64,000 bases of DNA from Macrolepiota albuminosa (Eukaryota; Basidiomycota; Agaricomycetes; Agaricales; Agaricaceae). Numbering within the stretch: the stretch's first letter is position 1; each line of letters begins with the position of its first letter. The notes below the pieces were generated by a model, which ran no database searches, had not been told where the DNA came from, and was given only the letters and a program-made list of their open reading frames with translations. The stretch lies in the NCBI GenBank assembly GCA_027475525.1, contig JAMWFC010000032.1, positions 1,674,001 to 1,738,000 on the forward strand, given 5' to 3'. A program made the position numbers and the translations under genes. This document shows positions 1 to 64,000 of this stretch, piece by piece.

Positions 1-3000
1 CGAATGACATCTAAAGTGGTCCATAGATATTTTTGATGCGATGTGATTCGAAAAGGTAGAACTTCACAGTACGCCTCGAAAACTATTCTTGCACGCTCAG
101 GATTAACATCAGATACTGAGTTAGCATTAGCCAATGCACGAGCGCAAGCAGTGAACATGTTGACATCTAAATTCGCCTCTCTTTTCATCCCGAAAGTTAA
201 TAACCGAGGCTCCAAATCCAAGAATGAATCCAGAATGAATTCAGGAGATCCTTCAAATGACGATATGAATAGACGATCGTGGGCGTAGAGATCCCGCGGG
301 TGACGAAGGACCAAATTTGCATCTGGAACTCGCAGCGTTCCTACTGATTGAAGATTTCGAGAATTTTCGAGAAACATGGTCAATAGCTCCTTGTATGGGA
401 CGACGTCATTCTCTGAAAGAGTGGGAGGGAGGTTCAGGGATCCAAAAAATTGCGGAAAGCTCAAAACTTCTTTTTTCAAGGTGACAAAACAGGGTGAATA
501 GGGGGTAAAAGGAATGTGCAGGAATCTCCGAGCAAGATGGATGGGGATATCTGGTGGAAGCACCGTTACTCTGTCTGCTGATTGATATATCAGAGTATCA
601 TCAAACTGATAGGTTGGCCAGATGGGTAATTGCCGCGCGAAGGCGAGGAGATGAGGAAGTAAACCGGCTGACGATCCTAGTTTCGTTCGGCACCAATGGC
701 CGAACTGCTTTTGAATGTTTGCGTCCAAGTTGCCAAAATTAATAAGAACGACATGGCGTCTGGCGGCCATGGATGATAGGAAATCAGTAAAGGGAATGTA
801 TTGGGAAAAGTCTGTTCCTGTGAGTATGGGGTTTCTGAGATAACGGGGAAGGTTTTCCGAATAACGTTCCACAACTGTAAGACCAAGGCTGGCGAGTGTG
901 GGCCACAACCATGCATCTTCGTACTGAGAACTGAGAACGACGGCTGAACGATCCCTACAATTGGCAATTGAGGTATATACTCCCGCTCTGGTTGTTGGTA
1001 CAAGGGGAAAGGTGTCGATGTTTTTGTGATCCACTTTCAATCCAGCGAAGATGTTCCAGAAAAATGCAATCCAAGCCTGCACATTTGCATCGTGGTTGGC
1101 ACTGGTCGTTTCTGCCAGCACAGTTGCAAGCAGAAGCTTCAAAGATGGGCCATCTATCTCTTTAACATTAAACGTCTGGCGCAACTGTGAGAGCACGGAC
1201 ATGGACTTGAATGAGGCGTGAACAAGATGTCCACTATCGGGAAACAATGTATATATACTCTTCGGTGCTGTAAGGTATGATTGAGATGCACCGCTAGCGC
1301 GTTTGATAACGCCAAATTCCCCTGAAGCAAGTGGTAGAAGACGGAGATCCAGAAGATCGTCAGCATTTTGTCCGAGGAAGGTTAACAGCTCGTTGAGCTC
1401 CTCAAACTCTAAGTCTTCAGCGACATTCATTGAAGATTGACGGATGAGATTGCCAAGATATGCAGGCTTCAATTGCGTGAGTCCGGCGGCAACACACGCT
1501 TTGGAAAGTAGTCGGTGTGGCAACAGGACAACCGGCGGTCCAAGAAGTTCAAAAACTTGATCAAGAGCATCACCATCCTTGAGAGTCCTAAAGAGAACGA
1601 CTTCTCCCGAGGTTAAAGGGACAGGCTCATCTATGTACTTGGACCAGAAGACACGTTGATGCGACGCTTTCAAAGTCTTGTAAAACGAAGAGGTCACGAG
1701 CTGGGTGAATTCATCCTCTTCAGACCCGCATCCTGGCCACCACGGAACATTGTCATATTCGTGCTCGAGCAAGTCCGACAATAGAAACAGATACAAGGGG
1801 GGTACCACTGACGAAAGAAGCCATCGATTGTAATCTGCTGCTGCCGGGTCGAGATTGTCCAACCTAACTTGCCGCCGATCATCAGACAAGATGAAAGGCG
1901 CGCTTATATGGACTGGAAGTTGGTTTTGTCTCAATGGAAGCGAAGAGAAAAATTTGTACACATGCCGTCTTTCTTTCTTTGCCTGAGTATCAGTCCTGGC
2001 GGCAATAGCAAGCGTGACCGGCGAGCGCAGTCCGTATTTGGTTAACTGTGAGACCTCCTCATAGCCAGGAGGCGAAGTAGAAACAATGTGCCAAGATTGC
2101 GTTTCAGTGGCATGGCGTGGTATATAACTGTGGATATTAATGTCAAATACTTTTGTTTTAAACTCGTTGACGGTCGTCTCTTCTGTGAGATCCAAGGAAA
2201 TCATTCGGGTACATGCAGTCCCGCTAGACGTCCGGTGGTTGACCTTGATTGTACGTATCAGCGTGAACAACAAAAACTCTTGTGCATGGTCTTCAAAGGG
2301 CTTGATTATATCTTTTTGGAGACGATGAATATCCCAAGCCTCTCCAAGGGAACAGTTTCCAACATGTCTCCGGAGCGGAAGACGGAATAGTGTCTTTAGG
2401 TTCAATAAATGTAAAATGAATATTTCTGAAAATAAAAAAACCTACACCCTGGTATTTCTCTGAAGAGGACAATTCAAAGCCAAATAATCCGCCGAAAGGT
2501 TTGACATGATCAGGAAACATCCTGTTGTCCATTCCGCGTTGAGCAATGGAAGGAAGAGACATGAGACTTTATAAGGTTTGACATGATCAGGAAACATCCT
2601 GTTGTCCATTCCGCGTTGAGCAATGGAAGGAAGAGACATGAGACTTTATACACACTGTTTCACATGTCGTAGGGAAAGTAACAGAGTCGCTCGATCCTTG
2701 ATTGGCAAAAGTCGCTTCGTAGGCTCGATGAAGAGCACAGACTCCCCAGAAACGATCATTGCAAACTAAAACGCGATTAGGGCGTAATTCAAGAGATCGT
2801 TGAAAAAAGAGCGTCACTGACGTCTGCCAAATGGAACATGGTCAGGGCTCCAAAGCCGAACTGACCGATACTGTCTCTTCTACTGCTCTTCCCTCCGACT
2901 CCCGTTTGGCAAATCCCATTGAAATCCGCCTCGGTGAAGACCGAGTCGTTGCACAGTACAAGTGAAGGACCGTTGATGATCTCGGCCAATTGACTGGAGA

Positions 3001-6000
3001 TGATCCTATTCCTAGGTGGAATTATTTCATCTATGATGACCCCAAACTTGGTTGCTCCAGCGTCCGACGCGTTGGCGATAAACTCTGTCATAATCTGATG
3101 GGGAGTGTAACTCCTGAGTTTGTTGGCGATTGTGGTTATGAGTTGCTCGCCCATATCAATTCCAAAGGACTTGTGGTCGATATTTTTGAGGCCTAGTCTG
3201 CCCATGCAAAGGGACTTTGCGAGGGAAGCGTGAATCACATCGTGTGCCATGTGCTCGTCGTCGCCGAGAGGGGCTAAGATTGCGCTGTCCCCAATGTCAT
3301 TGAAAAAAACAGAGGATAAAGGGCGAAGGATGCAGTTGATGTCAGGGACAAGTATTTGAGAACGGTTGATGAGTGATTCTTTGGTGTCTGGCAAGAGCGA
3401 CAACAAGCGGCGTGCTTGCTTTGCAACTCGAAGAGACGGAGACTCATTTTCGAGGTCGGAGAGTCGAGTTATAATCGCAGCCGTTGAAGGCCTTGACATA
3501 ACTGGGGTCAGGACATCATATCAAGGGAGGGGAAACGTTACCTTTTTGAACAACCCATCCGGGTGAAAAATGCCAACGACTCTGGACCCGGAAACATTAC
3601 CTGATGAAACCCAACCGACGAGTCCGCATCAGAGAAGACCGCATACTCGGTTTGTGCTAGTGTGCTCGTTTCAGCCACGGGGACCCAGCCGTGTCCTGCG
3701 ACTGCTTCTTTCAATCGCAGTATTTCATGATCTGAGAGCTGACGTTCCATCAGCTCTCGGACGACGTCGCGCACGACGGTATACGCGTTGTCTTGTGCTG
3801 CGAGGTGGAGCTGCTGGGACGTGACCTCGATGGAAACGGGTTGGTCCCAGCAGAACGTTGCGCGGAACGAGTCGTCGGTTCGGAGACCATCGTCGAGGGG
3901 GGAGAGCACGCGATCAAATAGATTGTGGTGGTACGGATCGTCTCGGCATTCGTTTGGTTTCCGCAGCCCTTTGGGCGTAGGCAGCCACTTGGTGTTGTGG
4001 ATCTCCTCGACCTGAGATGATGGTAATTTGAATGCTGTGTTGTATATGACCCGTACGAGTTTACGAGCGCACTTTTGGTCCTGTGTGGTGGTGATGTGGC
4101 GGATACGCTCCTGCAGGGTGTCGTTGGAGAGCTCATGCTGCATGAGATGTAGGTTGGAGAGATAAGAAATGATAGACAAGTTTTCCTCCTGGTAATCGGG
4201 GTGTGGCAGAAAGCGAGAGCCTGCTGCGTAGAGGGCTCGAAGACTGGATATGGGATCGATAACCTCGCGAGGGGGTCGGAGAGATCCATCTCCGACGACA
4301 ATGAATGAAATGCTTCCTAGAATATCAAAGAGTTCCCTTGGTATATGTCTGGTATGGCAAGCCATGTATTTAACAATTGCTTCTTGTGTCGCCTTCGGCT
4401 GGGATGTAAAATGGGTCATGCAGAGCGAAAGCACATCAATATTGTCCAAGGCGCCTTTAGAGTCGGGATCCAAGGCCTCGATTAGAGATAGACTATGTGA
4501 AGCATCCAAAACTACTGTATCTGTTAATACGGGAAGGAATGGGAGGTCCTTGAGGTCCACTTTGAACACCGCATAGCCCTCTGGAATGCGGATACGTTGC
4601 TTTTGTCCTTGTCCTTGCACTTGGCCTTGGTAAGACGCCAATGGATGCACCCTGAAAATGGGCAAGGCCCGCAATTTCCTGCGCCGGTCCTCGTTGGTAT
4701 GCAGGCTCGAAAGCATACGGTTAGAGACGTGAGTCGCAAGCTGCTGTACCGCCTGCTCGTCCCCTACAAAAGACATGATAGCGTCGAGATCCAGCGCATC
4801 GAGGAGTGCGTCGATGTCATTGACGTCGCTGAAGGCCTTGAACGCATTCAGAGCCTTCCGTGCGGCGGAGGAGGGGCCGAAGGACGAGTGGAGGAAGGGG
4901 AGGCAGAGCTTTTTGAGAAGGGCAAGGAGAAGTGGATGGATCCCTGTCGGCTCGAAGATGGGCGAGGATAGAGGTTGTAGCCCAGATTGGGTGGGGAGGA
5001 GGGGGAGAGACACGAGAGAAGGGTAGAGAGAGTCTTTAGAGGGCCATTGGACCAGCCAGAGCCAGAACATGGATGTCCAGGCAGAGTCGACTGGTGCGCC
5101 AGGGACGAGGAGGGTTTGGAGGTATGCGAGGACGGTGAGAGGTGTGAGGGGCTGGACGTTGAGGGTGGTGGGGCCGGTGCGCCGGAGGAGAGAGGCGAGG
5201 TGGGTGTGGATGTACCCGAGGGAGATGGCGGTTGAGTCACAGGTTTTGAAGAGCTCGTATTCAACACTTTCGAGCAGGACGCGGACGGTGCTGGAGCTGT
5301 TACGGTGGGTGAGGGCGATGTAATTTCCTTTTGGGATGGGCACGACAGGGAGGTCAGCGATGTACTCTAGCTCGTCTGTAGAGAGGAGATAGTTGAGAAT
5401 AGATGGTAGTTTGTCCTGGGAAGCGAGAGTGTGCTTAAAGACCTGGAGAGAAAATGATTGAGATTCGCAGGTCGTGGGCAGAGTAGACTCACCAGAAGCG
5501 AATTGTGAGCTGCGGCGGGCGTGAGCAACGTTGCGTCTTTCAAAAGCTCGACGATGTATTTAGGAGGGCGGGTGATGTCCAGCCCACATGCGGCCAAGGC
5601 ATCTATAACCTCGTCGGACTCTGCGGTGCCGCCGCCCGCGACAATGACGTTTTCCAGTCCGCAGAACCTGCCGGGAGACCTGACGACCGGCCAGACGCAG
5701 GACTTGGATTTGATGATGTTTTCTGCGAGGTTCACCGGGAGCTCCTCCCAGTACCCACTGTCGCCTAATTGGTTCGGGGTCTGCGGGGGAGGCCAGGCGT
5801 CGAAGAGGTTGTGGATCTCGGATTCGGCGAGCATGTGCAAGAGGCACATCCATGCTTTCGGCAGGTACTCTTCGAAGAGGAGTTTGTTCCATTCGACAGA
5901 GATGCTGTGGGCGGGTAAGGGATCTGGGACAGAGGGGAACGTGAAAGGGGAGGGACGTACTGGTAGACTGTACCGTGGGCAGGTTTTTCTTCGCGGTTTT

Positions 6001-7017
6001 GGAGCTTTTCTCGAGAGGGCGTGAGCGCAAAGAGGCCGTGGAGGTGCACGCAGAAGCGCGTGAAGAGAGGAAGCGGGAGATACGTGAAGAGTCTCCCCGG
6101 GGCGGTTTCGGGCTTTTGGAGGAGAGAGAGGTTGGCTGCGATGGCAAGAAGTGGGTGGAGTTTGTGTTCTGCGAGAACAGGGGCGGCGTCAAAGCCGAGA
6201 CGGGTGGAGAGCGTGGAAGAGGCGAGGTCGGAAGAGAAGGATGTGTGGAGGATGCGCCAGTGTTCAGGGGGCTGGGGAGTGTCGTTTATTGTGGTTGTTT
6301 CGGTCAAGTCGATGAAGGAGGCAGGGATGGGGCTTTGGACGAGGGTTGTGTGTTTGGAGCGGATGATTGATGATGCTGCTAGGCATGTGGCGTGGCCATC
6401 TGGGCTGATTTCGTAGATGGAGATTGAGGAGACGTTGTTCAGGAACAGGAGCGTGATGCGGAGTTGGTCTTGAATAAAGTCAGAGAGGAGATGTTGGATG
6501 TCTGTTGCAGAGAAGACTTTGGTAGCGATTTCGCTGGGACGTTGGCGCAAGGGAAGTCGGGCGACGGTGCCTTTGAAGGTGGAAGTGGCGACGTCGGGCT
6601 GGAAGAGATGGAGGGCAAACAAGTTGTAGATTTTAGCGTGCTTTTTAGCAGAGTTGACTTGGAGGCGAATATCAGGTTGTTCGTCGTTGAGGGGATCGAG
6701 CATGACAAGAGTGGATTGAGAAAGGACTTGGGGCATGTCTGTTATCTGGGGAAGAGGTTTGCACGGGATAAAGGAAGATGAGAGGACAGACGGACATGAA
6801 AGGTGGATCGAAAACCCATTCCGTATTTGCCTATCTTACTACAGACGGGAATGAGAATTGTTGAGGGGAGAGAAAAAGAAAAGACTTGCGAATCATCTTT
6901 TTTTTTGGAGGAATCCCAGAGGTTAAAGAAAGAAGTAAAATCAGATTCAGTAAAGTGAGAATCATTGTAAGCAAGAAGAGCAGGAGCATGTGAATCGCGG
7001 TGGTCGAGGACAAACAT
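1..7017 (-). CDS. Sacsin-like protein with two HSP90-type ATPase repeats, partial at both ends
   Basis: Multi-exon minus-strand gene. The first ATPase-like repeat begins at 7017 (YNDSHFTESDF, then KIGKYGMGFRSTFH, then ITDMPQV). The second lies in the exons covering about 3498-2290 (NASDAGATKF, LCNDSVFTEADF, SIGQFGFGALTMFHLAD, then a P-loop-distal segment ending FPDHVKPF). These match the sacsin repeat (GHKL fold, HSP90-like). Between and after them is long alpha-helical sequence without a named domain. From about 2390 to base 1 the frame is completely open, so the gene continues past the left edge. Introns are about 45-55 bp; clear ones are 6889-6839 (GC-AG) and about 3540-3499. The first visible exon follows an acceptor AG directly at 7018, and the exon that should carry the first NADDA motif is absent: the tandem array lies there instead. 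A 77-bp duplication at 2496 sits across an intron acceptor. Family assignment is firm; function (chaperone-like) is inference. Confidence 0.85.
2496..2649. repeat. 77-bp direct duplication (1)
   Basis: Two adjacent 77-bp copies across an intron acceptor of the sacsin-like gene. Splicing to the distal acceptor, or collapsing one copy, keeps the frame. Confidence 0.95.
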
Positions 7018-7084
7018 CTGGATGAAAGGTTAAGGACACCGGGTGAGTGGGGTATGGAAGGAATGGACCTGTGTTGTGGCTTTG

Positions 7085-8130
7085 GCATCTTCTGAATTTT
7101 GCAAAATTTCGCGAAAGAGAGCCTTGGAGGGAGGATAGGTATTGAGGACGCTGCGTATAGCACTGAGGTATGAGACGGGCATGATGTGGTAGCAATCGAT
7201 GAGATGGAGAGCTTATATAGTGGACAAGCGCCCAAGCAAGGTTCAGTCGAGATAGGCGCCAGCGATCGATATTAGTATCTTGTGAAATTTTGCCAAAGAG
7301 AGTCTTGGGATATGTATCGAGGACACTGCGTATAGCGGTGAGGAGACAAGCATGACGGTAGTGATCGATGATGGAGAAGTTAAATATAGTGACAAGCATC
7401 CGAGCAAGGTTCAGTCGAGATGGGCGCCATCAATCGATATACTAGCATCTTGTGAAATTTTGCCAAAGAGAGTCTTGGGATATGTATCGAGGACGCTGCG
7501 TATAGCGACAGGCGCCAGCAATCTATATGGATGGCACTGGGATCTTCTAAATAGGCGCCGACAATATATATACAATGGCTCTGGCACCTTAGGAATTTTG
7601 CAAAATTTCGCGAGGGTTGGATATATCGAGAAGGCTGGTGAGGAGACAAGCATGACGGTAGTGATCGATGGAACGGAGAGGATGGAGAAGTTATATATAG
7701 TGACAAGCATCCGAGCAAGGTTCAGTCGAGATAGGCGCCATCAATCGATATACTAGCATCTTGTGAAATTTTGCGAAAGAGAGCCTTGGGATATGTATCG
7801 AGGACGCTGCGCATAGCGATAGGCGCCAGCAATCTATATGGATGGCACCGGGATCTTCTAAATAGACGCCGACAATATATAGCACCTTACGAATTTTGCA
7901 AAATTTCGAGATACATCGAGAACGCGTATAACGGTGAGGAGACGAGCATGACGGTAGTGATCGATGGAATGGAGAGGGATGGAGAAGTTTATGTAGTGAC
8001 AAGCGTCCGAGTAAAGTTCAGTCAAGATGGGCGCCATGAATCGATATAGTAGCATGATGTGAAATTTCGCAAGAGAGTCATTAGGACGCTGTGTATAGCG
8101 CTGAGACACGGATGTAGTGGTGGATGGTAT
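7085..8130. repeat. Degenerate tandem array between genes
   Basis: Related blocks of roughly 190-305 bp repeat here. A marker segment (GCGCCATCAATCGATAT followed by CTTGTGAAATTTTGC) recurs near 7242, 7431, 7736 and 8030. Other shared pieces are a GGATATGTATCGAGGACGC stretch and a palindromic AATTTTGCAAAATT core near 7094, 7593 and 7890. Short ORFs read through the array, but their translations only mirror the repeat. No gene is supported. The array occupies the place where the 5' exons of the sacsin-like gene should be. Confidence 0.8.
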
Positions 8131-8305
8131 TCAAGAGTTATATATAGTGGCAGGTGCCCGGTTCAGGGGAAACTTGGCTCTGGGATCTTCGTAGAGGCTG
8201 GGAATTGAAATTTATTCGGGTACAAATTACATGACAGTACGATACGGATACAGAGAGCGAGCATTGAGCAGGAAAGAGAGCAGGACTGGGCAAAGCATGA
8301 GGCAA
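8131..8305. other. Short intergenic stretch
   Basis: Sequence between the tandem array and the stop codon of the Rua1-type gene. I see no conserved feature; it probably holds that gene's 3' UTR. Confidence 0.4.
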
Positions 8306-9408
8306 CTAGAGCTTGGAGAGGACAGCATAGACAGAGTCGTGTTCGTAGACGTCATGAGAAGCATCGAGAGAAGAAGAACCGTGGCATGCAGCGGCGTGTT
8401 TCCACCTAGGTGAAGAGAGACGAGTTAGTGTGCGGGGAGGGATGTGGTGAAGTGTACCAGAAGAGTTCCTTGACCTGTGGGGGTGTGAGAAGGAGGGAGG
8501 GAGTGGGAGCAAGGCAAACCTTTGGCTGGACGTCCTTGATGCCCTCGACAGGGACCCAGCGGGCACACTTGTGGCACTTTGCCTCGCGGACAGAGGAGCG
8601 CTCGTGTTTTGCAGGGTTTGGGCGGGGCGTGACACGGAAGGCGAGGGGCGGGGAAAAGGGACGCTGGGTGGTGGCAGAGATGCCGTGGTAGTATTGCATG
8701 TGGTAGCTGGGGGAGGTTAGCGGGGACGAGGGGAGACAAGGTACTCTGGGGGCACGTGAGAGGGGAAGAGGAGAGCAGGAGGGAACGGACCACTTGAATG
8801 CGCTAAATTTCATTGCGAGCCAGAGACGGCGGGACTCGCCACCGCGGGCACGTGGTTCGACGCAGATGGGGCAGAGACCTTGTTTGGCGGGGCCCTTGCC
8901 GCGGACGAAGCGGGGGGTGTAGAGGTCGAGCGGGTGGCGGGGAGCATTGTAGATGCCGCCGGGGTGCGAGGGGTTGAAGAGGGCGAGCGGGGAGCTGGAA
9001 ACGGTCAGTGGGCGTGGCGGGGAGAGAGGAGACGCACGAAGAGGGACTGGGGGCATAGAAGGAGCTGGCGGGGAAGCGGCGGTAGAGGAGAGGGAAGAGG
9101 GGCGACTGGGCGGGGAAGGAGCGGGTGGTGAAAATGGGAAGCGGGGCAGGCGGCGGAGAGACGGCAGAGAGACGGCAGCGCTTGCGAGGTGGCGAGGCAG
9201 GGAGAGGCGTGAGGGGAGAAAGGAGGGAAGGGCGGGGAGATGCGCGGATGACGGGGGACTCGGCATGGAACGGCAGCGGGCAGGGAGTGCGGGGAAAGAG
9301 GTCGTCGGGTGGCTGGAAAGCAAGCGGAGACAGAACTGGAGTGGAAGCCGAGGGCGGCGGGGGAGACGGCGGGGTCGGCGGGGCGTCGCAGAGGAAGATG
9401 TCAAGCAT
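8306..9408 (-). CDS. Rua1-type zinc-binding transcription regulator
   Basis: Five exons: 9408-9038, 8994-8794, 8706-8520, 8474-8458 (a 17-bp microexon) and 8405-8306. They sum to 876 nt, a 291-residue protein, with GT-AG borders throughout. The C-terminal half carries the Rua1 C-terminal domain: LYTPRFVRGKGPAKQGLCPIC, then a tract with YHMQYYHGIS, then CHKCARWVPVEGIKD, then KELFWWKHAAACH. The conserved Cys and His residues suggest bound zinc. The N-terminal half is Pro/Ser-rich and low in complexity. Rua1 of Ustilago maydis controls a secondary-metabolite cluster; the targets here cannot be told, and no such cluster is visible. The start at 9408 is the last in-frame ATG before the conserved exon; the frame stays open upstream, but there it is antisense to the BAR gene. 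Confidence 0.8.
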
Positions 9409-9444
9409 GGATGTGGCTGTGCAATTCAACACTCTGCTCTCTCC
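9409..9444. promoter_or_regulatory. 36-bp gap between divergent start codons
   Basis: Only 36 bp separate the chosen ATG codons of the Rua1-type gene (minus) and the BAR gene (plus). Any shared promoter must overlap coding sequence, or one gene has an undetected 5' exon. Confidence 0.5.
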
Positions 9445-10478
9445 ATGGACGGCTGGCACAAACTCTCGGCGAGCATCAGCAACATCAACTTTGCCCAGGC
9501 TGGCTCCAAGATCTCCAAGGGCTTCAACTCGAGTGTCCAGGCGACCAGGGAGCGTCTCGGCCAAGTAGCCCCAGACGACATCACCGAGCTTCCCCAGGAA
9601 TACAAGCACCTCGAGGCCCGTGTCGACGCTCTTCGTGCTGCACATCTCCTTCTTCTCAAGATCACCAAGGTCTACGACGCTCAGTCCTACGACTACCCTA
9701 CTCACCTCCAAGAGTCTATTACCGAATTTTCCTCGTCTCTCAGCTACAACCTCACCTCCTTTGCTGCCAACAACCTCAAGGGCACCAACCTCCCTGTCCC
9801 CGCAGAGCCTGTTGCCCCGCCCCCTTCCCAGCACAAGACCCTCCCCCATGCCCTCCTCCGTGCCGCAACAGCTGCCAGCAATGCCATCCACGCAACCGTC
9901 CCCGAATCTGACGACAGGCTCGCCAATTCACTCGCCCTCTACGCCGCCGGCTACGAAAAGATCGCCGGCGCTAGACTCGACCACGACGCCGCCGTACAGA
10001 ACAACTTTCTCCACCCCTGGCAGTCTACCCTCTCCACCAGCATCGCAGTCGCACTCAAGGCCCGCCAGGCCGTCCGTCTCAGCAGGCTCGAGCTCGATGC
10101 TGCCAAGCAGAGCCTCAAGAACGCCGGCCCCGCCAGGCAGGAACATGCCAGGCTCGAGGTCGAGAATGCGGAGGACGACCTCGTCCAAAAGACAGAGGTC
10201 GCAATCACCCTCATGAAGACTGTCCTCGAGAACGTGCGTCTCCTGTCCTCGTTTCTTTTCCTTCCTCACTCTCTTCCAGCCAGAACCAATCAAGAACCTC
10301 AATGAGCTCGCAAAGGCTCAGCTTCTCTACTTTTCCACCGCCGCAGAGGCCCTCTCTACCGTCCAGGGCGAGATGGAAGAACTCGCCGTCGCTGCAGAGG
10401 GAGAGTACAGGTATTATCTCCGTGTCCCTGCTTTCCACTTGTCCTCACTCTGTCCACAGAAAGTCCCGCGACCATTAG
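9445..10478 (+). CDS. Gvp36-type BAR domain protein
   Basis: Three exons: 9445-10233, 10280-10410 and 10460-10478, joined by GT-AG introns of 46 and 49 bp, give 312 residues. The whole protein reads as a fungal BAR domain of the Gvp36 family: an N-terminal amphipathic start (MDGWHKLSASISNINFAQAG), then long helices rich in Lys, Glu and Ala. Features include KHLEARVDALRAAHLLLLKI, ESDDRLANSLALYAAGYEKI and VENAEDDLVQKTEVAITLMK. Such proteins bind curved membranes of Golgi or endosomal vesicles. Base composition is strongly C-biased at third positions, unlike the retrotransposons to the right. The stop codon is 5 bp from the stop of the convergent methyltransferase gene. The last exon codes for only a few residues, so an alternative 3' end is possible. 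Confidence 0.85.
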
Positions 10479-10483
10479 TAGTA

Positions 10484-11933
10484 TTATGTACCAGTACCCT
10501 TGTATCCCCAACATATAAAATACGACCCATTGTTCTCCTCTGGTCTAATATACTTGACTTTTCTAAAATGCGGCACAAGCGCCGACGTTCGGAACCTCAC
10601 AAGCAACGGGTGCGGTACATGTCGCATTCTTGTTCATCATTAGTGTTGTCCAAACTAGAAGACAATTCACTTACAATAGCACCCCGCCGCCCTCCCGCCC
10701 CACCTCCTTCTCTGTACGTAGTCTCCACCTCGCAAACTCCCACACACGCCGACAGAAACTCAGACTCTGCGCCGCGTCCATCATCTGGCTCCCAGCCGTC
10801 TCCAGCGTCACATCACACAGCACAACGTCGACCCTCGCCGCCTCCAACGCACCGTCGACCAGGCCCTGTGTCCCCGCATCGCAAATGTCCCCTTGGATTC
10901 GCTCAATCCCGCGCATGTACCCCAGGGGTTCCCGGTCCACCGCGATGATCTTGACTCGCGAGGAAATGGGGCCGTTGAGTCGAAGCTTGTACCCGACGTA
11001 GAGACTCCATGATCCTGTCCCTGCCCCAATGTCCACGACGGTTTGCACGTCAGAGTGGGAGAGGAAGTGGTTGTAACGCGCGTGGATGATGTTGAGAGTG
11101 TCGGAATGCGTTGGCGTTGGCGTTGGCGTGGGTGTGGAGGTGGAGGTGGAGGTGGAGGCGGCTCCAGTGGTAGTTTCTTTCTCGAGCTCGACAGACCGAG
11201 CCCAGCCAGTGCCAACGTCAGCTTCAGGATTACGCACTGTCCTCGTCCGTCGCATTCGTCCCCGCGGGCGTTCAATGCGGCCGTAATGTGGAGGTGGGTG
11301 TCGAGTGTTGGAATGGGTGGGCGTGGGCGTGGTAACCTCTACGGACCGAGCCCAGCCAGTACCAACGTCAGCGTCAGGATTACGCACTATCCTCGTCCGT
11401 CGCATCCGTCCCCGCGGACGCTCAAGGCGGCCGTAATGTGGAGGCACATGCCGCGGCAGAGTGTCGAAATGGGTGGAAGTGGTGGCGGTAGTTTCTTTCT
11501 CAAGCTCGACAGACCGAGCCCAGCCAGTGCCAACGTCAGCATCAGGATTACGCACCGTCCTCGTCCGTCGCGTCCGCGGGCGCTCAATGCGGTCGTAATG
11601 TGGAGGCGGGTGGCGCGGCCGACTACCGTCCGCGGGGTCCCGCGCAGTCCGCGACAGCCGCCGCGTAGAAAACACACTGCTGATCCCAACGAGCTCAGAG
11701 AGCGCACTGCGTAGTTCAGGCGGCGGCCCCGCGCGCAGCGGTTCGGCGTTGATGAGGGTGTCTAGAGCGGCTGCTTGGGATTCTATTGACTGCGGCGCGC
11801 GGGGGCGCAGCGGCCGCACGGGGCGCACGGGGAGCGGGCGTGCACGGGTCTGGATGTCTGGAAGGAAGAGGCGGCGGAAGGCGGAGAGCGTGCGAGGGAG
11901 GCGTCCGGCGGTTTGGGGTTTGCCCTGCGGCAT
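10484..11933 (-). CDS. FtsJ/RrmJ-type SAM-dependent methyltransferase
   Basis: Two exons, 11933-10675 and 10628-10484, joined by a 46-bp intron, give 467 residues. The C-terminal half is an FtsJ-like fold: motif I VVDIGAGTGSWSLYVGYKL, then IIAVDREPLGYMRGIERIQG, VVLCDVTLETAG, and GGVLL continuing after the intron as MRHVPHPLLVRFR and FRKVKYIRPEENNGSYFICWG. FtsJ enzymes 2'-O-methylate rRNA or tRNA; the substrate here is not readable. The N-terminal half is unusual: three repeats of about 50-56 residues, each with PPHYGRIERPR, RRTRTVRNPDADVGTGWARS and an acidic tail. The start at 11933 was chosen because it keeps the gene clear of the divergent TFIIIC gene; an in-frame ATG at 11993 would overlap it. 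Confidence 0.75.
11190..11650. repeat. Coding tandem repeat in the methyltransferase gene
   Basis: Three copies of a unit with periods of about 150 and 168 bp (marker GACCGAGCCCAGCCAGT at 11194, 11344 and 11512). All stay in frame and encode the three N-terminal protein repeats. Confidence 0.85.
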
Positions 11934-11963
11934 CGCCGTTGTCACGCCCCGCGTGACCCCCCC

Positions 11964-12637
11964 ATGGCCTCTTTGTGTCCCGGATTCAAGCACGTCGAGG
12001 CGTTTGGCCCTGACGATGAGTATGAAGATGAAGATGATGACTCACAGGTCGAGTATGTTACGCTTGATATGGGGAGTATAGAGCCTACGCTCGTCCCGAG
12101 TTCTTCTACGTATCGGCTTATTGTGCGTTGTTTCTTTGGGCTTGGAGACCTCCGTGCTGATGCTGTGGAGGAAAGGGCCTCGACACGCCCACGCCGTTCA
12201 TGCAGCTTTCTGGGACTATTCTCAAGGGCCGTCATGACTCTCTCTTAGGTACAGAATTAATCTTTACAGACGGCAAAGGTGTCTTGATTTCTCTCGCTCG
12301 TACGCTCACGCGCTCATACACCCCCCGCGTAGACCCACACGACTCCTCGAAGAAATCGATGACGTACGTAGCGAGCGCAGAGCAGCGGATATGTTTCCGC
12401 GAGGTCAGGTTACAGCCGAAAGGCAGCGCGCCCCCGCCTGACGGAAAAGGGAAGGGAAAGGAGAGGGAACAAGGACAGGTGGAGGCGTGGGATAAGGAGG
12501 CGGAGGCTGCTGCGTTTTTGGTGGATCGTGTTTCGGGGAAGAATGTCGTGAGGGCGAGGAGTGGTAGGCGCAGGGGGAGGCTTAGGATGAGGGAACAGGA
12601 GGAGCAGGAAGACGGGGAGGAGGGGGAGGGGAGTTGA
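11964..12637 (+). CDS. TFIIIC small subunit, triple-barrel domain (Sfc7/tau55 type)
   Basis: Two exons, 11964-12122 and 12176-12637, joined by a 53-bp GT-AG intron, give 206 residues. An acidic N-terminus (DDEYEDEDDD) leads to a TFIIIC_sub6 triple-barrel signature: VEYVTLDMG, then GLDTPTPFMQLSGTILKG, then LGTELIFTDGKGV, later SAEQRICFREVRLQPKG. In yeast and fission yeast this domain dimerises with another subunit of TFIIIC, the RNA polymerase III assembly factor. The tail after about residue 150 is charged and low in complexity (runs of Arg, Glu and Gln). The gene lies head to head with the methyltransferase; the two start codons are 30 bp apart. Confidence 0.75.
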
Positions 12638-14049
12638 GCTTGGGGTTCTACTGATTTGTGGGTAGTGTGATGCACTGTGTTTTATGCGTAATAGCTAATA
12701 TATGAACCCTGTGGGGATTCGGGCGTCTGTCGGGCGGCCTTGTTGTTTCTAAGCCTCGCAGTGATCAATGTCAGCGTCGGGGTTTGATGAAGCTGTGGCG
12801 CCGTCGCTGGTAGCAGCCGGATTTTCGTTTACGGACTCAAGTACTCAATTGTCTCGTGGTTTGTGATCGGACCACGAAGAATATACAGGTATTCATGGTT
12901 CTCGATGTTCTTGCAGAGCAGTTCTATTAGATTGGCCTCGCTTGGGGTATACGAGATACCAACTGATGGATTTATTTTTTCTTTTTCTTAATGTTCCTCT
13001 TGACGTTCTTACAGAGCAGTTCTATCAGATGGTATTTTGTTGGCTTCGCTCCGGGTTATACGAGATACCAACTGATGATTTGGTTTATTTTATATGCATA
13101 TTCCATCCATTTTTGAAGGATGTCGAAAAATTTCTTTTAAGCATCTGCCGCGCTGTCTCTGGTAGCGGTTGAAATTTTGTTTACAGGCTCAGTCTCGTCT
13201 TCTCTGATCGAAAAAATCTGGCACCACCACAGCTATTCGTGTGTCCCGGAACCAGGGCCTCTGGATCTGAAATCACGACCTCTATCAAACTTTTGGTTTC
13301 GAGAGGTAGCTCGAGGTTTTTCTTGTCGTTGTCATGATTATGGATGATTACCATTCTCTGCTTTGCCTCTGTCCGTTTATATCTATCGCAGGGTTCCTTG
13401 GGTTCCTTGTTATTCTTTCCCTTTTTTCTTGTCTTTTCTTCCAGACTCAGTACCGTGTCTTGCTTGCAGGGTTTGTTTGAGCCGGCTCTTGTTATGGTCC
13501 GACTTTTCCTCAGTCAACCCCAGCTGGACGCCCCCTCTGACGATTTAGTTTATCAATAGGGAACGTTGGGCTACGGATTCTCAGGCCTCAATTGGCACAA
13601 CTATTCACAACAATTAATATGAGGTTACAGTTTGCACTAGTTATCTCCATGAACCATCAAACTACGGTAGTCGACATTGTTATGCTGGCATCCTCACAAT
13701 TCCCTCGTTGACCATGTTCATTCAACAATTCACTGTGAGTCTGTTCAACCATCTCATTCATAAGTGATCCATTCTGTGCCCCAGACTGATTCGCATCTGT
13801 TGCTTCAATTTCCTCCTGAAGAGCAACTACCATTTCATCAGGAAATGAATTGTCAGGGTTCAGACGAGACGTTGCAATCCCTTATATTAGAGCAATTTGT
13901 AAGATATGTATCAGAATTGCAGGGAAGTGTACAAATGATTATATACATCAGTAGCCATTATGAATTCTGCCACTCCTAACAGGTTGGTATGGGTCAACCA
14001 TATGTATCAGAATTCTTATGCATATAAGCAAGTTCAGTCTCAATCATAT
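12638..14049. other. Non-coding spacer with short direct repeats
   Basis: No gene is supported. A direct repeat links about 12912-12975 and 13009-13085 (shared GAGCAGTTCTAT and TACGAGATACCAACTGATG). From about 13560 the sequence is AT-rich and resembles degraded retrotransposon DNA. ORFs here are short and give hydrophobic nonsense translations. Confidence 0.5.
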
Positions 14050-14096
14050 TGCTGGCCTGATATATAAGAGCCTACGGACAGAGTAATAACCCCTCA
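14050..14096. repeat. Left arm of a distant inverted repeat
   Basis: This stretch is the near-exact reverse complement of 58141-58185 (shared core ATTACTCTGTCCGTAGGCTC). The two arms bracket the whole nested complex. Copia fragment E starts directly after this arm. Confidence 0.75.
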
Positions 14097-14651
14097 AGGA
14101 TATGTCCTAGATCTTTTGACATCGTACCATTTGCTGGATGCAATGCCATTGTCACTACCACTTGTCGACAAACTAGAGGATCTCCCAGAACCTCGACCGA
14201 ATTCTCTTCCTGATATCTCGGACAAGGATATCAAGATTCATTACCAGCTTTTAGTGGGGTCAATACTATACTTGAGTCTTTGTACTCAACCGGATATCGC
14301 GTTTACAGCAATGTCACTTGGATGTTATAATGCTTCGCCGACACGAGCTCACCCCTTGGCTGCAAAATGGGTCTTAAGGTATTTGTCAGGAACTAGGGAC
14401 TATGCCCTTGAATACAATTTTGGTCATTCAACATCAACCACTCCCTTGAGACTTTTACTTCCTGCAGATTTCAGAGCAGTTGATGCTGACTGGGCATCCG
14501 ATCCTTCAACGAGAAAAAGCATAACGGGATATGCCTTCCTTTTATACTCAAGCCTAGTTTCATGGTCTTTAGTCAAACAATGCACCATTGCACTCTCTTC
14601 AACAGAAGCCAAATATATGGCTTTATCACATGCTTTATGAGAAGCAATAGC
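14097..14651 (+). pseudogene. Copia element E, RT end and RNase H, left half
   Basis: Plus-strand Ty1/copia remnant. It starts inside the end of the reverse transcriptase, with LVGSILYLSLCTQPDIAF, then RYLSGTRDYALEY, then the RNase H start (DADWASDPSTRKSITGYAF, LSSTEAKYMALSHAL). A TGA interrupts it just after that, where related proteins usually have Arg, so CGA to TGA is likely. It is then cut at 14651 by insertion of element F. The reading frame resumes exactly at 57575. Everything upstream (gag, protease, integrase, most of RT) is missing. Confidence 0.85.
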
Positions 14652-14914
14652 TGTTATCAACACGAGTACTCAGTCTGTGTAAAATAGACTGTATTCTGTG
14701 ATATGTATCTGTTATCAACATGAGTACTGAATATCGTAAGTAATGGTATTCGGTTCTACAAGCACTTAAGACATACCTCAGTCCATGTAAAATAGACTGA
14801 GGTATTCCTGAGTTCTGATCTGTCACTATGTACACTCGTGCTCCCCGATTACCATATCAGCCTACGCTGTCATGCCCCTACAAACCTAACGTCCAGCACA
14901 ACTCCATCTCAACA
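14652..14914 (-). repeat. 3' LTR of copia F
   Basis: 263 bp, starts TGTTATCAAC and ends CATCTCAACA on the plus strand. A purine tract (minus strand CAGGGGAAG, 14915-14923) adjoins it as the expected polypurine tract. It differs from the other LTR at many sites, so the insertion is old. Confidence 0.9.
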
Positions 14915-14925
14915 CTTCCCCTGAG

Positions 14926-17188
14926 TCAGCGGACACATTCTGGCTCACACAGTCTGAGGGCTTCACATAATTTCTGGTGTTGTGGGCATGTCAGTGGCTT
15001 TGTGAGTAGGTCTGCTGGGTTCTCCTCACTCGGTACGTATTCTAGGTTGATTTTGCCATGTTCGACCAGCCCAGCTGCCTCACGTAGTGGTGTCTGACAT
15101 TGATATGCTTTACTCAGTTGTGGTTCCATTTGTTTTCTGCGATCACAATCGAACCGTTGTTGTCCCCTAATACCTGTGCTGGGTATGGTACCTCGAAGTC
15201 AATTTCTCTCAGCCCTGAGAACATCCACTGTATATGTTCTGCTGCTCTTCCCAGCGCGATGTACTCAGCCTCTGTCGTCAATGTTGAAACTGTTGCCTGG
15301 TACTTGGAGCTCCAGCAGGTGGGCCCGCCGGCCTGGAGGAATATGGTGTCTGAGATAGATCAGCGAGTGTCGATGTCTGATGCAAAATCAGAGTCATAGT
15401 AGCCGTAGGGGGTGTAGTTGGTGTAGTTGTCGCCTCCGTACCTTAAATTGTAGTGTAGCGTAGCCTTGATGTACTGCATGACGTGTTTTAGGGCCAGCCA
15501 GTGAGCTTTCCCAGGTTGTTTCATGAATCGGCTTAGAGAGGTGACTGTGTACGCTATATCCAGCCATGTACCAACTTGCACGTACATGAGTGATCCTAGT
15601 GCTTTGTTGTAGGGCTTGTCCTGCATGTACTCGAGGTCCTCAGGACTTTTGGTGCATTGGGTGCGGCTCAGTACTATTCCAGGAGGCAACGGTGTGTATT
15701 TTGGTTTGCAATCCACCATCCTGAAATGCTCAAGCACCTGCTTAAGGTACTCCTCCTGGTCCATGGTAAGATATCTCCATTTGCGATCGCAGGTGATTCA
15801 AATTCCAAGCACAAAGTGGATGTCTCCCATGTCTTTGACTTTGAACCTCTTGCCCAGTTCCTGGCGTGCTAGCCTTGATTCCTCCAGTGACAATGACATT
15901 CCGGTCATGTTGTCAGTGTATATGCTTGTTACTGTGTGTTCACTGTCCCTTTTTCTTGACCTTACTGACTGGTCAGCCTCTGATCGCTTGTACTCTAGTC
16001 TTGCCATGTCCTTGTCCAAAGTCCTCCACCAGTTATTTCCAGCATCCATTGTTCCATACATTGCCTTGTCCAGTGCCGCCACCAAATACTTCTCATCATC
16101 CTCCACATGCTCTAGTTCTTCCACACTCACGTTCTTGTCCACACCATTGCTCCCCCTAACCCAGCATCCTGCCACAATGTTGACCTTGAAAACATCGCTG
16201 GGTTTCTTCACGTATCCCTCCGGTTGTTCCATGAGTATGGGAGCTTGCGTGGGTGCATTCAGATAGGTGCTAGCATAATCAACCTGCCAGATTTCATAAT
16301 TGCACCTTGTACCAATGACAAGGTTCATGCGTAGCAATTCATGGCATATGACCGACACATAAATCACGAAGAAATCCACCTCCAGGATCTGGGTGAAGCC
16401 TTTTGCCACTAGTCTCACCTTCCTCCCCACAACCTGTCTATCCCTGTCGTACTTCAATGCGAAGGTCCAATGATTTTTCATTGTCTGGGCACCTGGCAGT
16501 CATGGTATGAGGCGCCATACCCTGCGTTCATACATCTGCGCCATCTCCTTATCCATTGCCGCCTTCCACAGGTCTGGTCTGGTCATGGCCTTACTGTAGG
16601 TCCTTGAGATCCAGGTTTTGTCTCCTGGCTTGCCTCGATTCAATGCCACTGCAGCTGTGGGCATATCCTTATCATCATCAAGGCCATCTGGTATGTGGGC
16701 GGACAACGGGTTCCGTGTAGTGCGGGCAAGGGGTAGCAGTGGCAATGCTGGGGCTGGGTCACCACAGAGTCTGGCTGACCGCTATGGGCCGCTGGTTGTG
16801 TCGTTGTGCTGTTGCATCACGGGATTGGAAATTTCCCTCCCATCACTCTCGGCAGGGCCATCAGTTGTGGCGGTCATTGTCTCGTGCCATGCATGTGAAT
16901 TTGCTTCCATGTCGTTGTCTTTGTTTATCTCGTTATGTTTTGCTGCATCCTCAGTGACCTCAAAGATTTTGTAGATGTCCAAGGCCGTGTCCTCGAGGTT
17001 TGAGTCAGGGGTCATGCAGTGTCCCTGTCCCTCCTCAAAAACAATGTCATGTGACCAGAATATCCTGCCGCTGGATTGATTGAGAAGTTTGTAATTGCCA
17101 TGCCTAAAGTAGCTGACCAGCACTGTCTTCACCGACCGCATGTTGAGTTTATTCAGCCTGTCCTCCTTTGGAATCTTTGCATAGGCGG
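14926..17188 (-). pseudogene. Copia F: integrase tail, RT and RNase H
   Basis: Frame-broken minus-strand coding region. In reading order it holds the integrase C-terminal part (KIPKEDRLNKLNMRSVKTVL, FWSHDIVFEEG), a spacer, RT (KYDRDRQVVGRKVRLVAKGF, EIWQVDYASTYLNAP, PEGYVKKP) and the RT end (YLKQVLEHFRMVDCKP, TSLSRFMKQPGKAHW). The RNase H end follows (GKINLEYVPSEENPADLLTK). The RT metal-binding box is YTDN instead of YxDD. Several frameshifts and stops separate the pieces. The 5' side of this block is cut by solo LTR G at 17189. Confidence 0.85.
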
Positions 17189-18045
17189 TGATGACGCCAA
17201 CTGTGGTTGGGTGCGCTGGACATATATGCAGTACAATGCCGTCTCCAGCGCTTGGCGTGCGTAGTTGTGAGGAGTCCCAACAGGGTCCTGGTGTGCTCAA
17301 GCAGAGGTGATAGAACGATGCACTAGATTATAGTGCCTCGGGGGCTACCTGGCAGATGGTAAGCATTGTAGCTTAAACAAAGATATAAAAGAAAAGACAA
17401 GTAGTGCAGCGTATTGTGCCCATAGGTGGCACCGTAAACAACAAAGACGAGATAGACAAGGCTAGCGCCTGACTTAGTGATGAAGTCAGAGAAAGCTAGT
17501 GCGATTTGAATGCTGAGTGTAACTTGGTGCTCAAGGGGTTACGATTTGTTGTTATATACATGTGAAGTAGCTATTTTATATACTATGCACTACTGTGTTT
17601 GCCAAGATAAAGGTCCATCTGCGGCGCTACCTCCTAGCACCTCTCCTTGTGGTTTCCTCTAATGGTGACCTGTCAACGGCAACCTTTTGCACATGGATGA
17701 CGGCGACCAACAGCGTTATGACCTACGGCAACCAGCGGCGACTCTATATTGACTTAGAATTATACGAGTCTGCTCACTTTTACTATAACTCCGATTGGCC
17801 AGGCTGTTCCAGGGTATGGTCAGAAAATCCTCAACAGACGCCATGAGCGCTAATGTCAACGCTACTCATTGTACCAGTTCCTGACAGGTCCAGATGTCAG
17901 ATTTAAGTATATCCAGTGCCGCCATCATTGATCCTTTTAGACTTCTGATTGAAGTGCCTCATCAAATGGCAGCACCTGCTGCTGGCTCCTTCTGGAAGTG
18001 ATTGGGGTTTGTCATGACCCACAGCATCATGACACTGGATACTGC

Positions 18046-18052
18046 TTAAATA
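18046..18052 (+). promoter_or_regulatory. TATA-like box of the TRIM LTR
   Basis: TTAAATA, first base 28 bp before the A that begins the predicted self-primer at 18074. The spacing fits an RNA polymerase II start at 18074. Confidence 0.6.
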
Positions 18053-18073
18053 GTGCCTGCAACATGTCAAGCC

Positions 18074-18085
18074 AGGCTTGACATT
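18074..18085 (+). promoter_or_regulatory. Predicted transcript start and self-primer of the TRIM
   Basis: AGGCTTGACATT is the exact reverse complement of 18144-18155. If transcription starts here, the RNA 5' end can anneal to the primer site as in Tf1. Confidence 0.6.
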
Positions 18086-18093
18086 GTGGCCTT

Positions 18094-18105
18094 TTAGCCC
18101 AGTTG
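18094..18105 (+). promoter_or_regulatory. tRNA-type A box in the TRIM LTR
   Basis: TAGCCCAGTTGG fits the A-box consensus TRGYNNARNNG. A B-box-like GTTCAACTCC follows at 18168-18177, outside the LTR. Confidence 0.45.
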
Positions 18106-18143
18106 GTAGATCACTTCTATTGCAGGAGTTGTGGTCATCACAG

Positions 18144-18155
18144 AATGTCAAGCCT
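18144..18155 (+). promoter_or_regulatory. Primer-binding site of the TRIM (self-priming type)
   Basis: AATGTCAAGCCT begins one base after the 5' LTR. It does not start TGG and instead pairs perfectly over 12 nt with the LTR segment at 18074-18085. Confidence 0.65.
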
Positions 18156-18167
18156 AAAAGGTCAAGT

Positions 18168-18177
18168 GTTCAACTCC
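18168..18177 (+). promoter_or_regulatory. B-box-like sequence in the TRIM
   Basis: GTTCAACTCC matches the core of the B-box consensus GWTCRANNC. It lies 62 bp after the A box, at the long end for tRNA-type promoters. Confidence 0.35.
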
Positions 18178-18396
18178 CTGAGTTGGCAGATTCTGGGTGG
18201 TCCAGAATTGTTGCATTGGGGTCTCTCTGAACAATTGGCTTACTGGCAGGGGTCAGGGGGCCTACTATTTAACAAGGCAGAATGCCAGGAGCTTGGACTA
18301 GAGACTGAGAGTCCTTGTGTTTCCCAGTTGGGCAGCTGACAGGCAGTCAGAAGGGGCCGACGGTACTTTCACAGGCATCTCGAGGGCTCGATGCTT

Positions 18397-18409
18397 AAAG
18401 AGAGGGCAC
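18397..18409 (+). promoter_or_regulatory. Polypurine tract of the TRIM
   Basis: AAAGAGAGGGCAC directly precedes the 3' LTR, as required for plus-strand DNA priming. Confidence 0.7.
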
Positions 18410-18542
18410 TGTCATGACCCACAGCATCATGACACTGGATACTGCTTAAATAGTGCCTGCAACATGTCAAGCCAGGCTTGACATTGTGGCCTTTTAGCCC
18501 AGTTGGTAGATCACTTCTATTGCAGGAGTTGTGGTCATCACA
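18410..18542 (+). repeat. 3' LTR of the TRIM
   Basis: 133 bp, no difference from the left copy seen by eye. Confidence 0.92.
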
Positions 18543-18800
18543 GGGTTTAGTTAGAGTCCCCTCCCACCGTTGTGTTAGTGCTATACATTCTGAGCCTCCT
18601 TTGTCCTTGGGATAGGTGAATGGAGTATGCTGAAGGCCTGGTAGCTGGCCGTTAGGGTAAATGGCTAAGTCCTGTAGTAGATTGCCAGAGCTAGGATGCT
18701 CTATATTCCCAACTGGTCGCTAGAGTCTTCAGTACGTCAAGTGTCGGTTGGCCTATAATGTCCCTTGATGCACTCAGTCCAAGTAGAAGCCTATCAGCGG

Positions 18801-20160
18801 TGCAGCCAAATGGTCTGAGGTGTGAGACGTCCAGTTTTGTTCCAGTCCTGATTTCATGCAGGGTTCTGTTGTGGTGTCGACTTGAGGGTATCAGGTCAAG
18901 GATGTATACCGCCGTTGATGTAGCCTCTCCCCAGTAGTGAGATGGAAGCCTCAAGTCACTCAACATGCTCCTGGCCAGGTTCAGTACTGTTCGATTCTTT
19001 CGCTTGGCCACGCTGTTTGCCGATGAAGACTGTGGGGCTGTTGTTTCATGTATTATGCCTCGGCTTGCACAGTACTCATTCCAGAGATCGTTCATGAACT
19101 CTGTGCCACCATCAGTTCTGACCCGCCTAATCCAAAAGCCCATCTGGTTCTCTACCCTGGCATCAAATGAGCATAGACATACGATGGTTGACTCCTTCGT
19201 CTTATTTGCAAGGTACCAGGCATCTGTTTCTGCCCCGCCATGGTCTGATGCTATCATCATCCAGGATTTTCCCCCAGTAGTGGGTGTCCTGGCAGGGCCC
19301 CATAGGTTGAAAGCAACGTGTTCATATGGTACACACTCAACGGTGACCTTGGCATCAAAGGGTCATCGTGAGTTCTTTCCCATTATGCAGTCCTCACATT
19401 TTCCCTGCACCGACGTCTTCGTGACACTCATGCCTTCAACCGTGTTATTCTGTATCATGTTGCGGATCATGGTCTTGCTAGCATGGCCAAAGCATCAGTG
19501 CCACGTTTCCATGTCCATGGGGCTGTTTAGGGACCGTGCAACCATTGCCGCTGGTGGGTTGATGAACCTGACCTTGTACATTGTGCTTGACAGTTTTGCA
19601 GGGTGTGCCTGCATAAATGGTGTGCCAGATTGGTCATAGAATGTTGCTCTGGTACCATCAAAAACCATTTTGCAGCCCTTCTTGGCTAGTGATCTGACAG
19701 ATATGAGGTTGTGACTCAGATTCAGGGCGTGCAATGCGTTGTCAAAGGTGAGTTCAAATAACTTCCCATCATACGTTAGGTGTTTTTTAACTCTCTCTGT
19801 TCTGGCAATGTAGAATGATCCGCCCTTCTCTGCGGTCTGGCCTGAGGACTCGTTCAAGTCAGGTGCTGTGTATGTTTCAAAATTGGTTCTGTCAACAAAG
19901 AAGTGGCGGCTTGCTGCTGAGTCAGCATAGGAGGTTATTTCATTCATCCTCTTTTGTTCGTTCATTGATACCACAAAGGCTAGGCACCGAGGATTTGCAT
20001 CATTGTTGGCTGGCATGGTCGCAGAGTTTGCAACTGGGGGCATCGGATTGCTGTTTGGAGAGCTTGTTGTTTCTGCTGACTTTCCCCCTTTGTTTTTCTT
20101 CCACCAGTCAGGGTACTGGCCTTCCATCCCACCCTCTTTCCTGTAGCACCTGCTGATTGT
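18801..20160 (-). pseudogene. Copia F: end of gag, protease and integrase core
   Basis: Minus-strand continuation of F downstream of C. It begins with the last part of the gag zinc knuckle (ISRCYRKEGG), then a linker, then the protease region (SYADSAASRHFFVD, where DSGA would be usual). Next come the integrase zinc region and core: HGGAETDAWYLANKTKEST, VRTDGGTEFMNDLWNEY and NSVAKRKNRTVLNLARSML. The last motif normally reads NGVAERxNRT, so the third catalytic residue (Glu) is Lys. Both changes fit CpG to CpA on the coding strand. It ends at the solo LTR G. Confidence 0.85.
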
Positions 20161-20228
20161 TGTCAGGTTCCGCTGAGTCGGGGGCTTTCTGGGAAAGCAA
20201 TCGCCCTTACAATGCGGACTTGAGCCAT

Positions 20229-20382
20229 GGATACTCGGGTGTCTGGAACTCCGGGGCTAGGACTCCAGGGTTCAAGACGTGGACAGGGAAATCCCGGGAG
20301 AGGGGGGATACTCGGGTGTCTGGAACTCCGGGGCTAGGACTCCAGGGTTCAAGACGTGGACAGGGAAATCCCGGGAGAGGGG
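20229..20382. repeat. 77-bp direct duplication (2)
   Basis: In the left LTR of C; it doubles the GGATACTCGGGTGTCTGG segment. Confidence 0.95.
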
Positions 20383-20612
20383 ACTTAGTCTGGGGGTTTT
20401 GGGTGGTGGGTAACGGGGGAGTTCGGGTGGGGGTCGAGTCGTGAACCGGAGGTTCTGAGACGAGACCAAGTTAGTAAGTTAAAGTCGCGAAGTGCGTACC
20501 AGTCTTAGAGCACGCGAATATCCAAGCGTGCCAGTCAAGCGTGCCAGTCAATGCGTACCAGTCAAATAGAGGGCACGCAACAATCCAGGTAAAGCAAAGT
20601 AACAACGTATGT

Positions 20613-20624
20613 AATATCAAGACT
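20613..20624 (-). promoter_or_regulatory. Predicted transcript start and self-primer of chromovirus C
   Basis: On the minus strand AGTCTTGATATT starts 28 bp after a TATAG box (near 20652). It is complementary over 12-13 nt to the primer site at 55722-55733. Self-priming is established for Tf1 and sushi elements. Confidence 0.65.
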
Positions 20625-20847
20625 AGCGAATACAACAGGGAACTATGCTATAAGTACTACGGGGCCGGGTCTCGGGGTTCTGGGATGTCTGGGATGGGTT
20701 CCGGGGGTCATTGAGTAGCGGCAGGGGCTACATACCGGGATTGCACGTGTGGGGCGCATGATCAATTGGCGCGGATGGAGCCGTGATGCGTGATGCGCGA
20801 TGGCTGGAACGAGTCGCGTGATCCGATCGTTGATCAGGGCTGGTGGC

Positions 20848-21001
20848 GGCTGATGGCGGTCCTTGATGCGCGTGATGGCGGTGTCGGCAGTCGTGATGGC
20901 GGGGCGTGTCCTGTGGGGTCAGAGGGCTGATGGCGGTCCTTGATGCGCGTGATGGCGGTGTCGGCAGTCGTGATGGCGGGGCGTGTCCTGTGGGGTCAGA
21001 G
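20848..21001. repeat. 77-bp direct duplication (3)
   Basis: In the left LTR of C, duplicating the GATGGCGGTCCTTGATGCG segment. Confidence 0.95.
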
Positions 21002-21042
21002 GGAGGGTCCCGGGGTGGGCCCGGAGGGGAGGGGTCGTGACA

Positions 21043-21056
21043 TCACCCCCCCCTCA
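21043..21056 (-). promoter_or_regulatory. Polypurine tract of chromovirus C
   Basis: Minus strand TGAGGGGGGGGTGA, touching the 3' LTR. Confidence 0.7.
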
Positions 21057-21169
21057 GCGCCGAGACCCTCCGAGGTGCGTGTAGCCGGTGGTTTGGACCG
21101 GGGTTCAACCGTGGGATCTGGCACCTGACTTGCCACGTATCAAAAAAAATTTTACTGTCAAGTTCAAAC

Positions 21170-21686
21170 ATGTCGCGTACGCCAACCCATTCTCTGACGC
21201 CCCCCCAAACTAACGAGGTCGCACCCCTCATGGCCTGGGAGGCCCGGGACGCACGGTACCGAGCGCGCCTGGACCGGGAGCGCGTGGCGGCGCTCGTGCA
21301 ACAACGTGAGTGGTTCCCATGCCGCTCGCTTGTCGCGACTGACCTTCCTTTTTCAGAACAACACAACATCACTGCCCCGGAGGCGGGTCCCAGCCGGCTC
21401 CTGGAGCCTGTTCCCGATGCGGGTCCCAGTGTCCCCCCCTGTTCGAGTTGTCCCGCGCCCACCTTTGCGCGGATGACTGTCCGCCCTCCCTGTCCGCACC
21501 CCCTTCCCCGCCCTAGGCTGCCAGCCCCCCGCTTCCGTCGCTCCGGGATGGCGGTGGGGACCGTTGCAGAGGTCCTGGAAGATCAACGCGTTGCATGGGC
21601 GGCCGTGATGCAGGAGCTGTTCGGGGAGGCCCTAGAGAGGCTCCGGGGCCTGCCTGCTCACGCCTGGTGTGTGAGCAATGGACCGG
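21170..21686 (+). CDS. Antisense gene of chromovirus C, 5' exons
   Basis: Plus strand, opposite to gag-pol. Exon 1 is 21170-21305 (MSRTPTHSLTPPQTNEVAPL, then EARDARYRARLDRERVAAL). A 51-bp intron follows, and exon 2 is 21357-21685 (AGPSRLLEPVPDAGPSVPP, a Pro/Ser-rich linker, then LEDQRVAWAAVMQELFGEAL). Exon 2 stops at a donor GTGAG that was the insertion point of element A; the gene resumes at 33007. D carries a decayed homologue. No named domain is visible in this part. An A-rich stretch just upstream (21140-21160) may belong to its promoter. Confidence 0.6.
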
Positions 21687-22642
21687 TGATGACGCCCAAA
21701 GTTTGGTCAGTAACAAATGTAGCAAAAGTGTTACCGTACCAAGAGTGTGCGTTGGGCGCGCTATAAGTGTGTTGAGGAGTCCCGGGCAGGTCCCAGAGAA
21801 CGCGTCTGTGAAAAAAGGGTAAAAGTCGGTAACGGAGTCGGCAAGTGTCAAGCGCTAAGGTAAAGCGCTTAAGAAAATGCGGTAAGTGAACACGGCAACG
21901 GGAAGCGGCAAGAGCACGGTAAGCTTAGCGAAGTTCTAAGCGTCGATAATGCCTGCCGTAGTTGCAAGGCGCGAGTATGTCGAGTGTTGGCGAACGTCTG
22001 TAACTGCCGATGAGTTCGACGTTGCCGACCGTAGCGTAAATGAGCTCTTGAGCGTAAGGGAGACTGAAGTAAGTGGGGGAAACTGTGGTCTATTCGTCTG
22101 CTATCCTGTCCTATGTACAAGTCGGTAAGTACTTTTATACTACAATGAGTTCGCCGTCGCCAGTGGCTAATGACGCCAGAGTGCGGTAAACTGGAAAATT
22201 TCAAAGGGGTAGCTCCAACGGTTTCAGATCCCTACCGTCCATTCAAGAGCCTTAGCGACGCCAGGCGACAGATCGCGAAGCTAAACCATCACTCCATCAC
22301 CCTTCTGTCTGTCAGAACACCTAAGCGACGTTGGGCGCCAAATCGAGACGGTAAGCGGTGTCAGACGCCAAGGTCAAACGCCAAGCTGTCTGTCAGTTTT
22401 TGATAGATCATCAGGCTTCTTGCTAAGCGCTGTCGTCAGTGACTGATGCCATCTGTCAGTTGTCATTCTGTCTGCCGATCAGCGCTATCACTGATTGGAT
22501 CTGCTTCTTGCCGTGCGCGGCCGTCAGAAATGGCTTAAAATAGGTAGAACGCGTGCGCTAAGTTCGGAACGAGTGCGGCAAGGTTTCCGGAGCCGGTGCC
22601 GAGCCTGCCGTTGATGCGCCTAACCTGTATAGGGTCCTATCA
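21687..22642 (-). repeat. 3' LTR of element A
   Basis: 956 bp, TGATGACGCC to CCTATCA. It contains about 13 CGGYAA words (either strand) where about one is expected by chance. Confidence 0.93.
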
Positions 22643-22653
22643 TCTCCCCCCAA
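22643..22653 (-). promoter_or_regulatory. Polypurine tract of element A
   Basis: Minus strand TTGGGGGGAGA, touching the 3' LTR; identical in B. About 25 further bases downstream on the plus strand are also shared with B. Confidence 0.75.
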
Positions 22654-22812
22654 CTGAAAAATTGACTGTCCTCAGTCACCAAATAAGGCTACCGTTACCG
22701 CTTTTGTGACAGGTGGTCCGTGCGTTCTTGAGATTTGGTTTATAGTCCTGGCGCATGAGTGTGGACTTCGTTTCTCCTCCCCATCTTTACCTGGCGCTTT
22801 AATTCAATTAAA

Positions 22813-25195
22813 ATGTCCTTCCGCATTCCAACTCCGCCTCCCGTTCCGTCTCGCGAGGCTCAAGACGCCGCCTCCGCGTATATCGAAAAGGCCAACCGCT
22901 TTGTCAGGCGCATCGAGGGTGTGGGCGCGGAGGCGCCTACAAACTTGGTTATTGCCGTTATGAAGTTGCTGGAGCGATGGTATGAAGTGCGGGTCCTTGG
23001 CGTGGGCTGGGATCGCGAGATAGAAGTGCGGGAGTGGTGTCGGGCCCGCTATGTGGACAACCGTGGCGCCGAGTGGTTAGCGCCGTTTTCTCGTTTCGTA
23101 AGTTGCTTTTGTCGCCTGTCGGGTCGCTAACTGATCGAGTTCCCTAGGCGCCTCCTCCCGTCCCGACTATCGAGGACGAATTGGAGGATATTTTGTCTGG
23201 CGCCTTGCCGATGACGGTAAGCGCCCCTGCGGCAGAGTAAGTATCTCTAACCCATTCTTTTTGACTTAGCTTTGGTCTGATCTGTCACCCCATAGCAAGC
23301 AAGAGGTGTTAGCGCCCCTTGCGCGCATGCAGGTGCAGGAGGAGATCGCGGCAAGGCAGGAGGAGGCCTCTCAAGACGCCCGCGAGATCACCAGGGCGCT
23401 AGAGGAGCGGGAACGGGTTGCCGCGTTGGCCGCAGAGATGGAGGAGGTTGCCGCGGGGAAGGCGCCTGCTGCCGAGAGGCAGGCGGTAGCTGAAGGGTCC
23501 GGCAAGAGTGGTCGCGTCGGCAGTGCACAGAGCCCAGCACTGCCGGCTAGCAGGAAGGGCTCCCCAATCAAGCCGGGTAAGGCTTTGAAGAAGGTGAGTT
23601 TTTGGCTTATCCTTGCCGCTGCCGTGCCGCGCTAACCACTCTTTCGAAGTCTCGCAAAGGAAAGGCTCCCCAGTACGCGGTAAGCGGTCTTTTGGAAGTC
23701 TGACTACTTTGTTTACCGTGATGTCTCTAGGCGCCCACACAGTCCAGCTTTGATGACAAGGAGCTGAAGGGGCTGCTGTTGCCGCGTCGCGAGGAGGCCG
23801 TCCTTGACGAGGGGCAGGAGGCCGGAGTGGTAATGGAGGAGATGAAGGGGAAGAAGACTGTTTCCTTGGCGACCCGGCAGGCGTTCAAGGAGACACGGGG
23901 AGCGGTAAGTGACTTTTCTTGTCTTTATTCTTTCTGCTGACTTTTTGCGCTAGTGCGACAAGTGCTGGGCCGATAACGACCCGGAAGGCTGTTGGTTCCC
24001 GACTGGGGCCCAGCCGTGTTATCGTTGCGGCGCCTTGAAACGCGCTTGCACTATCGACGGGGCGAAGAGTCGCGAGCGTGGCGGCGCGCCAGACGCTCTC
24101 GTCGAGAAGACGTTTTCCCGCGCGGTGTTGGTAAGGAGGGCGAGGGAGTTTGTGGAAGAGCAGAAGAAGAAGGTGGCTGCCGGCGGCATGGCAGCAATTG
24201 GACGAGCCTCCTTGGCGTTGCCGACGCGCCAAGGAGATGGATCAGAAACCGTCGGCAACCGAGGCGCCGGCGAGCGCCAAGGGACTCCGGTCCCAGCAAA
24301 ACGACAAGCCCCTTCCCCCAGCAAAGGGAAGGGCAAAGCAAAGCGCCAGCGTGTAGTTTCGTCGTCGCCCTCCCCCTCGCCAGCGCCAAAGGATACCGAG
24401 ATGGAGGACCTCGAGAAGGCGTTGGCGGCTAGTCGCCTCCCGCCTCGTGACCCAGAGGCTGGTCCAAGTAGCCTCTTGTCGCCTATCCAGTTGGCGGCCA
24501 GGTCCCTTGGCGAGGAGGAGGAGGTGGCAGAGCGGGAAGAAGCCCCCGCCGACGTCGAGATGGGGGAAGAGAAGGCAGAGGGGGCGGCAACGGGAGGGGA
24601 TGAGGATGCTGAAGGGGAGGAGGATGAAACCTTGGCGACGCAGCGCCAAGGCGACGAGGAGGTGGTAGCGGGAGAGGGAGAGGGAGCGGAAGGAGTCGCC
24701 AGGGAGGAACCTGAGTGGCGATGGCTGCCGCCTTACGGCAACGTCGCCCCTTGGGAGGTGTCAGATCCTGAGGACGTCGCAGGGCTGGAGCCGAGGCGCC
24801 CAGTGGTCGCCAGAGTCAACCCCGCCTGGACCCCCCAGCCGCAGCCGACAGTGACTGGCGACGCCTTTCAGTGGCTAGGTCAGGACCTCGTTTATCCGGT
24901 GATAGCGCTAAATCCTCGCGAGATGCTGGAGCGGTATTCGAGGAGGGCGGCAACGATGGCGACGTCGATGGAACGGGAACGGGAACGGGTGCGGGGACAG
25001 CTCATGGCGCTTCGCTTGCGCTACTCCAACTTGGGTCGCAGCCTCCACGTCTTGCGAGATTACCAAGCGGATTGCCAAGCCGCTATGGATTGGCAAGCTG
25101 CCAACAACATCTTGCCGGGCGATCTCTTGCCTCTTCGCGATTCCTCGTTGCCGGTGTCTGACGATTCCTTGCCGATGGATGACGAAAGCGAGTAA
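22813..25195 (+). CDS. Antisense Zn2Cys6-like gene of element A (intact)
   Basis: Six exons: 22813-23097, 23148-23236, 23296-23593, 23650-23679, 23731-23904 and 23954-25195. They total 2118 nt with no internal stop, about 705 residues, all GT-AG. The N-terminal helical domain ends REWCRARY, GAEWLAPFSRF. Then come a Glu/Ala coiled coil (about residues 130-220) and a cysteine cluster at the start of exon 6: C-x2-C-x8-C-x8-C-x2-C-x6-C, with CDKCW, PEGCWFPT, PCYRC and LKRAC. This resembles the fungal Zn2Cys6 DNA-binding cluster, with x8 where x6 is usual. A long acidic region follows. The C-terminal domain has GDAFQWLGQDLVYPV and ends DWQAANNILPGDLLPL. It converges on pol, whose stop is 432 bp away. 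B carries a clear homologue. DNA binding is inference. Confidence 0.8.
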
Positions 25196-25626
25196 ACGGA
25201 CCTTAGGGTAGATAGGCCGTTTATGTAAATATGTATTTTCTTTGCCGTCTCGTTCTATAAATGTTTTTGCCGCCTCCTTGCCGAGCGGACTGATAAGTCT
25301 TATAATCTGAGTTAGCGCACAGCAGAGAGCAAGGAAGGTAAGGCAAAGAGAAATCAAGCGGTAAGTATTCTAAAGTAGGTTTTAGCAAGAAGAGTAGTAG
25401 GTGAGGGACTTAGACAAATTTTGAGGAAAAAGGGAAACGCTCAGTAGATCATCATAGCGAAAAACCCTTGGCGAGAGTTGCGCAAGGCGCCAAGCGTTGG
25501 CGACACGCTAGCGCTGCGGCTTGACTATGTAAGAAATTGTCTGTTGAATATAGTATAGTAAGTACCGGCAAGAAAGATAAGTAAAGTAAGTAATAGAAAA
25601 AGGAGCTTATCAATATATAGTCTTTT
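25196..25626. other. Spacer between the convergent antisense gene and pol of A
   Basis: AT-richer sequence holding both 3' ends. A polyadenylation role is plausible, but I see no further feature. Confidence 0.4.
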
Positions 25627-28600
25627 CTAATCTGGTTCTTCTTCTTCAACTAGGGTCGGCAAGTCATCATCGTCCAATAGTTCGGTTTCTTCAAGTTCCC
25701 TAAGCTTGGCGGTGTCAATATCTAGCGCCTCAAGCGGCAAATCGATTCGTTCCCTGGCGAGATACGGTAGTAGGCGAAAAGCGGCAACAGGTCGATGTAG
25801 TACTGAACCATCTAATTCACAGAGCACGTAAGCGCCTCCACGGTTACGAGAGATAACTACCAAGGGTCCTAGATAGCGAGGGCGCATCTTCTTGTTGTAT
25901 GAAGTTTCGATTTTGGAGTTGCGCATGAGCACTAGCGCTCCTCTCGGGAAGTTGTAATCTTTGATGGTAGCGCTATGCTCGGTTTCGAATCGTAGGGCTG
26001 CTTGGCGACGTGCGCTAAAGACTACCTCGTGAAGTCGCTCCAAATCTTCTTTCCTTCGTTGGAGGTCAATAGCTCGTCTGGCGATAAGGTCGGTAGTCGC
26101 TAAGATACTGTTGGGTGGTGGCTGAAGGTAGGTCGCTTCTATAATGTCGGCAGGGAGTAAAGGATGGGTGCCAGTAGCCGCGTAGTAAGGAGAACAACCC
26201 ATGCGCTTACGAATGGTAACTCTTTCCGACCAAAATACTGAGTGTGTCGCTTCACTCCAACGAGACTCGTCGCCATCGACAGCCTTGAAGAGCGCTTGCC
26301 GAACGTCAAAGTGGGGTCTCTCTACCAGGCCATTGGCGCGTTTGTTGTAGCCAGACACTCGAATGTGGTGAATGTTGTATTTCTTGGCGAGGTACGTTAG
26401 CGCTTTGATGATGGGCGCACCGTTATCCGTGACGATTTCTCTTAGCGCTCCCCAACGGCAAATGACGTCCTCAAATAGCCACTTGGCGACCGCGTCGGTA
26501 TTTTCTCTCTGAAGCATTCGAAATTCAGGCCAGTGGATTAGCGAGCAGCGACCTTGAATGATGTACTTGTAGCGACCAGATTTGGGCATGTGCATGGTGT
26601 CGACGTAGATTTTGCTGAAGAGGGGAGCTGGCGTTGCAACGGTTGGCGGTATGAGCACTTGGCGCGTTTGTTGGATTTGGCAGAGGTGGCAAGTCCTGAT
26701 GTACCATGCGATGTCGGCGCTAGCGTGTGGCCACCAAAAGCGTTCTAGCAGAGAAGCTCGGGTAGCGTACAGACCTCTATGTCCTAGCTCGTCATGCATA
26801 GCGCGCAAGACTCGTAAGCGACCTTCTGGCTTGATGATCAGCTTGTGTGCGCCATCTCGATTTCGTCGCCAAAGTCGGTTGTCGGTAAAGAAGAAGTGGG
26901 TAGCATAGCGGATAAAGGTAGCGTATTGTTCGTCGGTAAGGTCTGGGGGTCGCTTAAGGTCTTGTATCCATTGGTCGACTAGTAACAAGCGACTGTCTTC
27001 CGCCTTTGCCTTGGCGGATCGGGGGACGGCATCGTAGGTCAGGTTTCTGCTGTCTTCTCTTAGCGACTGGGGTTCCTGTACGACTTTTACTGGAGGCAAG
27101 TCTTGTCCAAGGATGCTTGCCGTGTAGAATGTGAGGGGTGCGCTAAAGGTCTCGGGGCGGTAAGGGACAATGGGATGCAAAAATATGCTGGTAGGCTGTT
27201 GCCGTCGTAGTAGGGGAATCGGTTGTTGTATGAGGTGCACGAAACCATGTAGTCGGTCGACCCAGTCCTCGAAATCGCTATCAGCCTGAGGGTCCACTAC
27301 CGGGTCGCCAGGCTGCCGTGGTCGCCTAGAGAGTCCATCTGGTCCGTGGAAAGAGCTCTTGACGTGTACCAACTCAAAGTGGAACATGAGGATGGCGACT
27401 ACCCACCGATTCATGCTAGCGGATGGCTGGATATCGGGATTCTGCAGCATGCCTTTGATGTACCTAGCGTCGACTTCAACGATAAGGTTCCGTACGCCAA
27501 TCAAATACATCTTTAGCGACCGGAAGGCTTTGAAGAGTCCATAGAGCTCTAGCTTAGGCTGACTGTAGCGAGACTCTCTGTCGTTTAGCGTGATAGACCC
27601 AAAGCGGTTGTAGCGTCGCTGTTTTCGATTGTCGCTAAGGCACTGGCACAGGAAATAGCCAACGGCAATGTACGAGGTATCCACCGCCAAGATAACAGGG
27701 TCGGCAGAGGTATAATCGATGGGGACTAGGGGCTTGGCGTCCTGCAGAGCTTTTACTAAGTCGCGTTGTGCAGTGACCTGGTCTGGCCCAAATTCAAAGG
27801 GCTCGTTAGCGCGGGTGAGTCGGTTAAGGGCATGTGCGCGATGGGCAAAGTTCTTAACGAATATCCTAAGAACGCCAACGGTGCCAAGAAAGGCGCGAAC
27901 TTCAGATAAGTCGCGGCAAGGGCCCCAGCGCTCTAGGAGTGCTAAGCGAGACTCGTCGGGAACGCGACCGTCGGGAGTGCAGATGTGACCAAGTATTTTG
28001 AACCTTGGCGCGCAAAGGAGGAGTTTGTGACCGCTAAAAGTACCACCGCTATACTTCATACGTTGGAGGACTCGATTGAGCAACTGGAAGAACTCCCATA
28101 GCGCTAAGCGAATGTTGGAGTTGTCGGGATGGGTTGCCGGTAAGCCGTTCACGAGTCGCCAATCTTTGGGGCCTTTGACGCCAACGTCATCAATGAAGCT
28201 AAGGACGTTATGCGGTATCTCTGGTTGGAGGATGAAAGTAATGTCGTCGTGGAATATAGGGACTGAGTTTGTCCAGCCCATCGGCAAGGTGACTAGGCGC
28301 AATGCGCCAAACGGAGTTTGAAACGTGGTGAGGTCACGGGAAGAAGGGTGAATCAAGCGCTCATCGTAGCCAACGTAGAGGTCAAGGGTGGCGCCACAAA
28401 CACGCCTGGCAAAGGACTCGGCAAAGTGGTCAGGGAAAGGCGGTACGCCAGAGTGTCGAATGGTGACTCTATTCAGCGGCTCAAGACTGTGGACTATGCG
28501 TAGATTACCGTTCTTTTTGAGGACGCAGAACCAACGGGAGCGGTAAGAACTATTGGAGGGCTCGTAGACGCCAGCCTGTATCTTGGTCCTAATGATCTGG

Positions 28601-29410
28601 CAGACCTCGGCTTCGATCCCAGGCGGTAACGGTCGGTTGTGCTCAGTCCACGGTACGTGAGGAATGGTCGGGATGACGACAGGCGGAAAGAAATCTGTAC
28701 GTAGACTGCCACGTTCTGAGTCCTCCCAAGCAAAGGCTTTGTCTTGCTTAGCGACAAGATCGGTAAGGACGTTCAACTCATCTTTGGTCAAAAATCCTGT
28801 GTCGTGCTCCTTGGCGAACTGCTGCTGGCGTTCCTCGGTAAAACGTCCTGTCGGCTGAAAGGGTGGCGGGTTCGGCGATAAAATAGGTATGTCGGCAAGA
28901 GGGTCGCCAATAATCTGGCGCTCGATCCTAAACGTCTCGGGAGAGTGCGTAGCGATGGGCTTTGTTTTAAGCGCAACTGGCTTATATTTCTTTTTAACTT
29001 GTACCCCTTTCCTTTTGGGAGCGTTAGCTTGGTTATATACAGAAGTGGAAAGGGGAACTGTAGCCTGAGGAGCGGCAAGTCCAAGAACGGCAGGAGACGA
29101 GGCTCCGGGAAGGGTAGTGAGATACGTATCGGTAGACGCAATATTTTGAAATGATTCAGAAGCGGTAAGGTACAAGTAGGCTAGAGCTGAGTCGGTAATA
29201 TCTGGGTTTTTCTGAGAAAGCTCAGCGTCGGTAACGGTAGAGGAAAGCAAAACTTCTTCGTCAAGATAAGCGGTAGATATAATATTTACAAGACCAGTTG
29301 AATGGTCATATTCCAGCGTTAGCGCTACATCTCCGTGATCGTCGCCAATCACCTCCTCGATGGTCTGTGAAAACACCGGTGGGGAGGCTCGTTGGCGTGT
29401 TGGTCGGTAA
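25627..29410 (-). CDS. Pol of element A: RT, RNase H, integrase
   Basis: Open frame of about 1250 codons. RT carries SNSSYRSRWFCVLKKNG, a GATLDLYVGYDERLIHP segment, LVTLPMGWTNSV and the metal box FIDD (LSFIDDVGVKG). RNase H follows with VILAVDTSYIAVGYFLCQ and VEVDARYIKGML. The integrase has an HHCC finger (HDELGHRGLYATR to CHLCQIQQ) and a D,D,E core (IVTDNGAPIIKALTYL, NGLVERPHFDVRQALF). It ends with a GPY/F-like module (RPRYLGPLVVISRNRGGAYV) and an acidic tail. All catalytic residues I can place are present. The frame lies -1 relative to gag and overlaps its end by about 60 nt, so a -1 frameshift or reinitiation is needed. Confidence 0.9.
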
Positions 29411-31667
29411 ACTCCGGGGGCTTAGCGCGGGCGCCTTTTCGTTGTCCCCTAGGGAACGTTGGCACCGTTCGTCGGATTCCGGAGTTGGGGTCGCTAATTG
29501 TGAGGGTCGTTTCCTCGTCGGTAACTGTCTTGACGACTGATCGCGCCAAGACGTCAAAAGGTCTGCCGAGTAATAAGTCGTATGCTGGGGAGCGTAAAAT
29601 GTGTATCTGGAGGTAAAAGGTAATGTCGCCAAGGGTGCACGGCACATTCTTGGCGAGGCCGAGGGATCTGTCTACCGTACCGTTAGCGCTCTGCATGTTT
29701 AGTATCACCGTAGGGTCGTAAATAAGGCCTAAATCGTTAGCGACTTCTGCTGCCATAGAAATAATCTGAGACCCGCTATCCACGATTGCCTCTACCTCGT
29801 GCTTGTTGTCTACGGTTAGCGCTACCGAGCGGATAGCGTGTGATTCTTGGGCGACGGTAAGGATTGCTGGGTCTTCGCCGTGGTCGACTGACCTAAGGTA
29901 GGTCTCCACTGGGTCCACAGAGGTGGCGTTAGCGATGGGGTCGGCAAGAGTGTCTTCAGTGTTTTGAGGGTCGATGGTAACAGAGAAACCAGGAAGCGCG
30001 TCGTCGAGTTCATCAACTTCGGCAACGGCTGTCGCCAAGGGTCGTCGAGGAGTGACTGCCGTCTTGACTTGGTTGCGGACGTCGGGAGCAATACTACAAA
30101 GCTCTTCTACTGATAAGGTAACATTGGTTTTCATGATGCGGTTAAAGACGTGGTTGGATTTCTCGATATCGAATATTGGCGCAGTAGGTCGGTAGCCACC
30201 CTCAGGACGTTTCTCGGGAGCGGCAAAGTTTCGTTGTGCGGGAGCGTGATAACGGTCGGGAATCCCTGAGTAGGGATGGAGAGGCGGCAAGGGCGGTTCG
30301 GGAGCGGTAGCGGACGACGATGGTTCTGAGGCAGGAGCAGGAGCAGGGGCAGTGGCAGGAGGTGCGGCAGGAGCAGGTGTCGGTAACTTGCTAGCGGGAG
30401 GCATCGGCTTGTATCCTTTAAGAGGTTGTTTAGGCTGCTTAACTTCAACCCCATCAAAGACCTGGTTCTTTAGCGAATCTAATTCCTGCTGCAGCTTGGC
30501 GATACGCTCTTCCCGCGAAAAAGTAGGGTGGTCGCCAACGCTGTCGAAATGTAGGACCTCGTGAATCATCTGCTGTTGGGTCGCCTGTTCCGGGTCGGGG
30601 TTGGCGTTGCCAGATAGCGTGCCGGTAACGATTTGTCCTGGATTGCGCCTATGCCATTCATCTACCCGCTCCTGGAAGGACTTCTTGTCTGGGTAGTTGG
30701 GGATGGTGGCGCCAGTGGTGAGGACTATCTTGCCGTCGATAGCTCGTCGAATTCTACCTTGGCGAACGTAATTCTCGAGGGTAGCGCAGCGTCCTCTAGT
30801 CATGGTGTGGCCAATTTCCCCACAGAAGTGGCAAGGGCCAGGTGCGGGTACGTTAGCGGGTCGGTTAGCAGTCAGGTTGGTGGTAATCATAGTTTCGATA
30901 CGTGTCATCGCGGAAGCGACAGCGGCGGTAATAGCAGCATTGAGCTCCTCTTTCTTAACGAAGTCGGCAACAGGAGGCGGGATGGGAATGATACCGTTAG
31001 TTCGCTCAGGGGGTGGGCTCGTCCTAGCGCGCTGCAATCCAACGCCAGTGTCCGTTCCCTTGAGAACCCATTTACCGGCTTCAAAGACGTCGGCAACGTT
31101 ATAGGGCTCGTCTGGGTGATGAGCCTGATGAACTATCTCTAGGCGACGAGCAATACGAGTCCACAGTGAAGTCGGGATGCCTTGCTGGAACAGGCGACGC
31201 TCCTCGTTAATATATAGCTTGCCGTTCTGCAGGAGCCACCTAGCGATTTTCTGGAACTCGCGGTAATACGTAGAGAATGCGCCAAGAGAAGAAGTGCCAC
31301 TGTCGAAAGATTCCTGTACTAGTTTCTGTAACTCGTTTACCGTGTATCGGGTAGCCTCCTCGGCGCCAGGGTACAGCTGGATTACTGCCGTCTTCCAGTC
31401 CTCATACGAAGCGCCTTGGGCGGGAGCTGTCGGCGTGGCGGGAACGAGCGCTGCAAACTCGGAAAGACCAGTCCAAGTCTCTGCCGTGTCGTACGATACG
31501 TATCTTGCCGCATACTCCTTCATCTGCGTGTGGTCGGTAATGTTACAGTCTCTGAATAAATACTCCAACTCCTTGAAATACTGGGAGAGCTCCCGTGGCT
31601 TGGTCTCGTCCCATTTCGGTGCCGAGAAGTGGTTGCGTGGCGGCATGCGTTGGACTTGTTGTTCCAT
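29349..31667 (-). CDS. Gag-protease of element A
   Basis: 772 codons from an ATG at 31667 (MEQQVQRMPPRNHFSAPKW), a start conserved in B. The capsid part has YFKELEYLFRDCNI and ARYVSYDTAETWTGLSEF, and is followed by the zinc knuckle CHFCGEIGHTMTRGRC. A Pro/Ala-rich linker leads to the retropepsin (IVDSGSQIISMAAEVAND, then SPAYDLLLGRPFDVLARSV). The protease is thus fused to gag instead of pol. The frame stays open upstream of the ATG for about 110 codons with sensible sequence similar to B's, so a non-ATG start further up is possible. Confidence 0.9.
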   Translation of the reverse strand: MEQQVQRMPPRNHFSAPKWDETKPRELSQYFKELEYLFRDCNITDHTQMKEYAARYVSYDTAETWTGLSEFAALVPATPTAPAQGASYEDWKTAVIQLYPGAEEATRYTVNELQKLVQESFDSGTSSLGAFSTYYREFQKIARWLLQNGKLYINEERRLFQQGIPTSLWTRIARRLEIVHQAHHPDEPYNVADVFEAGKWVLKGTDTGVGLQRARTSPPPERTNGIIPIPPPVADFVKKEELNAAITAAVASAMTRIETMITTNLTANRPANVPAPGPCHFCGEIGHTMTRGRCATLENYVRQGRIRRAIDGKIVLTTGATIPNYPDKKSFQERVDEWHRRNPGQIVTGTLSGNANPDPEQATQQQMIHEVLHFDSVGDHPTFSREERIAKLQQELDSLKNQVFDGVEVKQPKQPLKGYKPMPPASKLPTPAPAAPPATAPAPAPASEPSSSATAPEPPLPPLHPYSGIPDRYHAPAQRNFAAPEKRPEGGYRPTAPIFDIEKSNHVFNRIMKTNVTLSVEELCSIAPDVRNQVKTAVTPRRPLATAVAEVDELDDALPGFSVTIDPQNTEDTLADPIANATSVDPVETYLRSVDHGEDPAILTVAQESHAIRSVALTVDNKHEVEAIVDSGSQIISMAAEVANDLGLIYDPTVILNMQSANGTVDRSLGLAKNVPCTLGDITFYLQIHILRSPAYDLLLGRPFDVLARSVVKTVTDEETTLTISDPNSGIRRTVPTFPRGQRKGARAKPPEFTDQHANEPPHRCFHRPSRR

Positions 31668-32027
31668 AACGACTGTGTTGGCGAGTTCGGTTAGCGGTAG
31701 TGGGGAAGGAGTTCTGGAGATTGGCGACGGGGTAAGCGAAATGAGTTGAGAAAGAGGCGTTAGCGGAGTAATGGGAGTGATTGACTGCGGTACGGTAAAG
31801 GGCGACGCTAAGGGGTCGTCGGCACTATAATCAAGGGAATGCGGGAAGAGATCAGGAAAAGCGTCTACAGTGGCGTTCTGTAGTTCCTGGGCTAGAGAGA
31901 GACCCGGTAAGGCACCAGGTGGTTGTGGAGTTGATGGGTGGGAAGGAGCAATGCCTTCTGCCGACTGGTCTAGCAGGCGGCGCCTACGCTGGAGACGGGT
32001 TTCTGGCGGAATTCTGCCTTAGAGATC

Positions 32028-32045
32028 CCTCGCGGTGGGCTCCAA
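32028..32045 (-). promoter_or_regulatory. tRNA primer site of element A
   Basis: Minus strand TTGGAGCCCACCGCGAGG, two bases after the 5' LTR; it contains the canonical TGG. B has the same site. I could not assign the tRNA. Confidence 0.7.
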
Positions 32046-32047
32046 TT

Positions 32048-33003
32048 TGATGACGCCCAAAGTTTGGTCAGTAACAAATGTAGCAAAAGTGTTACCGTAC
32101 CAAGAGTGTGCGTTGGGCGCGCTATAAGTGTGTTGAGGAGTCCCGGGCAGGTCCCAGAGAACGCGTCTGTGAAAAAAGGGTAAAAGTCGGTAACGGAGTC
32201 GGCAAGTGTCAAGCGCTAAGGTAAAGCGCTTAAGAAAATGCGGTAAGTGAACACGGCAACGGGAAGCGGCAAGAGCACGGTAAGCTTAGCGAAGTTCTAA
32301 GCGTCGATAATGCCTGCCGTAGTTGCAAGGCGCGAGTATGTCGAGTGTTGGCGAACGTCTGTAACTGCCGATGAGTTCGACGTTGCCGACCGTAGCGTAA
32401 ATGAGCTCTTGAGCGTAAGGGAGACTGAAGTAAGTGGGGGAAACTGTGGTCTATTCGTCTGCTATCCTGTCCTATGTACAAGTCGGTAAGTACTTTTATA
32501 CTACAATGAGTTCGCCGTCGCCAGTGGCTAATGACGCCAGAGTGCGGTAAACTGGAAAATTTCAAAGGGGTAGCTCCAACGGTTTCAGATCCCTACCGTC
32601 CATTCAAGAGCCTTAGCGACGCCAGGCGACAGATCGCGAAGCTAAACCATCACTCCATCACCCTTCTGTCTGTCAGAACACCTAAGCGACGTTGGGCGCC
32701 AAATCGAGACGGTAAGCGGTGTCAGACGCCAAGGTCAAACGCCAAGCTGTCTGTCAGTTTTTGATAGATCATCAGGCTTCTCGCTAAGCGCTGTCGTCAG
32801 TGACTGATGCCATCTGTCAGTTGTCATTCTGTCTGCCGATCGGCGCTATCACTGATTGGATCTGCTTCTTGCCGTGCGCGGCCGTCAGAAATGGCTTAAA
32901 ATAGGTAGAACGCGTGCGCTAAGTTCGGAACGAGTGCGGCAAGGTTTCCGGAGCCGGTGCCGAGCCTGCCGTTGATGCGCCTAACCTGTATAGGGTCCTA
33001 TCA
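32048..33003 (-). repeat. 5' LTR of element A
   Basis: 956 bp. Relative to the left copy it has CG in place of TG near 32773 and CG in place of CA near 32841; I saw no other difference. Confidence 0.93.
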
Positions 33004-33006
33004 CCG

Positions 33007-33700
33007 GTGAGTGGGCTCCTACCTCTTTTTTGGTCGTTCTGCTGACTTTGGTGCAGTGCTTGCACTGCGCCCGGCGCGTGGTGCCTTGAGGGAGGAGGCG
33101 GCGGCCGGGCAGGATCTGGAGGAGGGTTGGGAGGCGATGATCCGGGACCTGGAGGAGGCCAGGGTCGCCTGGGGGGAAGCGGAGGCTGAGCTAGAGGCTC
33201 TGAGGGCGAGGCTCGGGCAGGGAGTGGGGCTTCCGGAGGGTGAGGGGGGGGGGAAGCGGAGGCTGAGCTAGAGGCTCTGAGGGCGAGGCTCGGGCAGGGA
33301 GTGGGGCTTCCGGAGGGTGAGGGGTTGGCGGAGGCCCTGCGTCGGGACGTGGTGGTGGCCCGTATGGCCTCATTGAGTGAGTCTCCCTATCCCCGGGTTC
33401 GATTTCCCACTGACATTTCCAGGCTGGGCCTGGGAGCACCGCTTACTCTTGGACGGGGCGGCCGCGGCACTCGCGGCGCTGCAGGAGGGGCAGTGCCCTG
33501 AGGTGACGACTCCCGGGGTAGAACGGGGCCTCGACTTGTTGGGGCGGGTGGTGTCGGCACACCGGCGGAGGAACGTGCCCACCCCCGGTTCCTGGTTCGA
33601 GAGAGTTTTGGACGAGGGTGAGTCTCTCCCGTCCTGGGAGCAGTTGGCAGAGGAGGTACTGTGGGAGCACGGCCCGGGGGGGATGGGGGAGGGGTTCTGA
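33007..33700 (+). pseudogene. Antisense gene of chromovirus C, 3' part
   Basis: Resumes after element A. The donor GTGAG at 33007 is intact, and the acceptor near 33056 leads to CLHCA, the first two cysteines of the cluster seen whole in D. An internal deletion then removes the rest of the cluster and about 500 bp that D keeps, and the frame breaks. Beyond it are a coiled coil (DLEEARVAWGEAEAELEALR), a 77-bp duplication, a short intron and a C-terminal part (GVERGLDLLGRVVSAHRRRN, then SLPSWEQLAEEVLWEHGPGG). Product probably non-functional. Confidence 0.6.
33171..33324. repeat. 77-bp direct duplication (4)
   Basis: In the coiled-coil part of C's antisense gene; it shifts the frame. Confidence 0.93.
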
Positions 33701-34004
33701 GGCTGGCCGGGGGAGGGGGGCGAGGGCCGATAGTTTTTGTTTTCTCTCCCTTTCTTGTCGTTTGTTCGTTTGGTCCTGGCTGCTACTGTAGAGTATGTAA
33801 AGTAGAAAATGTATATACTTGGTTTCCCGGGGTAAAGGGTGGTGTAAGGGGCGAAAGAAGACTGAAAAACAGAAAGCACCTTGCCCAGGTTCCGGGACAC
33901 CACTATGAAATGATACTAAAAGAGAGTAAGATCTAGAAAGGGAAGGCAGAAAGTATACATGGGAGTTGAATCCCTACTGAGCCCAGAGGTGGGGGTTACG
34001 CCCA
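33701..34004. other. Spacer between the convergent antisense gene and pol of C
   Basis: About 300 bp with a TATATAC stretch near 33810. D has a matching segment at about 60910-61140. Probably the two 3' ends; nothing else seen. Confidence 0.4.
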
Positions 34005-34419
34005 CTACTGCCGTCTGTGAGTCCTGCGCCCGGGAGGGTCGTTCCCGGGGTGCCGTTGTTGGAAGTCCCGGAGTTTGTCGAGGGTGCCTTCGAGGTTTCG
34101 ACGTGGTTCCCAGGTGTCGTCTTCCGGGCCATATCCCTTACACCGTACGAGGAAGTGGGGTCGTCCACGAATGTTCCGGGAGTCGAGAATGTCTTCAACT
34201 TCGTAGTGGTACTCGTCCTCGACCTCGACCGGAGGAGGGGGCTCGGGGCGTCGTTCGGGGAAAGGATCCGGGGGGTGTCGTTCCAGGAGGCGGACGTGGA
34301 ATACCGGGTGCAGACCTTTTAGTCCCGGGGGGAGCTCGATCTTGTAGGCGTGGGATGAGACCTTCCTCAATATTTTGAACGGGCCAAGACGCTTGTGATC
34401 GAGTTTTGGGGAGGGCCGG
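34005..34419 (-). CDS. Pol C-terminus of chromovirus C with chromodomain
   Basis: Minus-strand continuation of C's integrase after element B. It starts with a GPF-like module ([20 protein letters not shown], then [11 protein letters not shown]). The chromodomain follows: [38 protein letters not shown] conserved aromatic Trp (VRWKGY in D) is Cys here. Chromodomains in such elements guide integration to chromatin marks. Joining across B with one CCGG copy removed keeps the frame. The stop lies near 34005. Confidence 0.85.
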
Positions 34420-35462
34420 TGATGACGCCAACTGTGGTTGGGTGCGCTGGACGTATACGCAGTACAACGCCGTCTCCAGCGCCTGGCGTACGGGTTTGTG
34501 AGGAGTCCCGGCAGGGTCCCGGTGTGCTCAAGCAGAGGTGATAGGGCGATGCGCTAGACGATAGCGCCTCGGATGCTACCTAGCAAGTGGTAAGCGTCGT
34601 AGTTTAGGGGAAGTTATAGAGAAAGAAACGAATAGCGCAGCGTAGCGTGCCCGTAGGTGGCACCGTAAACGACGAAGACGAGATAGACGAAGCTAGCGCC
34701 GAACTTGGTGGCAAAGTCAGGCAACGCTAGCGCGATTTGAACGCTAAGTGTAACTGGGTGCTCAAGAGGTTACGATTCGTTGTTATATACATGGCAAGTA
34801 GCTAGTTTTTATACTATGCGCTACATTATTTCCAAAATAAGTCCATTGACGGCGCTACCAATTAGCGCCTCTCTTCGTGACTGTAGCTAACGGCCACCTG
34901 TCAACGGCGACCTGCAGCGCATGGGTGACGGCGACCAACGGCGACTCTAAAACTACTTAGAAGTGGTACGAGTTTGCTCACTTTTTGATGTAATTTAATT
35001 GGCCATGCCATCCCGGGGTATGGTCGGGGAATCCTCGACAGACGCCGTGAGCGCTAATTCCGGCGCTAAACATTGTACCATATTTTGATAGATTTAAATG
35101 TCGGGTCTGCGTGTATCCTGTCTCATCGTCATTGATTCTTTTAGACTTCTGATTGAGGTGCCTCGGTGATTGACAGCGCCAATTGCTAACTCCTTCCAGT
35201 ACTGATCGGGGTTTGGTCAGAGTCCCCTCCCGCCGTTATGCTAGCGCTATGAGTCCTGAGTCTTCTTGGTCTTCAAAGTAACTGAGTGGAGTGCGCTGAG
35301 GGGCTGATGCTGGTGATTGAGATGAATGGATAAGTCTTGCCATAGAGCGCCCGCGCTAGGGCTGCTCTGTACCCAAGGCTGGTCGCTAGAGCCTTTAGTG
35401 TGTCAAGTGTTGGTCGGCCTATAATGTCCCTTGATGCGCTCAGTCCGAGTAGAAGCCTATCA
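34420..35462 (-). repeat. 3' LTR of element B
   Basis: 1043 bp, TGATGACGCC to CCTATCA, rich in TAGCG and GCGCTA words. It keeps CpG at all five sites where the right LTR has TpG or CpA. Confidence 0.92.
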
Positions 35463-35473
35463 TCTCCCCCCAA
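35463..35473 (-). promoter_or_regulatory. Polypurine tract of element B
   Basis: Minus strand TTGGGGGGAGA, identical to A. Confidence 0.75.
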
Positions 35474-35525
35474 CTGAAAAATTGACTGTCCTCAGTCAAA
35501 CGCCGTCGTTAATTTGACTGCGCTA

Positions 35526-35679
35526 CGGTCCGTATAATGCCGCCGGCGCCTTATAAAAGTCGTTTTCCGTACTTCACCTTCCCGTGTTTTCCTTCCCATC
35601 TTCGGTCCGTATAATGCCGCCGGCGCCTTATAAAAGTCGTTTTCCGTACTTCACCTTCCCGTGTTTTCCTTCCCATCTT
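35526..35679. repeat. 77-bp direct duplication (5)
   Basis: Doubles the putative promoter of B's main antisense gene, including its TATA box. Confidence 0.95.
35549..35558 (+). promoter_or_regulatory. TATA box for B's main antisense gene
   Basis: CTTATAAAAG (approximate position), about 60 bp before the ATG once the 77-bp duplication is collapsed. Confidence 0.5.
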
Positions 35680-35683
35680 CCAG

Positions 35684-38437
35684 TATGTCCACTTCTTTCG
35701 ACGCCTCTGCTCTCCGCAATTTCCTGGCTAAGGCCTCCTATTTATTTGATCGCGCTAAGTCTGTCGGTCCCGCCGATGCGCCACAAACCGTCCCTGGTAT
35801 TATGCAACTCTATCGGCGCTGGCTCGTGGTCCGCGGCTCCGACAGTTCCTGGGAGCGGGGTGACGAGTCCCTGGTATTATGCAACTCTATCGGCGCTGGC
35901 TCGTGGTCCGCGGCTCCGACAGTTCCTGGGAGCGGGGTGACGAGTTCGCGAGTGGTGCGTGGCCCGGTACCGTGAGTATGAGGGTGCCGATTGGTTGCGC
36001 CCTTTCGCGGACCTTTTCGTAAGTTTTCTAAGTTTGATTTTGGCGTTGTGGCGCTAAGGTTCAGCGCCCATACTAGGCTCCCTCCTTATCTGACGAGATC
36101 GACGCGTTGTTGGCTAGCACCGAGGTCAGCGAAGTAAGTCCTTCCTTCTCCTCCCCCCCTCCTTATCTGACGAGATCGACGCGTTGTTGGCTAGCACCGA
36201 GGTCAGCGAAGTAAGTCCTTCCTTCTCCTCCCCCCCTTTTTCCACTGTTAATCCTTGAGTAGTCGGTTGCTACGTCTCCCACCGTCGCCAGTCTTCCTAC
36301 TGCCCCCTCGGCCTCTACTGTCCCTTCTGTTCCTACCGCCCCTCCTTCTTCGACTTCTGTTCCGCCTCCTTCCGTTCTTGGCAGCCCTTTTCGTGGCGCT
36401 ACTTCTTCCACTCGCCCTGCCCCAAGCGCTGCTTCTCCCGTCCGTACTGCCCCTCCCCATTCGGCCATCAAACGTATTGCCGTTTCTCGTAGCGAGCCAC
36501 GACCCGGCCCGACGCGCCCAACTTCTCACGGTCCTCCGCGTAATTTTGCCATTGTTATTGAACGAGCGCCTCCTGCTCGTGCTAGTTCTCCTCCCAAACG
36601 TACCGTGCGTTCTTTTCCTATCTTCCTTACTCCATTTTTCTGACTTCTCCCCCTTCCAGATCAATCTCCCTGCTCGTGTTCCCCCTTTGTATGTCGTAAG
36701 TGCTTTGCTTGTTGTCGCTAGACTTTAGCGCCTAAATGTTAATGTCGATAGGCGCCTAACCAGACCATGTTCACCGACGCGGAGCTTCGCGACCTTTTGC
36801 GTCTTCGCCGTGATACTACCGTCATTGATACCGGCGTTCCGGCTGGTGTCCAAGTACTGGGCGGCAAGAAGAAGGTTACCGTTGCGCCCTTGGAGCGTCG
36901 CGCGTTTAGGGCAAAGATTGGCGCGGTAAGCACTGTTTTGCCCCTTTGGAGGTTCATGCCGTCGCTGACTTCTTTCTTAGTGTGACAAGTGTTGGTCTGA
37001 GAACGACCCTGAGGGCTGCTGGTTTCCTACCGCGTCTCTGCCTTGCTATCGGTGCGATGCGTTGAAACGAGGCTGCGCCTTCAACGGGATTCGTACTCGT
37101 GAACGTGGTAGGGACGCCATTATGCAAAGGAACTATGAGCGCGCAGTGTTGGTTCGTAACGCCCGGGACTTCGTGCTGCAGCAACGTGATCTGGCGGCTA
37201 CTCACCAACCCACGGTAATCAGCGCAGCCAGCCTGGCGCTGCCGACTACCCAGGATGGTACTACCGTGGCGGCACCTTTTGCTCGCTCTCCTCGTCGTCC
37301 CGTTCTTTCGAAACGTAAGCCTGTTGTCGCGTCTCCTGGCAAGAGCCCTGGTAAGCGCCGCGAGCTAGCGCCTGCTACGCCTGTGGTTTTGTCTTCGACC
37401 GAGTCTTCTACGGATGAGGGGGAGGGCACCGAGAGGGATGCCGAGGGAGAGGATGATGATGAAGCTGAGCCCGTTGTTGATGCCGATGCGCTATTGGCGG
37501 TACGCGCTCTCCTGCTTCGCCTTACTCCCCCTATCGCCGCTAACCCTCGTCAGAGTGGCACCAGTGGTAACCAGTACGCATTTTCCTAACTTCTTTTTCC
37601 TTCGCGTGCTAACTTCTTGACTGATAGGTCCCCCACTCCCGTTCCCGTCGTCGTGGCTATCCCTGCTGCCGAAGATGTCGTTATGTCTGACGCTGGCGCT
37701 ACCCCCGCCCCCGAGTCGGTTGCGGCTAGCGACCCTCCGGTTGCTCTCCCTATCACTCCGTCCCTTACTCCTCCCCACAGCTCCTCTTCTTTTCCTAGTA
37801 GTCGCGAGACTTCTGCGGCGCCGGAATCCGAAGGAACCCTGGTGCCGGAAGGTGAGCGTCGTCGCCGCTGGAGATACTTGCCTCCCTACGGCATCCATCT
37901 TTCTTCCGCCAGAGCTATGTCCCCCGGCGACGAGCGCCATGAGTGGACACCCCGTGCGCCTGTAACTGTCTCCATCTTTCTTCCGCCAGAGCTATGTCCC
38001 CCGGCGACGAGCGCCATGAGTGGACACCCCGTGCGCCTGTAACTGTCGGGTACGTCCGTTTTTGTTTGTTCCCCCTTTTCTCCCCTTTTCTAACCTTCCA
38101 TAAGTTCGATCCCTTTTGGACTCCCCCTCCCGCCATGCGAGTTTCTGGTGACGCCTTCCCTTGGCTCGGGGACGAGTTCTCCTATCCTGTTACCCCTCTC
38201 CGCCCTTCTGCCGACCTTCGCCAGCAACTCCGCCATATCGAGGATGCGACCGAAGCCGTTGGTCGCGAACTTGCCAACCTGCGTCCTCGCGTTTCCACCT
38301 TAGCTCGCCGCGAGCGCCTCCTTCTCGAGCTTCATGACGATATTACAGCTGCGCTTGAGTGGCAAGCGAGTAACTCGATCCAGGACGGGGACTTGCTTCC
38401 TTTGGGCGATCCCGCCCTTCCCGAGTATGATCCGTAG
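35684..38437 (+). CDS. Antisense Zn2Cys6-like gene of element B
   Basis: Homologue of the A gene with the same exon plan. The first exon (MSTSFDASALRNFLAKASYL) ends in REWCVARY and GADWLRPFADLF directly before a GTAAG donor, exactly where A has its first intron. The cluster exon starts at 36981 after TTTCTTAG with CDKCWSENDPEGCW, PCYRC and ALKRGC: again C-x2-C-x8-C-x8-C-x2-C-x6-C, at the same intron boundary as in A. The C-terminal domain has GDAFPWLGDEFSYPV and ends WQASNSIQDGDLLPLGDPAL. Three 77-bp duplications (35790, 36080, 37894) and a one-base slip near 35945 break the frame as assembled, so I cannot say whether the real gene is intact. Middle exons are approximate. Confidence 0.7.
35790..35943. 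repeat. 77-bp direct duplication (6)
   Basis: In the first exon of B's main antisense gene. Confidence 0.95.
36080..36233. repeat. 77-bp direct duplication (7)
   Basis: Spans an exon-intron border of B's main antisense gene. Confidence 0.95.
37894..38047. repeat. 77-bp direct duplication (8)
   Basis: In the region preceding the C-terminal domain of B's main antisense gene. Confidence 0.95.
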
Positions 38438-38958
38438 TTGCCGACCCTTAGCGCTTTTAAACTTTTATGGACTTAGTCTTTTTGATACGAACTTTGTAGT
38501 ATGTGATCCTATAATAAACGCCTCCCTTGGCTTCAAATCGTCAGTTTGTAAGTAATCAAAAGAAAATAAGTAAAAGGGGAAACGCTCAGTAGATCATCAT
38601 GGCGCAAAAACCCCTGTTGCCGGCGCGGCCCAATAGCCATTACCGCGCCAGCCTAAGTAGAAAATAGGAACTGTCTGGAAATAAATAAGCGGATCCATGT
38701 AAGAAGTAACGCGTATAAAGAAATAGAAAACCAGTGATCGCTTTGTGGCTATTCGGTGATGGTGAGCATAAGCGCTAGGTCTAGAATGGCGATTTCCTTT
38801 CTGCGCGGTCCAACCATGAGTCAAGCGCCTCTCATTGGCTAGTATCTTCGTCAGGGTCCTCGTTCTTTGTGAAACGTCCTCCCACGCTGTCGCCGTTCTA
38901 ACTCTAGCCGTGTCCTATAAATTGCATATGCATCAACTGGATCTCATCAGTCTTCACG
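38438..38958. other. Spacer after B's main antisense gene
   Basis: AT-richer 3' flank; the segment AAACGCTCAGTAGATCATCAT near 38580 recurs near 25436 in A. No ORF of note. Confidence 0.45.
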
Positions 38959-39530
38959 ATGACCAGCCCGACCGGCCTGGTGTGGACTCCCCGCTGTGAT
39001 CGTGCTCACGTCATGATGGACCCTCCAACTTTCCTAGAGCGTGTCACCTCTTTCCTTCACCACTATCCTGCTGGCAGCGTGCCAGAACTGGACGATGGCG
39101 CCCTACTTTCCTAGAGCGTGTCACCTCTTTCCTTCACCACTATCCTGCTGGCAGCGTGCCAGAACTGGACGATGGCGCCTCAATTAAGTCGTCGCTGCCG
39201 GTTGCTGCGTGCGGCCTGTGAGATCTGGGCGGATAGCAAACCTCTGATGCAGTTTGGTATGGAGAAGGCCTGGAGTCGCATTTTTCAGGTGCGCTCCTGC
39301 CTTTTTCGCCCTCTTCTTTGCTGACAGTCGCTAATTAAAGCAAATTCCTCCCACCTCCACGCGAGAGCGTCTTGAGCTGCTGCTGGAAGAAAGCCACTAT
39401 CTGGTCCGTCTGTCCTTACCCCGTTACTCCTTTCTTTTCGAGAGCGTCTTGAGCTGCTGCTGGAAGAAAGCCACTATCTGGTCCGTCTGTCCTTACCCCG
39501 TTACTCCTTTCTTTCCTGTCTAACCGCGCC
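38959..39530 (+). CDS. Second antisense ORF of element B
   Basis: Starts MTSPTGLVWTPRCDRAHVMM. A helical stretch follows (PPTFLERVTSFLHHYPAGSV, then CRLLRAACEIWADS and MEKAWSRIF), then a GT-AG intron after IFQ and a second exon rich in Leu and Arg. Its N-terminal half resembles the first domain of the main antisense gene in pattern (F-x2-R/K, two helices, a Leu-Arg run), which suggests a shortened paralogue. No cysteine cluster is visible. Two 77-bp duplications cut it. No function assigned. Confidence 0.4.
39028..39181. repeat. 77-bp direct duplication (9)
   Basis: In the first exon of B's second antisense ORF. Confidence 0.95.
39362..39515. repeat. 77-bp direct duplication (10)
   Basis: In the second exon of B's second antisense ORF. 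Confidence 0.95.
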
Positions 39531-39867
39531 TTCTTCACCAGTCTCCTCGTTCTTCTACCGGTGGTCGCCTCTTTCGTGGCCCCTCTGACGGAGGGACGCG
39601 TCTCCTCCTGTTGCCCGCTCCTTGATTTGCTTCCACCTCCCATGTCGTTTATGTAAGGTGATCTTCCCTTCTCCGTAGCGCCACAGAACTGACAGATTTT
39701 AGATTCTTGATTTCCAATGTCGTCGTATATTAAATGCATCGTTGTTGTCGCCCCCCCCCCCTCGTGATTGTTTCGCCCATGTAAAAGTTCCTAAGTCGCT
39801 GCGACCCTGCAAGTAGCTAGAGATATTTTATGGGCTCTGCCGCCCTTAAGTTTGTTAGTATTTCATC
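39531..39867. other. Spacer between antisense ORFs of B
   Basis: Pyrimidine-rich stretch with a run of ten C near 39750. Nothing coding is supported. Confidence 0.4.
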
Positions 39868-40140
39868 ATGCCAGCACCCTCCATACTTCTCCCAGATCCG
39901 GAACTTCCTCACCGCCCCGCGATCTTGGATCGTATTGAACACTTCCTGGCTATTATGCCTACGGGGGGTTTCCCTCATGAAAACGGAAATACCATGACCC
40001 TGGTGCGCCGATATCGCATCCTGTTGGACGCCTCCACCGAATGGATGATAGACCAGGATGAGTCTCTGGTCACGGTTCGCCTCCTGTTAGCGCGTATCTT
40101 GTTTGTTGCTCATGTGTTCGCAGTCGACTATTACGCCTAG
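39868..40140 (+). CDS. Third antisense ORF of element B
   Basis: A 90-codon ORF (MPAPSILLPDPELPHRPAIL) with helices DRIEHFLAIMPTGGF and LVRRYRILLDASTEWM. The pattern matches the N-terminal domain of the second ORF and, more weakly, the main antisense gene. A Pro/Ser-rich region with two 77-bp duplications follows to about 40790 and may be a spliced continuation. No function assigned. Confidence 0.4.
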   Translation: MPAPSILLPDPELPHRPAILDRIEHFLAIMPTGGFPHENGNTMTLVRRYRILLDASTEWMIDQDESLVTVRLLLARILFVAHVFAVDYYA

Positions 40141-40270
40141 CGCAGCAAGTTTGGCGAGCCTTCTTCGGGAGACTGGCAGTTTGGTTAGTCAATAGCTCTT
40201 TCCTTCTGACCTTGGGTTGCTAATTCCATGCCGTTGCCAAGAGCCTTTCATGGCTTCCCCTTCCGCTCCT

Positions 40271-40424
40271 GGTTGAGTCCCGTGCCCGTAGGGCAGTCCT
40301 CGACCGCGTGGTCTTTCCTTTCCCGCCCTCGCTTCAGCCCTCCTACGGGTTGAGTCCCGTGCCCGTAGGGCAGTCCTCGACCGCGTGGTCTTTCCTTTCC
40401 CGCCCTCGCTTCAGCCCTCCTACG
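40271..40424. repeat. 77-bp direct duplication (11)
   Basis: In the Pro-rich stretch after B's third antisense ORF. Confidence 0.95.
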
Positions 40425-40541
40425 GGAGTGGGACCTTTCCCCCGAACTCGCTGCCCCTCCTCCAGGCGCTCCTCCTGCGCCAACTCCTAGCGCTCCAGTA
40501 CCTTCATCCTGCATTCCTCCCGCCGTACCTCGCAACGCGCC

Positions 40542-40695
40542 GCCTTCGAGCACTCCGGTGCCTACACCAGGCGCCCCTCTTCCTCCTTCAGGCGGTCCTC
40601 CCTCCTTTAGGCGGCCCAGCCTTCGAGCACTCCGGTGCCTACACCAGGCGCCCCTCTTCCTCCTTCAGGCGGTCCTCCCTCCTTTAGGCGGCCCA
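40542..40695. repeat. 77-bp direct duplication (12)
   Basis: In the same Pro-rich stretch. Confidence 0.95.
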
Positions 40696-40884
40696 GGAGC
40701 GAGTCCGAGGTTCTCGTCGCCGGTCTTCTTGGCGTAGCTCGTAACGTAGTAGCCGTAGTTGATTTTGTGTCCTCGCCTGTACCATAGCTATTTATGCCAT
40801 CCAATATGCCTTCCGAAAGGGAAACATGACCTAAGTTTACTTAACGGGGGCGCTAACACCTAGCGCCTCGTCCTTCGCCTTCAT

Positions 40885-43800
40885 TTACTGTTCTTCGTCG
40901 TCGTCAACAGGGGTCTCGTCATCATCCACTAACTCCGTTTCTTCCAGTTCTCGTAGTTTAGCCGTGTCAATGTCCAGCGCCGACGAAGGTAAGGGAATGT
41001 GTTCCCGCGCTAAGTAGGGGATGAGTCGAAACGCCGCTACTGGTCGATGCAAAACTGAGCCGTCCAACTCGCAGAGTACATAGGCGCCTCCCCTATTGCG
41101 GGAAACCACTATTAGGGGTCCCAGATACCGAGGTCGCATCTTTTTGTTATGGGTAACTTCGATCTTTGAGTTGCGCATTAGTACGAGGGCGCCAGAGGTG
41201 AAGTTGTAGTCTCTAATCGTGGCGCTGTGCTCGCTTTCAAATCGTAGCGCAGCTTGTCGTCTAGTTTGAAATACTACTTCGTGTAAGCGCTCGAGATCCT
41301 CCATGCGTCGCTGTAAGTCTATAGCGCGCCTAGCAATCATGTCGGTGGAAGATAGTATCGAATTTGGGGGTGGCTGTAAGTAAGTAGCTTCCACTATGTC
41401 GGCCGGGAGGAGTGGATGGGTGCCGGTCGCCGGGTAGTAGGGTGAACAACCCATCCTTTTTCGTACGGTAACCCTTTCCGACCAGAAGACCGAATAAGTC
41501 GCTTCGCTCCAGCGACTTTCGTCACCATCGACCGCCTTAAATAGCGCCTGTCGAACGTCAAAATGAGGCCTTTCTACGATTCCGTTGGCGCGCTTGTTGT
41601 AACCAGAAACCCGTATGTGTTGAATGTTGTACTTCTTGGCAAGATAAGTGAGCGCCTTAACTATCGGCGCTCCATTGTCTGTGACGATCTCGTGAAGGGC
41701 TCCCCATCTGCAGATAACGTCCTCAAAGAGCCACTTAGCTATAGCGTCTGTATTTTCTCGTTGGAGCATACGGAACTCCGGCCAATGTACCAAGGAACAC
41801 CTTCCAGCCACTTAGCTATAGCGTCTGTATTTTCTCGTTGGAGCATACGGAACTCCGGCCAATGTACCAAGGAACACCTTCCTGAATGATATACTTGTAG
41901 CGCCCTGACTTGGGCATGTGCATGGTGTCGATATATATTTTTCCAAATAGCGGCGCTGGAGTCGCTACTGTTGGGGGAATAAGAACCTGACGTGTCTGCT
42001 GGATTTGACAGAGATGACAAGTGCGAATATACCACGCAATATCGGCGCTAACTTGAGGCCACCAGAAGCGCTCCAAAAGGTTCGCTCTTGTTGCGTAGAG
42101 TCCACGGTGTCCCAAGTCATCGTGCATAGCGCGTAGAATTCTAATTCGATTGTCCGGTTTAATTACTAGCTTGTGGGCGCCATGTGTCCCAAGTCATCGT
42201 GCATAGCGCGTAGAATTCTAATTCGATTGTCCGGTTTAATTACTAGCTTGTGGGCGCCATTCTATTTCGTCGCCAAAGTCGGTTTTCCACTACAAAGAAG
42301 GTCGTCGCGTATCGAATGAAGGTGGCGTATTCCGTATCCGTAAGGTCTGATGGTCGTCGCAAATCCTGTAGCCACTTCCTAACCTGGTCCACCCGCTGAT
42401 CTTCTGACTTAGCTTTGGCGCTTCGAGGTACCGCCGAATATGGCAGGTTCTGACTGTCTTCTCTTAAGGGTCTTGGTTCCTTGACTATCTTTAGATCGTT
42501 AGATGGCTTAGCGACGTTATAGATACTGGCCGTGTAAAAAGTTGATGACGCCTGATATGGTCGGGGCTGGTACGGAACAATAGGGTGAAGCCAATTTGAA
42601 ACTGGTTGGTCTTCGCGAAGCGCCGGAATAGGCAGCTGAATGATGTGCATGAAACCATGCAATCGATCGATCCAATCGTCAAATACATCGTTGTCGCTAT
42701 CGTCTAGCGCTTCATCTTCCGGTTGTCTGGGTCGCCTAGATAATCCGTCCGGCCCGTGAATACATCGTTGTCGCTATCGTCTAGCGCTTCATCTTCCGGT
42801 TGTCTGGGTCGCCTAGATAATCCGTCCGGCCCGTGAATGCACTTCTGACGTGTACTAACTCGAAGTGAAACATTAATATCGCTACTACCCAGCGGTTCAT
42901 ACTGGCCGACGGTTGAATATCAGGGTTCTGAAGCATTCCTTTGATGTATCGTGCGTCGACCTCGACAATGAGATTTCGTACCCCAATGAGGTACATGCGC
43001 AGCGCCTGAAACGATCGAAACAAGCCATATAACTCTAGCTTGGGCTGACTGTAGCGCGATTCTCGGTCGTTAAGGGTAATCGATCCGAAACGATTGTAGC
43101 GCCTGATTTTCCGGTTCGCGCTATCACACTGGCATAAGAAGAAGCCAACGGCGATATATGATGTGTCAACAGCAAGTATAACGGGATCGGCGGTAGTATA
43201 GTCAATGGGTACCAATGGTTTCGCTTCCTGTAGCGCCTTTACTAAGTCCTTCTGGGCATTGATTTGATCGGGTCCGAATTCGAAGGGGACCCCTGAACGG
43301 GTTAGGCGATTAAGGGCGTTTGCGCAATGAGAAAAATGGTGTATGAACATGCGCAGCACCCCTACAGTGCCCAAGAACGCGCGAACTTCCGAGAGGTTAT
43401 GACAGACCCCCCATTTCTCCAACAGCGCTAATCGGCTCTTTTCTGGAATCCTGCCTTCTGGCGTGCAAATGTGCCCCAAAATTTTAAACTGCGGTGCGCA
43501 AAGAACGAGCTTGTGCCCTGAAAACGTCCCGCCACAATACTTCATGCGCTGAAGTACTCGGTTAACCAGTTGAAAGAATTCCCATAGCGCCATGCGAATA
43601 TTAGGATTTTCCGGGTGAACTTCGGGCTTGCCATCCACCAACCGCCAATCCTTCGGGCCTTTAACTCCTACGTCGTCTATGAAACTGAGCACATGGTGGG
43701 GTATTTCGGGCTGTAGGATAAACGTAATATCGTCGTGAAATATTGGTACCGAGTTTGTCCATCCCATAGGAAGTGTGACTAGTCGTAGCGCCCCAAACGG

Positions 43801-44990
43801 TGTTTGAAATGTCGTCAAGTCGCGAGAGGAAGGATGGATTAAGCGCTCGTCATAGCCTACGTACAAATCCAGGGTAGCGCCACATATTCGTCCCGCGAAA
43901 GATTCAGCGACGTGATCGGGAAATGGCGGTACCCCTGAATGACGAATGGTGACTTTGTTTAGCGGTTCTAGGCTGTGAACTATACGTAGCTTCCCGTTTT
44001 TCTTTAGTACGCAGAACCACCTCGAGCGGTAGGCCGAGTTAGAAGGCTCGTATACACCTGCCGCTATCTTGGAGCGAATAATTTGGCAGACTTCCACCTC
44101 GAGCGGTAGGCCGAGTTAGAAGGCTCGTATACACCTGCCGCTATCTTGGAGCGAATAATTTGGCAGACTTTGGCTTCGATGCCCAGGGGTATGGGTCGGT
44201 TATGCTCAGTCCAGGGTACGTGCGGTATGGTTGGGATGACCACTGGTGGAAAAAAGTCAGTTCTAAGTTTACCGCGTTCTGAGTCCTCCCATGCAAAAGC
44301 CTCATTCTGTTTTTGCATGATGTCGACTAGAAGTCAGTTCTAAGTTTACCGCGTTCTGAGTCCTCCCATGCAAAAGCCTCATTCTGTTTTTGCATGATGT
44401 CGACTAGTATGTTCATCTCCTCCGTCGAGAGGAAGCCGGTATCGTGGGCGCTAAGAAATAGCGCCTTTCGTTCTTCTGTAAATTGTCCTGTTGGTTCAAA
44501 GGGTGGTGGATTCGGATCGAGTTTTGGCAGGGTAGCCAAAGGGTCGCCTATTATTTTTCTTTCGATGCAAAATTCCTCGGGTACGGCGCTTGCTACCGGT
44601 TTTGTTTTAAGCGCTACGGGTTTATATTTCTTCTTGACCTGAACCCCTTTGCGCTTAGGGGTACTATTGTTAGCAAACGTATTATAAATAGAGTCATGGG
44701 TTCTAGCGAAACCTGATATCAAAGATTCTTTAGAGTCGGGAGTAGAAACGAAATAAGTGTCTGTTGAAAGGTTTTCAGTAATATCTGACGCAGTGAGGTA
44801 TAAGTAGGATAACGCGTCACTAGTAAGCGACGAAGAAGAATTCAAGATTTCATGGGCTAAAGGGGTATAGGATATAAAGTTTACTTGCCCAGTCCGATGG
44901 TTATAGTCCAAGATAAGCGCTTCATCTCCATGATCCTCATCACTCATCTCCTCGATGGCGCCGGAAAACACTCGCAAGGGTCGTCGCTAA
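40885..44990 (-). CDS. Pol of element B: RT, RNase H, integrase
   Basis: Close homologue of A's pol. RT has SNSAYRSRWFCVLKKNG and the metal box FIDD; RNase H has VILAVDTSYIAVGFFLCQ. The integrase finger runs from HDDLGHRGLYATR to CHLCQIQQ, and its core has IVTDNGAPIVKALTYL and NGIVERPHFDVRQALF. It ends with the RPRYLGPLIVVSRNRGGAYV module. As assembled it is split into several frames by 77-bp duplications 13 to 17; every break coincides with one, so the underlying frame is probably open. It overlaps the end of gag in the -1 frame. An ATG overlaps the gag stop as ATGA. Confidence 0.85.
41729..41882. repeat. 77-bp direct duplication (13)
   Basis: In B's integrase between finger and core. Confidence 0.95.
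42107..42260. repeat. 77-bp direct duplication (14)
   Basis: Just before B's integrase zinc finger. Confidence 0.95.
42682..42835. repeat. 77-bp direct duplication (15)
   Basis: Between B's RNase H and integrase. Confidence 0.95.
44017..44170. repeat. 77-bp direct duplication (16)
   Basis: At the start of B's RT. Confidence 0.95.
44254..44407. repeat. 77-bp direct duplication (17)
   Basis: In the N-terminal part of B's pol. Confidence 0.95.
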
Positions 44991-47381
44991 CGTAAGGTCG
45001 CTTTCTCGGTCCCGGTTTCTGGAATTTCCCCTGTGGAAACGTTGGTACCGTTCTTCTGACGCCCGAGTTAGGGTCGCTAATAGTTAGCGTCGTTTCGTCT
45101 TCAGACGTCGTCTTGACTACTGATCGGGCTAAGACGTTGAAGGGCCTCCCTAATAATAAGTCGTACGCAGGCGACCTAAGAATGTGTATTTGAAGGTAAA
45201 ACGTAAGATCGCCAACAGCGCATGGCACGTTACGAGCCATTCCCAAGGATCGATCAATAGTGCCGTTAGCGCTTTGCATATTAAGAATGATGGTTGGGTC
45301 GTAAATGATGCCAAGCTCGTTAGCGACGTCGGCAGCCATTGAAATAATCTGTGATCTGCTGTCCACTATAGATTCTATCTCGCTTTTTCCATCAACTGTC
45401 AACATAATCGAGCGAATCGCGTGAGAGTCTTGGGCTACAGTGAGGACGGCGGGATTGTCGCTAGATCTTAGCGACTTAAGGTAAGTTTCGACCGGGTCAA
45501 TGGACGTAGCTTCTTTAGGTGGGGCGGCCTCTTCTTTGATTTCCGACGCGACCGTCTCGGTTATGTACGCGAATCCGGGTAGCGCATCGTCGCATTCGTC
45601 CACCGCCGTTACATTGTTAGCTACGTTCCGTCGAGGGGTTACCGCTGTACGCATCTGATTCCTGACGTCTGGCGCCACACTGCATAGCTCCCCTACCGAC
45701 ATCGTGACTTGACTTTTCATAATACGATCGAATACTTGCTTAGATTTTTCTATGTCATAGATTGGTGCCGTTGGTCGGTAGCCTCCTGCTGGCTTGTCTG
45801 GCGCTCCAAAGTTTCAATTGATAGGCGGAGCGTAGTTACCGGCAAGTCCTGAATACGGGTGTAGTGGCGGTTCCGTGCTAGCTGGCGCTTTGGCCGTATC
45901 AGGTGTGTCGTCGTTGATACTGGAATTCGAAGGCTTTGCAGGTGCTGGATCGGTCGTAGCGCCTGAAGGTCTATAGTCTTTCAACGGTTGCTTGCTCTTT
46001 TTAATCTCGACCCCATCGAAAACCTGATTCTTTAGCGACTTTAGCTCCCTTTCCAACGTCTCGGTTGCTTGCTCTTTTTAATCTCGACCCCATCGAAAAC
46101 CTGATTCTTTAGCGACTTTAGCTCCCTTTCCAACGTCTCGATCCTCTCTCTCGTGACAACGTCGGTCGCTCGCTAACAGCGTTAAGCTGGAGTACTTCAT
46201 GGATTAGCGCCTGTTGTGGAGTTGTTTCTGCCTCCGCTGTGGCCGTACTATTGAGATTGCCCGTCGCTAAGTTCCCAGGGTTACGTCGATGCCATTCATC
46301 AATTCGCCCCTGGAAGGTTCGGTGCTCAGGATATAGAGGGATGTTAGCGCCGGAGGGTAGGACTATTTTCCCGTCGGCGCCTCGGCGTGCTCTTCCTTGG
46401 CGCAGGTATTGTTCGAGGATAGCGCAGCGTCCGCGAGTCATCGTATGTCCTGCCTCACCACAGAAGTGACAAGGGCCGGATTGCATATTACCTCGTGGCG
46501 CATTAAGGCTAGTCGAGATTAACGTTTCCAATTTGCTCATAACGTTTGCGACAGCCGTGTTGACTGCGTTTTCCAGGTCCTCCTTCTTGACAAAACCTCC
46601 CTGATTGTTAGTTGCGCTAGGTGCGGGCGCCGCAACAGGTGGCGCCTTTCCTCCGTTATCAGTGCTAGAAGGTCGCTGGAAGGGGATGCCAGTATCCGTG
46701 CCTTTCAGTATCCATTTACCTGCTTCAAAGACGTCTTCTATATCGTAGGGTTCCTCAGGATGGTGGTCGGACTTAAGAATTTCTAAGCGACGAGCTATAC
46801 GAGTCCAAAGTGATGTATATCGTAGGGTTCCTCAGGATGGTGGTCGGACTTAAGAATTTCTAAGCGACGAGCTATACGAGTCCAAAGTGATGTGGAATGC
46901 CTTGTTGAAACAAGCGCCGTTCCTCGTTCCTGTAGAGTTTGCCATTCTGCACTAGCCATCTTGCAATTCGCTGGAAGTCTCGATAATAAGTAGATAGCGT
47001 GCCTAGTGTATAAATGCCCGTTGCGAAGGTATCCTGTACCAGTTTCTGGATTTCAAGGACGGTATAGCGCGTGGATTCCTCAGCGCCAGGGTACAGTTTA
47101 ATGATCGCCTTTTTCCATTCCTCGTAGGTAAACGCCCTTGGCACCGCCTCTCGTGTTAATCCTTGAAACTCATCCAGTCCCGTCCAGGATTCCGCGGTGT
47201 CGTAGGAAACGTATCTGGCGGCGTATTCTTTCATTTGTGTGTTGTCGGTGACTCGGCAGTCGCGTAATAAATATTCCAATTCTCGGAAATACTGTGTTAG
47301 CTCGCGAGGTTTTGTCTCGTCCCATTTTGGCGACGAGAAGTGGTTTCTTGGCGGCATACGCGGTGTGTTTGCCTGCTCCAT
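44944..47381 (-). CDS. Gag-protease of element B
   Basis: From the ATG at 47381 (MEQANTPRMPPRNHFSSPKW), matching A's start. The capsid part has YFRELEYLLRDCRV and ARYVSYDTAESWTGLDEF, and the zinc knuckle is CHFCGEAGHTMTRGRC. The retropepsin reads IVDSRSQIISMAADVANE; the catalytic motif DSGS has become DSRS, a missense change. SPAYDLLLGRPFNVLARSV follows. Duplications 18 and 19 break the frame. A TGA near 45820 stands where A has an Arg codon and fits CGA to TGA. B is therefore less likely to be autonomous than A. Confidence 0.82.
45985..46138. repeat. 77-bp direct duplication (18)
   Basis: In B's gag after the zinc knuckle. Confidence 0.95.
46739..46892. repeat. 77-bp direct duplication (19)
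   Basis: In B's gag before the zinc knuckle. Confidence 0.95.
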
Positions 47382-47752
47382 ACTAGCTGGCGTCGACGTC
47401 GTGGTGGGAATAGTAGTGTTAGTGGTAGTTTTGCTTGGCGTAGTTGTAGTCGGTACTGGCTCGGGTAATTCTGAGTCGCTAGGTTCTGGCGATAATGACC
47501 TAGACAGCTCTTCCAAAGGAGTAAGCGGTGTATGGTTTTCACCTGCTAAGTATTCGAACGGTTGGGAAAATGGAAAGAAGCTTTCAGCCAAGCTATCTGG
47601 AGCGGCTTCAAGCTCCTGATCTAAAGTCTGCCTCGGTAGCGCGCCTGGTAAGTGTGGTGACTCAGTTAAGGTTTGTTCAAACGCGCTCTCCAATAGGAGG
47701 CGGCGCTGTCGCTGGGCTCGAGTTTCCGGCGGAATTCTGCCTCAATAGAACC

Positions 47753-47770
47753 CCTCGCGGTGGGCTCCAA
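47753..47770 (-). promoter_or_regulatory. tRNA primer site of element B
   Basis: Minus strand TTGGAGCCCACCGCGAGG, the same sequence as in A. Confidence 0.7.
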
Positions 47771-47772
47771 AA

Positions 47773-48815
47773 TGATGACGCCAACTGTGGTTGGGTGCGC
47801 TGGACGTATACGCAGTACAACGCCGTCTCCAGCGCCTGGCGTACGGGTTTGTGAGGAGTCCCGGCAGGGTCCCGGTGTGCTCAAGCAGAGGTGATAGGGC
47901 GATGCGCTAGACGATAGCGCCTCGGATGCTACCTAGCAAGTGGTAAGCGTCGTAGTTTAGGGGAAGTTATAGAGAAAGAAACGAATAGCGCAGCGTAGCG
48001 TGCCCGTAGGTGGCACCATAAACGACGAAGACGAGATAGACGAAGCTAGCGCCAAACTTGGTGGCAAAGTCAGGCAACGCTAGCGCGATTTGAACGCTAA
48101 GTGTAACTGGGTGCTCAAGAGGTTACGATTCGTTGTTATATACATGGCAAGTAGCTAGTTTTTATACTATGCGCTACATTATTTCCAAAATAAGTCCATT
48201 GACGGCGCTACCAATTAGCGCCTCTCTTTGTGACTGTAGCTAACGGCCACCTGTCAACGGCGACCTGCAGCGCATGGGTGACGGCGACCAACGGCGACTC
48301 TAAAACTACTTAGAAGTGGTACGAGTTTGCTCACTTTTTGATGTAATTTAATTGGCCATGCCATCCCGGGGTATGGTCGGGGAATCCTCGACAGACGCCG
48401 TGAGCGCTAATTCCGGTGCTAAACATTGTACCATATTTTGATAGATTTAAATGTCGGGTCTGCGTGTATCCTGTCTCATCGTCATTGATTCTTTTAGACT
48501 TCTGATTGAGGTGCCTCGGTGATTGACAGCGCCAATTGCTAACTCCTTCCAGTACTGATCGGGGTTTGGTCAGAGTCCCCTCCCGCCGTTATGCTAGCGC
48601 TATGAGTCCTGAGTCTTCTTGGTCTTCAAAGTAACTGAGTGGAGTGCGCTGAGGGGCTGATGCTGGTGATTGAGATGAATGGATAAGTCTTGCCATAGAG
48701 CGCCCGCACTAGGGCTGCTCTGTACCCAAGGCTGGTCGCTAGAGCCTTTAGTGTGTCAAGTGTTGGTCGGCCTATAATGTCCCTTGATGCGCTCAGTCCG
48801 AGTAGAAGCCTATCA
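47773..48815 (-). repeat. 5' LTR of element B
   Basis: 1043 bp. It carries five changes against the left LTR, three CG to CA and two CG to TG. Confidence 0.92.
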
Positions 48816-51423
48816 CCGGCGGGTGCGGAGGTGTCGTCGATCTAACCATACCTTTGTCCCGGGGGTCCAGTCAGGGGTGTCTTCCCGTTTCTGGTTGGTG
48901 TGTTTCACGTAGGCCCGGTTCGCGGTGTCGATCTCTTCCCGGAGAAATTTATGAAGGGATTGGAGATCCTGGGTGACCTCGTGGGCGGCGTGCGACGGGA
49001 TGTCCTGGAGCGAGAGTGTCAGTCGAGGGTGGTATCCCTTGTTGGCAAAGAAAGGGGATACCCCGGTGGCAGAGTGCGGCGTGTTGTTGTAGGTGAACTC
49101 GGCCAGGGGGAGCTCGGCGCGCCAGTCGTCCTGCAAGTAGTTGACGTACAGTCAGAGGTACTGCTCGAGAGACTGGTTGACCCTTTCGGTTTGGCTGTCG
49201 GTTTCTGGGTGGTAGGCAGTAGAGAGGTTAGTCTTTACTTCAAGTGCCTTACACAGGGAAGTCCAAAACTTGGACACGAAGAGAGGGCCACGGTCGGAGA
49301 CGATGTCGTCCAAGAGTCCATGTTTGGCGAAGACGTGCTCGAGGAACAGCCGGGCGAAGTCCGGGGCGGTGTCCGTGGTGTGGCAGGGTAGGAAGATGCC
49401 CTGTTTGGTTAGCCTACACACAACGACGAGAATGGCATCGAACCCTTCAGATTCCGGGAGTTCGACGATGTAGTCCAGGGATATGGAGGACCAGGGGCGT
49501 CGTCTGACTGGCAGGGGTTTCAGGAGTCCGTATGGTTGGTGTCGGGGGACCTTGGCCCGGAGGCAGGGTTCACATGATCGAATGTAGCGGGTCACGTCCT
49601 TCTTCAACCCTGGCCAAAAGTAAGTCTGGGAGATCAGCTGGAGAGTCTTACAAATTCCAGGGTGTCTCCGGAGCTTGTGATCGTGGTGTTGACGGAGGAC
49701 GTCGTAGCGGAGTCGGGCGTGATCCGGGACGTAGATGCGGCCGTCCCGGAGGAGGAGTTTTTCATCGGGGGACAAGGAGAAGGCGGGGTCCCGGTCGGTT
49801 CCGTCGGAAGAGTTTCGGGGGTCGTGATCGGTGAAGTACTTGTCTCGGGGAGCGCGGCGGATCTGGTTCAGGGTTCCTTTGTTGTTTAAGATCAGTACGG
49901 CATTCAGATGTTCGGGAGGGATCACCACGCGATGATTGAACGCATTGCGTTCCGCCTCGAACGACTTCTTGGGGTAGACATCCGGACGACGGGTGAGGGC
50001 ATCGGGTTTAGCTCCGAGTCGTCCCAGGCGGTACTGGATCGTGAAGTCGTATTCTGAGAGGACCTCGGACCATCGGGCCTGCCGTCGACTAAGCTGCTTG
50101 GTCGTGGTGAAGTACTGCAGGTTGTTGTGATCCGAGTAGACCTGAATCCGGTGCCTGGCTCCCTCGAGATAGGCTCGCCATTGCTTGAAGGCTTTGACGA
50201 TGGCGAGGAGCTCCTTGTCGTAGATGTCGTAGTTGAGCTCGGCGTCGATCATGGACCGGGTGTAGAAGGCAACTGGCCGGGGCTCCCCTCCGTCAGGTTC
50301 CATCTGCGAGAGGATCCCGGCGATGGCATAGTCGGAGGCGTTGCATTCCAGGATAATTGGGAGGGTCGGGTCGTAGTGCCGGAGTACGGAGGCGCTCGTG
50401 AAAGCCTCCTTGAGCAGGTTAAAGACACTCTGGCACTTACTGTTCCAGTTCCAGGCGACGTCCTTGCGCGTGAGCCGGTTGAGGGGTTTTGTGATACTGG
50501 AGTAGTTATCTATGAACCTCTGGTAGAAGTTAGCGAAACCCAGGAAAGATTGTACTTCCTTGACGTTCCGGGGCTGCGGCCAGTTGACGATGGCCTCGAC
50601 CTTGTGGGGGTCCATGCGAACGCCGTTCGGGGATACAATGACGCCAAGATACTCAACCTCTTCCATATGGAATGAACACTTCTCAGGCTTGGCGTGGAGG
50701 TTGTGCTCCCGGAGGCGTTCGAGGACTTGCCGGACATGCTTCTGGTGATCCTCCGGTGAGTCGGAATAAATGAGGATGTCGTCCAGGTAGACGATCATGA
50801 AGACATCGCTCATGTCGTGGAAGATGTCGTTCATGAAGTATTGGAATGTGGCGGGGGAGTTAGTCATTCCGAAAGGCATCACAAGGTACTCAAACAGACC
50901 ATATCGTTCATGAAGTATTGGAACGTGGCGGGGGAGTTAGTCATTCCGAAAGGCATCACAAGGTACTCAAACAGACCATACCACGTGCAGAACGCGGTTT
51001 TCCACTCATGTCCCGGGGCGATGCGGACGTTGTTGTAACTGGAGCGGAGGTCGATCTTTGTGTAAACCTTGGCACTGCGGAGTTGATCGACCAGATCGCC
51101 AATGAGCGGGAGCGGGTAGCGGTTCTTCTTGGTGATCTTATTGAGTCCTCGATAGTCGACGCAGAGTCGGAGCGAGCCGTCCTTCTTCTTGGCGAATAGA
51201 ACCGGGGCTCCGGCGGCGGAGGCGGAGGGTCGAGCATTTCGTCGAGGTAATCCTTGAGGGCCCGGAGTTCGACCTCCGACATGTTGTATACCTTGCCGAA
51301 AGGGGGGTTGGCTCCTTCCTCGAGGTCGATGGTGTGATCATAGGGGCGGTGAGGGGGGATCTCCTTGGCGTCTCCTTCGGAGAATACGTCAGCGAACTCG
51401 TGATACTCTGGGGGAACTACTTC
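48816..51423 (-). pseudogene. Pol of chromovirus C: RT, RNase H, integrase
   Basis: Sushi-type pol. RT starts [15 protein letters not shown] and [18 protein letters not shown] 19-bp deletion near 51228 (D keeps these bases) breaks the frame. The metal box MIVYLDDILIYS is intact. RNase H follows (LPIILECNASDYAIAGIL, YDIYDKELLAIVKAFKQW). The integrase has an HHCC finger (HHDHKLRRHPGICKTLQ to CEPCLRAKVP), and its core has IVSDRGPLFVSKFW and HPETDSQTERVNQSLEQYL. A TGA at 49152 replaces the Trp codon seen in D. Duplication 20 adds another break. The element is probably dead but fairly young. Confidence 0.85.
50827..50980. repeat. 77-bp direct duplication (20)
   Basis: In C's RT before the metal box. 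Confidence 0.95.
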
Positions 51424-53009
51424 TCAGAGGATTTGCTCCTTGGTTTTCTTTTCCGGGGGAATAGCGTCTCCTCGTAGATGTTCTTCCGGGAGAGAAGGCG
51501 AGGTGTGCAGCTGAAACGTGGGAGTTCCATCCCTCATGAGGTGGGCGAAGGGGGTGGCCCCAATGATCCTAATGTCGAGTGCGCTCGGGTCGATCGGGTT
51601 CACGGAATCATCAGCCAGAGCGAGTGTGACGCGTGTCTGAGACCGGCAGGGGTAGTTCGGCCCCTTGTACTTGTTCTGAGGAATGTTTGGGGGTCGATCG
51701 GGGGCCTTGCGGTCTCGGATGGGCGGGGGTGGTGCATGCGTGGGGGGCGCGGCAGTCGTCCCGGGGGTGTCGGGCGTCGGGTCGCTTCCTAGAGCCCGGA
51801 GGTGCACGGCGGTCGAGGGGTGGTCTTCGGGTCCCGGGAAGGTCATGGTGAGCGTCCTCCAATCGATGTCGGGGTTCGTGTCGCGCAGCCAGGGTAGTCC
51901 CAGCACCATCGGGGTCGATTCGTGAAGTCGCGTGACCAGGAAGTCGGAGGTGAACTCGTAGTTGTTGTCCAGGGTCACGCGTCCCAAGTGAGACCTCTGG
52001 ATGGGGCCGGAGGAGGAGGGGGTGCCGTCGAGGCGTTGCAGGCGGAGGGGCTGGTCGAGGGAGTCGTGGGGGAGGTCGAGAGCGTCGCTGATGAAAACTC
52101 CGGTGGCTCCGCTGTCGATGAGGGCCGATATCGGTCCTGGGGCGCCGTCCAGCCTGGCATTGATGACGAAGGATCGGGATGAACAGGACTGGAGTCTGGG
52201 GGGTAGTGGAGGCCCGTCCTTTGGGGTAGGGTCCGGAGAGTGGGGGATGTCGAAGGGGAGTTGCTGGTCGTCGGGTGTCGGGTCCCGGGTCAGGCAAAGG
52301 GTAAGATGTCGCCAATCAATGCGGGGATTGGTGTCTCGGAGCCACAGGAGCCCTAGGACCAGGGGTGCGGAAGGGTGAAGTTTGGTTATCAACATCCGGA
52401 GGGTGTGAGTCTGTCCGTTGGCAAAGGTAACGGGCATACGCACGAAATGAGTGATGTCCCCTGCCGTAGAGGCGTCTCCGTCGAAGAGGCAGAGCCGTAC
52501 CGGGACCGGGAGTCGCTGGGCGGGTTCCGGGGCAAGGGTAGACCATGCTTCTCTCCGTCGAAGAGGCAGAGCCGTACCGGGACCGGGAGTCGCTGGGCGG
52601 GTTCCGGGGCAAGGGTAGACCATGCTTCATCGATGAAGTTGTCGGTGGCGCCACTGTCGACGAGGGTGTTGAGGGGAGTTCCGGAGGGGGTGAGGCGGGT
52701 TTTGAGGAGGAGGGAGTGCGAGTGGCGCCACTGTCGACGAGGGTGTTGAGGGGAGTTCCGGGGGGGTGAGGCGGGTTTTGAGGAGGAGGGAGTGCGAGAG
52801 TGGGAGGGTAGGTAAGCCGTGAGGGTGTCCTGTATGAGTGCCGTAGAGCGAAGATGTGAGACCGGGGCGGAGAAGACGTCGGGGTCGATTCCACAATTTA
52901 GGGCGTCTTCTGGGTCTAAATCGCCGGGTCGTTTTCCGAATACTCGTAGGTGGCGTCCTTCCCTTCGAAGGTCCAGGTGGCACGTCCCATGACCTGTTGT
53001 TTGGGGCAC
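51424..53009 (-). CDS. Protease region of chromovirus C with two retropepsin-like domains
   Basis: Frame -1 to gag, overlapping its end by about 90 nt. The first protease-like unit has TLVDSGATDNFIDEAWSTL, then FANGQTHTLRMLITKLH and APLVLGLLWLRDTNPRIDW. The second has SALIDSGATGVFISDALDL, then NNYEFTSDFLVTRLHEST and MVLGLPWLRDTNPDIDW. Both keep the D-S-G-A catalytic motif and the same LGL-x-WLRDTNPxIDW end. Retroviral-type proteases are normally encoded once and act as homodimers; two units could make a built-in dimer. The frame ends in TGA at 51424 directly before RT, where an Arg codon is likely. Duplications 21 and 22 disturb the N-terminal part. Confidence 0.75.
52475..52628. repeat. 77-bp direct duplication (21)
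   Basis: In the first protease-like unit of C. Confidence 0.95.
52645..52798. repeat. 77-bp direct duplication (22)
   Basis: Around the first catalytic motif of C's protease; the two copies differ by a small change in a G run. Confidence 0.88.
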
Positions 53010-55701
53010 TTGGAGATGAAATGGTCTTTCTCACCACAGAGTATGCAGACATCCTCCCTTCTCCGTCGTTTCTGCACATCCGTCAGGACTTCGATCCAGG
53101 GTCGTCCCTTCTTTTGAAGCCGGTTGGCCCGGAGGGCCTCCTCGTCCCGTTCGTCGTCGAGGTCGAAGTCTTTGGGGTTTTCCGGGGATTCCTCAGGGCT
53201 TGGCGCGTCGCCTGGGTTGTGGGCGGCCACGGCGGCGTTGAGTTGGGCCTGGGGGTGGGCGCCGCTGCCGGGGTTAGCATTGGGCGGGCCGCGACTCACC
53301 AGGGGTCGGCCGCCAGGGAACGCGGGGGGACCAGGGTTTCGACCTTGGGGGTTGGGGGCTTCGCCGGAGGGCCAAGGGGGTCCTCCTCTAGGGTTCCAGG
53401 GGGGTCGGGAATTCGAATACTCGCTGCGGTCTTCCCAGTAGCGTTGGTCAATCTGCATGACGAGGGCCTTGTATCCGTCGTAGGAGGGTTGTTTTGGGGC
53501 GAGTCGGAGGACGTCCTTGATGCGTTGTGGCAGGGCGCGGCGGAGGGCGTACCGGAGGGCGCTGTAGTTCCAACCTGTTTCGTAAGCTTCCTTCTCAAAA
53601 CGTACGATAAAGGTGGTGAAACGTTCTTCCAAGTGCATCCGGAGGTTGAAGAAGTTGTCCTCGGCCTCAGCCACGGTGTCGTAGATTCCGAACTTCCCAG
53701 AAAACTCGTCGACGAAGGCTTGCCAGCGAGCGAGGGCCGGGTTGTTGGGGTCGAACTGGATGAGGGCCGTGTAGTGATCGAAGGCGATCCCCTGGAGGTA
53801 CGATGCGGCAAAGGCCACCCGGGAGCTGTCAACCTGAAACGTGAGCGGCTTTGCCTGAAATGTATTGAGACACTGAGTGAGGAAGGTACGCCATTTTCGG
53901 GGGTCTCGGCCCGTGAAAGCGTCGGGTTTTTGAATGTCCAGTCGCCCTTCGTGGGCGAGGGCGTCATGAGCGTCGTCCGGTCCGGCAGCGTTGCTGGGAG
54001 GGAGGCCAGCATTGTAATAGTAGTAGTAGTGATTACCCCCCTCTCCTTGAGGAGGAAAAGCACCAAGGGCGGGACCCCACCCGCCGGGAGGTCCTCCTCC
54101 GGGTGGCTCACCTGGGGGTCCACGCCCGGGAGGCCCGTTGTCCCAAGGGGGTTCGTTCCTGCCAGGAGGGGGCCCGGGTCTCCACGCAGGGAGTGGCGGA
54201 GGTGGAGGGCCTGGGGGTCGTCCTCGAGGTTCGGCTGGGGGTGGCGTAGGTGGTCGGGAAGGGTTCGGCGGTGTCGGGTCGGGCGGAGGGGGGTCGGGTG
54301 CTGGGTTGCGCGGGGGACGTTCAACCCGGGGGGGTCGTGCTTGCGTCGGGGGTCGCGGGGGGTTTCGTAGGTCGAAGTGGGGTGGCGGATCGCGGTGGAA
54401 GTTGTGTTCCGGAGGGGCCGGGGCTGAGGGAGGGGGCAGTACTGGGATGGGCGTGGGGGCAGGACACGGTTCGTTGTTGCCATGCGTGAGCTCGTCGATG
54501 TAGCACAGCGTGTCGTCCATGCTAGGGGTGTCCGTGCAGGGTCTGCCGGGGTTTGCCGGGGCCAGGGGTCGGGCGTTGTCCATTCGCGGGAGCGGTTCCA
54601 GGGGTCTCTGGGGCTCTCCCCAGGTCTCGAAGGTACTAGGAACGGAGTTAGCCCTGCGGCGAGTTGACAAGCCTACCGTGCGGGCAGCGGGTTGATCGAA
54701 GAGGCCTCCAGTCGGGTTGAGGGACCGTAATATGGCTGAGGCGTTCTGCCGTTCTTCCCGTTGTCGTTGCTCCGGAGTGGGGACCGTGGGGGCTGCCGGG
54801 ACTGCTGGGGCCGGTTCCGGGGGTTCCCGTCGAATGTGAATCGAGCGACCTGGGTCCGCGGGGTCGTTGAGGGGCCGAGGGGAGGGGGACGCGTGGACTT
54901 CGTCGAGCAGTTGCTGTAATTCTTCCCGGAGGATCGTATTGCGCCTATACTTTACCATAGTTTGCTCCGGGAGTTCTCCTCGCGTGAGGCGGTCCCTGAA
55001 TTTGACCAAGCAATGAGCCCATTCCTCCGGAGTGCCTTCGAAGTCGTCGTGCCTGAATTCCGTGAGCAGCGCCCTTGTCCGTTGAGCGAAGTCCTCCATT
55101 CCTCCGGAGTGCCTTCGAAGTCGTCGTGCCTGAATTCCGTGAGCAGCGCCCTTGTCCGTTGAGCGAAGTCCTCCGGCGTAATTCTGAGGGAGCGGAGTAC
55201 TTCGTCCCGTTGCTGTTCATACTCCTCGAGGCGTCGTCGTCCCATTGGCAAGGGAGGGGTTCGAGCGGGTGGAGCGGCGGCCAGGTAGTGACGAGGGGGG
55301 TAGTCGGGATAGGGGAGTCCTCGGGGTTCTCGGAGTTGGGGGACGGGGCGCTGGTAGCCGTAGTAGGGGGTGGGTGCAAAGGGGCCCTCGCTGGGGGGGA
55401 TCGGGCGAGGTCCACTGGGTACTGGTGGGGTCTCCGGCAGGCCCCCGGGGATGCTCTGGTACGAGGGGACCTCCACGGGTCGTGCCATGGCTAAGTTGGG
55501 CAGAGGAGCCCAGCTGGCTGAGGGCCCCAGATCGTAGAGGGATGGGTTGGGGGCCCAATGGCGGTGAAGGTACGGGGGTTCGTACGGAAGGGGTGGATAG
55601 ACAGGGCGGGGGGTCTGCGCGGAGTAATGCTCGGGTACCGGGCGCCCGTAGGGGTCGGTCTGGTAGCCCGTGGGGTAGTAGGTGTGAGTATACGTAGCCA
55701 T
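52916..55701 (-). CDS. Gag of chromovirus C
   Basis: Starts MATYTHTYYPTGYQTDPYG at the ATG at 55701, 21 bases after the primer site. A Pro/Gly-rich region of several hundred residues leads to the capsid core (RKWRTFLTQCLNTFQAKPL, then AASYLQGIAFDHYTALIQF, then MHLEERFTTFIVRFEKEAYE). The zinc knuckle C-x2-C-x4-H-x4-C lies near the end (CILCGEKDHFISKCPKQ). The stop is at 52916. Duplication 23 at 55019 breaks the frame near the N-terminus; without it the frame is open. Gag packages the RNA and forms the particle. Confidence 0.85.
55019..55172. repeat. 77-bp direct duplication (23)
   Basis: In the N-terminal part of C's gag. Confidence 0.95.
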
Positions 55702-55721
55702 CAAGAACGGTGTAAGGAGGG

Positions 55722-55733
55722 AGTCTTGATATT
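55722..55733 (-). promoter_or_regulatory. Self-type primer site of chromovirus C
   Basis: Minus strand AATATCAAGACT, one base after the 5' LTR. It does not begin TGG and is complementary to the LTR segment at 20613-20624. Confidence 0.7.
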
Positions 55734-55734
55734 A

Positions 55735-56444
55735 TGTCAGGTTCCGCTGAGTCGGGGGCTTTCCGGAAAAGCAATCGCCCTTACAATGCGGACTTGACCC
55801 ATGGATACTCAGGTGTCTGGAACTCTGGGGCTAGGACTCCGGGGTTCAAGACGTGGACAGGGAAATCCCGGGAGAGGGGACTTAGTCCGGGGGTTTTGGG
55901 TGGGGGTCTAGGACTCCGGGGTTCAAGACGTGGACAGGGAAATCCCGGGAGAGGGGACTTAGTCCGGGGGTTTTGGGTGGGGGTCGAGTCGTGAACCGGA
56001 GGTTCTGAGACGAGACCAAGTTAGTAAGTTAAAGTCGCGAAGTGCGTACCAGTCTTAGAGCACGCGAATATCCAAGTGTGCCAGAATACAACAGGGAACT
56101 ATGCTATAAGTACTACGGAGCCGGGTCTTGGGGTTCCGGGATGTCTGGGATGGGTTCCGGGGGTCATTGAGTAGCGGCAGGGGCTGCATACCGGGATTGC
56201 ATGTGTGGGGCACGCGATCAATTGGCGCGGATGGAGCCGTGATGCGTGATGCGCAATGGCCGGAACGAGTCGCGTGATCCGATTGTTGATCGGGGCTGGC
56301 AGCGGCTGATGGCGGTCCTTGATGCACGTGATGGCGGTGTCGGCGGTCATGATGGCGGGGCGTGTCCTGTGGGGTTGGAGGGAGGGTCCCGGAGGGTGTT
56401 CTGGGGGTGTCCCGGGGTGGGCCCGGAGGGGAGGGGTCGTGACA
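55735..56444 (-). repeat. 5' LTR of chromovirus C
   Basis: 710 bp as assembled, about 633 bp after collapsing duplication 24. About 95 bp present in the other LTR are deleted near 56083, including the self-primer segment. Confidence 0.88.
55831..55984. repeat. 77-bp direct duplication (24)
   Basis: In the right LTR of C; it overlaps the same LTR region as duplication 2. Confidence 0.95.
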
Positions 56445-56449
56445 ATTGT

Positions 56450-57230
56450 GTGACCCTCTTGTCCACAGTTGCTGCACTTCTCCTTGGACTGGTTGCTCCA
56501 TCTGCCTGATTGCGTTGACAGCGCCTGCACAGATTTCGCTGGCACTACGAGTGATGGCCTGTGCAAAAGGAGGGCGTGGGTGGTTAGTCGGATGATGACA
56601 TTTGTCAAGGTCTTTTCAGTCATGAGGGAGCTGGTAACTGGGGCCCAGGTACTTGGCATGGACTTGATCAAGTACATCCTGAATTTGCCATTATTGATTA
56701 AAGCCCCTTGGTCATTTGCTTTGGACCACACAGTCCTCATAGTCATAAAGTGTGCTTCAATGTTCAACCTGTCTGTGTATTTCAGGCTCGACAATTCTTC
56801 CTCAGCATTTATGAGTCTCAGGTCAGATTTTGCGTTGTGCAAGTCGGTTAGTGATTTCCAGGCATCTGCTGCACTTCCATCTAGTTTTACACCAGCTCCA
56901 ATGGGGTTTATGACATTGAGGGTCACCAGACTGTGGGTGTATGCATCGCGTTGCATCCACTCATTTGTTGTCAGATTTTGGTCCCCCCACCATGTTGTGG
57001 CCATGCTTTGGGAGGTCAAGGTCGATGAGGACTCCTTTTTTGGGCCCTGTGAGGGCTCCTGCTCCTGCTTGGTGCAGGGATCCTTGATGTCTCCAGTGAG
57101 GTAGCTGTATACTCTGCGCCCTCATGCAGCCTCGCTAATAATTGTTTTGAACGTGATCCAGTTGGATCTGTCAAATTTTTCCTCCGGTTGGAGTAGGAAA
57201 AGGTTTGGATTGCTACTTATAGCTTAGCTT
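56450..57230 (-). pseudogene. Copia F: gag
   Basis: Minus-strand gag of F. The upstream part has LFLLQPEEKFDRSNWITFK. A TGA follows near 57127 where an Arg codon (CGA) is likely. Then come GRRVYSYLTGDIKDP, DAWKSLTDLHNAKSDLRL, MRTVWSKANDQGALI and the first half of the zinc knuckle, CSNCGQEGHTI. The knuckle is cut by chromovirus C and completed at 20160 (ISRC). Confidence 0.85.
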
Positions 57231-57290
57231 CGATGTAATCTGTTCATTGTCGGTTTCAATAAAATTTTCAGTGGTCTTACACACTGAGTA

Positions 57291-57306
57291 GCTGGGGCCC
57301 ATAACC
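57291..57306 (-). promoter_or_regulatory. Primer site of copia F, initiator-tRNA-half type
   Basis: Minus strand GGTTATGGGCCCCAGC, adjoining the 5' LTR. It is complementary to the anticodon arm of an initiator methionine tRNA (GGGCCCATAACC), as for the half-tRNA primer of Drosophila copia. Confidence 0.55.
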
Positions 57307-57569
57307 TGTTATCAACACGAGTACTCAGTCCATGTAAAATAGACTGTATTTCGTGATATGTACCTGTTATCAACACAAGTACTGAATATTGTAAGTAACG
57401 GTATTCGGTTCTACAAGCACTCGAGACATACCTCAGTCTGTGTAAAATAGACTGAGGTATTCCCAAGTTCCGATCCGTCACTATGTACACTTGCGCTCCC
57501 CAATTACCATATCAGCCTACACCGTCACACCCCTACAAACCTAACATCCAGCGCAACTCCATCTCAACA
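57307..57569 (-). repeat. 5' LTR of copia F
   Basis: 263 bp, the partner of 14652-14914. Confidence 0.9.
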
Positions 57570-57574
57570 ATAGC

Positions 57575-57860
57575 AATTCATTACTTCTTAACAGCATTGG
57601 CTTTACCAACTCCACAACCGTTTCCGATATACTGTGACAACAAAAGCAGGTTAGAAATAGCAAATTTGGATTCTATTACATCACAATTGAAACATATCGA
57701 CATACATTATTATTTCATACATGAACATCTCAACACTGGTTTGTTCAAGATGTCCTGGATATCAACATCAGATATGGTGGTGGACATCCTTACAAATCCA
57801 TTATTGAAGGAATTACACACCAAATTCTCTTCTTCCCTGGGCTTGGTTTTTTGCAATTAA
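57575..57860 (+). pseudogene. Copia element E, RNase H, right half
   Basis: Continues the frame of 14097-14651 after one ATAGC copy is removed. It has AIHYFLTALALPTPQPFPIY, CDNKSRLEIANLDS, HIDIHYYFIHEHLNTGLFKM and DMVVDILTNPLLKELH, the usual end of copia pol. Confidence 0.85.
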
Positions 57861-58140
57861 CTTATTTATAGTGACCACACTCTTGCTGATGGGATTGTGT
57901 TGACCGAGAATGGTCTATTTGGTCAGCTGACAAATATGGTCACATGATAATAGTAATGAATTTGCGTTCATATGTTTCTAAGCCTCAGTTGTTCTGTCTT
58001 TTTTACACAGACAGACTTCTGAGGTGGTGAGCACATTTCTGTTTACTGGACATTATGATTCTGATAGCCTACAACTTAGTTATTACTCTGTCTGTAGGTA
58101 TGATAAAAGTTGTTCTCTCTCTTTTACACAGACAGACTTC
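57861..58140. other. 3' flank of copia E, possible LTR remnant
   Basis: AT-rich, no ORF. A segment with TTACACAGACAGACTTCTGAGG occurs near 58005 and again near 58125, about 120 bp apart, which may mark a degraded LTR or a local duplication. Confidence 0.4.
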
Positions 58141-58185
58141 TGAGGCATTATTACTCTGTCCGTAGGCTCTCATATCAGGCCAGCA
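58141..58185. repeat. Right arm of a distant inverted repeat
   Basis: Reverse complement of 14050-14096 with few mismatches. Confidence 0.75.
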
Positions 58186-58318
58186 GGTTATGGGCCCTAT
58201 CAGACATTGATATCAATTTCCAATATTGTATTCACAAGAGAATAGAAGTCAAAAACTCCATCAGGATTGTTATCCAAGACTGACAAACTTCTTTCCTAAG
58301 GACATTGAATGCTCAATG

Positions 58319-59073
58319 TGTCAGGTTCCACTGAGTCAGGGGCTTTCCGAGAAAGCAACACCCTTACGAGGCAGACTTGATCTACGTGTACTTGGGTGTC
58401 TGGAACTCCGGACTGAGCTTCTGGGGTTCAAGATGCAAACAGGGGATTCCCAGGATAGGGAACTTAGTCTGGGGATTGGGTGGGGGCGAAGAGGTCAGAG
58501 GGTTTGAGTCGAGTCAAGAGCTGGAGGTTTTAGGACGAGACCCAGTTAGTAAGTTTAAGATATGAAGTGCATACCAGTTTTAAAAGCACACAAGCGATTT
58601 GAGCATGCTAGTCAAAGCATACTAATCAGGCATACCAGTCAGTCAAAGGGGCACGCAAGCAAACAAGTGTAATATCAAGACTAGCAAATACAACAGGGAG
58701 TTACACTATAAGTACTACGGGGCCAGGTCTCTGGGGTTCCGGGGTGTCGGGGATAAGTTCTGGGGGGCATTGAGTAGCGGGAGGGGGACTGTATACCGGG
58801 ATTGCACATGTGGGGCACACGATCAATTGGCACAGAGGGAGCCATAATGCGTGATGCGTGATGGCCCAGAAGCGGTTGGTGTGATCCGGTCATTGATCAG
58901 GGGTTGATGGTGGTAGATCCCGGGTGCGTGATGCAGGGTTGCTGGGGGGTGCCAGGTGATGGCGGTCCTTGATGCATGTGATGGCGGGGCGCGTTCTGTG
59001 GGGTCAGAGGGAGGTTCCCGGATGGAGTTCTGGGGGTGTCCTGGAATGGGTCCGGAGGAGAGGGGTCGTGACA
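58319..59073 (-). repeat. 3' LTR of chromovirus D
   Basis: 755 bp, TGTCAGGTTCCAC to GGGTCGTGACA. It contains the same minus-strand start segment AGTCTTGATATT (near 58675) after a TATAG box. Confidence 0.85.
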
Positions 59074-59085
59074 TCACCCCCCCTT
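59074..59085 (-). promoter_or_regulatory. Polypurine tract of chromovirus D
   Basis: Minus strand AAGGGGGGGTGA, touching the LTR. Confidence 0.65.
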
Positions 59086-59202
59086 AGCACCAAGACCCTC
59101 CGAGACACACGTAGCTGGTGGACCGGACCAAGGTCCAAGTGTGGGATCCGGCACCTGACCTGACACGTATTGAAAAAAAAAATTTTATCATCAAACTCAA
59201 CC

Positions 59203-60909
59203 ATGTCGCACACACCGACACATTTTCCAACGCCTCCTGCTACCAACAAAGTCATGCCCCTGATTGCATGGGAGGCCCGGGACATGAGGTACCGGCACTG
59301 ACTTGACCGGGAGCGTGTAGCAGCGCTAGTACAACGTGAGTTTACCTGCGCTATTTTGCTTACCGTGGCTGACTTTCTCTTTCAGAACAATGCCATACTC
59401 CTGTTCTGGAGGCGGGCCCCAGCCGTCTCCTGGAGCCTGCCCCCAGTGGCCCTTCAGAGTCAGGCCCCAGCTGCCCCGTGCCCACCTTCATGTGAATGAC
59501 CGTCTGCCCCCCCTGTCCATATCCCCCTCCCCACCCTAGACTGACTGCTCCCCATTTCTGCTGCTCCAGCATGGTGGTGGGGGCCGTTTAAAGGTCCCAG
59601 AGGACCGGCACGTTGCATGGGTGGGCATTTTACAGGAGTCTTTTGGGGAGGCCCTGGAGAGGCCTCGGGGTTTGCCAACCCATGCCTGGTGCATGAGCAA
59701 TGGGCCGGTAAGTGATCTCATACCTCTGGTTTTGTCACTGACCTTAGCATAGTATTTGCACTGTGCTTGCTGGGGGGTCCTTTGTTTGTTTGAGGTCCCA
59801 GGCCCCTCGTCCTGCCGGGACACGTCCATGTGTGAGGCATGCCACCTCAACCACAAGCGGTGTTTGGTGTCGGCGTTGTGGAGGGCGCGCTGCGTCTTGC
59901 AGGAGCAGGGGTGGCCGCTGGGAGGGATTACTCAGAGGATGAGAGTTGAGGAGAGGGACTGGGTGGTGGAGCCAGAGGGAGTGCCACAAGTGGTGCCCAT
60001 GGAGGATTCTGGGGGGGAGTTGAGGAGCAGGGATACCTCTCGGGTGGAGGGCCAGGGCTGGCCCATGGTCTTCATCACACACCGGGTGACCTGGGCCGGG
60101 GGGAGCCGGGAGGGGTGTGGGGGGTGCCCTGACAAGGGGAAGCAGCGGGCATTGCCGAGCCCTTCTCCAGGGCCTTCAAAGAGGGCGTGTCTGCCCTCTG
60201 AGACCCCACCACACCTGTCTCTGGCGGGATTTTCCCCCTTGTCCAGGAGGCCCTTAGGCGTCAACATTGAGGCCCTGCAGGAGAGTCTGGAGCGGGCCAA
60301 GCAGGGGCAGAGGGAGCGCCAGGAGGGGATGAGGGAGGAGGCGGCCATCTGGAGGGGCCTGGAGAAGGGTCAGGAGGCAGTGCTCTGGGACCTGGAGGAG
60401 GCCAGGGTTGCCCAGGGGGAGGCCAAGGCCGAGCTGGAGGCTCTGAGAGTGAGGCTGGGGCAGGGGGTGGAGTTCCCAGAGGCGGTCCCCTCGGATCCAG
60501 GATTGGTGGAGACTCTGCGCTGAGATGTGGTGATTGCCTGCATGGCATTGTTGAGTGAGTTCTTTCTTTTCTGGATTTGGTCCTCTGCTGACATCCCCAG
60601 ACTGGGCCTGGGAGCACTGTTTGCTTCTGGACAGGGTGGCTGCAGCACTTGTGTCGCTGCAGGAGGGGCAGCGCCTGGAAGTGATGACCCCGGGGTGGAG
60701 CGGGGCCTTGGCCTGCTAGGGTGGGTGGTGATGGCGCATCAACGGAGGAATGTGCCCGCCCCAGGGTTGTGGTTCGAGAGAGTCCCATCCTGGGAGCAGC
60801 TGGTGGAGGAATCACTGTGGGAGCACGGTCCAGGGAGGATGGGGGAGGGGTTCCGGGGCTGGCCAGGGGAGGGAGAGGGGAGTGAGGGGGTTCCAGGGCC
60901 CCAGCGTTA
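59203..60909 (+). pseudogene. Antisense gene of chromovirus D
   Basis: Decayed homologue of C's antisense gene. Exon 1 starts MSHTPTHFPTPPATNKV and has an in-frame TGA. Stops and frameshifts follow in exon 2. The third part starts after an acceptor near 59752 and holds the cluster nearly whole: (Y/C)-LHC-x6-C, then 14 residues, then C-EA-C-HLNHKR-C. With the first residue taken from C (Cys) this is C-x2-C-x6-C-x14-C-x2-C-x6-C, the classical Zn2Cys6 spacing. A linker, a coiled coil (NIEALQESLERAKQGQRERQ, DLEEARVAQGEAKAELEALR) and the C-terminal part follow. Confidence 0.65.
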
Positions 60910-61175
60910 GGGGGCCTTGTCTTTCTTGTCATCTTTTCTCTTCTTGTTGTTGTACCTATACTGTAGAGTAGCGTAGTAAAAATGTATATACTTGGCCTTC
61001 CAGAGTCAAAGGGTAGTGTAAGTAATATGGCAAAAAAAACTGGAAAGAGCACCTTGCCCAGACTCCGGGGCGCTACTGTGGAAAAGTACTAAAAAGGTAA
61101 AATATAGAGAGGGGGAACAGAAAATATACATGGGAGTTGAATCCCTATTAAACCCAGAGGCAGGGATTACACCCA
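60910..61175. other. Spacer between the convergent antisense gene and pol of D
   Basis: Matches 33701-34004 of C. Contains AATGTATATACTTGG. No coding sequence supported. Confidence 0.4.
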
Positions 61176-64000
61176 CTACTGCTGTCTGTGGGTTCTGCAT
61201 CCAGGAGGATCGTTTTCCAGGTGCCGTTGCTGGAAGTCCCGGAGTTTGTTGAGGGCACCTTTGAGGTTTCGGCATGGTTCCCAAGTGTCGTCCTCCAGGC
61301 CATATCCCTTCCATCGTACGAGGAAGTGGGGTCGTTCACGAATGTTCCAGGAGTCGAGGATGTCTTTGACCTTGTAGTGGTACTCGTCCTCGACCTCGAC
61401 TGGGGGAGGGGGCTTGGGGCGTCGCTCGGAGAAGGGGTCCAGGGGGTGTCGTTCCAGGAAGTGGATGTGGAATACCAGGTGCAGATCTTTAAGTCCTGGA
61501 GGGAGCTCGATCTTGTAGGCATGGGATGAGACTTTTTTCAAGATCTTGAATGGGCCGAGGCGCTTATAATCAAGTTTTGGGGAGGGCTGGCAGGTACGGA
61601 GGTGGCGTCAGTCTAACCATACCTTTGTCCCAGGGGTCCAGTCAGAGGTGTCCTCCTGTTTCTGATCGGCGTGTTTTGCATAGGCCTGGTTTGTGGTGTC
61701 GATCTCTTCCCGGAGGAACTCGTGAAGGGACTGGAGATTCTGGGCGACTTCATGGGCGGCATGCAACAGAATGTCCCAGAGCGAGAGGGTAAATCGGGGA
61801 TGGTATCCCTTGTTGGCAAAGAAGGGTGATACCCTGGTGGTGGAGTGCAGCGTGTTGTTGTAGGTGAACTCAGCCAGGGAGAGCTCGGTGTGCCAGTTGT
61901 CCTGCAAGTAGTTGACATACAGCCAGAGGTATTGCTTGAGAGACTGATTGACCCTTTCAGTCTGACCGTCAGTTTCAGGGTGGTAGGCAGTAGAGAGGTT
62001 AGTCTTTACTTCAAGGGCCTTACACAGGGAGGTTCAGAACTTGGACATGAAGAGTAGACCACGGTCGGAGACAATGTCATCTGGGAGTCCGTGTTTGGTG
62101 AAGACGTGCTCGAGGAACAGCTGGGTGAAGTCTGGGGCAGTGTCCATGGTGTGGCAGGGTAGGAAGATGCCCTGTTTGGTCAGCCTCACACAACAACAAG
62201 AATGGCGTCGAACCCTTTAGATTCTGGGAGTTCAATGATGTGATCCAGGAAGATGGAAGACCAGGGGCGTCGTCCGACCGGCAGAGGCTTCAGGAGTCCA
62301 TAGGGTTGGTGTCAGGGAACCTTGGCCTGGAGGCAGGGTTTGCATGATTGAATGTAGCAGGTCACATCCTTCTTCAACCCTGGCCAAAAGTAAGTCCGGG
62401 AGACAAGTTGGAGGGTCTTACATATCCCAGGGTGTTCCCAGAGCTTGTGGTCGTGGTGTTGGCAGAAAACATTGTAGCAAAGTTGGGTGTGACCCAGGAC
62501 ATAGATGTGGCCATCCTGGAGGAGGAGCTTTTTGTCAGGGGACAAGGAGAAGGTGGGGTCCTGGTCAGTTCCATCGGGGGGGTTGTGGAGGTCGTGGTTG
62601 GTGAAATACTTGTCTCAGGGGGCACGGCAGATCTGACTCAGGGTCCCTTCGTCGTTTAGAATCAGTACGGCATTCAGATGTTTGAGAGGGATCACCATGC
62701 GATGATTGAATGCATTGCGTTCCGCCTCAAAGGACTTCTTGGGGTAGACATCCAGTTGCTGGATGAGGGCATCGGGCTTGGCCCTGAGTTGTCCTGGGCG
62801 GTACTGGATCGTGAAGTTGTACTCTGAGAGGATTTTGGACCATCGGGCTTGTCGTTGACTAAGTTGCTTGGTCATGGTGAAGTACTGCAGGTTATTGTGA
62901 TCCAAGTAGACCTGGATCTGGTGCCAGGCTCCCTCAAGGTAGGCTCGCCATTGTTTGAAGGCTTCAATGATGGCAAGGAGCTCCTTGTTGTAGATGTCGT
63001 AGTTGAGTTCGGTGTCGATCATAGACCAGGTGTGGAAGGCAACTGGCTGGAGTTCTCCACCGTCAGATTCCATCTGCGAGAGAATCCTGGCAATGGCATA
63101 GTCAGAGGCATCACATTCTAGGATGATTGGGAGGGTGGGGTTGTAGTGCCGGAGTACGGGGGCTGCTGTGAAAGCCTCCTTGAGCAAGTTAAAGATGCTC
63201 TGGCACTTATTGTCCCAGTTCCAGGCAACGTCCTTGCATGTGAGCTGGTGAGAGGTTTTGTGATACCAGTAGTTGTCTATAAACCTCCGGTAGAAGTTAG
63301 CAAAACCCAAGAAGGATTGTACTTCCTTGACGTTCCAGGGTTGCGGCCAGTTGATGATGGCCTTGACCTTGTGGGGGTCTATGCAAACACCATTTGGGGA
63401 CACGATAATGCCAAGCTACTCAACCTCTTCCATGTGGAATGAACACTTTTTGGGTTTGGCATAGAGGTTGTGCTCCCGGAGACATTCAAGGACTTGCTGG
63501 ACATGCTTCTGGTGGTCCTCCCTTGAGTTGGAGTAGATGAGGATGTTGTCCAGGTAGACGATCACAAAGATGTTGCTCATGTCATGGAAGATGTTGTTCA
63601 TGAAGTATTGGAATGTGGCAGGGGAGTTAGTCATTCCAAAAGGCATCACAAGGTATTCAAACAGACCATACCGCGTGCGGAACACGGTTTTCCACTCATG
63701 TTCCAGAGCAATGCGGACGTTGTTGTAGCCAGAGCAGAGGTCAATTTTCGTGTAAACCTTGGCACTGCAGCGTCGATCGACCAGATCGCCAATGAGTGGA
63801 AGCGGGTAGCAGTTCTTCTTGGTGATCTTATTGAGTCCCTGGTAGTCGATGCAGAGTCGGAGCGAGCCATCCTTCTTTTTGGCAAATAAAACCGGGGCTC
63901 TGGCGGTGGAGGTGGAGGGTCGAATGAATCCCTTCCCAAGCATTTCATCAAGGTAGTCCTTGAGGGCCCAGAGTTCGATTTCCGACATGTTGTATACCTT
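61176..64000 (-). pseudogene. Pol of chromovirus D: RT to chromodomain, partial
   Basis: Read from the right edge. RT starts [17 protein letters not shown] and [20 protein letters not shown]. The metal box is [11 protein letters not shown] (second Asp replaced by Asn, fitting CpG to CpA). RNase H has LPIILECDASDYAIARIL, and the integrase finger has HHDHKLWEHPGICKTLQ. The core is broken by frameshifts near 62190. The chromodomain at 61541-61176 has [20 protein letters not shown] and [17 protein letters not shown]. Not functional. Confidence 0.85.

Follow-up and report, generated by a model that had tools for sequence, protein, structure and literature searches.

The window analysed here, a 64,000-nt stretch of the Macrolepiota albuminosa genome, carries LTR retrotransposons that we call A, B, C and D (Table 1). 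Element A is a young Ty3/gypsy retrotransposon: it has two LTRs that are 99.8% alike (2 of 956 sites differ), it is flanked by a 4-bp target duplication (CCGG), and it encodes a gag-protease and a pol with RNase H and an H2C2 integrase. A reverse transcriptase match (PF00078) was absent among the Pfam matches of this pol at E up to 0.001. The gag of A gave a match to DUF4100 (PF13352) just over the cut-off, and its translation holds a CCHC-like stretch of unusual spacing (CHFCGEIGHTMTRGRC), with no zinc-knuckle Pfam match at E up to 0.001.

On the opposite strand, between the end of pol and the 3' LTR, lies the gene that is the subject of this report. The original prediction placed it there, and the coordinates and strand of gag, pol and LTRs bear this out. 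The model that we rebuilt from the sequence also reproduces the six exons that had been proposed, in frame from ATG to stop with GT-AG borders throughout: the gene spans 22813-25195 (+), with five introns and 2118 nt of coding sequence for 705 aa plus the stop. Retention of any single intron leads to an early stop. Under the set intron rules, the longest open stretch that splicing could give measured 2124 nt for the real sequence, and none of 200 dinucleotide shuffles exceeded 732 nt. The product has cysteines at residues 293, 296, 305, 314, 317 and 324, which is the predicted arrangement C-x2-C-x8-C-x8-C-x2-C-x6-C. In the leader of the gene, a TTTATAG at 22739-22745 is kept in 12 of the 12 copies shown; we read it as a TATA-like word. 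Given the antisense orientation, the introns are not spliced from the genomic (sense) RNA and so survive each round of transposition.

Table 1. Features of elements A to D in the window (positions count from the first nucleotide of the window)
Feature	Positions	Strand	Remarks
Element A, whole	21687-33003	-	11317 bp
3' LTR of element A	21687..22642	-	956 bp; 21 CGSYAA sites
Leader of antisense gene, LTR to ATG	22643..22812	+	1 CGSYAA site; polypurine tract on - strand
Exon 1	22813..23097	+	N-terminal helical domain
Intron 1	23098..23147	+	50 nt, GT-AG
Exon 2	23148..23236	+	
Intron 2	23237..23295	+	59 nt, GT-AG
Exon 3	23296..23593	+	variable region
Intron 3	23594..23649	+	56 nt, GT-AG
Exon 4	23650..23679	+	30 nt
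Intron 4	23680..23730	+	51 nt, GT-AG
Exon 5	23731..23904	+	
Intron 5	23905..23953	+	49 nt, GT-AG; end abuts first cysteine codon
Exon 6	23954..25195	+	six-cysteine cluster (aa 293-324), acidic linker, C-terminal domain, stop
pol of element A	25627..29376	-	1249 aa open frame; RNase H, H2C2 integrase
gag-protease of element A	29349..31667	-	772 aa open frame
5' LTR of element A	32048..33003	-	956 bp; 22 CGSYAA sites
Antisense gene of C, 5' part	21041..21686 (start approximate)	+	cut by insertion of A
Antisense gene of C, rest	33004..33903 (end approximate)	+	intron, then cluster, broken by stop codon
Element B region	34420..48900 (approximate ends)		enriched in GCGCTA and GGCGCT
Antisense gene of B, homologous to A's	35634..38446	+	interrupted by 77-bp tandem duplications
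Antisense gene of D	59302..60910 (approximate ends)	+	first cysteine codon is TAT

Element A belongs to a set of nested insertions between 20100 and 56400: with its CCGG duplication it sits at the donor of the pre-cluster intron of C's antisense gene, and B was apparently inserted between C's antisense gene and C's pol, to judge by the spacing of repeats. The expectation that B carries a homologous gene with shared introns was confirmed, both in the homology itself and in two introns, the one that follows exon 1 and the one that precedes the cluster. For C and D the proposed homology stands in part. Place, strand and the pre-cluster intron agree with A and the cysteine layout is similar, but sequence similarity to A was not found, nor did comparing profiles of the two clusters, A and D, reveal any. 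C and D belong to a group with a chromodomain at the end of pol, as seen in the D-type copy L049 (PF00385, E 8.8e-16); the pol pieces of C and D themselves gave RNase H, reverse transcriptase and integrase matches. Of 148 scored matches to the D-type gene, 63 had a scored reverse transcriptase within 15 kb and 85 had none scored nearby; among the 63, the gene lies on the opposite strand and the 3' side in 60 and on the same strand in three. The cluster pattern was present in 19 of 20 D-type loci, mostly as C-x2-C-x6-C-x15-C-x2-C-x6-C. A cysteine codon directly preceded by an AG acceptor was seen in 17 of the 19; the exceptions are L045, with TAT as the codon, and L053, with AA in place of the acceptor. 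The A and C/D genes share place, strand and a similar cysteine layout, a common design that may be convergent or inherited.

Searching the 100-Mb assembly for further A-type copies, we scored at least 63 places and read 36 copies, A included, namely the best 30 of those scored and six chosen ones. All 36 show the same order of LTR side, antisense gene and pol end, with the gene antisense, and 177 of their 180 introns keep GT and AG at the projected positions. The frame is complete in 24 of the 36 copies when splice-site shifts of up to 8 nt are allowed. One of the 24 (L025), in which the first donor is AT and the frame needed shifted sites, was dropped, leaving 23 intact copies, 20 of them distinct. 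Seen from the pol side, 104 A-type integrase matches were scored; the antisense gene was among the scored gene matches for 45, and in all 45 it lay on the opposite strand and the 3' side. Ten of the 59 scored integrase matches without a listed gene were read: nine have a diverged copy of the gene, and one (L066, G000:C78:1887750-1891950) is an A-type element that has no antisense gene and still has a long pol frame. L066 is 98.7% (LTR side) and 99.8% (pol side) like the gene-bearing copy L074, and represents either a clean recent loss of the gene or an assembly join. With the exception of L066, the gene is at the same place in every A-type copy read. The contrary expectation, homologues that are mainly ordinary host genes, failed: none of the copies read was one, and all 36 lie in the element. 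The cluster exon of the B type was scored at no fewer than 150 places. In seven copies (L012-L015, L032, L034 and L035) AAAAAA words are abundant (34-74 per 4.3-4.5 kb), which points to long A-runs.

To characterize selection we compared 20 distinct intact copies in the 182 pairs with dS above 0.05; the 12 of 36 copies without a complete frame and L025 were excluded, as was any pair with dS up to 0.05. Overall dN/dS of the antisense gene was 0.112 (ratio of means), a value biased toward constraint by the sampling of intact copies only, and it was 0.036 for the pol tail of the same copies. By region the ratio was 0.078 (aa 1-125), 0.27 (126-235), 0.063 (236-291), 0.015 (292-362, which holds the cluster), 0.17 (363-400), 0.11 (401-548) and 0.069 (549-682). 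Differences in the gene at codon positions 1, 2 and 3 numbered 10104, 7959 and 39214. Within this sample of intact copies the figures demonstrate purifying selection on the antisense gene, strongest in the cysteine cluster. The neutral ratio that would have spoken against the original prediction was thus not seen, and its central claim, a long-kept accessory gene, is upheld by a dN/dS of 0.11 among intact copies together with the conserved splice sites and the constant place in the element. Judged from sequence, 22813-25195 is a real, selected gene.

The gene differs more between copies than the DNA on either side of it. In the divergence profiles L066, which has no gene, was left out; the pol distances of copies L065-L072 rest on the stretch of about 200 bp that these copies cover. 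Among 43 copies the mean pairwise difference was 0.130 in 22480-22579, 0.047-0.051 in 22580-22779, 0.16-0.32 across the gene including its introns, 0.22 at 25280, 0.10 from 25380 and 0.05-0.10 in the pol tail. Ten copies that span the LTR gave 0.066 for the LTR, 0.060 for the leader, 0.245 for the gene and 0.076 for the pol tail. The introns of the gene (0.18-0.29) diverge at least as much as exons 6 and 1 (0.14-0.17), with 0.09 in the LTR end and 0.06 in the leader, and synonymous divergence was 0.64 in the gene and 0.26 in pol; relaxed constraint as the sole cause of the gene's divergence hardly fits these values. In 850 of 903 pairs the difference is larger in the gene than in pol. Pair distances in the gene correlate with those in pol at 0.13 and with those in the flank at 0.49 (903 pairs); in the ten-copy set the correlation is 0.58 with pol and 0.30 with the LTR. 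Single pairs show mismatches of both kinds: the distance between L017 and L026 is 2.4% for pol and 13.9% for the gene, that between L023 and L026 is 6.3% and 0.1%, respectively, and L036 and L067 are 32% apart in the gene and 1.5% apart over some 200 bp of pol, all that could be compared. Since divergence jumps from about 5% to 16-32% at the borders of the gene and falls again in pol, the antisense gene behaves as an old, exchangeable cassette, with alleles that seem to predate the flanking DNA. Such a mismatch of gene and pol is what template switching between packaged RNAs would produce.

We next consider the product. In a structural model of a homologue (P0001), a helical N-terminal domain is predicted with confidence, together with a long helix in the C-terminal part; this supports the helical N-terminal domain predicted for A. 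AlphaFold2 applied to the cluster gave a pLDDT below 50 over model residues 1-38, and a comparison of the product with solved structures yielded no outstanding match. A and its homologues fall into no convincing Pfam family. The description of the protein as Zn2Cys6-like holds for the six-cysteine layout, but neither A nor B matches PF00172 (Zn2Cys6, Zn_clus) and the cluster is not confidently folded; one of two D-type proteins matched PF00172 below the cut-off (E 2.1, 9 bits against 21 needed). With the Gal4-type Zn2Cys6 domain, A shares six cysteines, two C-x2-C pairs and a second half of the form C-x2-C-x6-C. The first half of a Zn2Cys6 domain is spaced C-x2-C-x6-C, with the usual basic residues; in A it reads C-x2-C-x8-C and presumably lacks these residues. 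The x8 spacing is found in A and B and x6 in D-type copies. Directly from this anatomy, the cluster would be expected to bind nucleic acid. Protein searches with the A-type gene returned two overlapping sets of 20 and 31 matches, all of them hypothetical proteins of Termitomyces genomes, which suggests that the host is an agaric close to Termitomyces; a search with the D-type cluster returned no match. Retrotransposon genes are often masked in annotations, and for that reason absence of matches in other genomes says little.

The second unusual property of element A is a six-base word. CGSYAA occurs in A at 195 sites, on both strands (109 and 86) and about once per 58 bp, when 26.1 sites are expected from dinucleotide shuffles (7.5-fold). 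All four variants are frequent, with 41-55 sites each against 5-7 expected. Per kb, the LTRs hold 22-23 sites, the gap that follows the gene 21, gag and pol 16-17, and exons and introns 14-15. The excess is 6-10-fold in LTRs, introns (4 sites), gap, gag, pol, exons and the 5' leader of A; the single site in 22643-22812 amounts to 6 per kb, or 3.7-fold. Elsewhere the excess is 0.8-fold in positions 1-16500 of the window and in D, 1.3-fold in C, 2.0-fold in B and 2.3-fold in 17000-20100 (7 sites). In pol and gag the word uses all codon phases, unevenly, and exon 6 is without one of the six; uneven phases and a missing one mean that coding plays some part in the pattern. Pairs of CGSYAA spaced exactly 13 nt apart occur in A's LTR (21880-21906, 22336-22379) four times per LTR, with 0.27 expected; 4-6 such pairs were seen in L065, L067, L068, L071 and L072 and 1-2 in L041 and L039.

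The word was also followed into distant alleles of the gene. L065 and L067-L072 have 30-40 sites in the gene region, compared with 36 in A, and 11-19 of these are at the same places. Taken with L041 and L042, the nine distant copies have 29-40 sites, and 0.31-0.53 of A's sites are in place. Across 13 copies, places were kept at a mean of 0.49 for CGSYAA and 0.29 for 154 control classes, two of which do as well. Inside the gene CGSYAA is the commonest class of its form, with others close behind (36 sites against 29 and 26). In three alleles with 55-56% identity to A across aa 236-696 the cluster is conserved, with 2-3 differences in 32 residues, and the same three retain an excess of CGGCAA and CGCCAA.

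Element B leans to other words: GCGCTA occurs 70 times (9.9 expected) and AGCGCC 61 times (10.6 expected), together GGCGCTA, in counts slightly inflated by the 77-bp duplications. Two B-type copies lean to the same words, L078 strongly and L079 weakly. CGSYAA has a density of 4.6 per kb in B against 17.2 in A, and GGCGCT has 61 sites in B against 16 in A. The two sets overlap: GCGCTA is found 39 times in A, where 8.2 are expected, CGCTAA is found 33 times in B, where 9.4 are expected, and both words are part of GCGCTAA. The word sets of A and B are related but differ in mix, and are not cleanly separate. Among D-type loci, L046 is unlike its relatives in having 11 GCGCTA (1.1 expected) and 11 GGCGCT (2.2 expected). 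In the chromodomain-type reverse transcriptase regions of L001-L008, CGCCAA occurs 6-11 times per 3.5 kb, compared with about 1.5 expected, and the other three variants are not raised; the excess in D-type pol is limited to CGCCAA and CTTGGC.

How might gene and word be connected? Our preferred reading, which we hold tentatively and rate a little below an even chance, is that this is a functional spliced accessory gene whose cluster reads CGSYAA and whose protein favours its own element by activation or anti-silencing. The cluster would bind the word along the whole element, and the protein would coat copies of its own family and keep them transcribable, whether through activation or through relief of silencing. 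Outside the cluster, the protein may meet fast-changing partners, with the result that old and very different alleles are kept, and template switching would shuffle these alleles between elements. We are least sure of the step that leads from binding to anti-silencing. A word spread over the whole element fits the marking or opening of the element's own chromatin better than it fits a plain promoter factor. Half of A's words contain CGG, and the Zn2Cys6 class has a preference for CGG. Counting against such an address are the overlap of words between A and B and the GCGCTA of L046, and L066, with its long pol frame and no gene, also counts against the proposed function.

Several other readings were weighed. 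One, which we think rather unlikely, is that the product acts on RNA or in the particle (in packaging or nuclear import), that the cluster binds loosely, and that CGSYAA is unrelated or otherwise read. The reader of the word may indeed be another protein, and a host factor could fill that role; the product of the plant element Grande is reported, in what PMC7264820 says of it, to be nuclear. The presence of the word on both strands suits double-stranded DNA better, however, and gag already has a CCHC-like stretch, albeit one outside the Pfam zinc knuckles. It is unlikely, too, that the product is a repressor or copy-number controller that binds its own DNA and lowers sense transcription, with allelic differences setting mutual limits. 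Its anatomy would be identical to that of the binding protein that we favour, divergent alleles with conserved flanks fit self-limiting types, and PMC11963269 mentions that retroviruses have regulatory antisense genes, but a word over 11 kb including gag, pol and introns would exceed what a promoter repressor needs.

It is quite improbable that the word has no reader at all, its excess being a by-product of codon choice or mutation bias beside an accessory gene with some other function. The excess of CGCCAA and CTTGGC in D-type pol, which comes without the other variants, could be codon usage, and the uneven codon phases in A's gag and pol point the same way; against this, the excess in A's LTRs and introns equals that in coding parts for all four variants, and distant alleles regain sites at new places. 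A captured host gene riding as a passenger seems highly improbable. Introns as in host genes and the lack of a Pfam family would suit it, and host copies may exist elsewhere, for instance among the Termitomyces hypothetical proteins; yet the same arrangement recurs in every one of the 36 copies read, and selection acts on the element copies.

VANDALs are DNA transposons. They offer the closest parallel to our preferred reading, a reader protein with its own word: in Arabidopsis, VANDAL families differ in short words, and the element-encoded VANC protein causes loss of DNA methylation (PMC5735166). As VANC is described in PMC5735166 and PMC10398659, it is likewise encoded by the element and finds a short word repeated in that element, and related families have different words and both conserved and variable protein regions, as we propose for A. 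VANC words, according to these accounts, lie in non-coding tandem repeats, whereas A's word is similarly dense in coding and non-coding parts, and binding has been shown for VANC but would have to be presumed for A's protein. By analogy, mushroom LTR retrotransposons might possess VANC-like self-recognition, with a six-base address present about 200 times and shifted in relatives, old alleles kept as if balanced against a host factor or each other, and perhaps the same design in chromodomain elements; we regard this wider picture as doubtful, though conceivable. If true, sequence-specific self-recognition evolved in retrotransposons too, besides plant DNA transposons, and the element's own genes are constrained to spell the address, which would have consequences for how transposons are dated and for codon-based analyses of them.

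Antisense genes themselves have precedents. Plant Retand/Tat elements carry an antisense ORF with a TRP28 domain (PF04195; PMC11963269) and, like theirs, A's gene is antisense between pol and the 3' LTR. The 41 members of the A-gene alignment matched 14 Pfam families at E up to 1, and PF04195 was none of these. The word 'intron' does not occur in the main text of PMC11963269, nor does the account given there mention an element-wide word; here there are five introns, the host is a fungus, and CGSYAA is found throughout A. In fungi, the Ty3/gypsy element Boty of Botrytis has an antisense gene, brtn (Zhao et al. 2011), cited in PMC7264820 and PMC8365987 and included by the former among ORFs between pol and the 3' LTR. 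By description, which is the level of this comparison, brtn is also an extra antisense gene in a fungal gypsy element, and its host is an ascomycete. Such genes in LTR retrotransposons have been noted for years, and the account of PMC7264820 leaves their role undetermined. Our literature search did not find A's antisense gene family described. New here are the gene as an old exchangeable cassette with sharp divergence borders, and the element-wide excess of CGSYAA. The antisense gene thus offers two handles, a candidate target word along the whole element and natural alleles with sharp borders, which make its function directly testable.

Finally, we looked at the tandem repeats of the window. 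Two-copy repeats of 77 bp with 98-100% identity account for 23 of the 26 tandem-repeat rows (for example 35790-35945, 36080-36237, 37894-38047, 39028-39179 and 40271-40426) and also occur in other loci; none is inside A. They break frames in B and in other copies, and look like assembly overlaps retained twice rather than biology, the repeat length matching an assembler k-mer of 77. Longer tandem repeats are found at 7370-8067 and 11180-11614, with units of 311 and 150 bp.
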